Positions 1-64,000 of a stretch of 64,000 nt of DNA are shown in pieces; the first letter of the stretch is position 1, and each line of letters starts with the position of its first letter. The DNA lies in NCBI GenBank assembly GCA_029881795.1, contig JAOULX010000001.1, positions 186,001 through 250,000 on the forward strand. The letters are read 5' to 3'. Under the pieces are notes generated by a model. That model searched no databases. It was given only the letters and a program-made list of their open reading frames with translations, and had not been told where the DNA came from. The stretch is from Gammaproteobacteria bacterium. GTDB lineage: Bacteria > Pseudomonadota > Gammaproteobacteria > SZUA-229. Made by a program: the position numbers and the translations under genes.

Positions 1-217
1 GCTGTGGCAGCAACTGAATAACCGACTTGAGTTTGCTGACTGCAATATCAGACTGCTGCAGCTCTGCGATCACAATGCCGACGAGTTGCCGTTTACCGAA
101 TGGCACAATCACCCGGCTGCCAGCAATAACAGACTCTTGTGTGTCTTTTGCCGGCAAATAATCAAAGCACTTGTATAAAGGCACCGGGACAGCAATTTTT
201 AGTATTTTGGCAGGCAT
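1..217 (-). CDS. priA: Primosomal protein N' (PriA), N-terminal part
   Basis: This is the first 72 codons of a leftward gene that runs off the left edge of the window. The translation begins MPAKILKIAVPVPLYKCFDY and continues with a GSRVIVPFGKRQLVGIVI-like stretch. That matches the N-terminal 3' DNA-binding domain of PriA (VPLPRTFDY then RVRVPFGKQ in known PriA). PriA is the helicase that reloads the replisome at stalled forks. The ATG is at 215-217 and no helicase motifs are visible because the gene is cut. It points away from the DnaA-box-rich region that follows. Confidence 0.85.
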   Translation of the reverse strand, partial: MPAKILKIAVPVPLYKCFDYLPAKDTQESVIAGSRVIVPFGKRQLVGIVIAELQQSDIAVSKLKSVIQLLPQ

Positions 218-368
218 TATCGGTTTATTAGTAAATTAGTATTTTTGTCGACGTTAACTGGAGTGGTTTGCCTGATTATGCCGTAATTAACTCGAAAAAA
301 ATCATTTATATTGGCAAGATTTTTTAGGTAAAACCGCTAAGTTATTCATGTTATTGAAAAAAACGGTT

Positions 369-403
369 TTATACACAAAACCTGTGGATAACTTTGTGGA
401 CAA
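369..403. promoter_or_regulatory. DnaA box cluster 1
   Basis: TTATACACA (+) at 369-377, then AAACC, then TGTGGATAA (minus-strand TTATCCACA) at 383-391, then a near-consensus box on the minus strand at 395-403. The second box is the perfect high-affinity R1-type sequence. Confidence 0.6.
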
Positions 404-730
404 GTTATAAAAAAGGCCTCAAAAGTCGCAAAAATAGAGGTTTTGTTACAGTTTGGTTAAAAAATAACTCCTGTATTATTTTACTTAAATATCAGTGGCT
501 TATAAGTTTTTTGTAGTATTTTAATCGTTCATATAGGGTGAAAAGACGCTCTGCTGCGGGTTTTTATTAATGTGTTAATAACAATCCATATATTTTTAAA
601 AAAGATGCAGATTAAGGCTTGATATTGTCAAAAAAAAGTGATTATGACAAAGCCGTTACTTGTTGTGTTTTTAAAAACGATAAAAAAAGTTGACTCTGTT
701 GTATTTTGGTGCGTTTTTAACTTTTGTGCT

Positions 731-753
731 TTATGCACAAAAGCTGTGGATAA
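731..753. promoter_or_regulatory. DnaA box cluster 2
   Basis: TTATGCACA (+) at 731-739, then AAAGC, then a perfect TTATCCACA box on the minus strand at 745-753. Arrangement and 5-bp spacer are the same as in cluster 1. A further lone box (minus TTATACACA) lies at 924-932. Confidence 0.6.
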
Positions 754-1031
754 GTGTGTGTGTAAGCTGCTGAAAATGTGTCAGAAGTGCTGTCGTAGCG
801 GTGTTTATGGTTTTTGCTTAAAAAGTAATCTGTCATTTTATCTGTATGTTTTTCAATCACTTATATGGTTTTTATAGGTTTTTTTTTGATCAGTGGCGAA
901 TTCGCCGTGCGCTGTAAGGGCTCTGTGTATAAGTGAATATAGGTGTTAATAATAGTTGATTTTCTAATCTTGCCCTAAAGTGGGCTTTTTATGTGTTTTT
1001 GTGGTGCAAATTGTGGTTGATTTGGTGCTGA

Positions 1032-1502
1032 TTAGCCGCGTGATGGGTCGAGTTGGTCGGCCCTGAGTTTGGAGGCAAAAAACTCATCACCGTCTTCAGG
1101 ATCTATCTCGTTACCGGCTTTATCGATTAACGGCAGATCGGATTCATTCCAGCCGCGCAGCCCGGTTTTTAATGAGTGCAGCTTATTAAAGCCCATTAAT
1201 TGCATGGTGCGGGCAGCCAGCAGGCTGCGGTTACCGGAGCGACAGATCACTAGGATTTCTTTGTCGCGGCCGGCGGCTAAGGCAGGGATGGTTTCGTCAA
1301 AGTCATATTCGCAACAGGTTTCGAGTACGCCGCGGGGCGCGAGGATCGAGTTTTCAACATGCATGCTGTCGTATTCGTGCGGTTCGCGTACATCTACCAG
1401 CAGGAGTTCGGGGTTGGCCTGCTGCATCGCTTCAACATCCCAGGGAAACACTTCGTTGATATGCTGTTTACAGTCTTCAATCAGGTCATTAAATCGTTTC
1501 AT
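1032..1502 (-). CDS. Rhodanese-like sulfurtransferase
   Basis: 156 residues, single rhodanese domain. The substrate-binding region has LLVDVREPHEYDSMHV. The active-site loop is CRSGNRS, with the catalytic cysteine that would carry a persulfide, followed by GLRGWNE typical of the domain end. No signal peptide, so cytoplasmic. It is the last gene of a leftward operon, 24 bp after the response regulator. Rhodaneses donate or accept sulfane sulfur, and several act with dsr systems as sulfur carriers. Its place beside the dsr locus makes a role in cytoplasmic sulfur trafficking or sensing plausible, but this is inference. It is not the known rhd-tusA-dsrE2 arrangement. Confidence 0.85.
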   Translation of the reverse strand: MKRFNDLIEDCKQHINEVFPWDVEAMQQANPELLLVDVREPHEYDSMHVENSILAPRGVLETCCEYDFDETIPALAAGRDKEILVICRSGNRSLLAARTMQLMGFNKLHSLKTGLRGWNESDLPLIDKAGNEIDPEDGDEFFASKLRADQLDPSRG

Positions 1503-1526
1503 TATTATAGTGTCTGTTGTTTTGTG

Positions 1527-2180
1527 TTAAGTGGCTGATTTATTGTAGCGCAGGCCTTTTTCGACAGCGATAACTGCGGCTTCAACCCGTGAGTGAATAT
1601 TAAGTTTGCGCAAGATGGCTTTAACGTGCAGTTTTACCGTGCCATCTGAGATGCCGAGATTGCGGGCGATAACCTTATTGCTCTGGCCTTCTGCCAATAA
1701 ACTGAGTATCTCGGTCTCTCGTGGTGTTAAATCGGCAAAAGCTGAGTTGCTGTCATTTTCTGCCGTTTTGCCCTGAGCCATTCGTGTCAGTACATCGGTC
1801 ATGTTCTGCGCGACCACGTTTTTGCCTTTGACAATGTCGCGTAACGCACCAACCAGTTCATCTGGCTCCATATCTTTCAAAAGGTAGCCCTGAGCGCCGC
1901 GATTAAGCGCTTCGCGCAGATCCTGTTCTTCATTTGATGTGGTTAGTATGGTGACGGGGATATCAATTTTGTGTTCACGGATTCGGCTGAGAATATCGAG
2001 TCCGCTGTTATCGGGCATGCGCAAATCAAGCAGAATGACATCGGGCTTATGCTCCTGGGCCAGACGGATACCTTCGTCACCATCGGCGATTGCCGCGATC
2101 ACTTCGATATTGCGTTGTTCTAGCAGGCCCTGTAGGCCGACCCGGAACAGGGCGTGATCATCTATCATTATTACGCGCAT
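1527..2180 (-). CDS. NarL/FixJ-family response regulator
   Basis: 217 residues. An N-terminal receiver domain has the acidic pair D7/D8, phospho-acceptor D52 (LLDLRMPD) and a conserved lysine in LLKDMEPDEL. A C-terminal LuxR-type helix-turn-helix follows (LTPRETEILSLLAEGQSNK, then SDGTVKLHVKAILRKL). It lies 44 bp after the sensor kinase gene, so the two form a cognate pair. The operon is divergent from dsrA. NarL-type proteins bind short inverted repeats, and such repeats lie in front of dsrA. Control of dsr by this protein is inferred from position. Confidence 0.9.
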   Translation of the reverse strand: MRVIMIDDHALFRVGLQGLLEQRNIEVIAAIADGDEGIRLAQEHKPDVILLDLRMPDNSGLDILSRIREHKIDIPVTILTTSNEEQDLREALNRGAQGYLLKDMEPDELVGALRDIVKGKNVVAQNMTDVLTRMAQGKTAENDSNSAFADLTPRETEILSLLAEGQSNKVIARNLGISDGTVKLHVKAILRKLNIHSRVEAAVIAVEKGLRYNKSAT

Positions 2181-2224
2181 GATTCAAAAGTCCGTTGTTG
2201 TAAGTGCTGGCTCATTGTTTTTAT

Positions 2225-3682
2225 TTAAGCGCTGGCTCCCAGATTAATTTCTGGTTCGTCATTGTAATGAAAATTAACCTCGATGCGAGTGCCTTCTTCC
2301 GGGTCGCTTTCAAGATCCAGTTCGCCGCCAAGATGTTTGGCCCGCTCTTTCATGATGGTGAGGCCGATATGTTCGCCTTTGTGGCCGCTGGACTGAGGCT
2401 GTTCAAAGCCTTTGCCATCGTTTTCAACCAGAATACGAAATTCACCGTGAATATCGGCATGTAGCAATACCCGGACGTTATTAGCAGAGCTGTGTTTGCG
2501 AATATTGGTCAGGCATTCCTGTACTATTCTATATATATGCATTTCCATATTGGCTGGCAGGCGCGCATTGTTCCATTCGTTTTGCAGCAGTATGTGAATA
2601 TCGGTTTCTTTGCGAAAACGTGAAATCAGCTTCTCAATGCTGTTGACTACGCCTTGTTCGGCTATCGGTGTGCGGCAATGTGCGATCAGCTCGCGCAGGT
2701 CGGTATAGGCTTCATCGAGACTATGTTCTACTTGTTCTATGCCGTGTATTGACTGGTATTCACCGCTTTGCTGTAGGGTTTCATCAAGTACACGTACCTG
2801 AAAACGTAGGCTAGCCAGCGTTTGTGCCAGTGAGTCGTGCAGTTCGTTGGCAATCATGGTGCGTTCATGCATCACCAGCACGCGGCGGGCTTTTTGTTCG
2901 AGCTGGGTTTTTTCGATTGCAGTGCCTAGATGGCAGCCTATCAGGGACAGCAGGTTTTGTGTGTCCTGACTGATAAAATGGTCGGACGAATTAACAAAAA
3001 GGTTATAAACGCCCACCACTTTATCCTGAAAACGCAGCGGTACGGCAATGTGGCCTGCATTGCTATTGGCCAGCAGGTTGTGGCCTATGGTTTTTTGGCA
3101 AGGTGCGGTGCTATTGATGATGCGGATTTGGCCACCTGAAATAACACTGCCGCAGATACTGCAGTCAGCGGGCATATTGCGTTCATGTTCGACCGCCTCG
3201 GGTGATAATCCGATACTGGCGATGAGGTCCATTGAGCCGTCATCATTCAATAAGCGAACGGCTGCGGCGTCTGCGTTAACGATGTCCTTTAATATGTGTA
3301 CAAAGCGGCTGAGCAGGTCTTTAACGTTAGTGGCGGCATTGATGTTGGTAGCCACATCATAAAGAATCTCCAGAGATCGGGTTTGTTGTTGCAGTTCGCT
3401 GGTATCAATCGATTCGATGCCGGGAGCGGGGTGGGTTTTGTAATCCATATTTAGGTAGGGGTCGGCTTTATGGAATTTAATCAGCCACAATAAGCGGGCA
3501 CCAATGCTAAAAGCCCCTAGCCAGGCCAGTCCGTAAATGTAATAGGCCGGCTGCGGAACGCTGTCAGCCGTATTAATCCAGGCCGTGCACAGTAGCAAAA
3601 TAATCAGGCTAATCAACAGACTCAATAGTAAATCCTGACAGTTTTTGTTGCTGGTGTGTTTTGAAGACGTGGTGTCTGACAT
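2225..3682 (-). CDS. NarX/NreB-type sensor histidine kinase with GAF domain
   Basis: 485 residues from the ATG at 3682, which has an AGG six bases upstream. An in-frame start at 3736 would add 18 residues. Two membrane helices come first (LLLSLLISLIILLLC and YIYGLAWLGAFSIGARLLW), with little periplasmic sequence. A GAF domain follows, with cysteines at 174, 177 and 195 (C-x2-C-x17-C). Next is a HisKA_3 domain with phospho-acceptor H282 in NELHDSLAQTLASLRFQV, then a HATPase_c domain (VENDGKGF, then GLTIMKERAKHLGG). The layout fits a cytoplasmic redox or small-ligand sensor of the NarX class. The cysteines could hold a metal centre or sense oxidised sulfur, but that is speculation. It leads the operon kinase-regulator-rhodanese. 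Confidence 0.88.
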   Translation of the reverse strand: MSDTTSSKHTSNKNCQDLLLSLLISLIILLLCTAWINTADSVPQPAYYIYGLAWLGAFSIGARLLWLIKFHKADPYLNMDYKTHPAPGIESIDTSELQQQTRSLEILYDVATNINAATNVKDLLSRFVHILKDIVNADAAAVRLLNDDGSMDLIASIGLSPEAVEHERNMPADCSICGSVISGGQIRIINSTAPCQKTIGHNLLANSNAGHIAVPLRFQDKVVGVYNLFVNSSDHFISQDTQNLLSLIGCHLGTAIEKTQLEQKARRVLVMHERTMIANELHDSLAQTLASLRFQVRVLDETLQQSGEYQSIHGIEQVEHSLDEAYTDLRELIAHCRTPIAEQGVVNSIEKLISRFRKETDIHILLQNEWNNARLPANMEMHIYRIVQECLTNIRKHSSANNVRVLLHADIHGEFRILVENDGKGFEQPQSSGHKGEHIGLTIMKERAKHLGGELDLESDPEEGTRIEVNFHYNDEPEINLGASA

Positions 3683-3824
3683 TGGCGACCTGATTGTTGT
3701 AAGGCATATTAGAGTGAAATATACCAGAATTAACAAACGCTTATGTAAAAAGCTGTGTTTATGCTCGGTTAGAAAAGCGCTTTAATGCAGGCATTATATT
3801 TTTTTTGTCAGTTAAAGCTGTTAT

Positions 3825-3830
3825 ATTATA
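3825..3830 (-). promoter_or_regulatory. Possible -10 of the kinase/regulator operon
   Basis: A perfect TATAAT read leftward, with no good -35 at 17 bp. A second leftward TATAAT lies at 3793-3798. Either could serve the kinase gene. Confidence 0.35.
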
Positions 3831-3963
3831 CGCCCCCCTGGGACAGAGCAGTTCTTGTTATCTTTTGTTTTTTCTAAGTTATTGATTTTATTATAGTAGT
3901 GTCAATAGCTTAGGAATAATGAAAATAATATGACTGAGAAAGATTGAATGGATTCGGTGACAA

Positions 3964-3981
3964 CTATCCCATATGGGATAG
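3964..3981. promoter_or_regulatory. Perfect 18-bp palindrome, distal operator of dsrA
   Basis: CTATCCCATATGGGATAG is a perfect palindrome centred at 3972.5. It is 34 bp (about three helical turns) upstream of the proximal repeat and about -76 relative to the predicted dsr start. The core TCCC-N4-GGGA recurs at 40520-40531, and a CCCC-N4-GGGATA variant occurs at 19204-19217. It lies between two divergent operons, so it could serve either. Confidence 0.6.
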
Positions 3982-3994
3982 GGTGGGTATATGT

Positions 3995-4018
3995 GAACAC
4001 CCCATAGGTAGGGTGTTC
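3995..4018. promoter_or_regulatory. Inverted repeat, proximal operator of dsrA
   Basis: Arms GAACACCC and GGGTGTTC are separated by 8 bp and centred at 4006.5. The inner CCCCATAGGTAGGGT differs by one base from CCCCATAGGGAGGGT at 40521-40535. The centre is 30.5 bp before the first base of the predicted -10 (about -42), the usual place for a class II activator. Confidence 0.6.
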
Positions 4019-4036
4019 GGGTTGATGAGTCAGACC

Positions 4037-4042
4037 TAAAAT
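4037..4042 (+). promoter_or_regulatory. Predicted dsr promoter -10
   Basis: TAAAAT with no recognisable -35 at 16-18 bp, where the proximal inverted repeat lies instead. This fits an activator-dependent promoter. The leader before dsrA would be about 120 nt. It ends in a short hairpin at 4122-4143 (arms ACAGTCGGT and ACCG-t-ACTGT around a 3-nt loop) and a strong AAGGAG ribosome site at 4157-4162. Confidence 0.5.
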
Positions 4043-4169
4043 ACCCGCACTCAAAGATTTGGCGGCGCGTCATACGATCTTTTGGTTTTGTGAATGCGTC
4101 AAATTTAAGAATTTTTATTAAACAGTCGGTGTAACCGTACTGTCGATCAAATATTAAGGAGATCGCCCC

Positions 4170-5426
4170 ATGGCTACTAAGCACCATGTAACCCCGATGC
4201 TCGACGAATTAGAAAACGGCCCATGGCCTTCTTTTATTTCGGGCTTCAAACGTCTGCGTGATGATCACCCGGATGCTCGTATTAACGGTTTGGCTAACGG
4301 CCTGCTGGGTCAGTTAGAGCATTCTTACGAAACTCGTAAAGGTTACTGGAAAGGCGGTACTGTATCTGTTTTCGGTTACGGTGGCGGTATCATTCCACGT
4401 TTCTCAGAAGTTGGTAATGCGTTTGTGGAGTCGAAAGAATTCCATACTGTACGTGTTCAGCCGCCTGCATCTAACTTTTACTCAACTGATATGTTGCGTC
4501 AGTTAGGTGATTCTTGGGAGAAGCACGGTTCTGGTCTGGTTACTTTCCACGGACAGACAGGTAACATTATGTTCATCGGTACTGATACTTCACGTATCCA
4601 GCACTTCTTTGATGAAATCAATGAGTACGGTTTTGATTTAGGTGGTGCGGGTCCATGCGTACGTACTGCAATGTCTTGTATCGGTTCTGCGCGTTGTGAA
4701 ATGTCTTGCTTCAATGAGCAAGCTGCACACCGTCACCTGGTAAACAACTTCACTGATGATGTTCACCGTCCTGCATTACCTTACAAATTCAAATTCAAAT
4801 TCTCCGGTTGCCCTAACGACTGTCAGAATGCTATCGAGCGTGCGGATTTCGCAGTGATCGGTACATGGCGTGATGATATGCGTGTTGACCAGGCAGAATT
4901 TAAAGCAGCAATCGAGAAGAAAGGTCGTCAATATATTATTGATAACGTAATTACTCGTTGCCCTACTAATGCACTGGCTTTAAACGACGATGATACCATC
5001 GCTGTTGATAACCGTAACTGCGTTCGTTGTATGCATTGCTTGAACGTTCTTCCTAAAGCTTTAGGTGTTGGTGAAGATCGTGGTGTTACTATCCTGGTTG
5101 GTGGTAAGCGTACACTGAAAATTGGTGACCTGATGGGTACAGTTGTTGTTCCTTTCATGAAGCTGCGTACTGAAGAAGATTTCGAGCAGATCGTTGAGAT
5201 GGCAGAAGAAATCGTTGATTTCTGGGCTGAGAATGGTCTTGAACACGAACGTACTGGTGAAATGATCGAGCGTATCGGTCTGGTTAACTTCCTCGAAGGC
5301 ATCGGTATTGATGTTGATCCGAATATGGTTAGCAACCCACGTCAAAGTTCATACATTCGTATGGATGGTTGGGATGAGGCTGCTGTTGAGTGGTTCGAGA
5401 AGAAAGCTGAAAAAGCAGCTGGTTAA
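4170..5426 (+). CDS. dsrA: Reverse-type dissimilatory sulfite reductase subunit alpha (DsrA)
   Basis: 418 residues, the usual length. With DsrB it forms the alpha2-beta2 siroheme enzyme that oxidises DsrC-bound sulfur to sulfite in the cytoplasm. Siroheme/[4Fe-4S] ligands are visible as C170-x5-C176 and C214-x3-C218 (SGCPNDCQN). An inserted ferredoxin domain follows, with C264 and the trio C284, C287, C290. AAGGAG lies 7 bases before the ATG. It is the first gene of the long dsr operon. Codons are strongly biased to CGT, GGT and GTT, typical of a highly expressed gene. The whole-operon context (dsrEFH, dsrL) identifies the oxidative rather than the sulfate-reducing type. Confidence 0.98.
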   Translation: MATKHHVTPMLDELENGPWPSFISGFKRLRDDHPDARINGLANGLLGQLEHSYETRKGYWKGGTVSVFGYGGGIIPRFSEVGNAFVESKEFHTVRVQPPASNFYSTDMLRQLGDSWEKHGSGLVTFHGQTGNIMFIGTDTSRIQHFFDEINEYGFDLGGAGPCVRTAMSCIGSARCEMSCFNEQAAHRHLVNNFTDDVHRPALPYKFKFKFSGCPNDCQNAIERADFAVIGTWRDDMRVDQAEFKAAIEKKGRQYIIDNVITRCPTNALALNDDDTIAVDNRNCVRCMHCLNVLPKALGVGEDRGVTILVGGKRTLKIGDLMGTVVVPFMKLRTEEDFEQIVEMAEEIVDFWAENGLEHERTGEMIERIGLVNFLEGIGIDVDPNMVSNPRQSSYIRMDGWDEAAVEWFEKKAEKAAG

Positions 5427-5449
5427 TTAATTTATTTATTTTTGTATCT

Positions 5450-5475
5450 AAGGTGGCCGCACTGGCGGCTGCCTT
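5450..5475 (+). other. Intercistronic hairpin dsrA-dsrB
   Basis: AAGGTGGCCGC, a 4-nt loop ACTG, then GCGGCTGCCTT: an 11-bp stem with two imperfect pairs and no T-run. It looks like an mRNA-stabilising or processing element rather than a terminator. Confidence 0.5.
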
Positions 5476-5499
5476 ATTCATAAATTTGAGGAAGATACG

Positions 5500-6576
5500 A
5501 TGGCTTTAGAAGATATGAGACCACCTATTGAGACCGGTTGTCCTGACGGTTTTCAATACATGCATCCGATGATGCGCAGAAACTTTGGTCTGTGGGCTTA
5601 TCACGAAGATCCACAGCCGGGCGTTTTGTTACACGTTGCTAAGAGCGGTGAAAAAGTTTGGACTGTTCGCGCGGGTACTCAGCGTATTCTTGATATTTTC
5701 ACACTGCGCAAATTGTGTGATATCGGTGATCAGCAAGCTGACGGTTATGTTCACTTTACTATCCGTTCAAACATCGAATACTTTGTAACTGAAGAAGCTA
5801 AAGTACAGCCGCTGGTTGATGCTTTAAATGAAGCGGGCTTCATTGTTGGTGGTACGCGTAACTCAGTTGCGATGATGTCACACACTCAGGGTTGGTTGCA
5901 CTGCGATATCCCTGGTACTGATGCATCTGGTGTTGTTAAGGCGATGATGGATGAGCTGATTACTGAGTTTAAAGAGTGGAACATGCCTAACCGTGTTCAC
6001 TTAACGACTTCATGTTGTCAGATTAACTGTGGTGGTCAGGGTGACATCGCAATTAACGTACAGCACACTAAGCCACCTAAGATCAATCATGATCTGGTTG
6101 CTAACGTATGTGAGCGTCCATCAGTTGTTGCGCGTTGCCCGGTTGCTGCGATTCGTCCTGCACTGGTTAACGGTAAGCCATCTCTGGAAGTTGATGAGAA
6201 GAAATGTATCTGTTGTGGTGCTTGTTTCCCTCCTTGTCCTCCAATGATGATTAATGATGCTGAGCACTCTAAGCTGGCAGTCTGGGTTGGTGGTAATCAC
6301 TCAAATGCGCGTGGTAAACCGACTTTCCAGAAACTGGTTGCTGCTGGTATTCCAAATAATCCTCCACGCTGGCCTGAAGCGACTGCGGTTGTTAAGAATA
6401 TTCTTAATGCCTATAAAGCTGATGCTCGTGACTGGGAACGTGTTGGTGAGTGGGTTGAGCGTATTGGCTGGCCACGTTTCTTTGAAATCACTAACCTGCC
6501 TTTCACTAAGTACCATGTGGATACTTGGAAAGGTGCACGTAACAGCTTAAACGCTTCTACGCATATCCGTTTCTAA
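5500..6576 (+). CDS. dsrB: Reverse-type dissimilatory sulfite reductase subunit beta (DsrB)
   Basis: 358 residues, normal length. It is the catalytic partner of DsrA and carries the functional siroheme in this family. Cysteines in LTTSCCQINCGGQGD (C172, C173, C177) match the siroheme-cluster region. A ferredoxin motif follows (C236, C239, C242, C246 within KKCICCGACFPPCPP). It starts 73 bp after dsrA with GAGGAAG before the ATG. Codon bias is the same as in dsrA. The dsrE gene follows after 15 bp. Confidence 0.98.
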   Translation: MALEDMRPPIETGCPDGFQYMHPMMRRNFGLWAYHEDPQPGVLLHVAKSGEKVWTVRAGTQRILDIFTLRKLCDIGDQQADGYVHFTIRSNIEYFVTEEAKVQPLVDALNEAGFIVGGTRNSVAMMSHTQGWLHCDIPGTDASGVVKAMMDELITEFKEWNMPNRVHLTTSCCQINCGGQGDIAINVQHTKPPKINHDLVANVCERPSVVARCPVAAIRPALVNGKPSLEVDEKKCICCGACFPPCPPMMINDAEHSKLAVWVGGNHSNARGKPTFQKLVAAGIPNNPPRWPEATAVVKNILNAYKADARDWERVGEWVERIGWPRFFEITNLPFTKYHVDTWKGARNSLNASTHIRF

Positions 6577-6591
6577 GATAGGTTTTTAGAT

Positions 6592-6984
6592 ATGAAATTT
6601 GGTATACAGGTAAATGAAGGTCCTTATACCCATGAGGCTTCTGTAACAGCGATTAACTTTGTTAAGTCGGCTGTTGCAAAAGGCCATGAGGTGTTTCGAG
6701 TGTTCTTCTATCATGATGGTGTTAATAACGGTACTCGTTATGCAACGCCACCGCAGGATGATATTAATATCCAGCAGACATGGTCTAATCTGGCGAAAGA
6801 GCACAACATAGATTTAGTTATCTGTGTTGCAGCTGCTCAGCGTCGTGGCCTGGCTGATGATGGTGAACAAGAACGTAATAAACTTGATGGTAATAACATC
6901 ATGGACGGTTTCCGTATTTCTGGCTTGGGTCAGTTAATCGAAGCTGGCATTGAATGTGACCGTCTGGTAGTTTTCGGCGACTAA
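6592..6984 (+). CDS. dsrE: Sulfurtransferase subunit DsrE
   Basis: 130 residues. DsrE is the active subunit of the DsrE2F2H2 hexamer, which carries sulfur on one cysteine and passes it to DsrC. The conserved cysteine is C78 (IDLVICVAAAQRRG), the same position as in A. vinosum DsrE, and marks this as the oxidiser-type protein and not TusD of tRNA thiolation. It starts 15 bp after dsrB and is cytoplasmic. Confidence 0.96.
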   Translation: MKFGIQVNEGPYTHEASVTAINFVKSAVAKGHEVFRVFFYHDGVNNGTRYATPPQDDINIQQTWSNLAKEHNIDLVICVAAAQRRGLADDGEQERNKLDGNNIMDGFRISGLGQLIEAGIECDRLVVFGD

Positions 6985-6999
6985 AAAAGGGTCTTTGTA

Positions 7000-7407
7000 A
7001 TGTCTAACGTAAAGAAATTTATGTATATCAACAACAAGGCTCCTTACGGCACGATTTACGCGTGGGAGTCTCTGGAAGTTGTTTTGATTGGTGCTGCTTT
7101 TGATCAGGATGTTAGTCTGATGTTCACTGGTGACGGTGTTTATCAGTTAATGAAAGGTCAGGATACTAAAGAAGTTGGCATCAAAAACTTTTCACCAACT
7201 TATGCGGCTTTGGGTGACTACGATATCAACAAGATCTATGTTGAAAAAGAGTCTCTGGATGCACGTGGTTTGACAGTTGATGATCTGATGCACCTGGTTT
7301 GGGAAGATGAAGACGAAGATTGGGCTGAAAAAGACTCAATCAGAGTTGTGACTTCTGCTGAACTGGCTGAAATCCTTGATCAACAAGACGTAGTATTGAG
7401 CTTCTAG
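7000..7407 (+). CDS. dsrF: DsrF subunit of DsrEFH sulfurtransferase
   Basis: 135 residues, DsrE/DsrF-like fold (N-terminal MYINNKAPYGTIYAWESLE, central GDGVYQLMKGQDT). It contains no cysteine, which fits DsrF as a structural subunit of the hexamer; the sulfur-binding cysteines are in DsrE and DsrH. It is 15 bp after dsrE and 10 bp before dsrH, and so co-translated with both. Confidence 0.95.
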   Translation: MSNVKKFMYINNKAPYGTIYAWESLEVVLIGAAFDQDVSLMFTGDGVYQLMKGQDTKEVGIKNFSPTYAALGDYDINKIYVEKESLDARGLTVDDLMHLVWEDEDEDWAEKDSIRVVTSAELAEILDQQDVVLSF

Positions 7408-7417
7408 GAGATTTGAG

Positions 7418-7726
7418 ATGTCTATTTTACACACAGTAAATAAATCGCCTTTAGATCGTACTACTCTGAAGAGTTGTCTGAACCTTGCAGTTAAAGGTGC
7501 TTCAGTTCTTCTGATCGAAGACGGTGTTTATGGTGCAGTATCTGGTGCTGAAAGCACACAGATGGTTCAAGATGCAATGGGCGATGTAGCAGTTTATGTG
7601 CTTGGTCCAGACTTAAAGGCACGTGGTGTTGATGAGTCGCGCTTAATTGACGGCGTTAAAGTTGTTGATTATGACGGTTTTGTTGATCTGACAACAGACA
7701 ATGACACTGTAAGTGCTTGGGTATAA
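7418..7726 (+). CDS. dsrH: DsrH subunit of DsrEFH sulfurtransferase
   Basis: 102 residues, small DsrH/TusB-like protein. The conserved C20 (LKSCLNLAVKGASVLLIEDG) matches the redox-active cysteine reported for A. vinosum DsrH. Together with E and F it forms the ring that hands sulfur to DsrC. The ribosome site is AGGAG just after the dsrF stop. Confidence 0.95.
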   Translation: MSILHTVNKSPLDRTTLKSCLNLAVKGASVLLIEDGVYGAVSGAESTQMVQDAMGDVAVYVLGPDLKARGVDESRLIDGVKVVDYDGFVDLTTDNDTVSAWV

Positions 7727-7769
7727 TTTTTTTAGTATTTAAATTAGCGTTACCGTAGAGGAAATAATC

Positions 7770-8105
7770 ATGGCTGCTATTGAATTAGATGGTAAAAGTT
7801 ACGAAGTTGACGAAGAAGGTTATCTGTTAGATCTGAACCAGTGGGTTCCTGGTCTGGCTGATATCATGGCTAAAGACGAAGATGCTGTTCTGACTGACGC
7901 GCACTGGGAAGTTATTAACTTCTTACGTGAGTACTATGAAGAGTATCAGATTGCTCCTGCAGTACGTGTACTGACTAAAGCGATCGGTAAAAAATTAGGT
8001 AAAGACAAAGGCAACAGCAAGTACCTGTACGAGTTGTTCCCTTACGGTCCTGGTAAGCAAGCATGTAAATATGCGGGTCTGCCAAAGCCAACTGGTTGCG
8101 TATAA
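7770..8105 (+). CDS. dsrC: DsrC, sulfur-carrier substrate protein of DsrAB
   Basis: 111 residues. DsrC carries substrate sulfur as a persulfide or trisulfide between DsrEFH, DsrAB and DsrK. The C-terminal arm has both essential cysteines: C99 (GKQACKYAG) and penultimate C110 (PTGCV), 11 residues apart as in true DsrC. The KYLYELFPYGPGKQ signature is present. GAGGAAAT precedes the ATG. A strong hairpin terminator follows, so dsrC and upstream genes may be made in excess over dsrM onward. Compare the cysteine-less paralogue at 18722. Confidence 0.98.
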   Translation: MAAIELDGKSYEVDEEGYLLDLNQWVPGLADIMAKDEDAVLTDAHWEVINFLREYYEEYQIAPAVRVLTKAIGKKLGKDKGNSKYLYELFPYGPGKQACKYAGLPKPTGCV

Positions 8106-8115
8106 TCAGTTAGGT

Positions 8116-8148
8116 AATGGAGGGGGCTGTTGCCTCCTCCATTTTTAT
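8116..8148 (+). terminator. Terminator/attenuator between dsrC and dsrM
   Basis: Stem AATGGAGG-GGGC, loop TGTT, GCCT-CCTCCATT, about 12 bp with one G-U pair, then TTT and an AT-rich tail. It sits inside the operon, so partial termination is expected, favouring dsrA-dsrC transcripts. Confidence 0.75.
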
Positions 8149-8180
8149 TTGTTTTTTATTTCAAATAGCAAGGTTTAAAC

Positions 8181-8930
8181 ATGTCAGGCTTTATTGCAGC
8201 ATTGTTGTGGGTTGGCTTAGTTGTATTTGTGGGTTTTACAGCGCGTAAAATCAGACAATACTGGAAAACACCTGCACCACTTAAAATACCAACGACTCCT
8301 GCTCCTGTTACACAAACGGGTGTTGTTTTCCGTATGGCACGTGAAGTTGTGCTGTTTGAGAGTTTGTTTAAATCGAATAAATGGATCTGGGTTTTTGGCT
8401 GGATGTTCCATTTAGGTCTGTTACTGGCATTCTTCCGTCACTTGCGTTATGTGGTTAGTCCGGAGAATTTCATGTGGCCAGTGATCAGTAATGTCATCGT
8501 TCAGAGTTTTGGTCAGTATGCTGGCTTCGCGATGGTTGCGGGTTTGTTTGGTTTGCTGGCGCGTCGTATTGTTGTAGAGCGTATTCGTTACATATCGTCT
8601 CCTTCAGATTATTTAATGTTATTGATGCTGATTGTTATCGGTGTCAGTGGTTTAGTGATGAGCTTCGTCTCTCACATTGATGTTGTCCAATTAAAAATGT
8701 TTGTGATGGGTTTATTTGGTTTTGATTTCCAGAACTTACCAGAAAGCGGTGCGCTACTCATTCACCTGCTGTTGGTTGTTGTGTTATTGCTGATCTTTCC
8801 GTTCAGTAAATTATTGCACGCACCGGGTGTGTTCTTTAGTCCGACTCGTAACCAGATTGATAATCCACGTGAGAAACGTCATCTGGCTCCATGGGCTGCT
8901 GAAAAATACAACGATCACGTAGACAAGTAA
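8181..8930 (+). CDS. dsrM: DsrM, cytochrome b membrane subunit of DsrMKJOP
   Basis: 249 residues with about five membrane helices, NarI-like fold. Candidate haem b histidines lie in MFHLGLLLAFFRHLRY and near MSFVSHIDVVQ and LLIHLLLVVV. DsrM pairs with DsrK to exchange electrons between the quinone pool and cytoplasmic DsrC. It starts 75 bp after dsrC, behind the hairpin. The dsrK gene follows 46 bp downstream. Confidence 0.95.
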   Translation: MSGFIAALLWVGLVVFVGFTARKIRQYWKTPAPLKIPTTPAPVTQTGVVFRMAREVVLFESLFKSNKWIWVFGWMFHLGLLLAFFRHLRYVVSPENFMWPVISNVIVQSFGQYAGFAMVAGLFGLLARRIVVERIRYISSPSDYLMLLMLIVIGVSGLVMSFVSHIDVVQLKMFVMGLFGFDFQNLPESGALLIHLLLVVVLLLIFPFSKLLHAPGVFFSPTRNQIDNPREKRHLAPWAAEKYNDHVDK

Positions 8931-8976
8931 TTCTGCGTAATAACTGATAACGATTACTAAATCTAGGAAGTAAGTT

Positions 8977-10512
8977 GTGGCTGATTTCGAAACACCAGAA
9001 ATTAAAGAATTTATAGGCATTCCTGCACTGCAGGAAGGCTCTATGGCGCATAGCTCGCCTTTCATTGCAAAACCAGATCATCAGGAATCGTTAGGTTTTC
9101 CGGGTGAGCTGGTTGAAAACTGGCAACAGGTTGCGCTTGAAAAAATGGATGATCTGCGAACACGTTATCGTTCATTCCAGGTGTTCCTAGATTCTTGTGT
9201 TAAATGCGGTGCCTGTACTGATAAATGTCATTACTTCTTGGGTACTGCTGATCCAAAAAATATGCCGGTTGCGCGTCAGGATTTACTGCGTAAAGTTTAT
9301 CGTCGTTACTTCACTGTTGCAGGTAAGTACTTTCCTAAACTGGTTGGTGCTGCAGATTTAACAGAAGAAGTGTTGGATGAGTGGTATAGCTATTTCCACC
9401 AGTGCTCACAGTGTCGTCGTTGTTCAGTGTTTTGCCCATATGGCATTGATACTGCAGAAATATCAATGGCTGCCCGTGAAATTATGGACGCGGTTGGTAA
9501 GGGTCAGAAATACTGTAACGAAATTATCGGTAAAGTTCACACAATCGGTAACAACTTGGGTCTGCCTGGTAAAGCATTGGCAAATGTTCTTGAAGGTCTT
9601 GAAGAAGATGTTGAGGATGATACCGGTGTTGCAGTTAAATTCCCGCTGGATGTGAAAGGCGCTGATATCTTACTGGTTACACCTTCAGCCGATTTCTTTG
9701 CAGAACCACACATTGATGGTCTGATTGGTTACGCAAAAGTATTCCATGAAACAGGTGCTAGCTGGACATTAAGTACCACTGCGTCAGAAGCCGGTAACTT
9801 CGGTATGTTCATCGGTTCATACGAGAACATGCGTCGTGTTTCTATGCGTATTCGTGATGCTGCTAAAGAGCTAGGTGTTAAACGCATTATCTTTGGTGAG
9901 TGTGGTCATGCATGGCGTATCGCTTACAGCTTCCTCAATACTCTGTGTGGTCCTTTTGATTTCTTAGATCAGAATTATCCAATTCCTCAGCACATCCTTG
10001 AGTACACATGGGGTGAGTTGGAGAAAGGTACTCTACGTATCAATAAAGAAGAAAATGATCACATGACACTGACATTCCACGATTCCTGTAATGTGGCGCG
10101 TGGTTCACGTATGGGTGATTACCCTGGTGGTCAGTTTGATTATCCGCGTAATGTTATTAAAGCAGTATGTAATAACTACGTAGACATGGATCCTAAAACA
10201 ACGAAAGAAGCAACTTTCTGCTGTGGTGGCGGTGGTGGTCTTCTGACTGATGATTTAATGGAAATCCGTGTTAAGGGTGTTCTGCCTCGTGCAACAGCTC
10301 TGAAGAGTGTTGTTGAAAATGAAGGCGTTACCCACATGGCAGCGATTTGTGCAATTTGTAAGAGTCAGTTCACAAAGACGTTACCTTATTACGGTTTCAC
10401 TATGGATCAGATAGTGAGCGTACATCAATTAGTTAGTGAAGCGCTGGTCATGAAAGGTTCTGAGCAAGAAGCAGAGCTTGATGGTACTGACGGCGACGAC
10501 ACCGAAGAATAA
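8977..10512 (+). CDS. dsrK: DsrK, HdrD-like iron-sulfur catalytic subunit
   Basis: 511 residues, GTG start with AGGAAG upstream. Two [4Fe-4S] motifs come first (C74, C77, C80, C84 and C143, C146, C149, C153). Heterodisulfide-reductase-type CCG elements follow: GECGH at C309, C371 (DSCNVARG), C415-C416 (CCGGGGG) and C458/C461. This is the site thought to act on the DsrC trisulfide or disulfide. No signal peptide, so it faces the cytoplasm and is bound to DsrM. The C-terminal tail is acidic. Confidence 0.97.
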   Translation: MADFETPEIKEFIGIPALQEGSMAHSSPFIAKPDHQESLGFPGELVENWQQVALEKMDDLRTRYRSFQVFLDSCVKCGACTDKCHYFLGTADPKNMPVARQDLLRKVYRRYFTVAGKYFPKLVGAADLTEEVLDEWYSYFHQCSQCRRCSVFCPYGIDTAEISMAAREIMDAVGKGQKYCNEIIGKVHTIGNNLGLPGKALANVLEGLEEDVEDDTGVAVKFPLDVKGADILLVTPSADFFAEPHIDGLIGYAKVFHETGASWTLSTTASEAGNFGMFIGSYENMRRVSMRIRDAAKELGVKRIIFGECGHAWRIAYSFLNTLCGPFDFLDQNYPIPQHILEYTWGELEKGTLRINKEENDHMTLTFHDSCNVARGSRMGDYPGGQFDYPRNVIKAVCNNYVDMDPKTTKEATFCCGGGGGLLTDDLMEIRVKGVLPRATALKSVVENEGVTHMAAICAICKSQFTKTLPYYGFTMDQIVSVHQLVSEALVMKGSEQEAELDGTDGDDTEE

Positions 10513-10552
10513 ACATATTATTGTAATATAGATTACATCTGGAGATATACGA

Positions 10553-12508
10553 ATGGCTACTTCTAAAGACGAGATGCAAAACGGTTTAACTTTCCGCCGT
10601 TTTGAAGATGGTGACCACGAATGGGGTTCAATGCATGACAAAATCTTTAATGAGGATACGACATACAAATGCCCTACTTATGTTCACCGTACACCACCTT
10701 GTCAGGGTTCATGCCCTTCTGGTGAAGATATTCGTGGCTGGTTAGATATCGTTCGCGGTATCGAAAAGCCGGTTGGTGATGTGAGCTGGCAGGAATATGC
10801 ATTCCAGCGTTCTACCACTGCTAATCCGTTCCCTGCGATGATGGGTCGTGTTTGTCCAGCTCCTTGCCAGGAAGGTTGTAACCGTAATCAGGTTGAAGAT
10901 TTTGTTGGTATCAACTCGGTTGAGCAATTTATTGGTGATACGGCATTTGCTGAAGGTTTCAAATTTGCAGCGCCTGCATGTGGTGATAAAAAAGTAGCGA
11001 TTATTGGTGGTGGTCCTGCCGGTATGGCAGCAGCGTATCAGTTACGTCTGAAAGGTATTGGTTCTACCATTTTTGATGATCACGCCGAATTGGGTGGCAT
11101 GATGCGTTACGGTATCCCTGGTTACCGTACTCCTCGTGCGCAACTTGATCACGAGTGTAACCGTATCGTTAATATGGGTAACATTGAATTAAAAATGAAC
11201 ACCCGTGTTGGTAAAGACGTTGCTGTTGCTGATCTTGAAAAAGAATACGATGCTGTTTTATGGGCATTAGGTTGTAAGACTGGCCGTGGTTTATTCCTTG
11301 AAGATTTCGAAGCAACGCCAAACTGTGTTACTGCGGTTGATTTCCTTGAGCAGTTTAACAAAGGCGAAATGAAATACACGGCTAACAAAGTATTGTGTGT
11401 TGGTGGTGGTGATACTTCTATCGATGTGGTTTCAGTATCACGTCGTATCGGTACCTTAAAAGATTTACAAGAAAACCCAGAAGATTCAGCAACTGGTGTA
11501 ACTAAGCATGGTGATGTGGCTGATGGCGACAAGAAAGCATGTGATAGCGTTGTATTAACAGCTTTATTCGCACAGGATCAAATGACGGCAGCAGAGCACG
11601 AAGTTCAGGACGCACTGAAAGAAGGTGTGACGATCATGAACGAGGTAATGCCTGTTGAGATCATTAAAGATGCAAACGGTCGTGCAACTGCTTTGAAACT
11701 GGTAGACAGCAAGTTCGAAGGTAATGCACCTGTCGCAGTTGAAGGTGGTAAAGAGTATGTCGTTGAATGTGATCTGATTGTTTCTGCAATCGGTCAGACT
11801 GGTGACATGACAGGTGTTGAAGATTTCGATAACGGTCGCGGCCTGATTGATTCTGACAAGAACTTCCAGGTGCCAGGTAAAGAAGGTCACTTCGTATGTG
11901 GTGATATTATTCGCCCACACCTATTAACGACTGCAATTGGTCAGGCTTCTAAAGCTGCTGACAGCATCGAAGCATTCATCAACAAAGTTGAAATGTCTAA
12001 GCGTCCTAAGGTTGATGTACATCACTTTAGCCTGCAAACCAAGCTTGATGAAGTGGGTAAAACACCATCGCGTTACAATGCCAATGAAGGTGATTTGCGC
12101 GGTACTTCTGAAGCTAAGTTCGCTATCCATAACTACGAAGACCGTTCCGGTTCACAAGTGATCTCAACAGATCAAATGTTCCTTGGTCACTTTACGCATA
12201 CTCCTCGTAACCTGCGTACCGAAGATGTGCCAAATTCTGATCAGGTATTAGGTCATTTCGCAGAGCGTATGAACAGTCTTGATGAGGCTACTGCGCAGGC
12301 AGAAGCTGATCGTTGCATGAGCTGTGGTATGTGTTTTGAGTGTGATAACTGTGTTATCTACTGCCCACAGGACGCCGTCTTTAAAGTTAATAAAGCAGAA
12401 GCGTCAACAGGTCGTTATGTCGATACTGACTATGCAAAATGCGTTGGTTGTCATATCTGTTCTGATGTATGTCCTACTGGTTACATCGACATGGCTCTGG
12501 GCGAATAA
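10553..12508 (+). CDS. dsrL: DsrL, NAD(P)H:acceptor iron-sulfur flavoprotein
   Basis: 651 residues, GltD-like oxidoreductase. An N-terminal cluster domain has C40/C50/C54 and C101, C105, C109. The FAD site is IIGGGPAGMAAA (about 151-160), and a second nucleotide site (VLCVGGGDTSIDVV) lies near 285. The C-terminal ferredoxin part, from C588, has two cluster motifs (CMSCGMCFECDNC and CVGCHICSDVCP). DsrL associates with DsrAB and moves electrons from sulfur oxidation to NAD+. The full C-terminal ferredoxin domain and its presence with rDsrAB fit the oxidiser-type DsrL. It lies between dsrK and dsrJ as in A. vinosum. Confidence 0.97.
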   Translation: MATSKDEMQNGLTFRRFEDGDHEWGSMHDKIFNEDTTYKCPTYVHRTPPCQGSCPSGEDIRGWLDIVRGIEKPVGDVSWQEYAFQRSTTANPFPAMMGRVCPAPCQEGCNRNQVEDFVGINSVEQFIGDTAFAEGFKFAAPACGDKKVAIIGGGPAGMAAAYQLRLKGIGSTIFDDHAELGGMMRYGIPGYRTPRAQLDHECNRIVNMGNIELKMNTRVGKDVAVADLEKEYDAVLWALGCKTGRGLFLEDFEATPNCVTAVDFLEQFNKGEMKYTANKVLCVGGGDTSIDVVSVSRRIGTLKDLQENPEDSATGVTKHGDVADGDKKACDSVVLTALFAQDQMTAAEHEVQDALKEGVTIMNEVMPVEIIKDANGRATALKLVDSKFEGNAPVAVEGGKEYVVECDLIVSAIGQTGDMTGVEDFDNGRGLIDSDKNFQVPGKEGHFVCGDIIRPHLLTTAIGQASKAADSIEAFINKVEMSKRPKVDVHHFSLQTKLDEVGKTPSRYNANEGDLRGTSEAKFAIHNYEDRSGSQVISTDQMFLGHFTHTPRNLRTEDVPNSDQVLGHFAERMNSLDEATAQAEADRCMSCGMCFECDNCVIYCPQDAVFKVNKAEASTGRYVDTDYAKCVGCHICSDVCPTGYIDMALGE

Positions 12509-12551
12509 GCCGGACCTCTGACGACTTAGTAGTGAATTAGTGGAGAATATC

Positions 12552-13037
12552 ATGGTGTCATGGTTTCAAAAAAACCTTCAGAAGTCTATGCTGGCAGTGT
12601 CCGTACTACTGCTAGCTGGTTCTGTAAATGTTAATGCTGAAGTTGCAGCTCCTGTAGTGCCGAAAGGTAAAGGTGAGCAATGCGTTGAGCCAACTGGTGA
12701 AATGCGTAAAAATCACATGGAGATGTTAAAGCATCAGCGCGATGAAACCATGCACAATGGTATTCGTACTAAAAAGCACGCTTTAAAAGAGTGCATCTCT
12801 TGCCATGTTCAAGCTGATGATAAAGGTCAGGTTGCGCGTTTTGGTGAAGATGGTCACTTCTGTAGCTCTTGTCATAACTATGCCGGTGTTAATGTTGACT
12901 GCTTCCAGTGTCATGCTGATCGCCCGCAAGAGTTAATTGGTAAAGGCCACAAAATTAAACCGCATCACACAGCCAACTTCAACGACGCTTCAGTTAATAA
13001 AGAAGCGTTACAGGCTTTGTCGAAGGTATCAAAATGA
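12552..13037 (+). CDS. dsrJ: DsrJ, periplasmic triheme cytochrome c
   Basis: 161 residues from the ATG at 12552, which has GGAG 6 bases upstream. An ATG 12 bases earlier overlaps that site and is less likely. A signal peptide or membrane anchor covers about residues 11-29 (MLAVSVLLLAGSVNVNA). Three haem c motifs follow: CISCH 81-85, CSSCH 104-108, CFQCH 117-121. A separate C44 (EQCVEP) matches the cysteine known to ligate one haem in A. vinosum DsrJ. It is the periplasmic electron carrier of DsrMKJOP. The stop overlaps the dsrO start by 4 bp. Confidence 0.96.
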   Translation: MVSWFQKNLQKSMLAVSVLLLAGSVNVNAEVAAPVVPKGKGEQCVEPTGEMRKNHMEMLKHQRDETMHNGIRTKKHALKECISCHVQADDKGQVARFGEDGHFCSSCHNYAGVNVDCFQCHADRPQELIGKGHKIKPHHTANFNDASVNKEALQALSKVSK

Positions 13038-13771
13038 AAACAGACAATACAACTGATACTTCTAAACGTAAATTTCTAGGTGGTGCAGCAGCAGTCGCTG
13101 GTATCACAATCGCCCCTGGAGTATTGCTGCAAACTGTACAGGCTAAACCGGACGATCAGGCAGTCAGTAACAAGGTTCGCTGGGGCATGCTGATCGATAC
13201 TAATAAATGCGCAGATGGCTGTACTGACTGTGTAACTGCTTGTAATTCAGAGCATGGCTTAGCCGGTCATGATCGTCCAGAAACTGATACGCAGTACATT
13301 CGTAAAGTAACTTTAAAAGACAAGCAAACCGGTCATGTCAAAACATTACCGGTTATGTGTCAGCATTGCGAGACTGCTCCTTGTGCGGATGTTTGTCCGA
13401 CAGGCGCATCGTTCAAACGTGAAGATGGCATTGTGTTGGTCGATAAACATATTTGTATTGGCTGTCGTTATTGCATGATGGCTTGTCCGTATAAAGCGCG
13501 TAGCTTTGTCCATGAAGATGTCTATGATCAGAAAGATCACACTCCACGTGGTAAGGGTACAGTCGAGTCTTGCACCATGTGTGTTCACAAAGTTGATAAA
13601 GGTGAAAACCCGGCTTGTGTAACTGCCTGTAATAAAGAACATAAAGCCATGTACTTTGGTGATCTTAATGACGCAAACAGCGAAATCTCAAAACGCCTTA
13701 AAGAACACGGCGGCAAACAGATTCGTGCGGACTTAGGTCTGAATCCTGGCGTACGTTACCAGGGCGTTTAA
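13034..13771 (+). CDS. dsrO: DsrO, periplasmic four-cluster ferredoxin
   Basis: 245 residues. Cysteine groups for several [4Fe-4S] clusters are visible: CADGCTDCVTAC, CQHCETAPCADVCPTGA, CIGCRYCMMACPYKA and CTMCVHK...CVTAC. The N-terminus looks like a Tat signal but reads SKRKFLGG, so the first arginine of the twin pair is lysine. The hydrophobic stretch is AAAVAGITIAPGVLL, with a likely cut after VQA. DsrO bridges DsrJ and DsrP in the membrane complex. Spacing to dsrP is 24 bp. Confidence 0.96.
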   Translation: MKTDNTTDTSKRKFLGGAAAVAGITIAPGVLLQTVQAKPDDQAVSNKVRWGMLIDTNKCADGCTDCVTACNSEHGLAGHDRPETDTQYIRKVTLKDKQTGHVKTLPVMCQHCETAPCADVCPTGASFKREDGIVLVDKHICIGCRYCMMACPYKARSFVHEDVYDQKDHTPRGKGTVESCTMCVHKVDKGENPACVTACNKEHKAMYFGDLNDANSEISKRLKEHGGKQIRADLGLNPGVRYQGV

Positions 13772-13795
13772 GATAAAAACGAGAGTTGATAGATC

Positions 13796-15004
13796 ATGAA
13801 ATTAATCAGATACGCTTCAATCGATGGAAACAGCAACGGCTACTGGGGCTTAATGGCGTTGTTCGCGGCATTTATACTGGCTGCGCTGGGTTCATCTTAT
13901 TTTATGGAACACAATGGTCACTATGTGACAGGTATGACTAACCAGATTGTCTGGGGCTTACCTCATGTATTTGCTGTATTTTTGATTGTAGCTGCTTCAG
14001 GCGCATTAAATGTTGCCTCAATCGCTTCAGTTTTCAATAAAAAAGCTTATAAGCCTTTAACACGTCTTTCTGCTTTACTAGCGATTGCGCTGTTAATGGG
14101 CGGACTGATTGTTCTGGTACTTGATCTGGGACGTCCTGATCGCTTGATTATTGCAGCAACGATTTATAATTTTAAATCTATCTTTGCCTGGAACATGATT
14201 CTGTATTCTGGTTTTATCGGAATCGTTGGTGTTTATCTGTGGACCATGATGGATGAAACTGTAAACAAATTTAATCGTATTGCCGGTATTTCTGCGTTTG
14301 TCTGGCGCTTGATGTTAACCACAGGTACTGGTTCTATTTTTGGTTTCCTGGTTGCTCGTCAGGGTTATGATGCCGCTATTATGGCTCCAATGTTTATCAT
14401 TATGTCATTTGCATTTGGTCTGGCATTTTTTATTCTGGTTATGTTTGCCACATACAATGGTACGGGGCGTGAATTGGGCGATGCGATTGTAAATCGTATG
14501 CGTAATTTGCTTGGTATTTTCGTCGCAGCGATTCTGTACTTCTTCCTGGTATTCCACTTAACAAATCTTTATGCAACAGAGCATCACGGTGTTGAAGCCT
14601 TTATTCTGCGAGATGGTGGTGTGTTTACAAATCTGTTCTGGATTGGTTCAATCATTATTGGCGGTGTCGTTCCTCTGTTGATGGTTTACGGTCCGTTTTG
14701 CAAAAAATCACGTAAAGCACTGGCTGTAGCCTCTGTACTGGTTATCATCGGTGGTCTGGCATCTATGTACGTTATTATTATTGGTGGTCAGGCATATCCA
14801 TTGCAATTATTCCCCGGCATGGAAGTTAGCAGCTCTTTCTTTGACGGTGTTGTAAATACCTATTCACCAACATTACCTGAGCTGATGTTAGGTCTGGGTG
14901 GTGTTGCTCTGAGTTTAATCATTGTTACTCTGGCTGTTAAAGCATTAGACCTACTGCCAGTTAGCCTGGCTGACTCTGTAGCTGATCCACACCACAAAGA
15001 TTAA
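13796..15004 (+). CDS. dsrP: DsrP, NrfD-family integral membrane subunit
   Basis: 402 residues with about ten membrane helices, NrfD/PsrC family (N-terminal helix after YWGLMALFAAFILAALGSSY; DLGRPDRLIIA is the conserved loop). It is the quinone-interacting subunit of DsrMKJOP. It is the last gene with the strong CGT/GGT codon bias; dsrN and later genes use more mixed codons. Confidence 0.96.
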   Translation: MKLIRYASIDGNSNGYWGLMALFAAFILAALGSSYFMEHNGHYVTGMTNQIVWGLPHVFAVFLIVAASGALNVASIASVFNKKAYKPLTRLSALLAIALLMGGLIVLVLDLGRPDRLIIAATIYNFKSIFAWNMILYSGFIGIVGVYLWTMMDETVNKFNRIAGISAFVWRLMLTTGTGSIFGFLVARQGYDAAIMAPMFIIMSFAFGLAFFILVMFATYNGTGRELGDAIVNRMRNLLGIFVAAILYFFLVFHLTNLYATEHHGVEAFILRDGGVFTNLFWIGSIIIGGVVPLLMVYGPFCKKSRKALAVASVLVIIGGLASMYVIIIGGQAYPLQLFPGMEVSSSFFDGVVNTYSPTLPELMLGLGGVALSLIIVTLAVKALDLLPVSLADSVADPHHKD

Positions 15005-15022
15005 CCTGAATTAGTCTCTGTC

Positions 15023-15049
15023 AGCTGTCGCTAAATCTTAGCGGCAGCT
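15023..15049 (+). other. Intercistronic hairpin dsrP-dsrN
   Basis: Arms AGCTGTCGCTAA and TTAGCGGCAGCT (one G-U pair) around a 3-nt loop, no T-run. It is a possible mRNA stability or processing element at the step from highly to weakly expressed genes. Confidence 0.5.
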
Positions 15050-15082
15050 TCTCTCAATTATCGTGTCCTAAGGTGGTTACAT

Positions 15083-16477
15083 TTGTCCCATCTTCTTATT
15101 TCAGCAGCCCATAAATCATCCGGCAAAACCACGATCAGTATTGGATTGTGTGCCGCTTTGACATCTGTTGGGAAAATTGTTCAGCCGTTTAAAAAAGGAC
15201 CGGATTACATTGACCCGTTGTGGCTTGGCAAAGCGACCGGCAGAGCCTGTCATAATCTTGATTTTTACACGATGGACCGGGATGAAATTAAAACTGTTTT
15301 TGTTGAGCAGTCACAGGCATCAGATCTGCAGCTTATTGAAGGTAATAAGGGTTTATACGATGGGCTTGAGCTCGATGGCAGTAACAGTAATGCCGCGCTA
15401 GCCAGTCTACTCGGTGCGCCGGTTGTGCTCGTTATCGATGCACGAGGAATGACCCGGGGAGTCGCGCCCTTGCTGCTGGGTTATCAGGCCTTCGATCGTG
15501 ATATCAGAATCGGCGGTGTGATCTTGAATCAGGTTGGCGGCTCACGACATGAATCGAAGCTACGAAATGTTATCGAACATTATACGGATATCAAAGTGCT
15601 GGGCGCGGTACACAGAGACGAAAGACTGAATATTGATGAGCGTCATCTCGGACTGATGCCGAGTAACGAATTTGAGCAAGTAACCGAAAAAATACAGTTG
15701 TTATCTGCTGCCGTCAAACAACAGGTTGATCTTGATCAGCTTTGCAATCTGGCAGACTCAGCGATGCCGGTGGAGCCAGATAATGTTACGGCAATTGATG
15801 CGCCCCTGTACGTTAACAAGCTTCGAATTGGTGTTGTTAAAAACGAAGCCTTTGGATTTTATTATCCCGGTGACTTACAGGCGTTTGAACGCTGCGGAGT
15901 GGAGCTGGTTGAAATCGACACTCTTGTTGAACCGGAACTGCCTGAGATTGATGGTTTATTTATTGGTGGCGGCTTTCCAGAAAGCCTGATGCAAGAGCTG
16001 GAAGCTAATCTTACGATGCGTAACAGCATAAAAACGGCGATAGATCAGGGCTTGCCTGCTTATGCTGAGTGTGGCGGGCTGATGTATCTAGCAGAAGAGA
16101 TAAACTGGCACGGTAAACGTGCAAAAATGGCCGGCGTTATCCGTGGCAAGATTACCATGCATAAAAAGCCACAGGGTCGTGGTTATGTTCAACTGCTAGC
16201 TACCGATGACTTTATCTGGCCAATTGAAAACTCGGAAAAAGCACATATGATTAGTGCGCATGAGTTTCATTATTCTTCACTGGATGGTCTGCCTGCTGAT
16301 GCGCGTTATGCCTATGAAGTAAAACGCGGGACCGGTATAACAGGCAAATTTGACGGTTACCAGTATAAAAACCTGCTTGCCTGTTACAGCCACATGCGTG
16401 ATAGCAGGCAAAATCACTGGGTCTCACGATTTGTACAATTTGTAAATAACTGCAAACAGCAGTCTGTTAAACAATGA
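15083..16477 (+). CDS. dsrN: DsrN, siroheme amidase (CbiA/CobB-like)
   Basis: 464 residues, TTG start with AAGGTGG upstream. N-terminal ATP-binding part: SAAHKSSGKTTISIGL P-loop and KKGPDYIDPLW. C-terminal class I glutamine amidotransferase part with nucleophile cysteine in YAECGGLMYL. It is homologous to cobyrinic acid a,c-diamide synthase. In dsr operons it is held to amidate siroheme for DsrAB. The rare TTG start and weaker codon bias fit low expression, as expected for a cofactor enzyme. Confidence 0.95.
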   Translation: MSHLLISAAHKSSGKTTISIGLCAALTSVGKIVQPFKKGPDYIDPLWLGKATGRACHNLDFYTMDRDEIKTVFVEQSQASDLQLIEGNKGLYDGLELDGSNSNAALASLLGAPVVLVIDARGMTRGVAPLLLGYQAFDRDIRIGGVILNQVGGSRHESKLRNVIEHYTDIKVLGAVHRDERLNIDERHLGLMPSNEFEQVTEKIQLLSAAVKQQVDLDQLCNLADSAMPVEPDNVTAIDAPLYVNKLRIGVVKNEAFGFYYPGDLQAFERCGVELVEIDTLVEPELPEIDGLFIGGGFPESLMQELEANLTMRNSIKTAIDQGLPAYAECGGLMYLAEEINWHGKRAKMAGVIRGKITMHKKPQGRGYVQLLATDDFIWPIENSEKAHMISAHEFHYSSLDGLPADARYAYEVKRGTGITGKFDGYQYKNLLACYSHMRDSRQNHWVSRFVQFVNNCKQQSVKQ

Positions 16478-16486
16478 GAGAAAGAC

Positions 16487-16795
16487 ATGATTACGATTAC
16501 AGAAGCAGCAGCCAGTCAGATTAAAGAATCGGCGAAACAGGGCAAGATAGAAGGTCTGGCATTGCGAGTTGCCTGTGCCAAGCAGGCGGATGGCAGCTTG
16601 CATTACGGTATGGGTTTTGATGAAAAAACAGAAGAAGACCAGATCTTTATTTCCAATGATATCGAACTCATCATCGCTCCGGTTAGTCTGACTTTGCTGA
16701 CCGGTACCGTACTTGATTTTGTTGAACTGGAAGAAGGCAAGCCCGACTTTATATTCCAGAACCCGAATGATCCAGATCACCAGCCTGCTCAGTAG
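16487..16795 (+). CDS. dsrR: DsrR, A-type (IscA-like) protein without cluster cysteines
   Basis: 102 residues. It has the IscA/SufA fold signature (ITITEAAASQIKESAKQG; GMGFDEK; SLTLLTGTVLDF). The C-terminal CxC of IscA is missing: the sequence after FIFQNPND has no cysteine. Only C30 is present. A. vinosum DsrR likewise lacks the Fe-S ligands and is needed for normal dsr expression, probably after transcription. It starts 9 bp after dsrN. Confidence 0.93.
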   Translation: MITITEAAASQIKESAKQGKIEGLALRVACAKQADGSLHYGMGFDEKTEEDQIFISNDIELIIAPVSLTLLTGTVLDFVELEEGKPDFIFQNPNDPDHQPAQ

Positions 16796-16813
16796 GTAAA
16801 AACGTAACGCATC

Positions 16814-17782
16814 ATGACGAAAACAGTCACAACAGCGACAGAATTCTCGATGACGAATGAAAACCCGTTCGACCTTGATAATGCCGAGGCTTACCAAAAA
16901 TGGCGTGATCATAAGCTTGCCGGATATCCGCTGTCGTTACAGCAGCTGGTAGTGAAGATTGGGGATATCAGGGCAATCAGTGATCAGGAGCTAAAGGCAC
17001 TTAAGCGCGTCATTCGCCAGCACAATATGGTGGTGTATCAGCTGGCATCAGAGAGTCAGGCCAGTAAGGCCGAGATCAGGCAGTTTGCACGGCTGTTGGG
17101 GCTGGACAGAATCGATAATAATATCTGTTCGGATGAAGATAGCATCACCAGCTTACAGGTTTCAGACAGTGCTCAGAAGCGGATCTATATTCCTTATACT
17201 AATCGGCGCCTAAGCTGGCACGCCGATGGCTATTACAACCCGCTGGATAAACAGATTCGCGGCATGCTACTGCATTGTGTGCAGCCGGCTGTAAAAGGCG
17301 GTGAAAACATGCTGCTGGATCATGAAATGATCTATATCCAGCTGCGTGATGAAAATCCGGACTATATCCGTGCTCTGATGCATCCACAGGCAATGATTAT
17401 TCCGCCTAATAACGAAGGTGAGCAGGGTGATCAAATTCGCGGCGAGCAGGCCGGGCCGGTATTTTCACTTGAAAATGGCACAGCTAATCTCCATATGAGA
17501 TATTCGGCGCGAAGCCGTAATATCATCTGGCGCGATGACGTGAACACTAGCGCTGCAAGGGCTAAAATTACCGACTTATTGGATAGTAGCCCCTATATTT
17601 TGAGATATAGACTCGGCGCTGGTCAGGGTGTAATTTGTAATAATCTGTTGCATAATCGCACCTCTTTTGAAGACAGTGATGCTCAGCATCGGTTATTATA
17701 CCGGGCCCGTTTTTATGATCGGGTGGCGGATACCGCGATTGCAGGCATAATGAATCAGGTAAACGAAAATGTTATATCTTAG
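16814..17782 (+). CDS. TauD/TfdA-family Fe(II)/2-oxoglutarate dioxygenase
   Basis: 322 residues. The iron-binding facial triad is visible as H136-x-D138 (LSWHADGYY) and distal H280 (LLHNRTSFED), with a following arginine suited to 2-oxoglutarate. The family hydroxylates small organic substrates, often sulfonates or carnitine-type compounds. No transporter for such a substrate is next to it. It sits 18 bp after dsrR on the same strand, so it is probably co-transcribed with dsr. It is not part of the textbook dsr operon. Substrate unknown; a modification linked to sulfur chemistry is only a guess. Confidence 0.85.
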   Translation: MTKTVTTATEFSMTNENPFDLDNAEAYQKWRDHKLAGYPLSLQQLVVKIGDIRAISDQELKALKRVIRQHNMVVYQLASESQASKAEIRQFARLLGLDRIDNNICSDEDSITSLQVSDSAQKRIYIPYTNRRLSWHADGYYNPLDKQIRGMLLHCVQPAVKGGENMLLDHEMIYIQLRDENPDYIRALMHPQAMIIPPNNEGEQGDQIRGEQAGPVFSLENGTANLHMRYSARSRNIIWRDDVNTSAARAKITDLLDSSPYILRYRLGAGQGVICNNLLHNRTSFEDSDAQHRLLYRARFYDRVADTAIAGIMNQVNENVIS

Positions 17783-17789
17783 TGAAGTA

Positions 17790-17957
17790 ATGATGAAAAA
17801 CCACGATATGACGTCCTTTGCGGAGCTAAAAGAAGCCCTTAAAGGGGAGGCGCGTCAGGGTCAGATGTTCTTTGAAATGGACGTGAAACCCGGTTTTGAT
17901 GATACGCCGGCAGACTGGCAAGACCAATGTGAAGCCGCCTTCACCAGCAGAGATTAG
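17790..17957 (+). CDS. Small acidic ORF between dioxygenase and Cas6-like gene
   Basis: About 55 residues from one of two adjacent ATGs at 17790/17793, possibly 62 from 17769, overlapping the dioxygenase stop. Rich in acidic residues, with no membrane segment and one cysteine. I do not recognise it. Its stop is one base before the ATG of the Cas6-like gene, so translation of the two is probably coupled. The tight packing supports a real gene, but coding status is less sure than for its neighbours. Confidence 0.5.
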   Translation: MMKNHDMTSFAELKEALKGEARQGQMFFEMDVKPGFDDTPADWQDQCEAAFTSRD

Positions 17958-17958
17958 C

Positions 17959-18675
17959 ATGTTCTGGGATGAGGACGATAATAAAGGCCCTTATCAGGTA
18001 CCAGAAGACGTTGTTGATGTCGGCTTTAAAGTCATTAGCAAAGCCTTACCGCTGGAGCACGCGCACGAGTTATACACAGCGTTGCAGGGTGTATTGCCCT
18101 GGTTAAAAGATGAGGCCTTAATCGGCATACATCAAATTCACGGTGCGGAATCTGGCAATGGCTGGACCCGGCCTGAAGATAGTGACAATGAATTATTACA
18201 TTTGTCACGCAGAGCCCGTTTTTACATACGGACACCGGCGCACAGGCTGGATGAAATTAAGGCTTTAACCGGACAAATATTAGATATCGATGGCCACCGG
18301 CTGGAGCTGGGGTCATCAATTATTAAGCCGCTAAGCACGCAGTCTGAGCAATTTTCACGCTACGTGATTGTTGAGCAAGATGAAGAGCAAGAAGCGGACT
18401 TTCTCAAACGGGTGGTGACAGAGCTTAACCAGTTACTTGAGACCAAGATACGTAAGATTATGTGTGGAAAGCCCCACACGATCAGGCTACCAGACGAGAT
18501 CATCAGCACCCGCAGTATCATGGTGGCGGATCTGGATCCTGAGATTGCTGTGAAGTTACAACAGCAGGGCGTTGGCCGTGGTAGACAATATGGTTGTGGC
18601 CTGTTCTTACCACATAAAGGCATAAAGGCTGTCGGTGAAACGGAAGATAAAACCCATTTTACCGGTGCCCGATAG
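17959..18675 (+). CDS. Cas6/Cmx6-like protein in the dsr operon
   Basis: 238 residues from the ATG at 17959; a longer frame from 17896 would overlap the small ORF. The pattern follows the Cas6 family of the I-MYXAN (Cmx6) type. It has VDVGFKVISKALPLEHAHEL near the start (H34, H36), IGIHQIHG (H58, H61), LDIDGHRLELG in the middle, and a C-terminal glycine-rich loop GVGRGRQYGCG (204-214) that fits GhG-x5-GhG. True Cas6 cuts CRISPR precursor RNA. No repeat array or other cas gene is in the window, and the gene is packed between a dsr-linked dioxygenase and a DsrC paralogue. A recruited RNA-binding or RNA-processing role is inferred. Alternative: a RAMP-fold protein with no nuclease activity. Confidence 0.75.
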   Translation: MFWDEDDNKGPYQVPEDVVDVGFKVISKALPLEHAHELYTALQGVLPWLKDEALIGIHQIHGAESGNGWTRPEDSDNELLHLSRRARFYIRTPAHRLDEIKALTGQILDIDGHRLELGSSIIKPLSTQSEQFSRYVIVEQDEEQEADFLKRVVTELNQLLETKIRKIMCGKPHTIRLPDEIISTRSIMVADLDPEIAVKLQQQGVGRGRQYGCGLFLPHKGIKAVGETEDKTHFTGAR

Positions 18676-18721
18676 AGTTTTTAATTAAATTTGTATTAAC
18701 CATTTAAATCAGAGGTGATAT

Positions 18722-19036
18722 ATGAGCGTTGAAAAAACGGAGAACGGTTATCTAGTAAATGCTACTGACTGGACTAAAGAAATTGCTGAAGAAATCTTTG
18801 CTGAAGAGGGTATAAGCCCGACTCAGGAGCACTGGGATGTTATTGAGTACATGCGAGAGCAGGTTCTGGATGAAGGCGCAGAGCCAAATGAGCGTGGCAT
18901 TATGAAAGCAATGGCGAAGAAATGGGGTAAAAAATTGACCTCAAAGTATATGTACGAGTTATTCCCAATGATGCCATCAAAACAAGGCTTGAAAATTGGT
19001 GGATTACCACAGTCTACTCGTAAGGGCGGTTACTAA
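18722..19036 (+). CDS. Cysteine-less DsrC/TusE paralogue (RspA type)
   Basis: 104 residues. Clear DsrC fold: NGYLVNATDWTKEIAEEI, then SPTQEHWDVIEYMRE, then TSKYMYELFPMMPSKQGLK. Both sulfur-carrying cysteines are replaced: the position of C99 in DsrC is leucine, and the C-terminal TGCV is replaced by STRKGGY. There is no cysteine anywhere. Such forms have been named RspA (regulatory sulfur-related protein) and are thought to act by binding rather than sulfur transfer. DsrC has a helix-turn-helix-like surface, so a regulatory or competitor role is possible. AGAGGTGAT precedes the ATG; it is 46 bp after the Cas6-like gene. Confidence 0.88.
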   Translation: MSVEKTENGYLVNATDWTKEIAEEIFAEEGISPTQEHWDVIEYMREQVLDEGAEPNERGIMKAMAKKWGKKLTSKYMYELFPMMPSKQGLKIGGLPQSTRKGGY

Positions 19037-19045
19037 AACAGGCTC

Positions 19046-19158
19046 TTGAAAAGCCACAAGTAGCGCGATACGGCCTTACTGCCTCAGCGGGTAGCGAGGA
19101 AAGTTCAGCTGATAAAGCTCAATTTAGTTCTGTTTTGTGCTCACTTGCAGCTTTTCAA
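19046..19158 (+). other. Inverted repeat enclosing 81 nt, possible structured RNA
   Basis: Arms at 19046-19061 (TTGAAAAGC, CA, CAAGT) and 19143-19158 (ACTTG, CA, GCTTTTCAA) pair except for two bases, and the enclosed 81 nt contains further short repeats such as CCTC...GAGG. There is no T-run. It may be a 3' UTR structure of the dsr transcript or an RNA gene; no known family recognised. Confidence 0.35.
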
Positions 19159-19201
19159 TAACCTGCTTAACAGTGATAGACAAGGTATCTAATTGGCTCT
19201 A

Positions 19202-19217
19202 TACCCCTATTGGGATA
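19202..19217. promoter_or_regulatory. dsr-like inverted repeat before the small gene
   Basis: TACCCCTATTGGGATA: arms TACCCC and GGGATA around 4 bp, centred at 19209.5. It resembles the palindrome before dsrA. TACCCCT also fits the NarL heptamer TACYYMT. The centre is 30.5 bp before the first base of a perfect TATAAT, the same offset as at dsrA. Confidence 0.6.
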
Positions 19218-19239
19218 AAGGAGCCGCTGATTATTGTGT

Positions 19240-19245
19240 TATAAT
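19240..19245 (+). promoter_or_regulatory. Promoter -10 of the 67-residue protein gene
   Basis: Perfect TATAAT. The -35 position has no recognisable hexamer and abuts the inverted repeat at 19202-19217, so activation by a bound regulator is likely. Confidence 0.6.
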
Positions 19246-19297
19246 CTGCTGATTAGTATCGAATTTAGTTATCCAATCCACGATAAAGGTGATGGAA

Positions 19298-19501
19298 ATG
19301 AGCGACAAGCAAGAAATGATCAAGAAAATGATCGAAATGCAGAAAAAATTCCAACAGTATGAAACTGCGAATGGTGTTGATCCACAAGATTACTTCACAC
19401 CAGAAAGTGGCCATGAACTTGACGGTTACCGTCAGGAATATGCTGACTTAGCAGCAGCAGTTAACGCTGCAGCTCATGCTGAAGTAGGTTCTAAGCCTTA
19501 A
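19298..19501 (+). CDS. Small charged cytoplasmic protein, dsr-linked
   Basis: 67 residues from ATG 19298 (MSDKQEMIKKMIEMQKKFQQ), with AAGGTGA 6 bases upstream. Starts at 19289 or 19292 are possible but would place the ribosome site inside the gene. A helical, lysine/methionine-rich N-terminus is followed by GVDPQDYFTPESGHELDGYR. No cysteine and no membrane segment. I recall similar small proteins in other sulfur oxidisers but know no function. It has its own promoter with a dsr-like repeat and a strong terminator, so it is an abundant single-gene unit likely co-regulated with dsr. Confidence 0.8.
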   Translation: MSDKQEMIKKMIEMQKKFQQYETANGVDPQDYFTPESGHELDGYRQEYADLAAAVNAAAHAEVGSKP

Positions 19502-19524
19502 TCGCAGATTAAGACTGAGACTAC

Positions 19525-19562
19525 AAAAAAGCCGCTGTTGATAAGATCAGAGCGGCTTTTTT
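19525..19562. terminator. Bidirectional terminator
   Basis: AAAAAAGCCGCT, 14-nt loop, AGCGGCTTTTTT. The A-run and T-run allow use from both sides: after the small gene (+) and after the hydroxylase gene at 19663 (-). Confidence 0.85.
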
Positions 19563-19662
19563 GTGTCTGCTGATAAGTCATAAGCGACTTAACAAACCCC
19601 TAGAGTGTGTCTGCAAGTTTTATTCTTGCTGATTTTAAGGCTCTTGCGCGAAATATCTTCAG

Positions 19663-20337
19663 CTAAAGCTCTGACCACATCCGTACCAGATTGATATAAG
19701 CCATATCAACCTTGGCGGTTTCATCACTGTCAGGCTGTGTTTGCATTAAGGATTCGCGAGCGGTGTTCAGGTTATAAAGCAATTCACGTTTAGCAGGATC
19801 ACGAATCATACTCTGGCACCAGGTCACAGCCACCAGCCGTTCGCCGCGGCTAACTTCAGCCACATTATGAAGCGTGCCGGAAGGGTAGAGAATGGCACTG
19901 CCGGCAGCGAGTTTAAATGCCTGCTTACCAAAACTGGTATTAATTGTCAGCTCACCACCGTCATACTGATCGGGCTCATTTAAAAAAACGGTAATCGATA
20001 CATCGGTGCGATAGCTGGCCCCGGCTGGCCCCATGATAGGGTCATCGATATGATCGCCATAGGCCATGCCGGCACCATAGCGTGCGTAAAAAGCGGTTGC
20101 CACCCGGTGTGGGAAGGCGGCATTTTGGTAGCGCTTATTTTGAACCAATGAACCCATCACAATATTATTCAGCTGGTTCAGCATGCGGTCGTTTTGAGAC
20201 AGTTCCTGATTGTTTTTCACGCGTTGGGCGTGTTTGCCGGCAGACAGTTGTCCATTGATAAAAGTGGACTGATCGAGAATCTTGCGAACATGCTCCAGCT
20301 GGGCTTTATTCAGTACATCAGGAATGGTTAATAACAT
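19663..20337 (-). CDS. Fe2+-dependent PKHD-type hydroxylase (PiuC/YbiX family)
   Basis: 224 residues, full length for the family. Iron ligands H-x-D in AYGDHIDDPIMGP and distal histidine in LYPSGTLHNVAEV, with the later arginine of GERLVAVTW for 2-oxoglutarate. C-terminal YLVRMWSEL-like tail (YINLVRMWSEL). PiuC/YbiX proteins are tied to iron uptake in other bacteria, often beside TonB receptors; none is present here. Single-gene leftward unit between two terminator/promoter regions. Confidence 0.9.
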   Translation of the reverse strand: MLLTIPDVLNKAQLEHVRKILDQSTFINGQLSAGKHAQRVKNNQELSQNDRMLNQLNNIVMGSLVQNKRYQNAAFPHRVATAFYARYGAGMAYGDHIDDPIMGPAGASYRTDVSITVFLNEPDQYDGGELTINTSFGKQAFKLAAGSAILYPSGTLHNVAEVSRGERLVAVTWCQSMIRDPAKRELLYNLNTARESLMQTQPDSDETAKVDMAYINLVRMWSEL

Positions 20338-20519
20338 GATTATCCAGTTGCAAACGTTAAAGAGCCGGCTTAATGATATAATAGCCGTCTGATTTGAATG
20401 AGTATCAGCAGAATCAGTGACGTTTTATGCGACTGATTCCGTGTTTAAATAGCAGTATGATTATACCAATTTTTGACGAATTAGCATGTAAAGCCAGCCC
20501 GCAATATTGAGATAACGCA

Positions 20520-20852
20520 ATGAAAATAAGAGTACTAGTCGAAGACAAAGCTGAAGAGTTTGAGATTCCTGATCAGCTGATCGAACAGGGTGAAGATTTC
20601 TTTAATAAAATGAATACAGATCTGGATAAAGGCTGGCAGATGGGGCACGTCTGGGTTGAAAACCCGAACATGCTGCAGCGTTGTCAGATTGCAGCAGATA
20701 AAATGATGTCTGCCATTCATCATGAAAATGAAAAAATGTTTATGTTGATGGGCGCGTATATTTTAAAAAACAAACCGGATACGGATGAAATACATCTAGA
20801 CAGTACCGGCGATATTCAGACAATTGATTTTGTGGCTAAAAAGAGTGGCTGA
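20520..20852 (+). CDS. Conserved hypothetical protein, 110 residues
   Basis: Starts MKIRVLVEDKAEEFEIPDQL; mixed alpha/beta, with one cysteine (QRCQIAADKMM) and a C-terminal IHLDSTGDIQTIDF. No membrane segment or known domain recognised. It begins a tight rightward group with the next ORF (10-bp gap) and rlmG (4-bp overlap). A TATAAT at 20377-20382 could be its -10, though no -35 fits. Function unknown. Confidence 0.75.
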   Translation: MKIRVLVEDKAEEFEIPDQLIEQGEDFFNKMNTDLDKGWQMGHVWVENPNMLQRCQIAADKMMSAIHHENEKMFMLMGAYILKNKPDTDEIHLDSTGDIQTIDFVAKKSG

Positions 20853-20862
20853 GCTTTTTTCC

Positions 20863-21201
20863 ATGAACCGGCCACTTGCGGTGAATTTTACAAACGGTCA
20901 CAAAGCCATCATGGTGGCTTACTATCCACATAAAGAAGGGCTGGTTTATTTGCCGCCGTTCTGGGAACAGCTGCCTAAGGGACAGCAAGCAACAGTCATA
21001 AAAGGCAGGATTACAGGTGAAGGGCCGTGGAAGCTGGCCGATGCTGTTATTTCTCTGGTCGGCTGTCAGGGCACAGATGCTGAGCTGGCACAACTTCTGG
21101 CTGACTGGGAGTTTCATCTGCAGCAGCAAGCAGCGGATTATTATCAGCCGCAAGCGATCAGGGCACTGGCAAAAGAATACGGTGCATTGATAGAGCCATG
21201 A
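20863..21201 (+). CDS. Hypothetical protein, 112 residues
   Basis: The ATG at 20863 (MNRPLAVNFTNGHKAIMVAY) is preferred over an in-frame upstream start at 20824 that would overlap the previous gene. It contains YLPPFWEQLPKGQQATVIKG and GPWKLADAVISLVGCQGTD. No signal peptide or membrane segment, and I do not recognise the family. Its stop overlaps the start of the methyltransferase gene by 4 bp (ATGA), so the two are translationally coupled. Confidence 0.7.
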   Translation: MNRPLAVNFTNGHKAIMVAYYPHKEGLVYLPPFWEQLPKGQQATVIKGRITGEGPWKLADAVISLVGCQGTDAELAQLLADWEFHLQQQAADYYQPQAIRALAKEYGALIEP

Positions 21202-22334
21202 CCAATCTGCTGCAGGTAGCGCAGGGCGGTTTCAGATTAAATCGTTTCCCGCGTATAAAAAATGACAATCTCAGAGCATGGGACGCGGCTGATGAATATT
21301 TATTAAATTATTTTAACGAAACCTTTGCCACAGCAAAAGCGCTGAAGATTCTACTTGTCAATGATAGCTTTGGTGCACTCGCTGTTGTGCTAGCTGCTGC
21401 TGGTCATCGGGTTAGTGTCTGGTCAGATTCGGTTCTGAGTGAACAGGGTATCACAGCGAACTTTAAGCTGAACAAGGCTGAGCAAGGAGCATATCAATTC
21501 TATAAAAGTACACAAACGCCGCCGCAGGATTTTGATCTGGTGTTATTTAAAATACCTAAAAGCCACGGCCTGCTTGAGGATCAGTTATACCGGCTTTTAT
21601 CGGTATTAAAACCAGAAACAAGATTGTTTGCGGCAGCGATGGCCAAGAATATTCATAGCTCGACCCTGAATTATTTTACAGATATTATCGGTGTTAGCAC
21701 AACGTCGCTTGCTGTAAAAAAAGCCCGGTTGGTTTTTACTGCAACCGATCAGCTGGATCTTACGAAACAAACGCCGTATCCGAAATCCTATGACTTCGAT
21801 GGTTTTGGCTATAAAATAACGAATCATGCTAATGTGTTTTCCAGAGAAAAGCTGGACATAGGTACGCGATTTTTTCTTCAGTACATGCCGCGTTCAGAAA
21901 AATATAAAACTATTATCGACATGGGCTGTGGTAATGGTTTGCTGGGACTGGCTGCTGCTGAAAAAAATCCTTCAGCCAGTGTTATTTTTGCAGATGAATC
22001 GTTTATGGCGATTGAGTCAGCAAAAATAAATAACAGCTCATCATCGCGGGATAATCATGTTAAATTTTTTAACATGGATTGTTTGCACGATTTAGCAGAT
22101 AACTCGGCTGATCTGGTGCTGAATAATCCGCCTTTCCATCAGCAGCATGCAACAGGTGATGCGGTTGCGTGGCGAATGTTTGTCGATGCGAAAAGAGTAT
22201 TAAAAAAAGGTGGTGAGTTATGGGTGGTCGCTAACCGGCATCTGGCTTATCACAGTAAATTAAAAAAAATATTTAATCATTGTGAGCTGGTTGCGGATAA
22301 TAAAAAATTTGTTATCTTAAAAGCATGTAAATAG
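21198..22334 (+). CDS. rlmG: 23S rRNA (guanine-N2)-methyltransferase RlmG-like
   Basis: 378 residues. The N-terminal RlmG/RsmC-type domain reads FRLNRFPRIKNDNLRAWDAADEYLLN, close to RlmG. The C-terminal class I methyltransferase domain has the SAM motif DMGCGNGLLGLAAAE and catalytic NNPPFH. RlmG makes m2G1835 in 23S rRNA; RsmC is the nearest alternative. The AWDAADEYLL start favours RlmG. Confidence 0.85.
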   Translation: MTNLLQVAQGGFRLNRFPRIKNDNLRAWDAADEYLLNYFNETFATAKALKILLVNDSFGALAVVLAAAGHRVSVWSDSVLSEQGITANFKLNKAEQGAYQFYKSTQTPPQDFDLVLFKIPKSHGLLEDQLYRLLSVLKPETRLFAAAMAKNIHSSTLNYFTDIIGVSTTSLAVKKARLVFTATDQLDLTKQTPYPKSYDFDGFGYKITNHANVFSREKLDIGTRFFLQYMPRSEKYKTIIDMGCGNGLLGLAAAEKNPSASVIFADESFMAIESAKINNSSSSRDNHVKFFNMDCLHDLADNSADLVLNNPPFHQQHATGDAVAWRMFVDAKRVLKKGGELWVVANRHLAYHSKLKKIFNHCELVADNKKFVILKACK

Positions 22335-22338
22335 CGAA

Positions 22339-23580
22339 TCACCACGGATACAATAAAAAGACTGCCGCTTCTATTCCCTCGTCACCGGCTGCAATATCAG
22401 CTCTGTATATATTGCCGGAAGATGTCAGCAGACGAAAGCCAACACCGTAGGTAAAGCGCTGGTCTTGCCATAGCTCAGAAGCCTGGTCGGTTACGCTGCC
22501 GGCTTCAGCAAAAAAAGCAATTTGTCTGGCTGTTCTGGTGTCTTTCCAAAAAAAGTAATTGAATGGGACTGATTCAGCGGTCAAATTCCAGCGATATTCT
22601 GCGCCGATAAAGCCGGCATGGCTGCCCTGAAAGCGTTGTTGTGGGTAGGAGCGAAGACGATCTATACCGCCGAGTGTGTCAGCTGTACCATAACGACGTG
22701 CATCGATCAGAGTGTTGACCAGATCCTGCTCGGCAGCTAAGCAGGTGCTGTCTGTGCCGCAATTCATATTAAGCTGACTGATGATATCAGAGCTGTTTAT
22801 ATTACCTATTGTTCGAACGTGTGCATCCGACTGGAAATAGTTGATGACTAGTGTGTCGTTGCTTTTAAATGGCTGATAGTAAGAAAAGCTGATGCTGGTA
22901 TTGTAATAGTCGGGGTCATTGATTGTTTTAGCGGGCCGATCAGTCAACTCAAGCTCAAGTCGAAGACCGGCTTTAGGGTCGTGATAGTCATCTGTCAAAT
23001 CTATCATCAGACCAGCAATATTAGAGTCATATTCATAGGCAAAGCCTGAACTCAGCTGAGCAATCAAAGTGCCTGATGGTTCGCGAACAGCATCCAGTCG
23101 ATATTGTTCATTGATATGCTGTAAATACGCGTTGTAGCGTCGTTGATAGGATGAGTATTCAAGTTTGAAGATATCCTGATCGGCTCTGGTCAGGTCAAGC
23201 AGCACGTAGTTATTTTGATCTGAGTTCAGTGTTCCACGGTTGGCATAATTGTTGACAACACCGCGATTAACATCCTGTAGCTGAAATGAAAATAACAGCT
23301 GATCAGTGAGTACAGGGATTTCACTGAGCTGAGCCAGATGTCCCGTTGCATCACCCGCGATCTCAACAAAATAAAGGTCGGTTGTGGACTCGAAAATATT
23401 TGATAGACTACCCAGCAGTAGGGTACCAGATCCAATGCCCGGGTAATCATAAGGCAAGGGAATAAAAATATAGGCCTGATCTTTTGCAAACTGCTCGCCG
23501 CGTCTTGGCTTTAGCCAGTCAGCAGCGACAACACTCGGTATCTGTAGCAGAAGCAATAAAATAATTAGCCGGCTGTACAT
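22339..23580 (-). CDS. Outer-membrane beta-barrel surface antigen (BamA/TamA-like), copy 1
   Basis: 413 residues. Signal peptide of about 20 residues (LIILLLLLQIPSVVAA). The rest has alternating beta-strand character with a C-terminal barrel region (GAEYRWNLTAESVPFNYFFW, then YGVGFRLLTSSGNIYRADIAAGDEG) and ends in aromatic tryptophan, as in outer-membrane barrels. It matches the bacterial surface antigen barrel without obvious POTRA domains. It is strongly similar along its whole length to the next gene (for example FQGSHAGFIGAEYRW against YQGGHSGFLGAEYRW), so they are tandem duplicates. Function unknown. Confidence 0.75.
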   Translation of the reverse strand: MYSRLIILLLLLQIPSVVAADWLKPRRGEQFAKDQAYIFIPLPYDYPGIGSGTLLLGSLSNIFESTTDLYFVEIAGDATGHLAQLSEIPVLTDQLLFSFQLQDVNRGVVNNYANRGTLNSDQNNYVLLDLTRADQDIFKLEYSSYQRRYNAYLQHINEQYRLDAVREPSGTLIAQLSSGFAYEYDSNIAGLMIDLTDDYHDPKAGLRLELELTDRPAKTINDPDYYNTSISFSYYQPFKSNDTLVINYFQSDAHVRTIGNINSSDIISQLNMNCGTDSTCLAAEQDLVNTLIDARRYGTADTLGGIDRLRSYPQQRFQGSHAGFIGAEYRWNLTAESVPFNYFFWKDTRTARQIAFFAEAGSVTDQASELWQDQRFTYGVGFRLLTSSGNIYRADIAAGDEGIEAAVFLLYPW

Positions 23581-23659
23581 TAACTATTACCTGTTCTCTG
23601 GTGGATATAGTTATAGAGTAAAATATTTGATGGCTATTTGCATTGATAAAAGGCAATGA

Positions 23660-24898
23660 TTACCACGGGTAAAAGAAGAAAATAGCAACTTCCGTGCCTT
23701 CATCACCGGCTGCAATATCAGCCCGGTAAACGCTGCCGGATGCAGTCAGCAGACGAAAGCCGACGCCATAGGTATAACGTTGTTGATCCCATAAATCGAC
23801 AGACTCTTCAGAGACACTGCCGGCTTCAGCAAAAAAGGCGATTTGTTTGCCGGTGCGAACGTCCTTCCAGAACAGGTAGTTAAACGGCGTGGTTTCTTCT
23901 GTCAGGTTCCAGCGGTATTCCGCGCCTAAAAAGCCGGAATGGCCACCCTGATAACGACCCTGAGGATATGAGCGTAAGCGTTGTAGCCCGCCCAGAGCTT
24001 CGGCTGTCCCATAGGTGGCGGCAGCGATAGAGCTGTCGACAAGATTTTGTTCTATCTCAAGGCAAGCCGGGTCAGCCCCACAATTTAAGCCAAGCTGGGC
24101 ACGGATATAGTTAGGGTCAGTATTTCCAATGGTTTTGACATGCGCATCGGACTGGAAATAATTGATAACCAGCGTGTCGTTGTCTCTGGTTGGAAAATAA
24201 TATGAAAGACTGTAGTTGAGGCTATAAAAGTCAGGGCTATTACTGTCATTAGGCGGCGAATCAATGTATTCAATGCCGAAACGGGCGCCCGTCTGCGGGT
24301 CCAGGTAATCGTCGGTGTAGTCTGCTAAAAAACCGGCTTTTTGGCTTGTTGATGCGCTAGAGTAGTGCGGTGTAAAGGACTGGATTTCGGTTCCGTTTTT
24401 ATCAAGGATGGCGTCTAGGGTGAACTCAGACTGTGTTTCTGACAGATAGAAATTATAGCGCCGTTGTTTTGAAGTGTAATCAAGTCGCAATGTATTATCA
24501 TCGGCTTGACTGACTTTTAAAAGGTTGTAGTCATTTCCATTTGAGCCATTGATGCCACGAATTTTATAGTTATTGACAATCGCCCCATTGATATCTCTCA
24601 TGTGTAATGAAACAAGTAGCTGATTTTCAAGAATAGGCAGCTCATCGATTTGAGCAACCCGGCCGGTTGCATCACCGGTGACTTCGACAATAACTAGGTC
24701 AGTGGTTGTGTTAAAAACATTGGAGGCATTTGCAATTAAGAAAAAGCCCTCGCCAATGCCCGGGTAGCTATAGGGTAACGGTACCACAAGGTATGCGTTT
24801 TCTGTGGCAAACTGATCGCGACGTCGGTCTGGAAACCAGCTTGCAGTGGCGTTGCTGCTTACCAGTAAAAGCAGCAAAAGAGATTTAAGATAAAGCAT
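23660..24898 (-). CDS. Outer-membrane beta-barrel surface antigen, copy 2
   Basis: 412 residues, paralogue of the gene at 22339, 79 bp upstream of it in the same direction. Signal peptide LLLLLLVSSNATA, conserved RRDQFATENAYLVVPLPYSY after it, and the same C-terminal barrel and final PW. Two cysteines near the middle (LNCGADPACLEIEQ) are kept in both copies and may form a disulfide. Probably one operon transcribed from upstream of 24898. No partner gene gives a substrate. Confidence 0.75.
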   Translation of the reverse strand: MLYLKSLLLLLLVSSNATASWFPDRRRDQFATENAYLVVPLPYSYPGIGEGFFLIANASNVFNTTTDLVIVEVTGDATGRVAQIDELPILENQLLVSLHMRDINGAIVNNYKIRGINGSNGNDYNLLKVSQADDNTLRLDYTSKQRRYNFYLSETQSEFTLDAILDKNGTEIQSFTPHYSSASTSQKAGFLADYTDDYLDPQTGARFGIEYIDSPPNDSNSPDFYSLNYSLSYYFPTRDNDTLVINYFQSDAHVKTIGNTDPNYIRAQLGLNCGADPACLEIEQNLVDSSIAAATYGTAEALGGLQRLRSYPQGRYQGGHSGFLGAEYRWNLTEETTPFNYLFWKDVRTGKQIAFFAEAGSVSEESVDLWDQQRYTYGVGFRLLTASGSVYRADIAAGDEGTEVAIFFFYPW

Positions 24899-25115
24899 GA
24901 TTCCTCATCCGTGAGTTATAAAATAACAGTTATTGTTAATGATTAAAGTGTGTTTTGCAAAATATATTATTTAAATCAGAGGACAGGGTAATTGATAGAT
25001 TAAAAGCAGGTTGTGAATGTTGTCACAGTGTTGTCATTCTAAAGCATGAGCTGATGTAGTCAAGAGTCACAATGGCAGGCTCAGCTGAGCAGATGGCACC
25101 TGTTAGCGGTGTTTA

Positions 25116-25478
25116 TTAGTTGAGTAAAAGATTAATTTTAGTCATTAGATCGGTTTCCGAAGCAGGTTTTAATATATAGTCCTTAGCCCCCTGGCGCTGA
25201 GCCCAGACTCTGTCGGTTTCCTGATCTTTACTGGTCAGGATGATTATTGGAATATCCTTGGTTGTTTCGTGCTTACTGATATGCCGTGTTGCCTGAAAGC
25301 CATTAAGACCAGGCATGACAACATCCATCAGAATCAGATCGGGCATTTCAGAGCGTGACAAATCAACCCCTTGCTGGCCGTCTTCAGCAATAATCGTCTC
25401 AAAGTTATGTTTATTTAAGATATTTATCAGAGCCTGACGCTGGGTCGCAGAGTCGTCTACTATTAAAATTTTTGGCAT
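25116..25478 (-). CDS. PilH-like single-domain response regulator
   Basis: 120 residues, receiver only. D8/D9, phospho-site D52 (LILMDVVMPGLNGFQATRHI) and the lysine in YILKPA. The run TSKDQETDRVWAQRQGAKDY is characteristic of PilH of the type IV pilus chemosensory system. No other pil-chp gene is near. Transcribed leftward, 145 bp after the hypothetical gene at 25624. Confidence 0.85.
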   Translation of the reverse strand: MPKILIVDDSATQRQALINILNKHNFETIIAEDGQQGVDLSRSEMPDLILMDVVMPGLNGFQATRHISKHETTKDIPIIILTSKDQETDRVWAQRQGAKDYILKPASETDLMTKINLLLN

Positions 25479-25623
25479 GTAACCTGTTATCCAAAATTCA
25501 AACTGGGAATATTAATCAAATATAGCGCATTTTCATAAATAACACATATTATTTATCGATAGTGGCGGCATAGATTTTATAATATTGATGCTGCTTATGT
25601 TGCTATCTACATGATTTTTATAG

Positions 25624-25959
25624 CTATTCGAGTAGCAGTGAGAAACTTGCTTCAGCAGTGTTTTTATTAATGTCAACGCTAACAAGACAATAAGCCGGTG
25701 CTTCAACAGGATCATCATTGCAGTTACAACCAGCAATAATTTCAGTAAAGAAAATCCCTGTTCGAATTAAAATATTTTCAGCTGAATCACTGCAACTGAG
25801 AATTGTCAGGTCCAGTTTGTTTGCATCAACAAGCCCGCCCTGAGTTGTAGCGTCTTGGAGAGGAAATATGCTGGCAGGTAAACTGAGCAACTCGGCTTTG
25901 ATAACCTGGTTAAAGTCAGCTTGTGACCAGTGTTGTAATGCATTTTTTAGTAATATCAT
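25624..25959 (-). CDS. Conserved hypothetical protein, 111 residues
   Basis: Begins MILLKNALQHWSQADFNQVI and ends in a beta-rich LVSVDINKNTAEASFSLLLE. The centre has GCNCNDDPVEAPAYCL, with cysteines in a C-x-C pattern plus one more that could bind a metal or form a disulfide. No signal peptide or membrane segment. It starts 27 bp after the barrel gene of the ABC export cluster, so it may be the last gene of that operon. Function unknown. Confidence 0.65.
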   Translation of the reverse strand: MILLKNALQHWSQADFNQVIKAELLSLPASIFPLQDATTQGGLVDANKLDLTILSCSDSAENILIRTGIFFTEIIAGCNCNDDPVEAPAYCLVSVDINKNTAEASFSLLLE

Positions 25960-25986
25960 TGAGTTACCAGAAGCGGAAGGATGAGG

Positions 25987-27135
25987 TTAAAAATAATAAG
26001 TTATTAATAGTTGTGCCGTGTTTGCACTGGCAGAATTATTTGAAAACTCTGATGTGCTGCTACCGGTTGCCAGCACAATTCCCGCTGATGCAACAAGGTT
26101 CTGTAACCAGTTGTAATGAATTGAAAGACTGAGTAGTGTGCTCTGGTCGGTCAGGTTCGTTATCAGTGTGGGTGAAACAGTAAGCAGCGGATGCCATTCA
26201 ATTTGCAGTCCGGCGGCTAGGTATTGCTGGTAAAGTGTGAACAATTCGCCACGTTGTATCTTTTCAAGCAAAAAAATGTCAGCGCTGTCTGCGCTGCTCT
26301 CAATACCAAAACCATTGTAATAATATTCAATAAAGCCGTAGATATTGTTACCGAAGCTCTGCCAGGAATAATCAAGATTACTGCTTAAACTGGTGACCGT
26401 CTTATCATCGGTGTTGCGACTGCTAGTGATGTCGATGCGCCAGACACTGTCGGAGAGATTTTTACTAAAGCCAAAGCCAAAAACTCCCGCGTCATAATGT
26501 TGTGCCAGTAATACATCAAAATCACCGGCCTGTAAGCTGTGATGGTATTTGATGGCACTGGAGCTGACATCATTTCGTATCAGTCCATCCTGATTGCGAC
26601 GTGGCAGATGAATCAGTTGCCAGTCATTGCCGGACTCTGTGACAAACTGACTATAGAGCATGTCATCCCCGGATTTATATTCTTTGTCGATGGCGGTGGG
26701 TGCAAAAGGATTAAAAATATCCATCGTATTAAAGACAAATCCGTTACCCCAGGTAATGGCCTGACGACCAACACGGGTTACTATACGCTCGCTCTGGTGA
26801 GTAATAACCAGCCGGTCAAGCCGGTGGTAACTGTAATGCCTGTCTGCCGATGTAAGGGTGTCGGACAGGTCAAATAAATGATACTGATCAGTATCCGCTG
26901 CTGTAATGCTGTGGTTGCTGTTAACAGATAAAATCTGATAATGCAGATCGGCTGAAAAATTATTTATCTGTGCCGAGTAATTGAGCCGGTAGGAGGCATT
27001 GTGCAGGGCAATATCCTCTCCGATCAGTTCACTGTCGCTAAAGACAGGCGCATATTTGATCTGCTGATCGATAGTGAAAGCCCAGGCAGATTGCATCAGA
27101 GCACAGCAAAACAGATAAGCCGGCGTTTTATACAT
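25987..27135 (-). CDS. Outer-membrane beta-barrel protein of the ABC export cluster
   Basis: 382 residues. Signal peptide (LFCCALMQSAWA), then many amphipathic beta strands (HYSYHRLDRLVITHQSERIV; GNGFVFNTMDIFNPFAPTAI; ending LLITYYF with C-terminal phenylalanine). The WGNGFVFNTMDIFNPF region resembles porin-like proteins linked to DUF1302 or similar families. It follows the ATPase gene with an 8-bp overlap and would be the outer-membrane part of the LolA-like/ABC system. Substrate unknown. Confidence 0.7.
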   Translation of the reverse strand: MYKTPAYLFCCALMQSAWAFTIDQQIKYAPVFSDSELIGEDIALHNASYRLNYSAQINNFSADLHYQILSVNSNHSITAADTDQYHLFDLSDTLTSADRHYSYHRLDRLVITHQSERIVTRVGRQAITWGNGFVFNTMDIFNPFAPTAIDKEYKSGDDMLYSQFVTESGNDWQLIHLPRRNQDGLIRNDVSSSAIKYHHSLQAGDFDVLLAQHYDAGVFGFGFSKNLSDSVWRIDITSSRNTDDKTVTSLSSNLDYSWQSFGNNIYGFIEYYYNGFGIESSADSADIFLLEKIQRGELFTLYQQYLAAGLQIEWHPLLTVSPTLITNLTDQSTLLSLSIHYNWLQNLVASAGIVLATGSSTSEFSNNSASANTAQLLITYYF

Positions 27136-27826
27136 GATTGTTCTGGCTGATAATGTCAGTGATTTGTCCGTCGTGCAGCTTAACCAGTTTTCGTGCGCGT
27201 TGCATGATCATCGGGTCATGGGTAGAAATAATGAAGGTGGTATTGTGTTGCTTGTTAATGTGTAGCATCAGATCAATAAGGTTGCTGGCACTGTTTGAGT
27301 CGAGATTGGCAGTCGGTTCATCAGCAAGAATCAAGCTCGGTTGTGAAACAATAGCGCGGGCAACTGCCACCCTTTGTTGTTGGCCGCCAGAAAGCTCGGG
27401 TGGTTTTCTGTCTTCTAGTCCTTCAAGCCCGACTTCTTTTAAAATCGCTGAAGATCTTTGGTGTCGAGTGTGTTTATCTATGCCCTGCATTTGCATGACC
27501 ATCTCAACGTTTTCCTGTGCGCTGAGAACCGGTATCAGATTATAAGCCTGAAAAACAAATCCGATTTTATGTAAACGCATATCAGCGAGCTGTGAGCGGT
27601 TAAGTGTGTCGATTTCATCTCCATCAATATAAACTTCGCCTGAGGTAGGTGTGTCGAGACCGCCTATCATATTTAATAGCGTTGATTTTCCTGAGCCGGA
27701 TGGTCCAGACAAACAAATAAATTCACCCGCTTCAACAGAAATGTTAACGTCGGTTAGGGCATTAACTTTGATTAAGCCCTGCTCAAATATTTTTGTTATA
27801 TTCTCACACTTTACTACGTGTTTCAT
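27128..27826 (-). CDS. MacB/LolD-type ABC transporter ATPase
   Basis: 232 residues from the ATG at 27826, which follows the permease stop by 2 bp and has AAGGA upstream; a longer frame to 27877 overlaps the permease and is unlikely. Walker A GPSGSGKSTL, signature ELSGGQQQRVAVARAI, Walker B LILADEPTANLD, H-loop ISTHD. Typical of the MacB/LolD/FtsE group, which powers periplasmic or lipoprotein export rather than uptake. Confidence 0.92.
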   Translation of the reverse strand: MKHVVKCENITKIFEQGLIKVNALTDVNISVEAGEFICLSGPSGSGKSTLLNMIGGLDTPTSGEVYIDGDEIDTLNRSQLADMRLHKIGFVFQAYNLIPVLSAQENVEMVMQMQGIDKHTRHQRSSAILKEVGLEGLEDRKPPELSGGQQQRVAVARAIVSQPSLILADEPTANLDSNSASNLIDLMLHINKQHNTTFIISTHDPMIMQRARKLVKLHDGQITDIISQNNHV

Positions 27827-27828
27827 CG

Positions 27829-29058
27829 TTAAATCCTTGTTATCGCATGAGCAGGTACAAGCCTTGAGGCACGCCATGCCGGATAAAGCCCGGTTAACAT
27901 GCCCAATATGGCAACCGTCAGATTAGCAACAATTAAATCATCGAAGGTAATCACAAACGGTATAATGTTTGACATATTCAGCATTTCCATACCTCGTGCA
28001 AATACAGATACATCGATGCCGTCGCCAGTGGCCAGTACGGACAGCCAGGATAAAATATTACCGATAACTAGGCCGACAATAATCATTAAGACTGCTTCAA
28101 GCCAGACTTGAAAAAGAATAAAGCCGGGCTTCTGTCCGAGCGCCTGAAAAAGTCCAAACTCTCTTGTGCGTTCAAAGACAGCCATTAAAAGAGTGTTGAT
28201 AATGCCAAAAGCCATTGCCAGAAAGACGATCAGATACCAGATAAACATGGAGCTATCCATTAATTCAATCATCATCTCAAGATAGGGTTCGGCTTTAAGC
28301 CATGACATAACATCAATATTTTTATCAAATTGTGCGTAATCGTTAACTAAAGAGTTGACCATGTCGGTATTGTGCAGTCGCAGAACGATTTCTGATGCTT
28401 TGTTCTTAAGTCCCAGCATTTTTTCGGCGTTGTCTTTAGCAATAAATATAAATGACTTCTCGGTAGGGTCTAGTGGGGCATCAAATATGCCGACGATACG
28501 GAAACCGCGATCAGCAATCTCATTGTTGATATCCTGCGACATTAATACTATGCGCTTTCCAAGGCGGGTCTGAAGCTTATCTGCCAGAGCTTTTCCAATG
28601 ACAATGCCGTTATCAGATGTTGAGTCTAAAAATCGCCCTTCGACAACTGATCGTCCAATAAAGGATACTTTTGATTCCTGAGCAGGATCAATACCGAGCA
28701 TGGTAATACCACTGGATTCCCTTTCGCTCACTATCACGGCGGCTAATCGAATGCGGGTGCTTGAGAGGGCGATACGAGGATCCTGAAGCAGTTTGCTAAC
28801 AGCGGCTGACTGCGGGTTGAAAGAGTTATCAATAACCGGGTCATCAAGATACTGCGGATGATGTATTTGTACGTGACCGGCAAGATTATCAACGGTGTCT
28901 TCGAGCATTTGAAAAACCATTCCACGCATAAAGGCAGCGGTGACTATCATTGCCCATACGCCCAAAATTATGGCAAATAAAATAATCAGAGTACGTCGCT
29001 TATTTCTCCATAAGTTTCGCCACGATAATGCGAATATTAAACGTATGCTGTTAATCAT
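27829..29058 (-). CDS. FtsX/LolE-type ABC permease 1
   Basis: 409 residues. One N-terminal membrane helix after LSWRNLWRNKRRTLIIL, a large periplasmic MacB-like domain (about 50-270), then three C-terminal helices around FGIINTLLMAVFERTREFGLFQALG. This is the MacB/LolC/LolE layout. It overlaps the upstream permease gene by 4 bp and is followed directly by the ATPase gene. Confidence 0.92.
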   Translation of the reverse strand: MINSIRLIFALSWRNLWRNKRRTLIILFAIILGVWAMIVTAAFMRGMVFQMLEDTVDNLAGHVQIHHPQYLDDPVIDNSFNPQSAAVSKLLQDPRIALSSTRIRLAAVIVSERESSGITMLGIDPAQESKVSFIGRSVVEGRFLDSTSDNGIVIGKALADKLQTRLGKRIVLMSQDINNEIADRGFRIVGIFDAPLDPTEKSFIFIAKDNAEKMLGLKNKASEIVLRLHNTDMVNSLVNDYAQFDKNIDVMSWLKAEPYLEMMIELMDSSMFIWYLIVFLAMAFGIINTLLMAVFERTREFGLFQALGQKPGFILFQVWLEAVLMIIVGLVIGNILSWLSVLATGDGIDVSVFARGMEMLNMSNIIPFVITFDDLIVANLTVAILGMLTGLYPAWRASRLVPAHAITRI

Positions 29059-30287
29059 AGATGCCGCATCGCTTCTACTGGTTTTAGTTTTCTGATTTTT
29101 AGTGCAGGGTATAAAGCGGCAACTAATGTAAAAACAAGAATGGTAACAGGGCCAAGCAGTGAAGACTCTAATGAAATTTGAGGAGTAATGGTGGCTGGCA
29201 TATTGTATTGAGCTGCTATTTCTTCCATGCCCTCAAAAGTAAGGCCGTTAATCAGAAAGTAATAATTAACAGAGATGCCGATTAATGTACCAATGGTTAA
29301 GGCGAACACGGTTAAAATCAATGCTTCCATCATAACCAGTTTGCCAATATTCAGTGGTTTGAAACCCAGCGCGAGCATAATTCCGAATTCGCGGGTGCGT
29401 TCAAGGACTGACATTAAAAAAGTATTCATGATACTGAAAGTAATGATGGCAATCAGAATGATGTAGATAAACCAACCTGACGAATAATCGAGCTCAATAC
29501 TTTCTTTAATACCAGGCTGAATCTGATCCCAGCCAACCGCAACCAGGTTTTCATTCATTGGCATCAAGATACCGTCAAGCTGGCTCTTAATAGGCTCAAG
29601 AAGGGCTGAGTTCTGGTGATACAAAACAATGGCATGAGCATGCGTTTGCATGCTGAAAGTTTCCTGAAAGGTTTTAATGGGTATCTGTATCATGCTGCGA
29701 TCAAGCTCGCGTGAGCCAGACTCAAATACGCCTGTCACGGGCAAAACAGCGGCAGCAATCGAACCATCTCGCCCGCTTCCCAATATGGTCAGTTCATCAC
29801 CAAGCTTTACCTTGAGGTTTTTTGCGAGGCTGCGGCCAATCACCATTTCATTTGCATTATCGGCTGAAAGATAGCGTCCGCTTTTGATAAGACCGGGAAT
29901 AATTGATACATAGCTTTCGTATTGAGTTTCTACGCCAATAACAGCAACACCGTATGTGCGCTCTTTTGATGAGACAAGAGCAAAACCGTTGGCTCTGACG
30001 GCAATGTCGTTAATGGCAGTTTCATGGCGGATTTTTTTAGCCAGGGACTGCGCGTCTGGGATAGTATTGCGCATCCGCGCATCATTAAGATAGCCTCTTT
30101 TTTGTACTTGGATAAGACCCTGAAAAATTCGGGTCGATCCACTGATCATCAGATCATACTGTCCCAGTTGCAGGCCAACGCTGAACACAATAAGAGCGGC
30201 GCCAAAACCGATTGCACACATGGTCAGTACAGTGCGTCGTTTATTGCGCCAGATATTTCTCCATGCGAATCGCCAGGCAGTATTCAT
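29055..30287 (-). CDS. FtsX/LolC-type ABC permease 2
   Basis: 410 residues, same layout as its downstream neighbour: N-terminal FAWRNIWRNKRRTVLTM, periplasmic domain, and C-terminal FSIMNTFLMSVLERTREFGIMLALG. The two permeases are probably a heterodimer, like LolC/LolE. It starts 14 bp after the LolA-like gene. Confidence 0.92.
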   Translation of the reverse strand: MNTAWRFAWRNIWRNKRRTVLTMCAIGFGAALIVFSVGLQLGQYDLMISGSTRIFQGLIQVQKRGYLNDARMRNTIPDAQSLAKKIRHETAINDIAVRANGFALVSSKERTYGVAVIGVETQYESYVSIIPGLIKSGRYLSADNANEMVIGRSLAKNLKVKLGDELTILGSGRDGSIAAAVLPVTGVFESGSRELDRSMIQIPIKTFQETFSMQTHAHAIVLYHQNSALLEPIKSQLDGILMPMNENLVAVGWDQIQPGIKESIELDYSSGWFIYIILIAIITFSIMNTFLMSVLERTREFGIMLALGFKPLNIGKLVMMEALILTVFALTIGTLIGISVNYYFLINGLTFEGMEEIAAQYNMPATITPQISLESSLLGPVTILVFTLVAALYPALKIRKLKPVEAMRHL

Positions 30288-30301
30288 TGCTTGTCCTGTT
30301 T

Positions 30302-31054
30302 TTATCTGGGGTTTCTCAGATTTGAAAGAGTGAAGGTATTTTTATTGAACGTGACATTAAATTTTACAACAGTTGTAACGACTTCAGTCCACTCGTTCGC
30401 ATGATCGGTCTTTTGCATGCGTTGTTTAAGTGAAATGTATTTATCACCCACTTTTTTAATCTCAGATGCAGTCAGTGTTTTTATCAGGATGTTGTCCTGA
30501 TCATAAAACTCATGTTTTAACAGAACGTAATGGTCATTAATTGTAATGATTTCTTTGCCCCATACCACGGGCGCATCCTCGTTTGGCACTGACTGGATTA
30601 TATAGGTAAGCCTGTTGTTAATTTTTTTTGTTTCGAGCAGGGTATGCGTGTAGTTATTGATAATTTCATCGGCACGGGCAATGTCGTTATTTGAAAAGTC
30701 AGATCCCATCCAGCTTTGATTGGACATGCTTGAAGGGATTTTGATAACGCGGTTTATTTTCGGTGCATAGCTCCACATATTGTCACCAATCAGCAGGCTG
30801 CCACCATTTTTGTCTTTTATGGGGGCGGTGATGCGAACCAGTGATTTATCCAGTCCCTGAGTCCAAACTTTCATAGACATGACGCGTTCCCAGTCAGGAC
30901 GATGAATTGTCATGCTGGCTTCCGAATAAGAACTGAGGCCGCGATAATTATCCATCGCCTGTCTGATCAACTGAGCGGCAGTTTCAGCCTGTGATGACAC
31001 GGCCAGATGAAAAAGAAGCAGAAAAGAGAAGATTTGTATTACCAAGTGTCGCAT
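30302..31054 (-). CDS. Periplasmic LolA-like lipoprotein-sorting-family protein
   Basis: 250 residues. Signal peptide (IFSFLLLFHLAVSSQA), then the outer-membrane lipoprotein-sorting fold: AAQLIRQAMDNYRGLSSYSE near the start, and RITAPIKDKNGGSLLIGDNM then WSYAPKINRVIKIP in the middle. First gene of a leftward set: LolA-like, two permeases, ATPase, barrel, hypothetical. The set looks like a dedicated envelope trafficking line separate from housekeeping Lol; the lipid or lipoprotein cargo is not evident. Confidence 0.85.
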   Translation of the reverse strand: MRHLVIQIFSFLLLFHLAVSSQAETAAQLIRQAMDNYRGLSSYSEASMTIHRPDWERVMSMKVWTQGLDKSLVRITAPIKDKNGGSLLIGDNMWSYAPKINRVIKIPSSMSNQSWMGSDFSNNDIARADEIINNYTHTLLETKKINNRLTYIIQSVPNEDAPVVWGKEIITINDHYVLLKHEFYDQDNILIKTLTASEIKKVGDKYISLKQRMQKTDHANEWTEVVTTVVKFNVTFNKNTFTLSNLRNPR

Positions 31055-31206
31055 AACATGGTCTCAGGCAGCTTTGATCAGAAGTCGATTATAACGCAAA
31101 TATTAATCTGAGCTATGTGCTGAATCAAGTTGGCTGTCTAATCTCTATTTTTTAATTTGTTGATATTAGTCTATATTAGGTAAAAGCATATTTTAAGGGA
31201 CGGAAA

Positions 31207-32184
31207 ATGGATCAAAATGGAGTAAAAAAACGCAAACTAACCTGTACCATTGCGGCTGTAATACTGCTGTTGTTAAGCTCTTGTGTTGATCAACCGGAGC
31301 AGACGATACGGATAGGGAGCAGCCCCTGGTCAGGTTATGAGCCGCTTTTTCTGTCACGACAACTGGGTTATCTTGATGAAGACTCGGTGAGTTTATTTGA
31401 ACTACCCTCAGCTGATATTACGATGGAAGCATTTCGGAATCATTCGATTGATATAGCGCCATTACCGCTCGATGGAGTGCTGGAGCTATTACAGGATGGT
31501 ACTAAACTACGCATTATCCTGGTTATGGATGTTTCAAACGGCGGTGACGTGGCGCTGGTTAGCCCCGATATTAAAAAAATATCAGATATCAAGGGCAAGC
31601 GTGTGGTCGCGGTTAACATACCTCTGGGCCTGTACATGGTCAGGCGTCTGCTCGATAAAGCCGGCCTAGAGAGAAAGGATATTAACTTACAGCTAATAAC
31701 CGAAACTGAAATGGTAGATTATTATAAACGCGGGCTTGCCGATGTGATCATTACTTATGATCCGGTCAAGACGGCGTTGCAAAAAGTCGGTATGAAGGTG
31801 ATTTTTGACAGCACCGAAATACCGAATGAAATATTTGATGTACTTGTGGTGCATGAGGATGTTTATCAGCGGCAAACTAATGAAGTCTGTGGCATTGTTA
31901 AAACCTGGTTTAAAACGCTGCACTATATGGAGCAAAATCCAGCTGCCGCAGCCAAAAAAATCAGTCGCCGAATCGGAGTAACGGAAGCGGATTTCCAGAC
32001 TATGATGAGCGGTATTGTGATCCCAGATCAGACACGAGTGATGGAGATGCTGGGAGGCTCATCGCCGGCACTATTAGCACCAGCAAACAGATTGGTTTCG
32101 TTGCTAGTTAAAGAGGGTTTATTGCGTGACAAGGTTGATGTCAGCACAGCGATTGACGCGCAATTTATTAGTTGTGTGAAATAA
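31207..32184 (+). CDS. Periplasmic substrate-binding lipoprotein (NMT1/SsuA-like)
   Basis: 325 residues. A lipoprotein signal ends in the lipobox LLSSCVD. The mature part has the NitT/TauT binding-protein pattern (TIRIGSSPWSGYEPLFLSRQLG; ISDIKGKRVVAVN). No permease or ATPase is near. Instead its stop directly precedes the start of a hybrid sensor kinase, so it probably acts as a periplasmic sensor partner for that kinase rather than in uptake. Ligand unknown; nitrate, taurine, sulfonates and thiamine precursors are ligands of relatives. Confidence 0.85.
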   Translation: MDQNGVKKRKLTCTIAAVILLLLSSCVDQPEQTIRIGSSPWSGYEPLFLSRQLGYLDEDSVSLFELPSADITMEAFRNHSIDIAPLPLDGVLELLQDGTKLRIILVMDVSNGGDVALVSPDIKKISDIKGKRVVAVNIPLGLYMVRRLLDKAGLERKDINLQLITETEMVDYYKRGLADVIITYDPVKTALQKVGMKVIFDSTEIPNEIFDVLVVHEDVYQRQTNEVCGIVKTWFKTLHYMEQNPAAAAKKISRRIGVTEADFQTMMSGIVIPDQTRVMEMLGGSSPALLAPANRLVSLLVKEGLLRDKVDVSTAIDAQFISCVK

Positions 32185-34581
32185 GTGCGGATACGTTTAA
32201 CGCTTTTAATTCCGGCGCTGCTGTTACTGTCGGTACTGGTCAGTAGTTCACTGATTTTTTACTGGCAGCTGGATTCTGCAACAGAGACAATTCGTCGTGA
32301 TGCGCGTCATCAGCTGAATCTGGATATCACACGCCTGCAAAATATTCTCTACTACCGATTAATAGAAGATGATATCACATCTGCTCGTATGAGTCTTTCG
32401 GTGACAGCAATGGACAGGTCAATCAAAACACTGATTTTAATCAATGGAGGCGGGAAAGTTTTACTTGCTAACCGCTACAGCTGGCAAGGTAAAAGTAGTT
32501 CACAGATCAGGCGGTTTGATGAAAATATTGCAGCCAAAGTCAAAATTAATAATAAACCGTTTGTTTTTTATCCAGAGGATAACCGGCAGCTACTGAGTGG
32601 TTATTATCCGGTTATTCTCAAACTTGAAAATCAGTCGGGCCACTCTATTAAAAAACTCGGTGTTTTATTTGCTGAGTTCAGTATTGATCATCAGTTATCG
32701 CAAGCCAGTCAGCGTGCAGTGAATTTATCACTGAGCTTCTTTTTGTTAATGGGGCTGGCCACATTTGCGGTTGCTGTGATGCTGCATATTCTTGTCAGTA
32801 AGCGACTGGCCATTCTGACGCGTGCATCGAAGTCACTAGCTGATGGTGATTTCGATACCCAGGTAAAACTATCAGGCCAGGATGAGCTGGGTGTGCTGGC
32901 AAAATCATTTAATGAGATGGCCCGTCAGATTAAAAAGAATATCAAATTTCTGGAAAGTGCTGAACATCAGTTACAAACAATGAATGAGACTCTTGAGCAT
33001 CAGGTTGAAAGCCGTACCGCATTACTCAGTGAGGCGCAGAGAATAGCACAGCTGGGTAACTGGGTGTGGTATGTAAAAGAAAACACCGGCTTCTGGTCAG
33101 ATGAAATATACAGAATTCTGGGTCTTGAAAAAAAGCATACGCAACCGAGTTTTCAAAATCTGATTAACAGCATTGATCCGGATGATCTGGAGCAGTTTGA
33201 GACTTCCCGACTGGCGGCCTTGCAGGGAACCAGTAAGCAGGTGGTTCAGTTTCGTATAGTCACAAAAGATGGCGTTAAGCGTTGGGTAAACTCAGAAATA
33301 GTGGTTTTGTTTGATGAAGATAAAAATCCCGAAGTCTATAAAGGAGTGATTCAGGATATACACAGCAGCAAACTTGAAAAGCAGCAGCATGATATTCTTG
33401 AAAAACAACTGCAGCAATCACAGAAGATGGAATCATTGGGGCATCTTACCGGTGGTATTGCACACGATTTTAATAATATGCTGGCAGCTATTATCGGTTT
33501 TACTGATCTGGCAACAAAGCTGGAGGTAGATGATAAATCAGGCAAGCTGGTTACTTATCTGGATGTCATCATGAAAAGCAGTGAGCGTGCTAAAAATCTG
33601 GTGTCGCAAATGCTCACCTTCAGTCGCAGTCATGAAAATATAGACAAGAAAGAAAAAATCAATATCAAGGAACTGGTTGATGAAACCTTAACGCTATTGA
33701 AACCCATACTGCCGAGCTCAATCAGTCTCAATGTAGAGACCGTTTCTGATGATGTTATTGTAATTGCAAATAATGTCATGCTCGGTCAGGTATTGATGAA
33801 TTTGTGTGTGAACGCGCGTGACGCCATGCAAAACTCACAGGGTGAAATTAAGATAACAATCAGCCGTGAAAAAATCAGAGATGTTGAATGCGCCTCATGT
33901 CATCATTATATTAACGGTGACTACGTGCAGATAACTATCAGTGATAACGGCGTCGGTATATCAGCAAAAATACTGGCTCATATTTTTGAGCCTTTCTTTA
34001 CCACCAAGGGTGTTGGTGAAGGCACAGGGATGGGGCTTTCTATGGTGCATGGGATTATGCATAAACACAACGGCCATCTGCGGGTGTTTTCTAAAGCAGG
34101 GCAAGGAAGTAGCTTTCATTTATTGTTTCCAGTGACAGATACTGCTCTGTTGTCTGATGCGGCTCTTAAGTCAGAGAGCGATCTGGTGACGCAGGGTAGA
34201 GGTGAAAAGATTATGTTAGTTGACGATGAGGTTTCTATTACCTTGTTCATGGAAGAGTATTTGACGGACAAGGGCTATCAGGTGATTAGTTTGAATGATA
34301 GCCAGTTGGCGTTGGATTATTTAAAAGAACATATGGCAGATATCGATCTGATGATCACAGATTATACGATGCCGGGGATGACCGGAATGCAGCTGGCGCT
34401 TGAAGCTCTTGATCAGGACCCGTCACTGCCGGTTATTATGTCTACCGGTTATAGCGATTATGTGAACGAAGCAGAAGCACTGAAAAATAATTTAAAAGGT
34501 TTTCTTAGTAAACCGGTCGATATGGGTCGGCTTTTGCTTTATATCAAACAGTATGCAAGAAAGCCAAGAAGCAGTATTTAA
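32185..34581 (+). CDS. Hybrid sensor histidine kinase (HAMP-PAS-HisKA-HATPase-REC)
   Basis: 798 residues, GTG start immediately after the binding-protein stop. First membrane helix at about 5-27, periplasmic part to about 175, second helix (SFFLLMGLATFAVAVMLHIL). HAMP (DGDFDTQVKLSGQDELGVLA), short coil, PAS domain from about 285, then the H-box LTGGIAHDFNNMLAAIIGFT, the ATP-binding part (ISDNGVGIS, GTGMGLSMVHGI) and a C-terminal receiver with phospho-aspartate in LMITDYTMPGMTG. No DNA-binding output is encoded next to it. Confidence 0.92.
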   Translation: MRIRLTLLIPALLLLSVLVSSSLIFYWQLDSATETIRRDARHQLNLDITRLQNILYYRLIEDDITSARMSLSVTAMDRSIKTLILINGGGKVLLANRYSWQGKSSSQIRRFDENIAAKVKINNKPFVFYPEDNRQLLSGYYPVILKLENQSGHSIKKLGVLFAEFSIDHQLSQASQRAVNLSLSFFLLMGLATFAVAVMLHILVSKRLAILTRASKSLADGDFDTQVKLSGQDELGVLAKSFNEMARQIKKNIKFLESAEHQLQTMNETLEHQVESRTALLSEAQRIAQLGNWVWYVKENTGFWSDEIYRILGLEKKHTQPSFQNLINSIDPDDLEQFETSRLAALQGTSKQVVQFRIVTKDGVKRWVNSEIVVLFDEDKNPEVYKGVIQDIHSSKLEKQQHDILEKQLQQSQKMESLGHLTGGIAHDFNNMLAAIIGFTDLATKLEVDDKSGKLVTYLDVIMKSSERAKNLVSQMLTFSRSHENIDKKEKINIKELVDETLTLLKPILPSSISLNVETVSDDVIVIANNVMLGQVLMNLCVNARDAMQNSQGEIKITISREKIRDVECASCHHYINGDYVQITISDNGVGISAKILAHIFEPFFTTKGVGEGTGMGLSMVHGIMHKHNGHLRVFSKAGQGSSFHLLFPVTDTALLSDAALKSESDLVTQGRGEKIMLVDDEVSITLFMEEYLTDKGYQVISLNDSQLALDYLKEHMADIDLMITDYTMPGMTGMQLALEALDQDPSLPVIMSTGYSDYVNEAEALKNNLKGFLSKPVDMGRLLLYIKQYARKPRSSI

Positions 34582-34642
34582 TGCGTTAAAGTGATCTATA
34601 GTAGTAATATGTTTTTGGAGATGTCGGACGAGTTGAAAGAAA

Positions 34643-35026
34643 ATGCCTGTCAAGTATCAAATATTCCCCGAAAAAAAACTGGTTATAGTGTCTTATTCTG
34701 CTGAGCTTACCCTGCAGGAAATTCTGGCTGCGCGCAAAAAAGGCGCAGCTGATCCGGATTTTGACCCTGCCTATAATGTGATTGATGATATCAGTGCTGT
34801 TAAATCAAGTACGATTAGCTTTGATGATATAGCAGGCATAAGTGGCAGTAGTGTGGCTAATAAAGGGGTGAAGCGTGCACTTTTTGTGGCAACGGATTTA
34901 CAAAAAGGCATGGCGCATATGTATAAGGTTTTAAGTGAAGCGTCGGGCCACGACTTCAGGATATTTACAGATTATGATCAGGCCTGTGAATGGGTAAAAC
35001 AGGCGGCTACCGATGAGAAAGGTTGA
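34643..35026 (+). CDS. Hypothetical STAS-like protein, 127 residues
   Basis: Starts MPVKYQIFPEKKLVIVSYSA. Alternating beta/alpha pattern (VIDDISAVKSSTISFDDIAG; VKRALFVATDLQKGMAHMYK) resembling SpoIIAA/STAS-type proteins found beside signalling genes. No cysteine or membrane segment. It lies 61 bp after the hybrid kinase on the same strand and may be its accessory. Assignment is weak. Confidence 0.65.
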   Translation: MPVKYQIFPEKKLVIVSYSAELTLQEILAARKKGAADPDFDPAYNVIDDISAVKSSTISFDDIAGISGSSVANKGVKRALFVATDLQKGMAHMYKVLSEASGHDFRIFTDYDQACEWVKQAATDEKG

Positions 35027-35036
35027 CAGGATTTTC

Positions 35037-35471
35037 TTATAAACACTTTACCATTTTGAAGTGCTTTATCTGCTCATACAGGGTATGAGCCGGTGCTGTT
35101 AAAACATATTGCTGATTCTGATAAAAGCTGACGGCCTCTTCTCTGGCATTTAATTCAATGCGGTAAATTTTTTTTCTGAGGGCGGCCTGTTCAAGCGAGT
35201 GCAAAATTTTATGGCCGATGCCGCAGCGCCTGAAATCAGCTTCCACTGCCATATAACGAATCTGAGCGCAGTTGTTTTCAGTAACATGAATACGCCCGGC
35301 AGCAATAAGCCGGTTATCAATCACGGCTATACGGTGAATACTGGTCTGTTCGAGTTGATCTTTTTCACTGCCACGCGGTTGCCCCCAGGGTTGGCGTAAA
35401 ATCCGCCAGCGAAGATCAAAATAGTTATCCCATTCTTGCTGATTAGCGGGTGATCTGATGTCAGGAGTCAT
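35037..35471 (-). CDS. GNAT-family N-acetyltransferase
   Basis: 144 residues with a GNAT core: EVEADFRRCGIGHKILHSLE-type acetyl-CoA loop (MAVEADFRRCGIGHKILHSL) and the C-terminal ELNAREEAVSFYQNQQYVL. ElaA-like or general small-molecule acetyltransferase; substrate unknown. It converges with the STAS-like gene, 10 bp between stops. Confidence 0.85.
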   Translation of the reverse strand: MTPDIRSPANQQEWDNYFDLRWRILRQPWGQPRGSEKDQLEQTSIHRIAVIDNRLIAAGRIHVTENNCAQIRYMAVEADFRRCGIGHKILHSLEQAALRKKIYRIELNAREEAVSFYQNQQYVLTAPAHTLYEQIKHFKMVKCL

Positions 35472-35555
35472 CTTTATTCATTATTGTTGTTAGCAGACTT
35501 GTGTTGGCTGAGTCAGCGCAGTGTTTAAACATCACGCCGTCACAGTAGCGACAGA

Positions 35556-37175
35556 TTACGATTTAATCAATGTTATTTTTTGAGATCGGCGAAGTAACGG
35601 AATAGCTAAGATCAATAACAGGCCATAGATGTTGATTGCTGACGTCAGTGGGTTGTTGTTGGCAGAGCTGGCAAGAGCAATGTTATCAATCCAGCCACGG
35701 TCCTGACCTGAGGATATCGAGTAATCTTTAGTATAGTGCCAGTGAATAGTATGCTCACCAGCTGATAATGACAGTGTGTACTGGCTCCAGTCAGTTATGC
35801 CGCTAATGCGATTGATGAGCTGGCCGTCAAGCCAGAGTTCAAGATAATCATAGCTATCTTCAGACGAGACTTTCCAGTCAAAAGTAATGATGTCGTTCAC
35901 TGTCAGATTGAGATGAGCAACCAAAGCGGAAGATTGATTATTATTCAGTAGCGGGCTGATTAAGGCCGTGCTGCCTTCTGTACTGGTAACAGACTGTGCT
36001 GACCAGTTGGCATTACCAGCGCTACCCCAGACAAGACCGGGTGAGCCCACATCGGTATCGAAGTCACTGGCATCGATAGCACCGCCAGCAAGCTGTGTGT
36101 TGAAAACAGGAAAACTGATAGCGTCAGTATTGATCTCAATCGATGCCGAGTATTTTGCGGCGACTAGCGGCAAAAAGCTGACGTCAATATCACAGCTGTT
36201 ACCGGCTGCTAGGGATGTTTGCGTGCAGTTTTCAGCAACGATTGTGAAGGCGTCGGTGGCTGAGATGAGTGTTATATTGCTGATGTTGTAGTCTGTTGTG
36301 TCGTTATTAACGACTGAGACAGAACGCGTAATACGCTGGCCGGCCACTGCATAGGAAAAATCAATCGCTTCGGTTGCAGCCAGCCCGGGCAAGACCCCGT
36401 ATATCCAGCTGGTAAATTTAGAGACGCGGGTATAAACGCTGTAATAATCAGCGATTGCACAGCCATTGGTACTGCCCCAGCTGACAATGCCGATTTGATA
36501 CCAGCTGCCGGCCTGCTGGACGACTAATGGTCCGCCGCTATCACCCACGCAGGCACCGCTGCCGCCGGCGGCATAACCGGCACATAACATATTGTCGCTG
36601 ACGATGCCGTGGTAATTAATATTGCAGGTTTGATTGCTGACCAGGGGATTAATAGCTGCCTGCAATGTATCCGGGAAATTGTATAAAAGACTGCTGGTGT
36701 CGCCAAAGCCGATCACGGTGGTTAGCTGCCCTGCACTGAAAGCGGACATCTGTTGCGGACTGACTAGCTGCACAGGTGTAATGTGAGTTATTGGCGAGCT
36801 TAATTTGATCAGTGCAATATCATAATCGAGATTCGGAGCATGGTAATCAGGGTGTACATGTATCGACTCAACCGCAGAGTGAGTCCCCGGACTGCTGACC
36901 AGATTATAGGCCCCGGCATAAACCACAAAGTCGGTGATAGCGGGGCTGCTCACACAATGGGCTGCTGTCATAACCCAGCTCGGGCTGATCAGGCTGCCAC
37001 CACAGAACTGACCGCTGACCGGGGTGCTGCCGGTGACGACCAGTGCCACCATCCAGGGCCAGTCTCCGGCCTGCGCATCAGTGCCGCCGACAACACGGGG
37101 ACTGGTTTGGGTGTCGGCCTGAGCCAGATGGATGCTGCAAATAAAAACAAAACACAGTCCTTTGAGGTATGGCAT
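35556..37175 (-). CDS. Secreted trypsin-like serine protease with C-terminal anchor
   Basis: 539 residues. Signal peptide, then an S1 domain: activation site RVVGGTDAQAGDWPW, catalytic histidine in TAAHC, aspartate in DYDIALIKL, serine in GDSGGPLV. After about residue 265 there is an Ig-like (choice-of-anchor type) domain, then a jelly-roll-like segment (WLDGQLINRISGITDW; HYTKDYSISSGQDRGWIDNI). The end is a single helix (YGLLLILAIPLL) followed by RR and a basic tail, like C-terminal sorting tags but without Gly-Gly or PEP. Likely exported and surface-held or released. Confidence 0.9.
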   Translation of the reverse strand: MPYLKGLCFVFICSIHLAQADTQTSPRVVGGTDAQAGDWPWMVALVVTGSTPVSGQFCGGSLISPSWVMTAAHCVSSPAITDFVVYAGAYNLVSSPGTHSAVESIHVHPDYHAPNLDYDIALIKLSSPITHITPVQLVSPQQMSAFSAGQLTTVIGFGDTSSLLYNFPDTLQAAINPLVSNQTCNINYHGIVSDNMLCAGYAAGGSGACVGDSGGPLVVQQAGSWYQIGIVSWGSTNGCAIADYYSVYTRVSKFTSWIYGVLPGLAATEAIDFSYAVAGQRITRSVSVVNNDTTDYNISNITLISATDAFTIVAENCTQTSLAAGNSCDIDVSFLPLVAAKYSASIEINTDAISFPVFNTQLAGGAIDASDFDTDVGSPGLVWGSAGNANWSAQSVTSTEGSTALISPLLNNNQSSALVAHLNLTVNDIITFDWKVSSEDSYDYLELWLDGQLINRISGITDWSQYTLSLSAGEHTIHWHYTKDYSISSGQDRGWIDNIALASSANNNPLTSAINIYGLLLILAIPLLRRSQKITLIKS

Positions 37176-37300
37176 TTTTTCTCCCTGAAAAATTGTTAAT
37201 ACGCTACTGATTGTACGCCTGAAAAGCCCTCAGGCTGTGAAGATGGTCACAGATTGTCGATATCTGCGGCATGGGCGCCGGCCTGATCTGAGTGACAAAA

Positions 37301-37906
37301 TCAGGCAAAAACAACCCAAGTGGTGGCGATGTATTTAACGCCTTTTTCTAGGGTTGCTCCGCGATGTTCATGTGTCCAGAAAGGCGGGAATAACACCAGC
37401 TTTCCCTGTTCCGGTTTCACTTTTACGTCCTGAAATAAAAACTCAGTTTCTCCGCCCGGGCCTTCAACGTCGTTCAGATACCAGACCGCAACCAGTTGGC
37501 GTTGTGCAAAATCATGACTGCCGCCGTCAATATGCCAGTGATAATGTTCGCCAGGATTGGTGCGCTGAATAGCGTAGCCATTATCTTTGAACGGGCCTTT
37601 AAAGTAGCTATAGGTTTCGCGAAATTCCTGAATTGCTTTACCGAGTGACTGGAACAGTAATTTGTCGATGTCTTTCCAGTGCTCTTTATTGCTGACCACC
37701 AGATCGGTTGATTTCTTGATGCTGGTTTCCTGACTGAAAGTCTGACCTACTCGGCCCGGGTATTGTTCATCTTCATGGGCTTCAAAACGCCGGATCATTT
37801 CTTTGCAAACATCAGCTGGCAGTGCTTTGTCTTTGGTAAAAATAAAAGAGCCAGGTTTGACTTCCTTAATACTGACCAGAGGTGTTTGCAATGATGTTGA
37901 TTCCAT
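37301..37906 (-). CDS. 2OG-Fe(II) oxygenase (prolyl 4-hydroxylase-like)
   Basis: 201 residues. Iron ligands H-x-D in EHYHWHIDGGSH and a distal histidine in PPFWTHEHRG, with GVKYIATTWVVF closing the barrel. Similar in fold to P4Hc-domain proteins; target unknown. A single leftward gene, 43 bp downstream of the Sfum_1244-type gene. This is the third Fe(II)/2OG enzyme in the window, and the three differ in family. Confidence 0.85.
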   Translation of the reverse strand: MESTSLQTPLVSIKEVKPGSFIFTKDKALPADVCKEMIRRFEAHEDEQYPGRVGQTFSQETSIKKSTDLVVSNKEHWKDIDKLLFQSLGKAIQEFRETYSYFKGPFKDNGYAIQRTNPGEHYHWHIDGGSHDFAQRQLVAVWYLNDVEGPGGETEFLFQDVKVKPEQGKLVLFPPFWTHEHRGATLEKGVKYIATTWVVFA

Positions 37907-37949
37907 AATACCGATAACCTTGCTGAGAATAGCCGCTATTTTACAATAG

Positions 37950-39002
37950 TTAAGCAGGTGCTCCCAGTTTGTTTTCTGTTACCAGTGCTTCGATCGACTG
38001 CTGGCAGTTTGCATTATCCTGTTCATATAGCTTGAGAATATGCCGCGCAATATCAAACCAGTGTTCGGCTGACTGATTAACGGCAGCGCGTAATTTGTTG
38101 TAATCGCCATCATTGTCCCAGCTTTGATAGGCTTTTAGCAGGCCCGGAGACAGCTCTTTGCGCATGTGGCTGAAATTAGCAAAATAAAAATGCAGCGATG
38201 CCTGATCCTGGTTATCAAGTAAAGCCGGCAGGGTGGATGTCGTATCGGCTAGCAAGTCTTTAATGGCGCGTGCCATGATTTCGGCATGCGAGCGCGGCAG
38301 ATCCATAATCATTTGGCGCCAGTTATGAAGTTCTTGAGCAGTGTTTATCTCGCCTATTTCATGCAGAATGACATTGTTGAGTTCTTTATTGGTCATCTCG
38401 TCGAGCGCGCTGTCAGGTTCGCTGGCAAACTCATAAAAATTCATGGCCTTGAACATGGCATTTTTATTCTGATGCCAGCCCCATTCAATGGTTTTTTCCC
38501 AGATCATCCGGCGCAGTGATTCGCGGCGAATAAAAATATTATTTTGTTGTGACATGGCAACCGGAGCGGTCAGGTCACGGGCGTGCTCATGGCCTGATAT
38601 GTAGATATTGAAATCATTTTGTATAATTTTTTCCTGTAAGTCAGCCATAAAAAAAACAGGTTTGGCGTTTGGGCCGTAGCCTGCACTGTATATATAGCCC
38701 TGATTTAACAGGCTGTTATTGATTTTGCCGGCTTCAAAACTTGAGTAAGTATGCTCGCCGACAGACAGCGGCAGAAAGTCCTCAGGCTCCAGTTCATCCC
38801 ACAGTGCTTCACGTGCTGTGAGCCAGTTGCCTATGTCGTTAGAATCGAGTTCATCATCGTAGCCTAGAGACTTTTCCCAGCGATAAAACTCGCGCATTTT
38901 AAGTAAATAAATACACAGGGTATAGTCACCGGCATGGCGGGCATCTGAAATATGGCAGTTAGTTTGTATTTTTTCGATTAAAGATCGGATCTGCTTATTC
39001 AT
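37950..39002 (-). CDS. Sfum_1244-family conserved protein
   Basis: 350 residues. It begins with IEKIQTNCHISDARHAGDYT, then LCIYLLKMREFYRWEKSLGY, a pattern I associate with the protein family named after Sfum_1244, seen in sulfur oxidisers and sulfate reducers. An LNNVILHEIGE stretch with a histidine-glutamate pair and several conserved histidines could bind metal (HEHARD). No signal peptide. Biochemical function unknown. It may share an operon with the downstream oxygenase gene and is divergent from the next gene. Confidence 0.7.
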   Translation of the reverse strand: MNKQIRSLIEKIQTNCHISDARHAGDYTLCIYLLKMREFYRWEKSLGYDDELDSNDIGNWLTAREALWDELEPEDFLPLSVGEHTYSSFEAGKINNSLLNQGYIYSAGYGPNAKPVFFMADLQEKIIQNDFNIYISGHEHARDLTAPVAMSQQNNIFIRRESLRRMIWEKTIEWGWHQNKNAMFKAMNFYEFASEPDSALDEMTNKELNNVILHEIGEINTAQELHNWRQMIMDLPRSHAEIMARAIKDLLADTTSTLPALLDNQDQASLHFYFANFSHMRKELSPGLLKAYQSWDNDGDYNKLRAAVNQSAEHWFDIARHILKLYEQDNANCQQSIEALVTENKLGAPA

Positions 39003-39116
39003 GTAATCTGTGGTAATCCATTATAATATTCACTGATTTTTTAACAGTGGCTTAGTATACAATTAGCAGTTACAGAGTATTTGATATCAAACAAATTGTA
39101 TGAAAAAGAGGTTGTT

Positions 39117-39689
39117 GTGCGTTTAAAGACAAAATGGGCCAATAAAAACAAAGAACGTACACTTGAGGAACTCGCAGGTGCGCTGGGCTTTAGCTTATGG
39201 CGTATTACGGCGAAAAACCTGCTGAATCTTGAAAATGAAGATTATCAGACAGAAACCCAGTCACAGCGCCTTAACGTCATGGCTGAATTTGCTGCTTTTT
39301 TAGTCTCGGTGGCCGACCGTGTGGTAGCAGAAAGTTTTAGCGACGAAGACCGGACCGCCTTTATTGTCGCACTGGCACTGAAGCTGGCTGACACCATGCA
39401 GGAAAATCGTGAAGACTGTGAAGGTCGTGGGCCTGATTATCGACAGCCATTTATCGATTTCCTTAATCAGCGGATGTCGGAATACGCCGAGCATGCTTTT
39501 AAAGAGATGGAGCCGGGATACGGATTTAAGCGTCATTTAGGCAATTCACTAATCGGTGTGATGGGTGAGCGCCATGAAAAGTGGCTGCCGGCACAAATTA
39601 TCGAAATCGAGGTGCCGGAAGCGATGACCACCTTAAAAAGGGCAATGAATAGTTTGCTGGGTATAGAGTTTGCGTCACTGGCTCGCTAA
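39117..39689 (+). CDS. Hypothetical protein, 190 residues
   Basis: The GTG start at 39117 has AGAGG 6 bases before it; a TTG start at 39081 would add 12 residues. It begins VRLKTKWANKNKERTLEELA and has a mostly helical composition, DCEGRGPDYRQPFIDFLNQR in the middle, and no membrane segment. Divergent from the Sfum_1244-type gene with about 115 bp between, and followed by a lipoprotein gene 17 bp downstream. Function not recognised. Confidence 0.7.
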   Translation: MRLKTKWANKNKERTLEELAGALGFSLWRITAKNLLNLENEDYQTETQSQRLNVMAEFAAFLVSVADRVVAESFSDEDRTAFIVALALKLADTMQENREDCEGRGPDYRQPFIDFLNQRMSEYAEHAFKEMEPGYGFKRHLGNSLIGVMGERHEKWLPAQIIEIEVPEAMTTLKRAMNSLLGIEFASLAR

Positions 39690-39706
39690 CAGCAACGTGA
39701 GTTGTG

Positions 39707-40081
39707 ATGAGCGTTAATCGACTGATCCCGGCGCTGTTGTTACTGCTGTTATTGCTGCAGGGCTGTGAGCGTGATTTGAATCAGCCAACAGCGCGTTTGA
39801 ATATTAATAATATGACCGACCTCAGGTTGCTGCCAGAGCGCCCGATGTCAATCTGGGCGATTTATATCAGCGCCACAAATTCTTTAACTCCGGCACTGGA
39901 TCGCAGTGTTGACCTGCTGGCCAGTAGTGCCCTAAAGCCCGGTGTCAGCCAGACGTTTGCCATAGATACCTGCGGTCAGCCGCTGAATATTCAGGTGATA
40001 TTTTCTGATGGCAGTGAGCAGCTCTTTAGCACAGCAGCGGCCGTCGACTGCGACACGGATTATACGCAGGATGTGTTGTAG
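39707..40081 (+). CDS. Small lipoprotein
   Basis: 124 residues. Lipoprotein signal with lipobox LLLQGCERD; the mature part is beta-rich with two cysteines (DTCGQPLNI and AVDCDTDY) likely forming a disulfide. ATG at 39707; a GTG directly before it is also possible. Probably outer-membrane-attached. No known family recognised. It ends before a bidirectional terminator. Confidence 0.7.
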   Translation: MSVNRLIPALLLLLLLLQGCERDLNQPTARLNINNMTDLRLLPERPMSIWAIYISATNSLTPALDRSVDLLASSALKPGVSQTFAIDTCGQPLNIQVIFSDGSEQLFSTAAAVDCDTDYTQDVL

Positions 40082-40117
40082 TCGGTAAGTGGCGGGCTTG
40101 GTCAATAAATAGCAGGC

Positions 40118-40151
40118 ACAAAAAAAGCGGGTTCAAGCCCGCTTTTTTTGT
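40118..40151. terminator. Bidirectional terminator
   Basis: Perfect stem ACAAAAAAAGCGGG / CCCGCTTTTTTTGT with loop TTCAAG. It serves the lipoprotein gene (+) and the 63-residue protein gene (-). Confidence 0.9.
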
Positions 40152-40167
40152 AACGATCTAAAAGGAA

Positions 40168-40359
40168 TTACTTCCAGTTAGAAAAATTATCCATGTTTTG
40201 TGCTGCGCCGTCTTCGTGACCTGCTTCATAAGCTTCGTTTACACGCTGCTCTTCACGAATTGGGTTACAAATGTAGCCGCCCTGCCAACCAGTGATGTAC
40301 TCTGGGTTAACACCGGCTTCTTCCATTTTTACAGTAAAATCGTAATATGCTTGATCCAT
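40168..40359 (-). CDS. Small acidic protein, dsr-linked by its promoter
   Basis: 63 residues with AGGAGAGAG before the ATG. Sequence features: YYDFTVKMEEAGVNPEYITG then WQGGYICNPIREEQRV, one cysteine, high content of Glu, Asn and Tyr, no membrane segment. I recall related small proteins from sulfur oxidisers, without known function. Its upstream region has a perfect leftward TATAAT (40489-40494) behind repeats like those of the dsr promoter. A strong ribosome site, own promoter and own terminator suggest an abundant protein. Confidence 0.75.
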   Translation of the reverse strand: MDQAYYDFTVKMEEAGVNPEYITGWQGGYICNPIREEQRVNEAYEAGHEDGAAQNMDNFSNWK

Positions 40360-40488
40360 AACTCTCTCCTAAATACAGTAAAGTTAATGCTGTTGAAATT
40401 AATTTGAGAAGAGCGGTTAACCGATTCTCTTACCCTAACCCGAGTTCTTTAATAAAAGTGCTCAGATTAGCTCTAGCAAATTCCGTCC

Positions 40489-40494
40489 ATTATA
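40489..40494 (-). promoter_or_regulatory. Promoter -10 of the 63-residue protein gene
   Basis: Perfect TATAAT read leftward with no -35 consensus at the usual distance; the dsr-like repeat at 40518-40535 lies where an activator would sit. The gap to the ATG is about 130 bp. Apart from this and the repeats, the 40360-40697 gap shows nothing clear. Confidence 0.5.
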
Positions 40495-40517
40495 CCGTCG
40501 AGATATAATGGCCAATA

Positions 40518-40544
40518 TATCCCCATAGGGAGGGTATCTACCCT
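40518..40544. promoter_or_regulatory. dsr-like operator region
   Basis: TATCCCCATAGGGA contains the TCCC-N4-GGGA core centred at 40525.5, and CCCCATAGGGAGGGT here matches the dsr proximal site in 14 of 15 bases. It is followed by a second inverted repeat, AGGGTA-TC-TACCCT (40531-40544). The core centre is 31.5 bp from the leftward -10. Confidence 0.55.
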
Positions 40545-40697
40545 AAATGCCCTCAGTTATCACAGAATACCGGCACATTTATGGGGTCGATTACCTTACG
40601 CTTTTGCTTTAGTATTGTCCATCGATATTTTAATGAACACTTATATATTCCCGTCGTGGAGAGATATATAAGCAGTCATAAGCAGACAGGTGTAAAA

Positions 40698-41123
40698 ATG
40701 AGTGATGATCTAGATATGGACTATTCCAGCGGTCTGGCGGCCTTTGAGGCTAAAAACTTTGCCCAGGCGATGATGTTTTTGTCACCTCTGGCCGAAGCCG
40801 GTAACGCCGATGCAATGCACCGTTGCGCCATCATGTATCAAAACGGGCTGGGAGTGGTACAAAGTGATGGGCGCGCCTATGAAATGATGAAAAAATCAGC
40901 TGACCTAGGGTTTTCGATAGCTCAGCATGGTCTGGGCTTTATGTACATGACCGGAGAATGTGTCGAACAGGACTATGCGAAAGCGATAGAATGGTTCGAA
41001 AAGGCGGCAGATCAGGGACTGGTGGGCTCATTAACGACACTGGCGATGATGTATGAAGAAGGCAATGGGGTGGAAAAAGACCCGGCCAAAGCCAAAGAGC
41101 TCTACAAAAAAGCAGGCTTCTAA
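40698..41123 (+). CDS. Sel1-repeat (TPR-like) protein
   Basis: 141 residues from the ATG at 40698 (MSDDLDMDYSSGLAAFEAKN), with AGG 7 bases upstream; an in-frame start at 40581 is unlikely. Three or so Sel1 repeats follow (AMHRCAIMYQNGLGVVQSDG, AQHGLGFMYMTGECVEQDYA, SLTTLAMMYEEGNGVEKDPA). No signal peptide; a cytoplasmic scaffold is likely. It stands alone before the hairpin element and the MoxR gene. Confidence 0.85.
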   Translation: MSDDLDMDYSSGLAAFEAKNFAQAMMFLSPLAEAGNADAMHRCAIMYQNGLGVVQSDGRAYEMMKKSADLGFSIAQHGLGFMYMTGECVEQDYAKAIEWFEKAADQGLVGSLTTLAMMYEEGNGVEKDPAKAKELYKKAGF

Positions 41124-41127
41124 GCGG

Positions 41128-41234
41128 CCTCAAATACTGTGATACGGCGTTGGAACGTTTTTTTCAAATGCTCATTTACTGATTGTAAACTCCGCTTTGA
41201 AAAAAACGTTCCGCCTTGTCTCACAATATTTGAG
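41128..41234. repeat. Long imperfect inverted repeat (possible REP/MITE-like element)
   Basis: The left arm begins CTCAAATACTGTGATACGG and contains GGAACG, a T-run and CAAA. The right arm is its near reverse complement, with TTTG, an A-run, CGTTCC and CACAATATTTGAG. About 40 bp pair on each side around a 28-nt loop that itself has a TTTAC/GTAAA stem. It fills most of the gap between the Sel1 and MoxR genes. I saw no second copy in the window. It could be a non-autonomous mobile repeat or a strong transcription barrier. Confidence 0.65.
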
Positions 41235-41300
41235 TTGCTTAGATACTGCACTGATAACACCGATTAAAGTTTAGATAGATTACATACACACGGATTTACT

Positions 41301-42341
41301 ATGCGTCCCGCTCAAATATCACAAATTTTAAATAAAGAATTCGAAAGTACCGAACACGGTTATCACACGCCGGTGATGATCTGGGGGCCACCGGGTGTCG
41401 GTAAGTCTCAGATTGTGGCGCAGGTAGCGCATCGGCATGAGGTGCCGGCGATTGACATCCGGCTGTCGCAGATGGAGCCCAGTGATTTACGCGGTATTCC
41501 TTTCCGGGTTGAGGACATGGTTGAATGGGCTTTGCCGTCGATGTTGCCTGATGCCGAGCGGCATGGCCCGGCGGGCATTCTGTTTCTGGATGAAATTACC
41601 TCAGCACCACCGAGTGTGTCGGCAGCAGCTTACCAGCTGATACTGGATCGTAAACTGGGCGATTATGAAGTGCCTGATGGCTGGGCAATTTTTGCTGCCG
41701 GTAACCGTCAGGGTGACCGAGGTGTGACCTATACCATGCCGGCGCCACTGGCCAATCGTTTTCAGCATTATGAATTGGAAGTGAATCTGGATGACTGGGT
41801 GGCCTGGGCTTATGCCTGCGAAATCGATGAGCGTATTATCGCGTTTCTGCGCTTTCGCCCGGAATTATTATTTGATTTTGATCCGGCGCATAATCCGGTG
41901 GCGTTTCCATCACCACGTTCGTGGGAATTCACCCATAATGCATTACAGAAGTTTTCTGATCACCCTGAACTGTTTCTGGGCAGCTTGCAGGCCTGTGTAG
42001 GGCCGGCCGCCGGTGTTGAACTCAATGCCTTTATTCAGAACATGGAGCAGATGCCGGATCTGGATGCGATTATCGGCGGTGAGGCGGTTGCTGCGCCGAA
42101 AGAAATTGATCTGCAATACGCTACCGCGACAGCACTGGTGGGCCGTGCCATTCGCGCTAAAGGCAGTGCCGAGGAGATAACGGTTCATGGCCATATTTTG
42201 AATTATGCGAGTACTTTCCCGCAGCGTGAAATGGGTGTGATGCTGGTTTCAGATATGCACCGGGCCATTGGTGAAGAGATATTTGAAGTCCCCGAATTTG
42301 CCAACTGGGCCGATGCGATTGCCGACATTATGTTGTATTAA
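41301..42341 (+). CDS. MoxR-family AAA+ ATPase
   Basis: 346 residues. Walker A GPPGVGKSQ, Walker B ILFLDEITSAPP, sensor 1 IFAAGNRQGDRG. MoxR ATPases work with VWA proteins as chaperones that activate or insert cofactors into target enzymes. The cognate VWA protein is the next gene. Genes for the set lie in tight order to 45437. The target is unknown; an enzyme of sulfur or energy metabolism is plausible but unproven. Confidence 0.92.
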   Translation: MRPAQISQILNKEFESTEHGYHTPVMIWGPPGVGKSQIVAQVAHRHEVPAIDIRLSQMEPSDLRGIPFRVEDMVEWALPSMLPDAERHGPAGILFLDEITSAPPSVSAAAYQLILDRKLGDYEVPDGWAIFAAGNRQGDRGVTYTMPAPLANRFQHYELEVNLDDWVAWAYACEIDERIIAFLRFRPELLFDFDPAHNPVAFPSPRSWEFTHNALQKFSDHPELFLGSLQACVGPAAGVELNAFIQNMEQMPDLDAIIGGEAVAAPKEIDLQYATATALVGRAIRAKGSAEEITVHGHILNYASTFPQREMGVMLVSDMHRAIGEEIFEVPEFANWADAIADIMLY

Positions 42342-42414
42342 CAGTATTGAAAGTCCGGAGTCATAAGTCGAGAGCCGGCTGTTGACTTATCACTATAATC
42401 GAAGACTTTAATCT

Positions 42415-43725
42415 ATGTCAGAACAAATCGAAACCAAACTCGGCGCCGCACGCACCAAACTTATATTAGATAAACCTTTTCTTGGTGCGCTGGTTTTGCG
42501 GCTGCCGATGGTGGCGGCAAAATCAGAATGGTGTCCGACAACTTTTACCGACGCAAAAAAGTTTTATTACAACGCAGAATATATCGCCGATATCAGCAGC
42601 GAGCAGGTCCAGTTTGTGATGTCGCGAGAGGCCTTGCATTGCGCGCTCTCGCACTTCTCCCGTCGTGGTCATCGGATTAAACACCTCTGGGATATGGCCT
42701 GTGACTTTGCTATTAATCCCATTCTTGTAAAAGAAGGACTGGAGCCACCGGCTGATGTCATTGTGATGCAGCAATATGGCAATATGACGGCAGAAGAAAT
42801 CTACCCGTTGCTGGAAGATAATGACAATGATCAGGAGCGGGATCTACAGGATAATAAAGACGACGACGATAACGATCAGGGCAAGCAGGATAAAGACAAG
42901 GGCGCTAAAGGAAAAAGCGCAAAAAGTGATGGCGATGGCAGCAGCCCGGAGCAGCAGGAGCAGAGCAGTGATCAGGGTGCTGGCGGCGATGCAAATGAAG
43001 ATGCCGAGCAGGGCGGGCAGCAACAGCCACAACTCAGTGATGCCGATGAAGGCAGCGGCGATGCTGATGAGCCGCAACCATTGACGGAAGCTGAAAAAGA
43101 GACATTAACGATCCAGTGGCAGCAGCGCATGGCCGGTGCTGCGCAACAGGCGATGGCAGCTGGAAAGCTGGGTGATTCAATGATGCGGCTGGTCGATTTT
43201 ATGCTGCAGCCTAAATTGCCATGGCGTAGTTTGCTGGCGCGTTACATGAATGCGATTGCCAGAGATGACTACACCTATTCAAGACCGTCATCGCGCCGTG
43301 GTGACCCGGCTTTATTTCCCAGTTTACGCAGCGCGCAGTTGAATGTCACCGTGGCGCTGGACATCAGTGGTTCAATCAGTGATAAAGAAATCAATGAATT
43401 CGTCGCTGAAATTGATGCGATAAAAGCAACCGTGCGTGCGCGGGTGACACTGCAGGCTTGTGACGCACAACTGGCCGAAGGCGGGCCGTGGGAATTTGAG
43501 CCATGGGAAGAGTTTGCGGTGAATATGAAACTGAAAGGCGGTGGTGGTACAAAATTCAGCCCGGTATTTGACTGGGTGAATGCGCAGGACAGCATGCCTG
43601 ATTTACTGGTTTATTTTACCGATGCGCAGGGAGAGTTTCCGCCAACAGAACCGAATTACCCGGTATTGTGGTTAGTCAAAGGCAAAACCCAGGTACCGTT
43701 TGGACAAAGAATACAATTGAATTAG
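42415..43725 (+). CDS. VWA-domain protein with DUF2201-type N-terminus
   Basis: 436 residues. The N-terminal region has a metallopeptidase-like HCALSH motif (EALHCALSHFSRRGHR). The middle, about residues 139-225, is a low-complexity linker of Asp, Glu, Gln, Gly and Lys. The C-terminal VWA domain has the metal-site motif LDISGSIS, then TKFSPVFDWV and YFTDAQGEFP. Partner of the MoxR ATPase gene 73 bp upstream. The linker probably keeps the two folded parts apart. Confidence 0.88.
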   Translation: MSEQIETKLGAARTKLILDKPFLGALVLRLPMVAAKSEWCPTTFTDAKKFYYNAEYIADISSEQVQFVMSREALHCALSHFSRRGHRIKHLWDMACDFAINPILVKEGLEPPADVIVMQQYGNMTAEEIYPLLEDNDNDQERDLQDNKDDDDNDQGKQDKDKGAKGKSAKSDGDGSSPEQQEQSSDQGAGGDANEDAEQGGQQQPQLSDADEGSGDADEPQPLTEAEKETLTIQWQQRMAGAAQQAMAAGKLGDSMMRLVDFMLQPKLPWRSLLARYMNAIARDDYTYSRPSSRRGDPALFPSLRSAQLNVTVALDISGSISDKEINEFVAEIDAIKATVRARVTLQACDAQLAEGGPWEFEPWEEFAVNMKLKGGGGTKFSPVFDWVNAQDSMPDLLVYFTDAQGEFPPTEPNYPVLWLVKGKTQVPFGQRIQLN

Positions 43726-43773
43726 AACAGCCGCTGCAACAGGGCTATATTTTAAATTTATAAAAGACTGATT

Positions 43774-44889
43774 ATGCCTCTATCCCCGGAAGACAGTTTA
43801 CGATTGAATGTGATGATGAAGCAGGCCGTGAAAGCGGTACGCATTGATGAATCCAAAATGTGTGTGCATGCGCTGACCGAAAAAGGTGAAGCCAGAGCGC
43901 AGCTGAACCCTAATTGTAAGGATGAGAAATACCTCAAGCTGGTGCGTGAGTTGTTGTCGACCATCGTGCTAGGTTCGCCCAAAGGTTACCCGGTGTTTTT
44001 AAGTCGCTGGTCGCGGATGGGGCAGGCCAAAGATGAAAGCTTGGATCGTTTGCTGTTACTGGGTGAACCGGAAGCGGTGGTGGCGCTGGTGCATGCGGCG
44101 GGTTTGAGTGCTACTCAAGCGCGTCATGCCTGGTGGTGTATGCCCTCGGCCGAAACGGCGCGTCGTATGCTGGAAAAAGACAGCGTGGTTAACGATGAAA
44201 TTGGTAAAGAGCTGGCCGATTTCTTAATTGAATTTTTGCCGTTTGAAGAAGATCAGCGGGCGATGATTGAATCGGTAATGCTGGTGTTAAAACCGGGGCT
44301 GATCAGTGACCAAGAGCGGATGAAACTGTGGGTCAAAGCAAAATCAAAATCGAGTTACTATGTCGGCTTTATGGCAACCACACCAAACCAGCTGCCGGAA
44401 CAGCAGCCGGCTCATGCTTTGTATCCGGCGCTGGCGGAAAAGCTCGCGCCATTAACTGAAAATCCGCTGGCTCAGATGCTGTTACAGATTCATGCTGTTC
44501 AGGGCCAGAGCTTTTTACAGACTGCACGTGCAGCGTTTAAGCGACCCAATAATCAGGATGTGGTGGTGGCGCTGGTCAATAGCGTGGCCAATTATTTCAA
44601 TGCAGTCGCCGTGCCGGCACCGAGTCAAGACGTTACTGAGATTATTTGCTACATCGACAGTATCTGCGCTGATCCGACCCAGCCGGTTGCACAGTATCTG
44701 ACCGAAATCAGTGGTCTTGCCGAGGCTCTTGAGGCGCGCATAAAGGCCATGCTGATTTTATCGTGTCTGGATGAAAAAGTGGTCGGGCCGATTTTTGCCG
44801 TCAGTACCGCGATTGGATCGGTGATGCGTAAAAAGCTAGAGCCCGTGACCCGGCCCTTATTGCAGCAGCTTGATATCCTCCAGCAATAA
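43774..44889 (+). CDS. Conserved protein of the MoxR/VWA cluster
   Basis: 371 residues, mainly helical (LNVMMKQAVKAVRIDESKMC; LDRLLLLGEPEAVVALVHAA; WWCMPSAETARRML). No membrane segment. I do not recognise the family. Its place directly after the VWA gene (48 bp) and a 1-bp overlap with the next ORF mark it as part of the same complex, perhaps the target adaptor. Confidence 0.75.
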   Translation: MPLSPEDSLRLNVMMKQAVKAVRIDESKMCVHALTEKGEARAQLNPNCKDEKYLKLVRELLSTIVLGSPKGYPVFLSRWSRMGQAKDESLDRLLLLGEPEAVVALVHAAGLSATQARHAWWCMPSAETARRMLEKDSVVNDEIGKELADFLIEFLPFEEDQRAMIESVMLVLKPGLISDQERMKLWVKAKSKSSYYVGFMATTPNQLPEQQPAHALYPALAEKLAPLTENPLAQMLLQIHAVQGQSFLQTARAAFKRPNNQDVVVALVNSVANYFNAVAVPAPSQDVTEIICYIDSICADPTQPVAQYLTEISGLAEALEARIKAMLILSCLDEKVVGPIFAVSTAIGSVMRKKLEPVTRPLLQQLDILQQ

Positions 44890-45437
44890 TGACAGATGTG
44901 CGCTTAAATCAGTATCTGGCAAGCCTGCGGGTGCGGCTCTCGGAACAGGTTATTTTGCAGCATTCTGCTTCATCAGCAGAGGTCATAGGGCATGAACTGG
45001 CGCTGCAGGTTGATGACTATGTCAGGCGTCACCAGCTCGGTTATTACCCGGCACTGGATTATTTTAACGAACACGGTGATCTGGATCCGGATCTTATCGA
45101 TGCCGCTGAAAGCATGTCATGGTTGTTGTGTCGGCTGGTACGCAATGAGCTTCAAAGCAAACTCAGGCATGTTTTTTCCAGTCTAAAGTTTCAGACCGTA
45201 CAGACAATCGCTTATACTATGCCGGCGGTGCGTTACGGTAAGAGCAATGCGTTACACGATCTGGCGATACATTACACACCACTGAGCGTAAAGCTCGATA
45301 TTGTATTGTCGATGATCAGTAAACGAGAAAGCGCTGAAAGGGTAGAAGAATTCATTGAAAATGCCCTGCTGCAGTGGCTCAGGGATTCTTTTGAGTCCGT
45401 TGACGTGAATAATATACTGAAGCTGGGGCCGCGTTAA
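44889..45437 (+). CDS. Hypothetical protein of the MoxR/VWA cluster
   Basis: 182 residues; its ATG overlaps the previous stop (TAATG). Helical, with MSWLLCRLVRNELQSKLRHV and a C-terminal VEEFIENALLQWLRDSFESV. No known domain recognised and no signal peptide. Last gene of the cluster; the glutaredoxin gene follows with its own ribosome site. Confidence 0.7.
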   Translation: MTDVRLNQYLASLRVRLSEQVILQHSASSAEVIGHELALQVDDYVRRHQLGYYPALDYFNEHGDLDPDLIDAAESMSWLLCRLVRNELQSKLRHVFSSLKFQTVQTIAYTMPAVRYGKSNALHDLAIHYTPLSVKLDIVLSMISKRESAERVEEFIENALLQWLRDSFESVDVNNILKLGPR

Positions 45438-45485
45438 AGCTTAAGCCCGGCTTTATAAAAGACTGAAATTTTGGAGAACAGTAGT

Positions 45486-45758
45486 ATGTCAGGTCCACTC
45501 ATTCGTATGTATTGCACCAGTATTTGCCCCTATTGTATTCGCGCTAATCGCTTGCTGGAAAGTAAAGGTGTTGAGTTTGAAAAAATCGATGCCAGTAGTG
45601 CAGAAAAATGGCAGGAAATGGAAACAGCCAGCAACCAAAGCACCGTACCGCAGATATTTGTCGGTGAGCTGCATTTAGGTGGTTGTGATGATATTTATGC
45701 ACTGGAAAGAGCCGGTCAGCTTGACGCGATACTCAGTGGTGAAGTGACTACCCTTTAA
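45486..45758 (+). CDS. grxC: Glutaredoxin 3-like protein
   Basis: 90 residues from the ATG at 45486 with GGAG upstream; a TTG at 45471 is in frame but unlikely. Dithiol active site CPYC (SICPYCIRANRLL), TVPQIFVGELHLGGCDD with the cis-proline and glutathione-binding GGCDD. Reduces disulfides with glutathione in the cytoplasm. It lies between the MoxR/VWA cluster and cysG. Confidence 0.92.
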   Translation: MSGPLIRMYCTSICPYCIRANRLLESKGVEFEKIDASSAEKWQEMETASNQSTVPQIFVGELHLGGCDDIYALERAGQLDAILSGEVTTL

Positions 45759-45840
45759 TAGATATGGTCGTCGAATCGGCATATCGTTATATTCTTATAT
45801 TTAGGCCTTAGCCAATCCAGACTCGTTTGAGGAGTAGCCG

Positions 45841-47244
45841 GTGGATTATTTACCCATTTTCATGAATCTGAAGCAGACCTCCTGTCTGGTTGTCGGCGGT
45901 GGTGGTATTGCGGCTCGCAAGGTTTCTCTGTTATTAAAAGCAGAGGCAGATGTGACGGTGGTTTCCCCTGAGTTATGTGATGAGCTGGCACGCTGGCAGA
46001 AAGAGGGCCGAATCAGCTATCAGGCGCGTGCTTTTGAGGACGATGATGTCAAAAGTCGCAAAGTGATTATTGCCGCTACCGATAAGTCCGCTGTTAATGT
46101 CCGGGTTTCTGAGCTGGCACATGCGCTGAATGTGCCGGTGAATGTGGTTGATCATCCGAAACTTTGCAGTTTTATTATGCCGTCGATTATCGATCGTTCG
46201 CCGGTGCAGATCGCCATTTCTACCGGAGGTGCTTCGCCGGTACTGGCTCGTTTGATCCGCACCGAACTGGAAGGTCGGATTCCGGCTGAATACGGGCAAC
46301 TGGGTAAGCTGGTTGAAAATTACCGCGCCGAAGTGAAAAAGACCTTTGGTGATGTCGAACAACGGCGTGACTTCTGGGAGAAGGTGTTAAATGGCCCGGT
46401 TGCCGAGCAGGTGTTTGCCGGCAAAATGGACAGGGCAGAAGTCGCGTTGCAAAAAGCCCTCGATGAAGGTAAATCGCAGCCGACATTTGAAGGCGAAGTG
46501 TATCTGGTGGGTGCCGGTCCGGGTGATCCGGATTTATTAACGTTTCGTGCCTTGCGTTTAATGCAGCAGGCTGATGTGGTGGTGTATGACCGTCTGGTCT
46601 CACCTGCCATTATGGAACTGGTGCGGCGTGATTCAGAGCTAATTTATGTCGGTAAAGAGCGCGATAATCATGCGGTGCCACAGGAAGGTATCAACCAGTT
46701 ATTGGTAAAACATGCCAAAGAAGGTAAGCGCGTGTTGCGTCTGAAAGGTGGCGATCCGTTTATCTTTGGCCGTGGCGGTGAAGAAATTGACACGCTGGCC
46801 GATGAAGGTGTGGCATTCCAGGTTGTGCCTGGTATCACGGCTGCGGCGGGTTGTTCAACGTACTCCGGCATTCCTTTAACGCATCGCGATTATGCCCAGT
46901 CAGTGGTGTTCGTTACCGGTAACTTGAAAAACAACACGGTCGATTTAAACTGGAAAGGCTTGGCTATTCCGAATCAGACCATTGTGTTTTATATGGGATT
47001 GCGCGGTGTGAATGAAATTTGTAAACAGCTGGTTGCTCATGGCTTGCCGGAGTCAACTCCGGCTGCATTAGTCTCGCAGGGCACCACGCCAAATCATCAG
47101 ACATTGATCGGTGATTTGTCCTCACTGCCATCCATTGTTGAAAATAACGAGTTGAAAGCACCTACCTTAATCATAGTCGGTGAGGTGGTGAGTCTGCACA
47201 ATAAACTGAAATGGTTTGAGTCAGAAGAAGAGCATCGCAGCTAA
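45841..47244 (+). CDS. cysG: Siroheme synthase CysG (trifunctional)
   Basis: 467 residues, GTG start with GAGGAG upstream. N-terminal MDYLPIFMNLKQ followed by a dinucleotide site VVGGGGIAARK: precorrin-2 dehydrogenase/ferrochelatase with ISTGGASPVLARLIR. C-terminal uroporphyrinogen III methyltransferase from about residue 218 (VYLVGAGPGDPDLLTFRA; LRLKGGDPFIFGRGGEE; VPGITAAAGCSTYSGIPLTH). It makes siroheme, the DsrAB cofactor, which DsrN then amidates. A terminator follows at 47275. Confidence 0.97.
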   Translation: MDYLPIFMNLKQTSCLVVGGGGIAARKVSLLLKAEADVTVVSPELCDELARWQKEGRISYQARAFEDDDVKSRKVIIAATDKSAVNVRVSELAHALNVPVNVVDHPKLCSFIMPSIIDRSPVQIAISTGGASPVLARLIRTELEGRIPAEYGQLGKLVENYRAEVKKTFGDVEQRRDFWEKVLNGPVAEQVFAGKMDRAEVALQKALDEGKSQPTFEGEVYLVGAGPGDPDLLTFRALRLMQQADVVVYDRLVSPAIMELVRRDSELIYVGKERDNHAVPQEGINQLLVKHAKEGKRVLRLKGGDPFIFGRGGEEIDTLADEGVAFQVVPGITAAAGCSTYSGIPLTHRDYAQSVVFVTGNLKNNTVDLNWKGLAIPNQTIVFYMGLRGVNEICKQLVAHGLPESTPAALVSQGTTPNHQTLIGDLSSLPSIVENNELKAPTLIIVGEVVSLHNKLKWFESEEEHRS

Positions 47245-47274
47245 CGGTTTTCTAAGTTGACTGACTGGTTTTGT

Positions 47275-47303
47275 AAAAGCGCATTTTCGGATGCGCTTTT
47301 TTT
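47275..47303 (+). terminator. Terminator after cysG
   Basis: AAAAGCGCAT, loop TTTCGG, ATGCGCTTTT followed by TTT. Perfect 10-bp stem. Confidence 0.9.
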
Positions 47304-47331
47304 ATGAGTCATGGTCAGTGTATAGTAAGGC

Positions 47332-47634
47332 ATGGAAAGCCGATTAAATAATGCGTTGGTGTGTGTCATTTCGGTTGAGTTATTTATACCGATGGCGCAT
47401 TCATTAAAAGATAAGCGCAAGCACATTAAAAGTTTAAAAGAACGGCTGAAAAATCGTTTTAACGCATCGATTGCTGAAATATCAGCGCTGGATGACTGGC
47501 AGCGTTCTGTATTAGGTATCAGTATGATCAGCAATGAGCGACGTTTTCTTGAAAAGCAATACCGAGCGATTGAAAAGCTGCTGGAGGAGTCGCGTGAAAT
47601 TCAGCTGATCAAGACGGCTATAGAGTGGATCTGA
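47332..47634 (+). CDS. DUF503-family protein
   Basis: 100 residues. Matches the DUF503 (YlxP-like) pattern: VCVISVELFIPMAHSLKDKR then KHIKSLKERLKNRFNASIAE and DDWQRSVLGISMISNE. In other bacteria such proteins are encoded near translation factors and may be ribosome-related; function uncertain. It lies 15 bp before the CDF-type gene and is probably co-transcribed. Confidence 0.88.
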   Translation: MESRLNNALVCVISVELFIPMAHSLKDKRKHIKSLKERLKNRFNASIAEISALDDWQRSVLGISMISNERRFLEKQYRAIEKLLEESREIQLIKTAIEWI

Positions 47635-47649
47635 AAAAGAGGTTGTAAT

Positions 47650-48252
47650 ATGTCGGGTTGCGGTTGTGAATTTGAAATAAAAGATAAAAGCCAGAGCCGG
47701 GTGCTGAAACAGTTGTTGCTGATTAATGCCGTGATGTTTTTGTTAGAAATAAGCACCGGCTGGATGGCGCAGTCTAGTGCATTGATCGCCGATTCACTGG
47801 ATATGCTGGCGGATGCAATGGTTTACGCGACAGGCTTGTATGCGGTCGGGCGGATGCCGGCCTCAAAACAGCGGGCGGCAAAAGTCAGTGGCGTGTTGCA
47901 AATCAGTTTAGGCTTGCTGGTTATAGTCGATGTGTTAAGGCGATTTTTCAGCGGCAGCGATCCCGATTCGATGTTGATGATACTGGTCGCAATCCTGGCA
48001 TTGATAGCCAACCTGATCTGCCTTAAATTATTGTCACAGCACAGAGATGGCGAGGTGCATATGCGCGCCAGCTGGATCTTTTCAAAAAATGATGTGATTG
48101 CAAATATCGGCATTATTATCAGCGGTGTCTTGGTGTATCTGACGGCTTCCCCGATTATTGACTTAATAATAGGGTTTGCAATAGCGTTACTGGTTATTCG
48201 TGGAGGCCTGTTGATTTTGGCAGATGTCAAAATGGAGCAGGCTAAATGCTGA
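47650..48252 (+). CDS. CDF-type cation efflux protein, membrane domain only
   Basis: 200 residues. Six predicted membrane helices with metal-site residues in ADSLDMLADA (helix 2) and FSKNDVIANIG (helix 5). The N-terminus has a CGC motif (MSGCGCEFEIKDK) typical of one CDF subgroup. The C-terminal cytoplasmic dimer domain of CzcD/FieF (about 90 residues) is absent; the protein ends right after helix 6. Metal not predictable. Confidence 0.87.
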   Translation: MSGCGCEFEIKDKSQSRVLKQLLLINAVMFLLEISTGWMAQSSALIADSLDMLADAMVYATGLYAVGRMPASKQRAAKVSGVLQISLGLLVIVDVLRRFFSGSDPDSMLMILVAILALIANLICLKLLSQHRDGEVHMRASWIFSKNDVIANIGIIISGVLVYLTASPIIDLIIGFAIALLVIRGGLLILADVKMEQAKC

Positions 48253-48375
48253 TAATGTTAGCTTCGATTACGATTCCATGACTGTGTATTAGAAATAAAT
48301 AACTCTTTTGCTTTAATGCTTGCTGCGGTCTATATAAGTTTATCTAAGACAATTAAATATATGGGTTGAAGTAAC

Positions 48376-48738
48376 ATGGCTAGAATTTTGTGTGTAGATG
48401 ATTCGCTGGTAATAAGACGCCTTATTAAGCAGATACTGGAAGATCAGGGGCATGACGTGATAGTGGCCGAAGACGGAGTGGAGGCGATGGATTATGCGCG
48501 GGATACTGTTTTTGATCTGGTATTAAGCGATGTTAATATGCCGAATATGTCCGGCAGCGGGCTGGTATCCAAATTACGACGTTTACCCAGTTATGAGAGC
48601 ATACCGATTGTCATGGTAACAACGGAATCGGACGGATATAAAAAAGATAAACTCAAGTCATTAGGTGCAAATGGCTGGTTAAGAAAGCCGTTTACTGAAG
48701 AGCAAATTAATAAAGTCATCAAGCATTTTACAGGCTGA
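48376..48738 (+). CDS. CheY-like response regulator
   Basis: 120 residues, receiver only: acidic pair in CVDDS, phospho-aspartate in LVLSDVNMPNMSG, and the threonine and lysine of MVTTESDG and LRKPF. No output domain. One of three lone receivers near the HD-GYP gene and a sensor kinase. It closely fits chemotaxis-type CheY, but no che genes are present. Confidence 0.9.
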   Translation: MARILCVDDSLVIRRLIKQILEDQGHDVIVAEDGVEAMDYARDTVFDLVLSDVNMPNMSGSGLVSKLRRLPSYESIPIVMVTTESDGYKKDKLKSLGANGWLRKPFTEEQINKVIKHFTG

Positions 48739-48934
48739 AAGAATAGTAAAATCACTGATCATGTCAATTGTTTGATTTTTGCTCAGTTAGTCGTTCAATT
48801 GGCTGAATTGGGCTTTTGTTAGGACAGAATTTTAGTGTGGCTTGGCTGTGCGGCGAACCGGTAGTTAATCTGGATTGCGAATTTAAATTTGAACTATACT
48901 TGCCATTTATAACCTATAAATAGAACCGGAAATC

Positions 48935-49303
48935 ATGACTAAAAAAGTACTTATTGTTGATGATGATCAAATAATTTATAGTGTGATTGAGGCCACTCTT
49001 AAACAGGCTGGCTATAGTACGCTGATCGCCAGTAACGGGATGGAGGCAAAACAAATACTTGAGCAGACCAAGCCTGATTTAATGACGCTGGATATTAATA
49101 TGCCGGAGTTGTCAGGCCTGCAATTACTTGAAATGATGAGACCAACTGAATATCTGGATGGTGTCAAAATTATTCTGGTCTCGGGCCAGCCAGTGGATGA
49201 GTTGATTGATGTGATTGTTTCGGGTGCCGACTGGGTGTTTGAAAAACCGCTCAAGCCGGAACAGCTGGTCAAGAAAGTGGCGGAGTTAATCGGCGCTGCT
49301 TAG
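48935..49303 (+). CDS. Single-domain response regulator
   Basis: 122 residues, receiver only: VDDDQ acidic residues, aspartate in LMTLDINMPELSG, lysine in FEKPLKPE. It carries VSGQPVDELIDVIVSGADWV in place of the usual threonine region, so the switch residue is serine. Has its own 196-bp upstream gap. Partner kinase unknown. Confidence 0.9.
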   Translation: MTKKVLIVDDDQIIYSVIEATLKQAGYSTLIASNGMEAKQILEQTKPDLMTLDINMPELSGLQLLEMMRPTEYLDGVKIILVSGQPVDELIDVIVSGADWVFEKPLKPEQLVKKVAELIGAA

Positions 49304-49471
49304 TCGATTCGCTATTGGTTAAGGCGGGCGTTTTCTGATTCACTATAAGATTCAGATTGCTGAAAATATAATTATAATAATATCCATGTGGAAGATTCTG
49401 AGTGCTTCATATACTAATAAAATCATTTAAAATAAAAGCCTTGTTGCTTTGTCGTTTGCTGGTGGTGCGTA

Positions 49472-50614
49472 ATGGCTAAGACGGTAGAATTATTTATCAA
49501 GGATCTTGAGGTTGGCAGTAAGTTGCCGTGGGATGTGTTTGACAAATACGGCATGCTGTTGCTTAGTGAGAATTCGGTGATAGCGTCTCCCCGGCAATTA
49601 CAGGCACTGGTTGCACGCGGTATTTGCAGGAAGAAAAATCGCCGTGAACTGGCGCGAGATAAAGATCAGGGCGGCAGTTATGATGATGAGCTTTGTCCGT
49701 TTGATGTGATTTATGAGTATTCTTACCGGCTTGAAAAAATCACCAGTGATCTGCAAAACCCGGTAGCAAATCGTACGGTAGCGATTGAAGATACTATTCG
49801 TAAATTGTCCAGTGAACTACAGCACTGGGCCAAGACTGATTCGGATGCATTGCTGGGTGCGGTGCATTTATGTTTTGGCTCATCGTATTCATTGATTCAT
49901 GCGATCCATGTTGCGATCTTATGCGAGCTGATCGGTCAACGTTTTATTAAAGACGAGCGCCGCCGTAACACACTTATGTGTGCCGCATTAACCTGTAATA
50001 TTACGATCAATGAGTTGCAGGATTCACTGCAAAAACAGTCTGAGATGCTGACTAAAGATCAAAGAGAGCAGATTGACACGCATCCCGAGAAGGCTGTTAA
50101 GCTGTTGCGTGAGAACGGTATTCTCAATGAGCTATGGCTGACTGCAGTCTTGCAACACCATGAGCGGCTTGATGGTAACGGCTACCCTGCCGGAATATCA
50201 GGTGATGCGTTGTTAACAGAATCAAACCTGATTGCAGTGGCCGACCGTTATGCAGCCATGGTTGCAGGGCGGTCTTACCGTAAAGGCATACACCCAAAAG
50301 AGGTTTTAAAACAGATATTTGTTGATCGTGGAAAGTTTTTTTATGAAAAGATCTGTCTGTTGCTGATAAAAGAGTTGGGCATATTTCCACCGGGTGCCTT
50401 TGTGAGTTTAAATAATGGCGAGGTGGGTATCGTTACCGGCCGTGCGCATGATTCGGTGACACCGATAGTGTCCAGTATACTGAATGCTCGCGGCGAACCT
50501 TATGCGCAGCCATTTCAACGCGATTGTCGAGACGAAACCTATAAAATAATTAAACTGGCAGAACTTGGTAATAATGTTTCACTTAATTTGCCGGTTATCT
50601 GGGGTTATCGGTAA
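49472..50614 (+). CDS. Degenerate HD-GYP domain protein
   Basis: 380 residues. The C-terminal half follows the HD-GYP pattern: LTKDQREQIDTHPEKAVKLL, then HHERLDGNGYPAGISGDALL and VADRYAAMVAGRSYRKG. The diagnostic HDIGK is CNITI here (AALTCNITINEL), so the metal-binding His-Asp pair is missing. True HD-GYP enzymes degrade cyclic di-GMP; this one is probably inactive and may bind the nucleotide as a receptor. PilZ proteins at 61243 and 62416 show that cyclic di-GMP signalling exists here. Confidence 0.85.
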   Translation: MAKTVELFIKDLEVGSKLPWDVFDKYGMLLLSENSVIASPRQLQALVARGICRKKNRRELARDKDQGGSYDDELCPFDVIYEYSYRLEKITSDLQNPVANRTVAIEDTIRKLSSELQHWAKTDSDALLGAVHLCFGSSYSLIHAIHVAILCELIGQRFIKDERRRNTLMCAALTCNITINELQDSLQKQSEMLTKDQREQIDTHPEKAVKLLRENGILNELWLTAVLQHHERLDGNGYPAGISGDALLTESNLIAVADRYAAMVAGRSYRKGIHPKEVLKQIFVDRGKFFYEKICLLLIKELGIFPPGAFVSLNNGEVGIVTGRAHDSVTPIVSSILNARGEPYAQPFQRDCRDETYKIIKLAELGNNVSLNLPVIWGYR

Positions 50615-50955
50615 GCTCACTAGCTGGTTCTGTCTACAGCGAGTTGCTCAGATCACTAAAATCTTTTGCTATCGGTAGGATATGTGTCGTTTAATTTCGG
50701 AGTCCTGATTTTTCGTTCAATCTTGCCCGTATCTATCAGTGATAAATATGTATGGCAGGAAACATATCTTTACATGCTGTCACTGATACAGTCCAGAGAC
50801 TTTATTATTCAATGAGGTCAATTAGATTGGTGTTGATATTTAAGATTTGTAAAGAGCGTTTCAGTTGTTGTAGGCATTTTCTGGCTAATATCTTGCAATT
50901 TTTTTGATATAATAACGCTGGCTAATCAAAGGCGTTAACAGAGTGTGACCGGGTT
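50615..50955. other. Intergenic region with inverted repeat
   Basis: 341 bp without a gene. It holds a nested inverted repeat: TATCAGTGA (50734-50742) pairs with TCACTGATA (50780-50788), and inside them ATATGT (50746-50751) pairs with ACATAT (50762-50767). A TATAAT at 50908-50913 is the likely -10 for the next response regulator gene. No ORF seen. Confidence 0.4.
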
Positions 50956-51348
50956 ATGGCGGAACTAAAAAAAACACTGCAGGATAAAAAAGTACTGATT
51001 GTTGATGATGAGTCTTTAATGCGGGTATTTCTGAACGGTATTATTAAGCGCATCGGCTTTAAAAGCGTTAGTGAGGCCAGAGATGGAAAATCTGCACTAG
51101 ATATGCTCAGTGCCAAGCCATTTGATCTGGTCTTTTGTGACTGGGAGATGCCGGGCATGAATGGACTGGAGCTGTATCAGAAGATAAAAGAGGTTGACGA
51201 ATACAAACACCTGATTTTTATTATGACAACCGGCAATACTGGTTCGGCGCATGTCAAAGAGGCTATAGACAACGGCATCCGCTTCTATATTGCCAAACCA
51301 TTTAATGAAAGCTCGGTTCGTAAGCAATTGGCTAAAGCCCTAGCTTGA
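50956..51348 (+). CDS. CheY-like response regulator
   Basis: 130 residues, receiver only: IVDDE acidic pair, aspartate in LVFCDWEMPGMNGLELYQKI, MTTGNTG and IAKPFNESS with the conserved lysine. Its stop faces the stop of the sensor kinase gene 17 bp away (convergent), so it may work with that kinase, though not in one operon. Confidence 0.9.
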   Translation: MAELKKTLQDKKVLIVDDESLMRVFLNGIIKRIGFKSVSEARDGKSALDMLSAKPFDLVFCDWEMPGMNGLELYQKIKEVDEYKHLIFIMTTGNTGSAHVKEAIDNGIRFYIAKPFNESSVRKQLAKALA

Positions 51349-51365
51349 GCGGTCCAGAAAAAATA

Positions 51366-53474
51366 CTACTCTGATTTATTTTCATGTAAGTGTGCAGGGA
51401 GTTTTATTATGAACTCAGTGCCTTCGCCATAGCGGCTTTCAAAGTGAATGCTTGAATTCATCAGTATGAGCAGTTTTTTAGTAACCGTCAGGCCCACACC
51501 GGTGCCTTCAGTGGCTGACTGGCTGTTGTTGGCACGATTAAATGGCTCAAATATTCTTCCCTGATCCTCTTTTCTGATGCCGATGCCGGTATCTCTTATG
51601 CTTAATAAAACGCTTTCTGGCTCAGATAATCGGCTGCTAATAAAAATGTACCCATTTTCTTTGTTGTATTTTATGGCGTTATTTAAGATATTTAAAATAA
51701 CCTGTTTCAGGCGGGTTCTGTCTGTCTGTAGAAATATTGTATTGTCGACATCCTGCTTCAGTGTTATCTGTCGTTGTTTCAATAGTGGTGTACTTAATGA
51801 AATGATGTCATTAATGAGTTGAGACAGATTAACTGTCTCTATCTCAAGTGACATTTCACCGGCATCAATTTTTGAAATATCAAGCACCTCATTAATTAAA
51901 CGTAATAAATGCCGGCCAGCGGAAAGAATGTGTTTGATGCCGTCTTGTTGCTGAGGCTTTAGGTTGTCCTGCGTCATTTCTATAATTTGACCGAAGCCTA
52001 AAATAGCATTAAGCGGTGTGCGCAGCTCGTGACTCATGCGAGAAAGAAACTCGCTTTTTGCATTATTGGCTTTTTCGGCATCTTCTTTAGCGTTTAATAT
52101 TTCATTGACGGATTGTTTTCTGGCAGTGATATCCTGATAGGTGCCGAGTACGCCATAGATTTCGCCCTGCATATCTTTAAGCGGGATTTTGCTAGTTTCA
52201 ATCCAAACAGTATTGCCGTTATGCTGGGTTTGCTGTTCTTCATACGCAATCCTCGGTGTGTCGTTTAGCATGACAAAATCATCGTCACTCTGATAAGCCT
52301 CAGCCTGTTGTTTCCACGGCAGCTTAAAATCATCCAGGCCGATAATGTCATCAGGTGAACTGAGTCCGGCATCGTTGGCAAACATGGAGTTACAGCCAAG
52401 GTAGCGAAATTGGCGGTCTTTCCAGAAAACCCGAGCGGGTATTGTGTTTAAAACGGCCTGTAGCATGTTTTTGCTTTCAACGGCTTCCGCAGCGGTTTTG
52501 ATTTTTTGTGTTATATCCTGTGCGGTTGAGGCGACGCCGATGATTTCGTTGTTATGATTAATTAGCGGTGTGTTTTGCCATTCACAGGTTATCGTGTTGC
52601 CAACGGCAGTACGGTTCAGATTAACAGACTGCTGGCCGGTTTTGGTCTGTGTTAGCTGCTGCCAAATCTGAGTAATTTCAGTTTTTTCTTGCTCGCTATT
52701 AATTAGTTGTGTGCCGTGCATGCCAATAGCCTGCTCGCGGCTGTAACCAAATATTTTTTCGGCGGCAGGGTTCCATTCGGTCACTCTAAAATCCGGCGAC
52801 CATTCGATGACGGCAAGAGGTGTGTTCATGACGTGCAGTAGCTGCTTCTGTTGGGTGTTTTTAAGCTCCTGTTCTCTGATCCCGGCATTAATTCTTAGCT
52901 CGATATTCTGGCTGGTGTTGTGATAAATAGTCCGGCTGCTTTTCATAATGAAGGCATAGGCCAGCATGATCATCATCATAACTGTATAAGAGAAGGTATC
53001 GGCTTGGTAAAAGAAACTGAATATAAGTGGGGTTAAGGCGAAGCTGATATATAAAGGGAATGTATATTTGCCAACCGAGAGTGTGGAAACAGCGCCCGCA
53101 CTCATGCCAACTAGTACGAAGGCGCAGAGCATCTGGAACTGCGGGTTATCGGCCGGGAATAGTGCGACCCCGGCAATTCCCAGGATAATGGCGGAGCAGC
53201 TTGAGCCAATGTCGAAACGCATGCCCCAGTAAAGAGGATTTTTATCACGGCTACGCTTATAAGCAATGAGCAAGACAAACCTTAAAATGAGTATGGTTAA
53301 TGATGAGGCGAACCATATTAATAGTGTCTTTGTTGCAATAATGCTCTGTTGCGCTGTAATCAGTAGTATAGATGAAATAAGGTTTGCGATCAGCGCACCA
53401 GGTAATGACGCATATAGCAGCTGAACTTGTTCTGCATGCAGGGATTGAAGGTCTGGTTTAATTACTGGTTGCAT
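51366..53474 (-). CDS. Membrane sensor histidine kinase with two PAS domains
   Basis: 702 residues. About six or seven N-terminal membrane helices (to about residue 185) form an integral sensor part. PAS 1 at about 210-325 (VIEWSPDFRVTEWNPAAEKI), PAS 2 at about 340-455, a short coil, then HisKA (SRMSHELRTPLNAILGFGQI) and HATPase (IRDTGIGIRKEDQGRIFEPF; GTGVGLTVTKKL). No receiver of its own; lone receivers are encoded nearby. Confidence 0.92.
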   Translation of the reverse strand: MQPVIKPDLQSLHAEQVQLLYASLPGALIANLISSILLITAQQSIIATKTLLIWFASSLTILILRFVLLIAYKRSRDKNPLYWGMRFDIGSSCSAIILGIAGVALFPADNPQFQMLCAFVLVGMSAGAVSTLSVGKYTFPLYISFALTPLIFSFFYQADTFSYTVMMMIMLAYAFIMKSSRTIYHNTSQNIELRINAGIREQELKNTQQKQLLHVMNTPLAVIEWSPDFRVTEWNPAAEKIFGYSREQAIGMHGTQLINSEQEKTEITQIWQQLTQTKTGQQSVNLNRTAVGNTITCEWQNTPLINHNNEIIGVASTAQDITQKIKTAAEAVESKNMLQAVLNTIPARVFWKDRQFRYLGCNSMFANDAGLSSPDDIIGLDDFKLPWKQQAEAYQSDDDFVMLNDTPRIAYEEQQTQHNGNTVWIETSKIPLKDMQGEIYGVLGTYQDITARKQSVNEILNAKEDAEKANNAKSEFLSRMSHELRTPLNAILGFGQIIEMTQDNLKPQQQDGIKHILSAGRHLLRLINEVLDISKIDAGEMSLEIETVNLSQLINDIISLSTPLLKQRQITLKQDVDNTIFLQTDRTRLKQVILNILNNAIKYNKENGYIFISSRLSEPESVLLSIRDTGIGIRKEDQGRIFEPFNRANNSQSATEGTGVGLTVTKKLLILMNSSIHFESRYGEGTEFIIKLPAHLHENKSE

Positions 53475-53632
53475 TAAAATGCTCGCAAAGAGGTGCTGGT
53501 TTCAGCGGACGGATTTATCACCGCTGTTGTTGTTCTGATTATAGGTGATAGCGTTGTTAATGCAATTAACAGCAAGGCTTGCTGTGCGTGGCGCTTAACC
53601 ATGAAAAGAGTGGGTATAAATGGTGTGTTTAG

Positions 53633-53662
53633 TTGCGGCATGTTGTGGGAAACATGCCGCAA
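53633..53662. terminator. Perfect hairpin downstream of hemN
   Basis: TTGCGGCATGTT, loop GTGGGA, AACATGCCGCAA: a perfect 12-bp stem just after the leftward hemN stop. No T-run on either strand, so it could be a rho-assisted terminator or an RNA-stabilising end. Confidence 0.5.
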
Positions 53663-53672
53663 CAAAATGATG

Positions 53673-55061
53673 TTATATAACCTTTGAAAAGCGCTGTCCG
53701 CCTTGCTGGGCTTTTTTATAATAGGCATCAAAAATCATGCAGATATTACGAATTAAAAGTCGGCCAAGCATGTTTACTGTTAAGCCTTTGTTGTTTAATA
53801 CTAAAAGTTCGTCATCGTGCATGGTTTGCAGTGCCAGAAGCTCATCGGAAAAATAGTCTTTAAAGTTTAGCTGATAACGCTTTTCGATTTGTGAATAATC
53901 AAGAGAGAAATTACACATTAACTGTTCGATAATGTGTTTTCTGAGCATGTCATCATTGCTGAGTGTGATGCCTTTCTCGATCGGTAAGCGATTATCATCG
54001 ATGGCGGCATAATATTCTTCCAGAACTTTGGTGTTCTGGCTATAGACATTGTTCACTTCGCTGATGGAGGATACGCCCATGGCCACCATATCGCACTGTG
54101 CATGGGTTGAATAACCCTGAAAATTTCTGTGCAGCTCGCCATTTTTTTGTGCATCAGTCATCGGATCACTGGCCTTGGCAAAATGGTCCATGCCGATGTA
54201 AACATAACCGGCGTCTGTCAGTTGCTGAATACTCTGGTTGAAGATAATGAGCTTGTCTTCAGCGGCTGGCAGCTGATCTTCATTAATACGCCGTTGTGGT
54301 TTAAAAACATGCGGTAAATGTGCGTAGTTAAATAATGAAATTCTGTCTACCGAAGTTTCGATAATTTTATCCAGTGTAGTGGCAAAACTGTCGACGCTTT
54401 GTAGTGGCAGACCGTAAATCAGATCGACGCTGACCGAATGAAAACCATTGGCTCTGGCAGCATCAATTGTTTGATAAGTTAGTTGTTCGGGCTGAAGCCG
54501 GTTGACGGCTTTTTGTACTTTGGTGTCAAAGTCCTGAACGCCAAGACTGAGGCGATTAAAGCCAATTTTCCGCAGACCTGCAACCATCTCTGGGCTGCAT
54601 TCTCGCGGATCTATTTCAATAGAATATTCGCCTTTGTCATCGTTGCGCAAATTAAAGTGTTGAGCTGTTTTTGTGAACAGACTTTGCATTTGTTCGAGGC
54701 TGATAAAAGTCGGGGTGCCGCCGCCTAGATGGAGCTGGTCAACAGTTCGCCCGGCGTCATAAAGCGCGGCCTGGATTTCGATTTCTTTGAACAGCGCCTT
54801 TAAATAAGTCTCAGCTTTACTGCGATCTTTTGTCGCAATTTTGTTGCAGGCGCAATAAAAGCAAATCGTGTCGCAAAAGGGGATGTGATAATAAAGCGAC
54901 AGCGGCTTGTTGTTTTCCTGATTGCTGCGCTCTGCAGCAGCTTCGTAATCAGTTTGCGTAAAACGCTCGTGAAACTCAATCGCTGTCGGGTACGAGGTAT
55001 AACGTGGTCCGCTGGTGTTATAGCGATCAAACTGCTCTTTACTGAGGTGTAATGTTTTCAT
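53673..55061 (-). CDS. hemN: Oxygen-independent coproporphyrinogen III oxidase
   Basis: 462 residues, full length. The radical SAM cluster motif is CxxxCxxC in YHIPFCDTICFYCACNK, preceded by SGPRYTSYPTAIEFHERF typical of HemN. It makes protoporphyrinogen IX without oxygen, supplying haem for the cytochromes when oxygen is low. Divergent from the cbb3 oxidase operon. An FNR-like box at 55122-55135 stands 29.5 bp before a leftward TAAAAT, so anaerobic induction is likely. Confidence 0.97.
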   Translation of the reverse strand: MKTLHLSKEQFDRYNTSGPRYTSYPTAIEFHERFTQTDYEAAAERSNQENNKPLSLYYHIPFCDTICFYCACNKIATKDRSKAETYLKALFKEIEIQAALYDAGRTVDQLHLGGGTPTFISLEQMQSLFTKTAQHFNLRNDDKGEYSIEIDPRECSPEMVAGLRKIGFNRLSLGVQDFDTKVQKAVNRLQPEQLTYQTIDAARANGFHSVSVDLIYGLPLQSVDSFATTLDKIIETSVDRISLFNYAHLPHVFKPQRRINEDQLPAAEDKLIIFNQSIQQLTDAGYVYIGMDHFAKASDPMTDAQKNGELHRNFQGYSTHAQCDMVAMGVSSISEVNNVYSQNTKVLEEYYAAIDDNRLPIEKGITLSNDDMLRKHIIEQLMCNFSLDYSQIEKRYQLNFKDYFSDELLALQTMHDDELLVLNNKGLTVNMLGRLLIRNICMIFDAYYKKAQQGGQRFSKVI

Positions 55062-55093
55062 AATAGGGAGAGGCCTGATTTATGCAACTACAT

Positions 55094-55135
55094 ATTTTAT
55101 TTTAAATGTGTTTGTAGCATTATGATAAAAATCAA
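55094..55135 (-). promoter_or_regulatory. FNR/Anr-type promoter of hemN
   Basis: ATGAT-AAAA-ATCAA at 55122-55135 (one mismatch to TTGAT-N4-ATCAA), centred at 55128.5. A leftward -10 TAAAAT lies at 55094-55099. Centre to first -10 base is 29.5 bp, the class II activation distance (-41.5). Confidence 0.65.
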
Positions 55136-55241
55136 AATACTGTACTATATATTAACACTATCGCCAAAATAGTGGCCAAGCTATAGAATTTTTACGAAAG
55201 TACTTGAAAGGGAATATTAAGTATTGCTAATGCGCCTGATG

Positions 55242-55283
55242 TTGATCCATATCATGGTATGTATTTCGCTGTTTTTTTATTCT
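55242..55283 (+). promoter_or_regulatory. FNR/Anr-type promoter of ccoN
   Basis: TTGAT-CCAT-ATCAT at 55242-55255 (one mismatch), centred at 55248.5, and -10 TATTCT at 55278-55283. The same 29.5-bp spacing as at hemN. The two boxes are 120 bp apart in the shared divergent region 55062-55367, where I see no other feature. Confidence 0.65.
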
Positions 55284-55367
55284 CTTGATGCACTCAATGC
55301 TGTGTACACGCATAGCTTTGGGTAACGTATTCCTTTAACGGTTTAAAGAAGCAGAGAAAACAAGAAT

Positions 55368-56780
55368 ATGGAAAACGAAACTACTTATAATTATCGCGTT
55401 GTGCGCCAATTCTCGGTGATGACCGTGGTCTGGGGCATTGTCGGCATGCTGGTCGGTGTGATCATTGCTGCAGAGCTGGTCTGGCCATCGATGAGCTTTG
55501 ACCTGCCTTGGTTGCATTTTGGTCGCTTACGTCCTTTACACACGAATGCCGTGATTTTCGCCTTTGGTGGATCTGCGTTGTTTGCAACCTCTTATTATGT
55601 GGTGCAGCGAACCTGTCAGGCACGATTATTTGGCGGAAAACTGGCCGAGTTTACCTTCTGGGGCTGGACACTGGTGATTTTACTGGCGGCCATTACACTA
55701 CCTTTGGGTTATACCTCTGGTAAAGAGTATGCCGAGCTGGAGTGGCCGATTGATATTCTGATTGCGGTGGTCTGGGTCAGTTATGCGGTTGTATTTTTTG
55801 GCACGATTATGAGACGAACAACGCCTCATATCTATGTAGCTAACTGGTTCTTTGGTGCGTTTATTATCACGGTGGCTATATTGCATATTGTTAACTCGGC
55901 TGCTATGCCTGTGAGCATGATGAAATCATACTCGGCGTATTCAGGTACGATCGATGCGATGGTGCAGTGGTGGTATGGGCATAACGCAGTAGGCTTTTTC
56001 TTAACGGCGGGTTTCCTTGGCATTATGTACTACTTTGTACCCAAGCAGGCAGGCCGTCCGGTATTTTCATATCGCTTATCGGTGGTGCATTTCTGGGCTT
56101 TGATCTCAACGTATATGTGGGCCGGTCCTCATCACCTGCATTACAGTACATTACCTGACTGGGCGCAGTCAGTCGGTATGGCCTTTTCTTTGATTCTGTT
56201 GGCTCCGTCATGGGGTGGCATGATCAACGGTATTATGACGTTATCCGGCGCTTGGCATAAATTACGCACCGATCCTATCTTGCGGTTCCTGATCGTTTCC
56301 TTGTCGTTCTACGGTATGTCGACCTTTGAAGGCCCGATGATGTCGATCAAGACGGTAAATGCCTTGTCACACTTTACAGACTGGACCATAGGTCACGTGC
56401 ATTCTGGTGCATTAGGCTGGGTGGCTTTGGTGACGATCGGTGCGATGTATATGCTGATTCCAAAAGTGTTTGGTAAAGAGGGTATGTACAGTACACGCTT
56501 AATTGAACAACATTTCTGGATTGCCACGATCGGTATCGTGCTGTACATCGCATCGATGTGGGTATCGGGCATTATGCAGGGCTTGATGTGGCGTGCAGTC
56601 AACAGCGATGGCACATTAACTTACAGTTTCGTTGAGTCGCTGGCGCGTATGTATCCATATTACACCATTAGACTGGTAGGTGGTTTGCTGTTCTTTATCG
56701 GCATGCTGATCATGGCATACAACGTTTATAAAACCATCGCAGGTCACCAATCTGATGAACCTGCTGTGCAAACAGCCTAA
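55368..56780 (+). CDS. ccoN: cbb3-type cytochrome c oxidase subunit I
   Basis: 470 residues, twelve membrane helices. Haem-copper oxidase catalytic subunit of the cbb3 (C) class: [20 protein letters not shown] with a haem histidine, [20 protein letters not shown] with the CuB-ligand region, and [15 protein letters not shown] carrying the HH pair. High-affinity oxygen reduction in the inner membrane; a terminal electron sink for sulfur oxidation. First of ccoNOQP. Confidence 0.98.
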
Positions 56781-56792
56781 GGAGGACGAGAC

Positions 56793-57401
56793 ATGAGTCA
56801 TGAAGTAGTTGAAAAAAATATAGGACTAATGGCCGTTCTGATAGTTATTGTGATCAGTTTTGGTGGTCTGGCAGAAATTGTTCCGTTGTTCTTCTTGCAG
56901 GAAACAACAGAGCCGGTTGAGGGCTTAAAGCCTTATTCGGCATTACGTGTTGAAGGGCGTGATATCTATATTCGTGAAGGTTGTTATTTATGCCATTCAC
57001 AAATGATTCGGCCTTTCCGTGCTGAAACAGAGCGCTATGGTCATTATTCAGTGGCCGGTGAATATGTTTACGATCACCCGTTCCAGTGGGGCTCTAAACG
57101 TACCGGGCCTGATCTGCATCGGGTGGGTGGTCGTTACAGTGATGACTGGCACCGTGCGCATTTAATGAATCCACGTGATGTAGTGCCAGAATCCAATATG
57201 CCGTCATTCCCATGGTTAGCAGAAAACATGGTGGACGCGGATGGTACGGCGGCAAAAATGGAGGCCTTACGCATAGTGGGTTTGCCATATAGCGATGAAG
57301 AAATATCTAATGCTAAATCTGCCGTCGAAGGAAAAACAGAGATGGATGCACTGATTGCCTATCTGCAAGAACTAGGCACAGCGCTGAAAACGCGGAGGTA
57401 A
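56793..57401 (+). CDS. ccoO: cbb3 oxidase monohaem cytochrome c subunit
   Basis: 202 residues. An N-terminal helix anchor ([20 protein letters not shown]) and one haem c site CYLCH in [20 protein letters not shown], with distal methionine candidates further on. The usual length. It starts 12 bp after ccoN with AAGGAGG upstream. Confidence 0.97.
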
Positions 57402-57406
57402 ATGAA

Positions 57407-57616
57407 ATGGATATGACAGATTTCAGATCATTTTACACCGTAGCCCTGCTGATTATTTTTGTCGGTATCTGGGCCTGGGCATGGAGTCGTAGCAATAAGT
57501 CGCGTTTTAATAACGCGGCGAATTCGTTATTCGATGAAAAAGAAGAACAAGTCCATGCAGCATCTCTAGAAAAAAAAGCCGGTGAGTCGAATCATGGCGT
57601 GGAGAATAAATCATGA
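57407..57616 (+). CDS. ccoQ: cbb3 oxidase subunit CcoQ
   Basis: 69 residues, one membrane helix (YTVALLIIFVGIWAWAWS) followed by a charged cytoplasmic tail (FNNAANSLFDEKEEQ). Small non-haem subunit that stabilises the complex. Starts 5 bp after ccoO and overlaps the ccoP start by 4 bp. Confidence 0.93.
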   Translation: MDMTDFRSFYTVALLIIFVGIWAWAWSRSNKSRFNNAANSLFDEKEEQVHAASLEKKAGESNHGVENKS

Positions 57617-58497
57617 GTAATTTTTGGAGTGGCTGGGTTATAGTAATTTCACTGGCTAATATATTAGGTTGTGTCTGGCTGATCTGGTGGGCTTCAAAAC
57701 CCAAACAGGGTGAGGCTGCTAAGGGTGATGTCACGGGTCATACCTGGGATGATGATTTGCAGGAATTAAACAACCCGATGCCACGCTGGTGGCTCTGGTT
57801 GTTTTATATCACCATCGTCTTTGGTCTGGTGTATCTGGCTGTTTACCCGGGTTACGGTGCTTATAAAGGGACTTTTGGCTGGTCACAAACCGGTCAGTAT
57901 GAGCAGGAAATGAAACAGGCTAATGATGTTTATGGCCCTATTTTTGCTGGTTATGCTAAACAGGATGCGGATACCTTGGTGAATAACAAAATGGCAATGG
58001 ACAGTGGACGTCGCTTGTTCCTGACCTATTGCTCGACCTGTCACGGCTCAGATGCCGGTGGTTCACAAGGCTACCCAAACTTGTCTGATAATGACTGGCT
58101 CTATGGTGGAAAAGCTGAGCAAATCAAAACCAGTATTCTGGACGGTCGTCGTGGCGCTATGCCAGCATTTGCTCACCTTGGAGCGCAAGGTATCGAAGAA
58201 GTGGCTAACCATGTCATGACTTTGAGTGGACGTAAGGCTGATGCAACAAAAGCAGCTGCTGGTAAGGCAACGTTTGCTGCACAGTGCGTCGCTTGTCATG
58301 GTGCAGACGGTAAAGGAAATATCTATATAGGTGCACCAAACCTTACGGATAAAACCTGGCTGTATGGGTCAACCAAACGCCATATTATGGATAGTGTAGA
58401 AAAAGGTCGAAATGGAGTAATGCCAGCTCACCGCGACTTCCTTGGTGAAGACAAGGTGCATTTGCTTTCGGCATATATTTACAGCCTGTCTAAATAA
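57613..58497 (+). CDS. ccoP: cbb3 oxidase dihaem cytochrome c subunit
   Basis: 294 residues. Two N-terminal helices (with PRWWLWLFYITIVFGLVYLA) and two haem c motifs, CSTCH (TYCSTCHGSDAGGSQGYPNL) and CVACH (QCVACHGADGKGN). It accepts electrons from periplasmic cytochromes. A strong terminator follows at 58514, before the accessory genes. Confidence 0.97.
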   Translation: MSNFWSGWVIVISLANILGCVWLIWWASKPKQGEAAKGDVTGHTWDDDLQELNNPMPRWWLWLFYITIVFGLVYLAVYPGYGAYKGTFGWSQTGQYEQEMKQANDVYGPIFAGYAKQDADTLVNNKMAMDSGRRLFLTYCSTCHGSDAGGSQGYPNLSDNDWLYGGKAEQIKTSILDGRRGAMPAFAHLGAQGIEEVANHVMTLSGRKADATKAAAGKATFAAQCVACHGADGKGNIYIGAPNLTDKTWLYGSTKRHIMDSVEKGRNGVMPAHRDFLGEDKVHLLSAYIYSLSK

Positions 58498-58513
58498 TGG
58501 CTTAGTCGCTTGC

Positions 58514-58550
58514 TGTCCACTCTCAGCCAGAGAGTGGACACTATTCTTTT
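58514..58550 (+). terminator. Terminator after ccoP
   Basis: TGTCCACTCTC, loop AGCCA, GAGAGTGGACA: perfect 11-bp stem followed by a T-rich tail (TATTCTTTTT). Separates oxidase structural genes from the assembly genes, which probably are made at a lower level by read-through or another promoter. Confidence 0.85.
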
Positions 58551-58586
58551 TGTTAATTCCTTTTTGATTTTGATGCAGGAAATATC

Positions 58587-58838
58587 ATGTCTGAAGATAA
58601 TAAGGTTCCGACCGTACAGAGATTTGTTGCTATTTTATGGCCATCATTTGTCGTCTCGGGAATCGCAACAATATTGTTTTTTACCGCCTTTGATCCAATC
58701 GAAATCATTGGTTGTGTAGGGGGGTGGGATGTTAGTCGTATGGGGTATTACTCTATAGGTTTTTTTCTGTTCTGGTTACTGACATCGCTTAATAGTGTAT
58801 TAACCTGTTACTTCTTAAAGCCCTGTGCGATAAAGTAA
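58587..58838 (+). CDS. Small membrane protein of the cbb3 locus
   Basis: 83 residues with two membrane helices (ILWPSFVVSGIATILFFTAF and YSIGFFLFWLLTSLNSVLTCYF). A protein of this type is commonly encoded between ccoP and ccoG in gammaproteobacteria; no defined function. ATG at 58587; a shadow frame overlaps it. Likely involved in oxidase assembly by position. Confidence 0.8.
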   Translation: MSEDNKVPTVQRFVAILWPSFVVSGIATILFFTAFDPIEIIGCVGGWDVSRMGYYSIGFFLFWLLTSLNSVLTCYFLKPCAIK

Positions 58839-58884
58839 AAAATATATTGTAAAGGTTTAAGTAGCCATTTCCCCCGAGAATTTG

Positions 58885-60288
58885 ATGACCGAAAAAAACA
58901 CCCAAAATGTTGAAATAACAGCCGTAGAAGAAGTTTATGCGAAACGCAAAAAAATCTACCCGCGTCAGGTTACCGGTTTATTTGCGAGCTTACGCTTTTC
59001 GGGCGTACTGTCGTTATTAGGTTTGTATTATCTGGGGCCACTCATGCAGTGGAATGGTCGTCAGGCTATTCTTTTTGATTTGCCGGCCCGAAAATTTTAT
59101 ATCTTTGAATGGATATTCTGGCCACAGGATTTTATTTATCTTGCTGCTTTACTCATTATTGCAGCGATTGCACTATTTTTAGTAACAGCACTGGCTGGAC
59201 GAGTCTGGTGTGGTTATGCCTGTCCTCAAACAGTGTGGACAGAAGCGTTTTTATGGATAGAGCGCAAGGTTGAAGGCAGCAGAGCAAAACAGATCAAGCT
59301 GGATAAAAAAGGCTGGAGCTGGGGTAAATTTCGAATCAAGTTTACCAAGCACTTTATCTGGATTACGTTTTCGCTGCTAACGGGCTTTGTGTTTGTCGGC
59401 TGGTTTACACCGATTACAGAACTGACAGCGAGAACTTTAAGCTTTGAGCTGGGTCCTTGGGAGGCTTTCTGGATTTTCTTTTATGGGTTTGCGACCTATG
59501 GTAATGCCGGCTGGATGCGTGAGCAGGTCTGTATGTATATGTGTCCGTATGCGCGTTTTCAGAGTGCCATGTTTGATAAGAATACGCTGGTTATATCTTA
59601 TGACGAAGAGCGCGGTGAACCGCGAGGACCACGAAAAAAAGGCTCGGATTATCAAACTGACGGAAAAGGTGCCTGCGTTGACTGTTCACTCTGTGTGCAG
59701 GTCTGTCCAACCGGCATAGATATACGTGACGGATTGCAGTATCAGTGTATTGGCTGCGCTGCCTGTGTGGATGTCTGTAATGAAGTAATGGATAAAATGG
59801 GTTATCAGCGTAACCTCGTCAGTTACACCACTGAAAATGCATTGCATGGAAAAAAAGAAAGTTTTTTCAGACCGCGTGTGCTTATATACATTATTTTGTT
59901 GTCTGTTATTAGTGTGGCCTTGTTTACCTCGATTGCGCAGCGAGTGCCGCTAGGTCTGGATGTAATTCGCGATCGCAGTTCCCTTTATCGTGAAACTGAT
60001 GATGGTATGATTGAAAATGTCTACACGCTTAAAATCATGAATATGGATCTTAAGCCGCACCGTTATTCACTGGCTGTTGGTGGTATTGATGGGTTGATTT
60101 TGAAAAAACAAAACAAAGGTATTCATGTTGATTCAGGAGCTGTTCTTAATTATCCGGTTCGTATTCAGGCCGAGGCAGATAAATTAAATGCAGCAAGCAC
60201 TGAGCTGATGTTTTATTTAAATGCAATAGATGATGATGCGTTATCAGTGGCAAAAGAAGGCCGGTTTTTAGGGCCTGTGTATAAATAA
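58885..60288 (+). CDS. ccoG: cbb3 oxidase assembly ferredoxin CcoG (FixG/RdxA)
   Basis: 467 residues from ATG 58885 (a TTG lies directly before). Several membrane helices and the polyferredoxin core: GRVWCGYACPQTVWTEAFLW, then CVDCSLCVQVCPTGIDIRDG and CIGCAACVDVCNEVMD. The C-terminal periplasmic Ig-like domain follows the last helix. CcoG reduces copper for insertion into CcoN. Followed 34 bp later by fixH; ccoI and ccoS are not in the window. Confidence 0.96.
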   Translation: MTEKNTQNVEITAVEEVYAKRKKIYPRQVTGLFASLRFSGVLSLLGLYYLGPLMQWNGRQAILFDLPARKFYIFEWIFWPQDFIYLAALLIIAAIALFLVTALAGRVWCGYACPQTVWTEAFLWIERKVEGSRAKQIKLDKKGWSWGKFRIKFTKHFIWITFSLLTGFVFVGWFTPITELTARTLSFELGPWEAFWIFFYGFATYGNAGWMREQVCMYMCPYARFQSAMFDKNTLVISYDEERGEPRGPRKKGSDYQTDGKGACVDCSLCVQVCPTGIDIRDGLQYQCIGCAACVDVCNEVMDKMGYQRNLVSYTTENALHGKKESFFRPRVLIYIILLSVISVALFTSIAQRVPLGLDVIRDRSSLYRETDDGMIENVYTLKIMNMDLKPHRYSLAVGGIDGLILKKQNKGIHVDSGAVLNYPVRIQAEADKLNAASTELMFYLNAIDDDALSVAKEGRFLGPVYK

Positions 60289-60321
60289 TTATTTTAAGTA
60301 TAAAGAAGTTGACTGTTCATT

Positions 60322-60822
60322 ATGAGTATAGAAGTGAAAGAAGATATTCCCTGGTATAAACAGTGGATGGTGTGGATGGTGATTACGCCTCCGGTAACAG
60401 CTGTGGTAGCAGGTATTATCACAATTAATATCGCTATCAATAGTGATGACGGTCTAGTCGTTGATGATTATTATAAGCAGGGGCTGGGTATTAATATTAC
60501 GCTGCAGCGAGATCAGCTGGCGCGTGATCTTAAACTGGAGGCTAAAATATTCTTTGAACCCGGTAAATTAAAAGTCCGTTTTTCTGAGGCCATTAAAGAC
60601 CCGGTCTTATACCTTAAGTTTATTCACCCGACACAGAGTCAGCGTGATAAAGATTTTGTTCTTACCCGCTTTTCAGAGAATGCCTATCAGGCTGATATTT
60701 CACAACAGCTTTCCGGTAATTGGAATATGCTGCTTGAGCCGGAAGATAAAAGCTGGAGAATTATGGGCAGGGCTGACCTTAACAAGCAAAGCTACGGCCA
60801 GCTGTCACCAAATCTTAAATAA
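60322..60822 (+). CDS. FixH-family protein
   Basis: 166 residues. One N-terminal helix (WMVWMVITPPVTAVVAGIIT), then the FixH motif DDGLVVDDYYKQGLGIN and a periplasmic beta domain. FixH takes part in cbb3 assembly with CcoI and CcoG. Its stop converges on the next gene with 7 bp between them, ending the rightward operon. Confidence 0.93.
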   Translation: MSIEVKEDIPWYKQWMVWMVITPPVTAVVAGIITINIAINSDDGLVVDDYYKQGLGINITLQRDQLARDLKLEAKIFFEPGKLKVRFSEAIKDPVLYLKFIHPTQSQRDKDFVLTRFSENAYQADISQQLSGNWNMLLEPEDKSWRIMGRADLNKQSYGQLSPNLK

Positions 60823-60829
60823 GAGATGT

Positions 60830-61156
60830 CTACATTGCGATCATATAAGGCACCCAGAGTGCCAGTAACAGCAATGCAAAAAACAGATCGACTCTGATAA
60901 TGTTTTTGAATCTGATTTTTATTTCTTCGCTCTGCTCAGATGAATAAATTCGTGACATGAGAATATCCAGAAAAAAGCCGGTGACCAGTAACGGTGCAAT
61001 CACTGGTAAAACCAGTGTCGGGATGAAGTGTAGGCCTTCAAGGTTCAGGCTGCTGCTGTTTTCGGGTTTAAAAATAATGGCAAAAATGGCGAAGAAGTAA
61101 AGAATGTTGCGGATTACTCCGGCCTGTGTGAGGAACACAGTTATTGTTTTTTTCAT
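60830..61156 (-). CDS. Small membrane protein, 108 residues
   Basis: Three membrane helices (IRNILYFFAIFAIIF; FIPTLVLPVIAPLLVTGFFL; VDLFFALLLLALWVPYMIAM), joined by a charged loop (SRIYSSEQSEEIKIRFKN). I do not recognise the family. Leftward single gene in the space after the cbb3 locus. Function unknown. Confidence 0.7.
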   Translation of the reverse strand: MKKTITVFLTQAGVIRNILYFFAIFAIIFKPENSSSLNLEGLHFIPTLVLPVIAPLLVTGFFLDILMSRIYSSEQSEEIKIRFKNIIRVDLFFALLLLALWVPYMIAM

Positions 61157-61242
61157 GATACTGCACTATTCCACGGTAATTCAGCTGTCTATTCTAACCA
61201 GAATGCTGATACGGTGACAACATCAAAAAAAGTTATCTCATT

Positions 61243-61992
61243 TTAACTGTATTCTGCGCGTAAACGGCATTGTTCTCGCTGCTGCTGGTTTAGGTATTGA
61301 CTTAACTGATTTTGGTGGTCTGCGTTAAGGTCAGTTATTTCTGTTCCAAGCTGGGTGTGTCGATAAGGTTTGTTCAGGTAGCGGGTACTACGAACTTTCA
61401 GCTGACATTCTATCTGGCTGGTTTCGTTAAGTTGTATTCGGCAGTAGTTAAGTGTGTCTCCCTGCTTCAGGCTGTCGCTGTGGTTACCGGGAATATTAAT
61501 TCTGAAACCGTGGTTGGAAAGGTCTTTAACATAACCGGACAAGTTGGGCTGACTACTGCTTGCCAGTGATACGGTCATGGACTGCTGTGCCGGTGTCTTT
61601 AATCTGAAATTAAGTCGGCGTTGTTCCTGTTCTATGGTATCGGGCAGGTGGGCCAGTAAGGCAGGAAAACCTGAACTATTGGTGGCGGTTAGAACGCGTA
61701 ATGAAAATGTGGTGGCTGAGCCATTTTCATGGTGCACGCAGTGCAAAAGCTGGTTGGATGCAAAATTTTCAGGCCTGGGAAACAGTTCGTCTATCAGTAA
61801 GGTATTATTTAAACTGTCTATCGATAAAATCAAGCTCTGAAAAATTTGCTCATTGTCATCAAGCCGTACTATTAAGCGTGACTTATTGGCTTTCAGTGTC
61901 TGCAGCTTTTGTAGTCTTTCGGCCGCCAAAAACTGATCTTCCAGTGTCTCGAAGTTGTTCTTTTTCAGGGTTTTTGTCAGAAATTTAATCAT
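61243..61992 (-). CDS. PilZ-domain cyclic di-GMP-binding protein (YcgR-like)
   Basis: 249 residues. An N-terminal YcgR-N-like domain (LIVRLDDNEQIFQSLILSID) is followed by a C-terminal PilZ domain with the binding motif R-x3-R (EQRRLNFRLKTP) and D-x-S-x2-G (DLSNHGFRINI). Likely a flagellar-brake-type cyclic di-GMP effector, though no flagellar genes are near. Cytoplasmic. Confidence 0.85.
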   Translation of the reverse strand: MIKFLTKTLKKNNFETLEDQFLAAERLQKLQTLKANKSRLIVRLDDNEQIFQSLILSIDSLNNTLLIDELFPRPENFASNQLLHCVHHENGSATTFSLRVLTATNSSGFPALLAHLPDTIEQEQRRLNFRLKTPAQQSMTVSLASSSQPNLSGYVKDLSNHGFRINIPGNHSDSLKQGDTLNYCRIQLNETSQIECQLKVRSTRYLNKPYRHTQLGTEITDLNADHQNQLSQYLNQQQREQCRLRAEYS

Positions 61993-62179
61993 CTGATGCG
62001 CTGTATAATAGTGGTTGTTATTTAATACTAGCGGTCAGGGTTTAGCTTGCTTTAGCTGTTTTTAAACTTTAATAATTTATAGATCATAATTATTCTTGAT
62101 AGTGTGACGTATCTGAGGCTGAACCAGCTGGGTTAATTTAACGTATAGGAATATCGTAATTTTATAGAATAGTAAATTA

Positions 62180-62193
62180 TATCCATACGGATA
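62180..62193. promoter_or_regulatory. Inverted repeat upstream of the FNR box
   Basis: TATCC-ATAC-GGATA centred at 62186.5, about -61 from the predicted start of the 32-residue peptide gene. It resembles the dsr repeat core but is shorter and has no matching -10 at the dsr distance. Confidence 0.35.
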
Positions 62194-62199
62194 GTAGGG

Positions 62200-62241
62200 T
62201 TGATTTGGATCAATGCACAAGTCATTTCTTTATTTTAACCT
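62200..62241 (+). promoter_or_regulatory. FNR/Anr-type promoter of the 32-residue peptide gene
   Basis: TTGAT-TTGG-ATCAA at 62200-62213 is a perfect FNR box centred at 62206.5. A candidate -10, TAACCT at 62236-62241, stands 29.5 bp from the centre, as in hemN and ccoN. The box is clear; the -10 is weak. Confidence 0.65.
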
Positions 62242-62275
62242 TTGGCTACTTTAACAGAAGCGAAGGAGTAAAATA

Positions 62276-62374
62276 ATGGATGATCAACAGACAATAAAAA
62301 ATCTTGGCGTTACCGCTATGGTGTTTGTGTTTATAGCACTAGTGTTAGTGTTGGTAGCAAATATTGTTGGTTAA
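62276..62374 (+). CDS. 32-residue single-helix membrane peptide
   Basis: Sequence begins MDDQQTIKNLGVTAM, then one hydrophobic helix (VFVFIALVLVLVANIVG) to the end. AAGGAG lies 7 bases before the ATG, a perfect FNR box is upstream and a terminator follows, so it is a real small gene despite its size. The N-terminal tail would face the cytoplasm. Possibly a small subunit or regulator of an anaerobically made membrane complex such as cbb3 oxidase; inferred only from regulation. Confidence 0.75.
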   Translation: MDDQQTIKNLGVTAMVFVFIALVLVLVANIVG

Positions 62375-62393
62375 CCCGATAAAATAAAAACAT

Positions 62394-62417
62394 AGCCGGC
62401 CATGCCGGCTTTTTTTT
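62394..62417. terminator. Terminator after the small peptide gene
   Basis: AGCCGGC, loop CAT, GCCGGCT followed by a run of T. Convergent with the PilZ gene ending at 62416. Confidence 0.85.
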
Positions 62418-62796
62418 ATTTAAGATGTTTGATCAGTTTTTTCCAGTCGGTGAGATCGGTCGGTGTGCCGTGTCTTTGTTTTAACTGAATACCAACGGTA
62501 TGAGCAATACCGATTGTTGGCTTACACCATTTTACATTACCGGTAAGTGTATACGTGCGGTCGCTGTCTTTAATGCGGATACTCAGATCGAGCACGCTTT
62601 TGACAGCCAGCGGGTCGCTTGAGGTGATTTGTAAACCATTTTTCGAGACATCTACAGCGGCGCAGGTAAAAATTTTTCCTAATGCTTTAGGGTTGTCTGA
62701 TGTAAATAAGATTTTAACCTGAAAATTATCATCTACCAGATATCTGGGGTCGCGACGATTGTCGAAGGTCTCTAAAGCTAGTGCAGATGCTGTCAT
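62416..62796 (-). CDS. PilZ-domain protein, 126 residues
   Basis: Single PilZ domain with R-x3-R in DNRRDPRYLVDDN and the D-x-S-x2-G motif in AVDVSKNGLQI. A cyclic di-GMP receptor of minimal size, as used in type IV pilus or surface control. Leftward single gene. Confidence 0.85.
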   Translation of the reverse strand: MTASALALETFDNRRDPRYLVDDNFQVKILFTSDNPKALGKIFTCAAVDVSKNGLQITSSDPLAVKSVLDLSIRIKDSDRTYTLTGNVKWCKPTIGIAHTVGIQLKQRHGTPTDLTDWKKLIKHLK

Positions 62797-62909
62797 TATT
62801 TTTCCTTTGAATAATGCTTCAGTGTTGTTGAGTCATTGTTATTGTTACAAAAGGATTTAACATTTATAAGAGTAGAGTGTAATACAAGGTAAAAAATGTT
62901 TACTTCCGT

Positions 62910-63635
62910 TTATCTGTGTTTTATGGCCATATAGGCTTTGCGTTTAGTGGTTGGCAGTTTTTCAATTGCATAACGTAGCATTGTTCTCGGCATATCGCTG
63001 GCATGCTGATCTAAAAAATCTTCTTCGACGGCCGTGTTGCGTTTACCAATTTCACGTAGCATCCAGCCGCAGGCTTTATGAATCAGGTCTTCTGGATCAT
63101 TCAGTAACAGCCTGCATATTTCAAGGCAATCTGTAAAATCATCAGCTCTTATAAAATAGAAAGTGGCGATGACCGCAATGCGACGCTGCCAGATGTTTTC
63201 AGACCGTGCCAGTTGATATAAAACAGCCCGGTCAGCTGAGCTCAGGTGATCGCCAACAATAGTGACTGCTGAAGTGTCAACGAGATCCCAGTTGTTAACG
63301 TAATGGGTGCTGTTCAGGTAAAAATTAAATATCTCGTTGCGGGTATTGGAAGAGGATTTTTTGTAGCAATTGACCAGCATGATTAAAGCCAGTAGACGTT
63401 GTTCGTGATATTCCGATGCGAGTAATGACTGAATGTGTTGTAGTGGCAGTGATTTATAACGCTTAGCGAGTTCTCTTAAAACCGGAACGCGAATACCCAG
63501 AAAGATATCGCCTTCTGCGTACTGACCTTTTGCGGTTTTAAAATAACGCTGAGAACTGGCAGCAATGCCGGTATCTGCAAGAGTGTGTAGCTGCTGTTTA
63601 ATCTCGTTTAATGTCGTAGTTGACGTCCCTGACAT
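62910..63635 (-). CDS. DNA alkylation repair (AlkD-like) protein
   Basis: 241 residues with HEAT-like repeats. It fits the AlkD family: FLGIRVPVLRELAKRYKSLP, LLASEYHEQRLLALIMLVNC, NNWDLVDTSA and KACGWMLREIGKRN. AlkD excises alkylated bases without base flipping. Family membership is clear; activity is not tested here. Confidence 0.9.
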   Translation of the reverse strand: MSGTSTTTLNEIKQQLHTLADTGIAASSQRYFKTAKGQYAEGDIFLGIRVPVLRELAKRYKSLPLQHIQSLLASEYHEQRLLALIMLVNCYKKSSSNTRNEIFNFYLNSTHYVNNWDLVDTSAVTIVGDHLSSADRAVLYQLARSENIWQRRIAVIATFYFIRADDFTDCLEICRLLLNDPEDLIHKACGWMLREIGKRNTAVEEDFLDQHASDMPRTMLRYAIEKLPTTKRKAYMAIKHR

Positions 63636-63653
63636 GATATAGGTATTGCAGAT

Positions 63654-64000
63654 TTATGCAGCGCGATCACTAAAACGTAAGGCTTCGACCGTCCATTGCT
63701 GGCTATCAGAGACAGTCAGTACTAGGCAGGCCGGGCCGCCGCGGGTTCGGGTTGCCCCGGCTGCTCCGGGATTAATAACCCAAGGTAATTCGTCCTTGTC
63801 ACAGACCTGGCTGTGGGTGTGACCATAGACAATAACGCGGGCATTAGGGTGTGTTTTTCTGAGCGAGCTGTGACTCGGCTTATGGTGGCCATGAGTGTGG
63901 CCATGCTCAACAACCAGTAGGCCACCAGGGAGCTGGATTTCTGCTACATCAGGCAATGACTCTACAATATCTTTCTGATTAGAGGGCCAGACGCTGTGAT
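63654..64000 (-). CDS. YfcE/MJ0936-type metallophosphoesterase, partial
   Basis: Leftward gene running off the right edge; the visible part is the C-terminal 115 or so residues. Metal-site histidines are in LLVVEHGHTHGHH and VIVYGHTHS, then VINPGAAG and RGGPACLVL. The reading frame stays open upstream through 64000 (WPSNQKDIVES), so the apparent start at 63956 is internal. The N-terminal D-x-H part is outside the window. Confidence 0.88.
   Translation of the reverse strand, partial: HSVWPSNQKDIVESLPDVAEIQLPGGLLVVEHGHTHGHHKPSHSSLRKTHPNARVIVYGHTHSQVCDKDELPWVINPGAAGATRTRGGPACLVLTVSDSQQWTVEALRFSDRAA

Follow-up and report, generated by a model that had tools for sequence, protein, structure and literature searches.

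A Cas6-family protein outside CRISPR accompanies the reverse Dsr sulfur oxidation genes of gammaproteobacteria

Here we show that a Cas6-family protein free of any CRISPR system is a near-universal companion of the reverse Dsr (rDsr) pathway in gammaproteobacteria. The protein is encoded within a 64,000-nucleotide stretch of gammaproteobacterial DNA (hereafter the window) by an open reading frame at 17959-18675 on the forward strand, giving a product of 238 residues. It belongs to a cassette with the order TauD-type dioxygenase, 62-aa protein, Cas6, DsrC2 and 70-aa protein. Its family and fold, its standing as a single clade, its co-occurrence with dsrA, its place in the cassette, its retention and its lack of association with CRISPR are each directly supported by the data below. 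The features of the locus are as follows, with the basis of each in brackets.

3965..3985, no strand: palindrome TATCCCATATGGGATA upstream of dsrA, common to the family (loci comparison)
4170..16795, + strand: dsrABEFHCMKLJOPNR operon, the partner system (gene calls)
16814..17782, + strand: TauD-family Fe(II)/2-oxoglutarate dioxygenase (dsrQ-like) that heads the cassette (PF02668, residues, gene order)
17769..17957, + strand: sORF62, a 62-aa acidic conserved protein (same-position homologues in most loci)
17959..18675, + strand: Cas6-family protein outside CRISPR (PF09559), 238 aa (profiles, fold, residue census, tree)
18013..18618, + strand: Cas6 domain, residues 19-220 (PF09559 match, counted from the ORF start)
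18058-18060, + strand: His34 codon of Cas6 (counted from the ORF start)
18568-18600, + strand: glycine loop of Cas6, residues 204-214 (counted from the ORF start)
18722..19036, + strand: DsrC2, a DsrC/TusE-family paralogue of 104 aa that ends in RKGGY (PF04358)
19202..19220, no strand: palindrome TACCCCTATTGGGATA before sORF70, of the type found before dsrA (loci comparison)
19289..19501, + strand: sORF70, a 70-aa conserved acidic protein (homologues; the ATG at 19298 is the aligned start)

The genes are tightly packed on the dsr strand with gaps of 46 bp or less, as a preliminary description of this DNA had stated and as the measured spacings confirm: 18 bp separate dsrR from the dioxygenase gene, the latter overlaps the 62-aa ORF by 14 bp, and gaps of 1 bp and 46 bp lie before and behind Cas6. 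Two further genes also trail the cassette in many loci, coding for a 224-aa oxygenase-like protein (putative PKHD-type; 19663-20337, - strand) and a 110-aa protein (20520-20852, + strand), and the whole block including both seems to have moved together in the window's genus. Further away, the gene at 39045-39686 (+ strand) is a homologue of a 195-aa family whose genes adjoin the cassette at 27 of 80 loci, and at betaproteobacteria-like loci as well.

The 238-aa protein is genuinely homologous to Cas6 and a member of the Cas6 protein family. PF09559 matches residues 19-220 with 188.7 bits (cut-off 26.7; E 1.4e-55), the NCBIfam equivalog TIGR02807 (cas6_cmx6, type I-MYXAN) gives 117.9 bits and is above its cut-off of 98.85, and PADLOC models concur on the assignment. 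The glycine loop GhG-x5-GhG reads G204-V-G206-RGRQY-G212-C-G214. An AlphaFold model based on 40 homologues (pLDDT 88, pTM 0.83) has the tandem ferredoxin-like Cas6 fold with the C-terminal glycine loop, and its best match among solved structures is 8fcj, a Cas6 from a type I-B CRISPR transposon, with TM values of 0.75/0.82 and a Z of 24.5 across 196 residues; other Cas6 structures gave Z values of 8-16. The profile search and the superposition had both been proposed as checks in the preliminary description, and the Cas6 fold and glycine loop that it had read at residues 204-214 are borne out by the ORF, by both profiles and by 8fcj. Its mention of the Cmx6 histidine regions holds for H34, which is kept, but not for the P-x-(L/V)-H histidine, which is replaced (residue 50 is a lysine). 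The protein thus shares with the Cas6 of type I-MYXAN/I-B CRISPR systems (Cmx6; PF09559, TIGR02807; for example the PmcCAST Cas6 of 8fcj) the fold and the glycine loop as well as R91, R134 and a D-H motif before helix 1 that contains H34. A shared Cas6 fold by itself proves no function. We note that TIGR02807, an equivalog, passes a non-CRISPR protein, which probably places a misleading CRISPR label on dsr loci in public genomes; our results correct this database annotation, in which the TIGR02807 label stands for CRISPR.

Judged by genome context the protein is no CRISPR Cas6. It is encoded by the single PF09559 gene of its genome (2.93 Mb, 97.5% complete), where profile searches detected no Cas1, no Cas7/DevR and, for Cas3, nothing over the family cut-off, with generic helicases only below it. 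The cassette contains no other cas genes at the window or at related loci. A repeat scan that recovered the array beside a CRISPR-linked locus used as control (L146) detected nothing resembling a CRISPR array, either in the window or at the related loci, in agreement with the earlier statement that the window holds neither array nor cas gene. Among 369 gammaproteobacterial genomes Cas1 is present in 50 of the 118 that have this Cas6 and in 85 of the 251 others (p 0.13), and the two are not associated. The TIGR02807 label of type I-MYXAN Cas6/Cmx6 would fit a protein that works in trans for a CRISPR system located far away or is the decaying remnant of one. This explanation is already nearly refuted and we consider it extremely improbable: the missing cas genes together with the lack of Cas1 association led us to reject service in trans, the proteins form one clade with fixed dsr neighbours, and conservation of Cas6 in more than 100 genomes argues against decay. 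Cas proteins with a role outside immunity are known from Myxococcus, where DevR and DevS, the Cas7 and Cas5 of the same MYXAN subtype, are used in development. These lie in a CRISPR-cas operon, whereas here a lone Cas6 is found across a whole metabolic guild.

The link to sulfur oxidation was evident from a survey of the same 369 genomes, some of which are incomplete and whose related members are not independent: 118 of them have a PF09559 gene and 119 a true DsrA, with an overlap of 111 genomes (odds ratio 482, p 7e-75). Of the 15 mismatches several were looked at more closely, and most of these resembled contig breaks. In one genome (G176) the dioxygenase gene and the 62-aa ORF stand at a contig end where Cas6 would come, in another (G259) the contig stops just upstream of dsrA, and in two more the cassette is adjoined by dsrN and dsrR (G368) or by a dsrA fragment (G369). 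Cas6 and dsrA lie on one contig within 20 kb of each other in 82 genomes and are divergent in 81 of these, at 0.7-4.5 kb from Cas6 to dsrA. The lone non-divergent case is the window's own genome, with the cassette behind dsrR; the same arrangement is seen in the sister species (L028, L061), and a position within the dsr operon is found in this genus only. A phylum-wide sample contained five genomes of the class with dsrA, four of which belong to a betaproteobacteria-like group by inferred taxonomy; Cas6 was present in all five, and in none of the 47 genomes with dsrA from outside the class. The dioxygenase, the 62-aa gene, Cas6 and DsrC2 are all retained in five genomes of 1.0-1.1 Mb. The neighbourhood survey called for earlier found a linkage that is nearly universal in gammaproteobacterial rDsr genomes, and these counts support the idea that a sulfur oxidation locus has recruited a Cas6 fold from CRISPR. 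Co-occurrence, linkage and retention in very small genomes are strong comparative evidence that Cas6 has been selected for a role either within the reverse Dsr pathway or closely tied to it.

Much of the sulfur oxidation in the sea and in sediments is carried out by reverse-Dsr gammaproteobacteria, small-genome lineages among them, and a gene present alongside dsrA in 111 of the 119 genomes sampled carries no label but that of a stray CRISPR gene. We found no report of a link between Cas6 and dsr in the open literature searched. Our data show that a Cas6 can move out of immunity and take up a place in a core metabolic locus, and they point to Cas6 as a missing part of the rDsr pathway that is open to direct test. 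Cultured carriers of the Cas6 gene include Thiothrix, Thiohalobacter thiocyanaticus and Thioalkalivibrio denitrificans.

Compared with its CRISPR relatives the dsr-linked protein has kept some of its features and changed others. In the tree the dsr-linked sequences group in a single clade, apart from nine CRISPR-linked ones (support 100/99). Glycines 204, 206, 212 and 214 of the loop are each found in at least 132 of 134 dsr-linked sequences, R91 in all 134, R134 in 127 and H34 in 133, the exception being a single locus (L144). The P-x-(L/V)-H histidine, in contrast, occurs in none of the 134, against five of the seven plasmid-borne CRISPR-linked proteins that cover this part and also 8fcj. 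Conserved residues specific to the clade have been gained, namely W3 in an additional N-terminal tail (M-x-W-x-E/D), an NGWxRP loop, R85 and K166. Besides this tail and loop and the lost second histidine, the dsr-linked proteins differ from Cmx6 and 8fcj in having no CRISPR neighbours, in being fixed beside dsr genes and in their charge, with a pI of about 6 instead of 9-10 (mean 6.0 for 40 dsr-linked sequences, 9.2-10.2 for the nine CRISPR-linked ones). With this loss of basic charge their general RNA affinity is likely to be lower than that of the CRISPR-linked proteins. The catalytic histidine of Cas6e lies at the start of helix 1 (H20 in E. coli CasE, H26 in Thermus Cse3), and this is also where H34 sits. 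We do not claim that catalysis went with the P-x-L-H histidine, since H34 is kept at the helix-1 position, and by analogy with Cas6e the dsr-linked protein may have nuclease activity.

The partners of Cas6 give further indications of its role. DsrC2 belongs to the DsrC/TusE family, with a PF04358 match over its whole length (E 1.4e-27) and a conserved arm up to GLP, but it differs from that family in that both redox cysteines of the C-terminus (the penultimate and the second arm cysteine) are replaced and the KGGY end is invariant: all aligned cassette homologues end in RKGGY or GKGGY. Cysteine-poor members of the DsrC/TusE family have been called RspA. The window's own genome (G000) has six DsrC-family genes with differing cysteine patterns. 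The order Cas6-DsrC2 is the same in nearly all loci. In three genomes of one group (f110) the cassette is broken up and Cas6 stands alone, with an RKGGY paralogue still in the genome, at no more than about 8 kb from Cas6 in two of the three. Exceptions to the pairing do occur: one genome with Cas6 (G114) has no RKGGY paralogue among its DsrC-family genes. Some lineages have an extra 230-aa protein between the 62-aa protein and Cas6, and in betaproteobacteria-like loci a 75-aa ORF lies 5' of Cas6, the two forming one reading frame in L143. The 62-aa protein gives a confident helical model for which no PDB match was found.

The dioxygenase (PF02668, E 3.3e-18) has the metal triad HxD...H and the 2-oxoglutarate arginine, and H136xD138, H280 and R293/R297/R299 are at least 95% conserved among 58 homologues. 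It corresponds to dsrQ, a name in use for the tauD-like gene found upstream of dsrA (Lenk et al. 2012, cited in PMC7596348); the passage on dsrQ in PMC7596348 speaks of tauD only, with no mention of Cas6 or a DsrC paralogue. At four rDsr loci assigned by inference to alphaproteobacteria (L243-L246) the dioxygenase gene and small ORFs are likewise divergent from dsrA and directly followed by a siroheme synthase-like gene, and neither Cas6 nor DsrC2 was found beside dsrA there. Because these four loci have the dioxygenase and lack the other two, Cas6 and DsrC2 appear to be a gammaproteobacterial addition to an older dsrQ module. The siroheme synthase-like neighbour is a hint that the dioxygenase module concerns a Dsr cofactor. 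An intact dioxygenase active site and a member of the DsrC/TusE family beside Cas6 could also belong to a tRNA module, in which the Cas6-like protein would present tRNA to a TusE-like carrier and the dioxygenase, much as in TusE/MnmA thiolation, so that translation would be coupled to the flux of sulfur. We think this very unlikely, as DsrC2 has no cysteine for carrying sulfur and the alphaproteobacteria keep the dioxygenase without Cas6 or DsrC2.

Our preferred reading, to which we would give not quite an even chance, is that the CRISPR-free domesticated Cas6 and the cysteine-free DsrC paralogue act as an RNA-binding regulatory pair in the Dsr pathway. Cas6 would have been domesticated and fixed once, in the ancestor of the gammaproteobacterial reverse-Dsr sulfur oxidisers, and would work in this pathway jointly with the paralogue encoded next to it. 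Its fold would still make RNA contacts by way of the retained glycine loop and of Arg91, Arg134 and His34. DsrC2, predicted to keep the DsrC fold and arm and to be unable to carry sulfur, would link Cas6 to the Dsr machinery, and the two could form a regulatory ribonucleoprotein that binds and perhaps processes cellular RNA and in this way tunes the synthesis or the working of rDsr. The dioxygenase and both small proteins would be co-regulated accessories with a looser tie to Cas6. A bolder form of the proposal, in which Cas6 has become a permanent subunit of an energy-metabolism system and its ribonucleoprotein with the cysteine-free DsrC controls or senses sulfur oxidation via RNA, is possible but doubtful. 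If true, a CRISPR-derived regulator would have been fixed in a whole biogeochemical guild. The pI of 6.0 and the P-x-(L/V)-H histidine gone from 134 of 134 sequences speak against RNA binding, and the G114 exception against the pairing.

The same losses would suit a protein scaffold that has given up RNA, with Cas6 as adaptor for a DsrC paralogue that plugs into DsrAB arm-wise like DsrC and guards, matures or switches off the enzyme. The lost basic charge, the loss of one Cmx6 histidine, the gain of new conserved features (the W3 tail, the NGWxRP loop and K166) and a cysteine-free DsrC as partner all point in this direction, and the siroheme synthase-like gene that follows the alphaproteobacterial dioxygenase and small ORFs hints at cofactor or enzyme maturation. 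We nevertheless judge a scaffold unlikely, although still worth serious consideration, given that the RNA-contacting glycine loop and the shared arginines are almost perfectly kept.

The preliminary description had proposed that Cas6 binds or cuts the dsr mRNA. The hairpins that it had placed at about 5450, 8116 and 15023 are real and are conserved in a related species of the genus with changed sequences. Across gammaproteobacterial loci the dsrA/dsrB gap (window 5427-5499) has a mean z of -2.51 against shuffles (n=54) and the dsrC/dsrM gap (window 8106-8180) one of -3.25 (n=46), with the remaining dsr gaps near 0. Recognition or cutting of the hairpins in the dsrA/B, dsrC/M and dsrP/N gaps by Cas6, setting Dsr stoichiometry, would agree with their existence, their persistence in another species of the genus despite sequence change and their conservation across gammaproteobacteria. 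The hairpins cannot be taken as Cas6-specific: stems also occur in the dsrA/dsrB gap of alphaproteobacteria-type rDsr operons (L228-L232, n=5), and searches of the genomes with alphaproteobacterial dsr operons, and of the surroundings of their dsrA, yielded no member of the Cas6 family. Since stems occur there without Cas6, the dsr hairpins do not depend on it. The hairpins also have no evident sequence in common, the dsrC/M stems resemble partial terminators or stabilisers, and Cas6 is mostly encoded off the dsr transcript. A universal hairpin in the dsrA leader was likewise considered as a target and rejected, the structure signal there being weak (mean z just -0.51) with hairpins in several lineages. 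Neither leader nor mRNA hairpins thus give a Cas6-specific signal, the strong basic charge is lost as well, and we regard control of dsr stoichiometry by this route as improbable. The intergenic hairpins are possibly stability or attenuation elements.

Beside the cassette no conserved RNA was found across related loci, and Rfam gave no match in the window. A long inverted repeat at about 19040-19170, between DsrC2 and sORF70, was rejected as a conserved RNA: it is missing from the sister species (L028, L061), where the gap is 115 nt as opposed to 255 nt in the window, which identifies it as an insertion. It probably represents a small mobile or repetitive element, and the same gap holds similar hairpin insertions at four other loci (L012, L019, L025, L107).

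The gene for sORF70 has its own promoter region with the operator-like palindrome at 19202. A comparison that covered the L156-L174 and L001-L140 gaps showed that nearly all related loci have palindromes of the type TA(T/C)CCCAT-n-GGG(G)ATA both upstream of dsrA and upstream of sORF70; the sites in the window are 3965-3985, about 4000-4013 and 19202-19220. We take this type to resemble NarL heptamer pairs. The common palindrome suggests that one regulator may serve both dsr and the cassette. Genes for a GAF/histidine-kinase-like protein and a NarL/FixJ-like response regulator adjoin dsrA at 1527-3736 (- strand), and their products could read the putative operator.

Follow-up and report, generated by a model that had tools for sequence, protein, structure and literature searches.

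In sediments, in oxygen minimum zones and in symbioses, much of the oxidation of sulfur is driven by the reverse Dsr pathway, whose control is, to our knowledge, poorly known. In the window analysed here, a stretch of 64,000 nucleotides of gammaproteobacterial DNA, a dsr operon is followed by a short block of genes, the last of which encodes a DsrC-family protein devoid of cysteine, with a Cas6-like gene (Cas6L) immediately before it. The locus raises the question of what a DsrC paralogue without the sulfur-binding residues may do beside a Dsr pathway, and what a protein of the Cas6 type may have to do with it.

The rspA-type gene and its family signature

The open reading frame starts with ATG, ends with TAA, and encodes a protein of 104 aa with no Cys. 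The protein matches the DsrC profiles PF04358 of Pfam (E-value, 1.4 × 10−27; 96.6 bits, cut-off 24.9) and TIGR03342 (88.2 bits, cut-off 53.5), and the closest solved sequence is that of DsrC from A. vinosum (1yx3). An AlphaFold2 model built from 41 relatives (mean pLDDT 89.4) superimposes on 1yx3 with a Z-score of 15.8 (1.9 Å, 102 residues aligned), while residues 102–104 of the tail have a pLDDT below 50. Based on the curated profile cut-offs and the DsrC fold, the protein belongs to the DsrC/TusE/DsvC superfamily. Profiles, superposition and translation agree with the sequence-only reading of this DNA, in which the DsrC fold and the KYMYELFPMMPSKQ arm were said to be kept and Cys to be absent. 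The same reading placed the gene at the end of the dsr operon, and it indeed closes a series of genes on one strand, dsrABEFHCMKLJOPNR–TauD–Cas6L–rspA-type gene (Table 1), in which the names dsrA, B, E, F, H, M, K, L, J, O and P are presumptive, being given from gene order and known family features. The spacer between Cas6L and the rspA-type gene is 46 nt long and contains no strong hairpin.

Table 1. Features of the window, in order of position
Feature	Position	Strand	Evidence or remark
NarL-type response regulator and GAF-type histidine kinase genes	1527–3736	−	divergent from dsrA; families judged by eye
Palindrome TATCCCATATGGGATA, ~205 nt upstream of dsrA	3965–3980	.	in 23/35 dsrA upstream regions
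dsrABEFHCMKLJOPNR, dsr operon preceding the TauD/Cas6L/rspA block	4170–16795	+	profiles, gene order, homology
Hairpin with T run between dsrC and dsrM	8116–8143	+	
TauD/TfdA-type Fe(II)/2-oxoglutarate dioxygenase	16814–17782	+	PF02668, 3.3 × 10−18; 36/45 relative loci
Cas6L, Cas6-like gene, 259 aa	17896–18675	+	PF09559, TIGR02807, Cas6 fold, alignment
RspA-type DsrC paralogue	18722–19036	+	104 aa, Cys-free, C-terminus RKGGY, Lys at CysB position
Codons of the invariant tail R100-K101-G102-G103-Y104	19019–19033	+	invariant in 41/41 rows
Palindrome TACCCCTATTGGGATA upstream of sm70	19202–19217	.	like-pattern site ≤170 nt from sm70 in 11/36 relative loci
sm70, conserved 70-aa gene downstream of rspA	19289–19501	+	no family match; 36/45 relative loci
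PKHD-type Fe(II)/2-oxoglutarate hydroxylase (YbiX-like)	19663–20337	−	faces the block; conserved beside it in many relatives

To describe the family, relatives were taken from 45 Cas6-like loci (45 of the 46 matches outside the own genome; a contig-end fragment of G043 was omitted) and from loci L087–L170. After removal of two weak fragments (L123 and L148), 118 RspA-type rows remained, corresponding to 101 distinct C-terminal 95-mers. As many as 97 of these end in RKGGY and three in GKGGY, and one is cut by a contig end; a relative found later (L199) ends in GKAGY. The name RspA-type, which we apply to this KGGY clade, is taken from the literature. The columns of the two DsrC cysteines were counted on the same random part of all rows that served for the tree described below. 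CysB is Cys in all 19 DsrC rows and Lys in all 33 RspA-type rows, whereas CysA is Cys in 19/19 DsrC rows and in 1/33 RspA-type rows. With Leu at CysA and Lys at CysB, the window protein has neither of the residues that mark DsrC proper, and it differs at CysB from TusE as well, since the E. coli protein has Cys where Lys is found here. That the protein cannot carry sulfur as DsrC does, as the earlier reading held, is thus supported by its sequence, both cysteines being replaced.

The absence of Cys as such proved less telling. Among the 101 distinct relatives, 65 are Cys-free in this region, while 30 contain a single Cys in a new location, −10 from the C-terminus. This site thus varies within the family, the lack of Cys in the window protein being one of its states, and Cys-freeness was rejected as a hallmark of the family. 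The epithet "cysteine-less" is accurate for the window protein and misplaces the emphasis for its relatives. Judging from the alignments, the RspA-type group is diagnosed by a Lys in the place of CysB with GGY after it, rather than by the lack of Cys. A sequencing error that masks Cys codons was also considered and is very unlikely, because L038, the relative closest to the window protein (95% identical), has no Cys either, the dN/dS ratio between the two genes is ~0.013 (with dS near saturation), and the CysB column holds Lys in each of the 33 relatives. The RspA-type clade is under purifying selection.

A phylogeny of the kind proposed in the sequence-only reading separates the RspA-type rows from DsrC. 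In this tree, built on 57 rows, they lie on one side of one branch (support 97/82), with a single label change, the tree resting on just 113 columns and having several long branches. The genome of the window encodes other members of the DsrC family. One of them (L085, G000:C10:283656-283934, outside the window) has a Cys-free DsrC part and the tail KGEH, and in three further paralogues CysA, CysB or both are retained.

The Cas6-like neighbour and the distribution of both genes

Cas6L matches PF09559 (188 bits) and TIGR02807 (117.5 bits, cut-off 98.85). Its model (pLDDT 87.2) superimposes on Cas6 of a type I-B CAST (8fcj_B) with a Z-score of 24.1 (2.2 Å, 198 residues), the top match among the Cas6 structures listed. 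Residue H55 and a glycine-rich loop (G227, G233 and G235) are invariant in 33 rows; H55 aligns with a His of Synechococcus Cmx6, and 8fcj_B has Asn at this position. In Cas6 enzymes, a His in this part of the protein serves in catalysis. Profile, fold, glycine-rich loop and conserved His of a Cas6 are therefore all found in Cas6L. Cas6 families are usually CRISPR genes, and it was asked whether Cas6L works with a CRISPR-Cas locus, as judged on Cas1. No Cas1 was found in the genome of the window, and in a sample of 274 genomes Cas1 occurs in 42 of the 91 genomes with Cas6L (49 lack it) versus 62 of the 183 without (p = 0.064). Being absent from the own genome and untied to Cas6L in the sample, Cas1 speaks against Cas6L as a member of a CRISPR locus, and this assignment was rejected. 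Cas6L most likely works outside CRISPR, as a putative RNA binder or cutter.

The sample just mentioned represents the class Gammaproteobacteria and was searched with profiles for Cas6L and the RspA-type gene, and also for dsrA and Cas1. RspA-type genes were called by a score gap (at least 118 bits with the tail matched versus at most 111 bits without it), and a contig-end fragment in G163 was counted in. Cas6L was found in 91 genomes, dsrA in 94 and the RspA-type gene in 84. Cas6L and dsrA occur together in 87 genomes (Cas6L alone in 4, dsrA alone in 7; Fisher p = 1.9 × 10−57), and Cas6L and the RspA-type gene in 80 (Cas6L without the latter in 11, the reverse in 4; Fisher p = 1.9 × 10−51), both p-values overstating independence because the genomes are related. 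All three are present in 77 of the 274 genomes, and 176 have none of them; counted by genus, Cas6L is found in 72/222 and dsrA in 74/222. The RspA-type gene and Cas6L are at most 1.7 kb apart in 69 of the 80 genomes with both, and further apart or on different contigs in the other 11, so their co-occurrence is not merely linkage. There are exceptions: no RspA-type match was obtained in 11/91 Cas6L genomes, where diverged forms, which score no better than DsrC, may have been missed, and an RspA-type gene was read without a Cas6L match in G132, G259 and G263, G163 having the contig-end fragment only. Three reduced genomes of 1.0–1.1 Mb (G092, G194 and G306) retain dsrA, Cas6L and the RspA-type gene and have no Cas1 match. 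The linkage with the Cas6-like gene, which had been called notable, is strongly supported by these counts and extended by them, as Cas6L, the RspA-type gene and dsrA form one co-occurring set.

Near the 45 relative Cas6-like loci, an rspA-type ORF is found in 40, and TauD and sm70 in 36 each. In a set of 80 named loci, which overlaps with the 45, the corresponding figures are 75/80, 70/80 and 60/80, and dsrA lies in the same stretch in 63/80. The locus is also present in Thiothrix lacustris, Thiothrix fructosivorans and Thiohalobacter thiocyanaticus. In three distant class members (L167–L169), a protein of 71–84 aa precedes Cas6L in two loci, and a protein of unknown kind (164–203 aa) follows RspA in two; the RspA of L169 keeps CysA and has Lys at CysB.

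A phylum-wide sample of 299 genomes, 52 of them with dsrA, widens this picture. PF09559 was found in four genomes, that of the window and three others, all of which have dsrA and an adjoining RspA-type gene. The RspA profile was matched to its end in nine of the 52 dsrA genomes, and all nine tails read [R/G]KGGY. Besides the four PF09559 genomes, these are five genomes from outside the class (G416, G503, G543, G555 and G601), in which no Cas6-like gene was found with PF09559 or a custom profile. Their tails are RKGGY in four cases and GKGGY in G601, and the neighbours of the gene are mixed, with dsr genes nearby only in G503. The KGGY protein thus reaches further than Cas6L, and the idea of an inseparable RspA–Cas6L pair was rejected on account of these five genomes and of G132, G259 and G263. 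The identity of dsrA to that of the window is 58–100% in the nine KGGY genomes and 45–58% in the other 43. Most of the latter have a dsrE-like gene, and they could not be sorted into oxidative and reductive by dsrE, so the term "oxidative-type" rests here on similarity to the dsrA of the window. With this meaning of the term, the window protein belongs, as far as tree and distribution indicate, to a separate clade of the DsrC family whose members are inherited together with oxidative-type Dsr. Beyond the class, the KGGY protein, as judged by these profile matches, follows one kind of dsrA, and Cas6L is a class-level addition.

Surroundings of the block and possible functions

Several neighbouring features bear on function. 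The HxD motif and the distal His of TauD are invariant or nearly so in the relatives. The relatives of sm70 are 67–70 aa long and follow rspA, and no Pfam or NCBIfam match was obtained for sm70. A palindrome TATCCC-N4-GGGATA is found in 23 of 35 dsrA upstream regions, versus 0.0003 expected per region after base shuffling. The palindromes at dsrA and sm70 may be sites of the NarL type, with its 7-2-7 layout, or else operators of the CsoR type. In most relatives, TauD–Cas6L–rspA reads away from dsrA over the palindrome-bearing spacer; because the two operons diverge across the same spacer, they are probably under common control. The NarL-like regulator and the histidine kinase encoded next to dsrA are candidates for the control of dsr.

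A strong local hairpin was found in 24 of the 25 dsrC–dsrM gaps tested and is likely a partial terminator, which would let dsrC exceed the later genes; since it is terminator-like, it was not taken as a target of Cas6L. The spacer from rspA to sm70 was also examined for a conserved RNA element. Inverted repeats right after the rspA stop looked like a candidate, which was rejected, as they vary by locus, are absent in many and resemble small mobile palindromes. Folding of the aligned intergenic regions of the block gave only trivial helices of 3–4 bp and no covarying RNA motif, and a scan of positions 14900–19700 for promoter and terminator consensus gave promoter counts not far from those of shuffled sequences and nothing usable.

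The favoured reading, shared with the sequence-only one, is that the RspA-type protein is a putative regulator or a putative competitor for the partners of DsrC. In its more definite form, in which the window protein is a sulfur-blind DsrC mimic whose tail would dock on a Dsr partner and so tune sulfur oxidation, we consider it about evenly balanced between right and wrong. The DsrC body and a flexible C-terminal arm are kept, and CysB is replaced with an invariant Lys followed by Gly-Gly-Tyr. Because the DsrC body and arm are retained, with Lys at the sulfur position, the protein should still fit DsrC partners without joining in sulfur transfer. The KGGY tail would enter the pocket of such a partner (DsrAB, DsrK, DsrEFH or another), and the docked protein would gate or report sulfur flow. 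According to a passage of one study, the interaction of DsrC with DsrEFH is strictly dependent on DsrC-Cys111, i.e., CysB (PMC3397948), so DsrE is perhaps a poor partner for the RspA-type protein and another one is likelier. In Gammaproteobacteria, the protein would be coupled to a domesticated Cas6L that adds an RNA arm, and Cas6L, to judge from its conserved Cas6 residues, would bind or cut an RNA.

RspA and Cas6L might form an RNA-level switch, in which RspA docks on Cas6L or senses the state of Dsr and thereby controls the cleavage of hairpins in dsr or other transcripts. Their adjacency in 69 of 80 genomes, on the same strand in the loci read, is in accord with this, as are the Cas6 fold of Cas6L (Z 24.1), its G-rich loop, the candidate catalytic His that it shares with Synechococcus Cmx6, and the hairpin after dsrC in 24/25 loci. 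The hairpin of the window, however, has a T run and looks like a standard terminator, the block yielded no covarying RNA motif, and all five non-class KGGY genomes are without Cas6L, so a joint machine is not the general mechanism; we regard the switch as unlikely. It is improbable, too, that RspA regulates dsr by binding DNA, its helical DsrC body reading the dsrA upstream palindrome in the manner of a winged helix. The palindrome itself (23/35 regions) and a structural resemblance, albeit weak (Z 5.9), to PerR and other winged-helix regulators would suit such a role, and a passage of PMC7787665 ascribes to DsrC a putative role in the regulation of transcription. A Z-score below 8, on the other hand, falls within the range of common arrangements. 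Immediately upstream of dsrA, a NarL-type response regulator and a histidine kinase are encoded, and the palindrome has the 7-2-7 layout of NarL sites, so another protein is the better candidate for this site.

The invariance of the tail Lys and of the GGY after it would also be expected of a modification site, where the neighbouring TauD-type dioxygenase would hydroxylate the tail in an oxygen-linked switch. TauD stands beside the pair in 36/45 relative loci, and its closest NCBIfam models describe dioxygenases of trimethylaminoethylphosphonate, gamma-butyrobetaine and trimethyllysine; these matches, though, lie far below the models' cut-offs, which leaves the substrate assignment equally far below them, and in none of the five loci read from outside the class was a TauD match found close to the KGGY gene, making this reading a long shot. 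Least credible of all is a decaying dsrC duplicate beside a CRISPR leftover, linked by accident of descent. Both sulfur cysteines are gone and Cas6 families usually belong to CRISPR, but a dN/dS of ~0.013, an invariant tail, co-occurrence over ~70 genera, the lack of Cas1 in the genome of the window and retention in genomes of 1.0–1.1 Mb are hardly what decay would leave. Pseudogene and chance linkage were accordingly rejected on the dN/dS ratio, the conservation of the tail and the co-occurrence in 274 genomes.

Returning to the favoured reading of a regulator or competitor for DsrC partners, RspA-type proteins and Cas6L without visible CRISPR point to a putative new layer of control over sulfur oxidation. 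A broader proposal may be formulated, tentatively and with more doubt than confidence: that gammaproteobacterial Dsr sulfur oxidisers recruited a Cas6-type RNA endonuclease from CRISPR as a permanent component of the pathway, that it is steered by a DsrC mimic blind to sulfur, which senses the state of Dsr through its Lys-Gly-Gly-Tyr tail, and that phages can carry this post-transcriptional layer too. If true, a Cas protein would have turned into a metabolic gene throughout a whole class. The near-obligate pair of a DsrC without sulfur cysteine and a Cas6 without CRISPR provides named targets for deletion in the study of dsr control, and the labels "sulfur relay protein" and "CRISPR-associated" are misleading for RspA-type proteins and Cas6L, respectively.

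Comparison with known proteins

Venceslau and colleagues reportedly applied the name RspA, "regulatory sulfur-related", in 2014 to Cys-less DsrC-like proteins, and Cys-less relatives of DsrC are an already known group. The window protein is DsrC-like, is without the sulfur cysteines and agrees with this definition; its likeness to RspA was judged on these two traits. Phage forms without cysteine motifs are in print as well: as passages of PMC8190135 state, some DsrC-like proteins of sulfur phages are without one or both cysteine motifs, five having neither, and such proteins are also treated in passages of PMC4164917. They resemble RspA-type proteins in missing these motifs, and those passages make no mention of a KGGY tail. 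In our material, the phage contig L170 (IMGVR_UViG_3300032087_002997) encodes an RspA-type DsrC with an RKGGY tail (5971–6312, + strand) together with a Mom-like protein, an endonuclease and other PHROG families, and this protein adjoins that of the 1.1 Mb genome G092 in the tree. Two scans of the viral collection revealed no KGGY protein beyond it. The KGGY signature, a link between Cas6 and dsrC, and the near-equality of Cas6L and dsrA were not found in the open-licence literature searched.

Compared with DsrC of A. vinosum (1yx3) and D. vulgaris (2v4j_C), the window protein shares the profile, the fold (Z 15.8 and 14.8, respectively), the C-terminal arm and the linkage to dsr genes, but it has both redox cysteines replaced and belongs to a separate clade, and the tail of DsrC is two residues shorter than the [R/G]KGGY tail. 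TusE is of the same superfamily, and the window protein is 40% identical to that of E. coli (tblastn); unlike the RspA-type proteins, TusE keeps CysB, and the KGGY type tracks dsrA. As for Cas6L, the Cas6 of the type I-B CAST (8fcj_B) is similar in fold, profile and glycine-rich loop, with Asn in place of His. The Cmx6 of a type I CRISPR system, which is encoded in a real cas locus on a Synechococcus plasmid, shares the profile, the glycine-rich loop and the His with Cas6L at 24% identity, whereas the neighbours of Cas6L are dsr genes, not cas genes.
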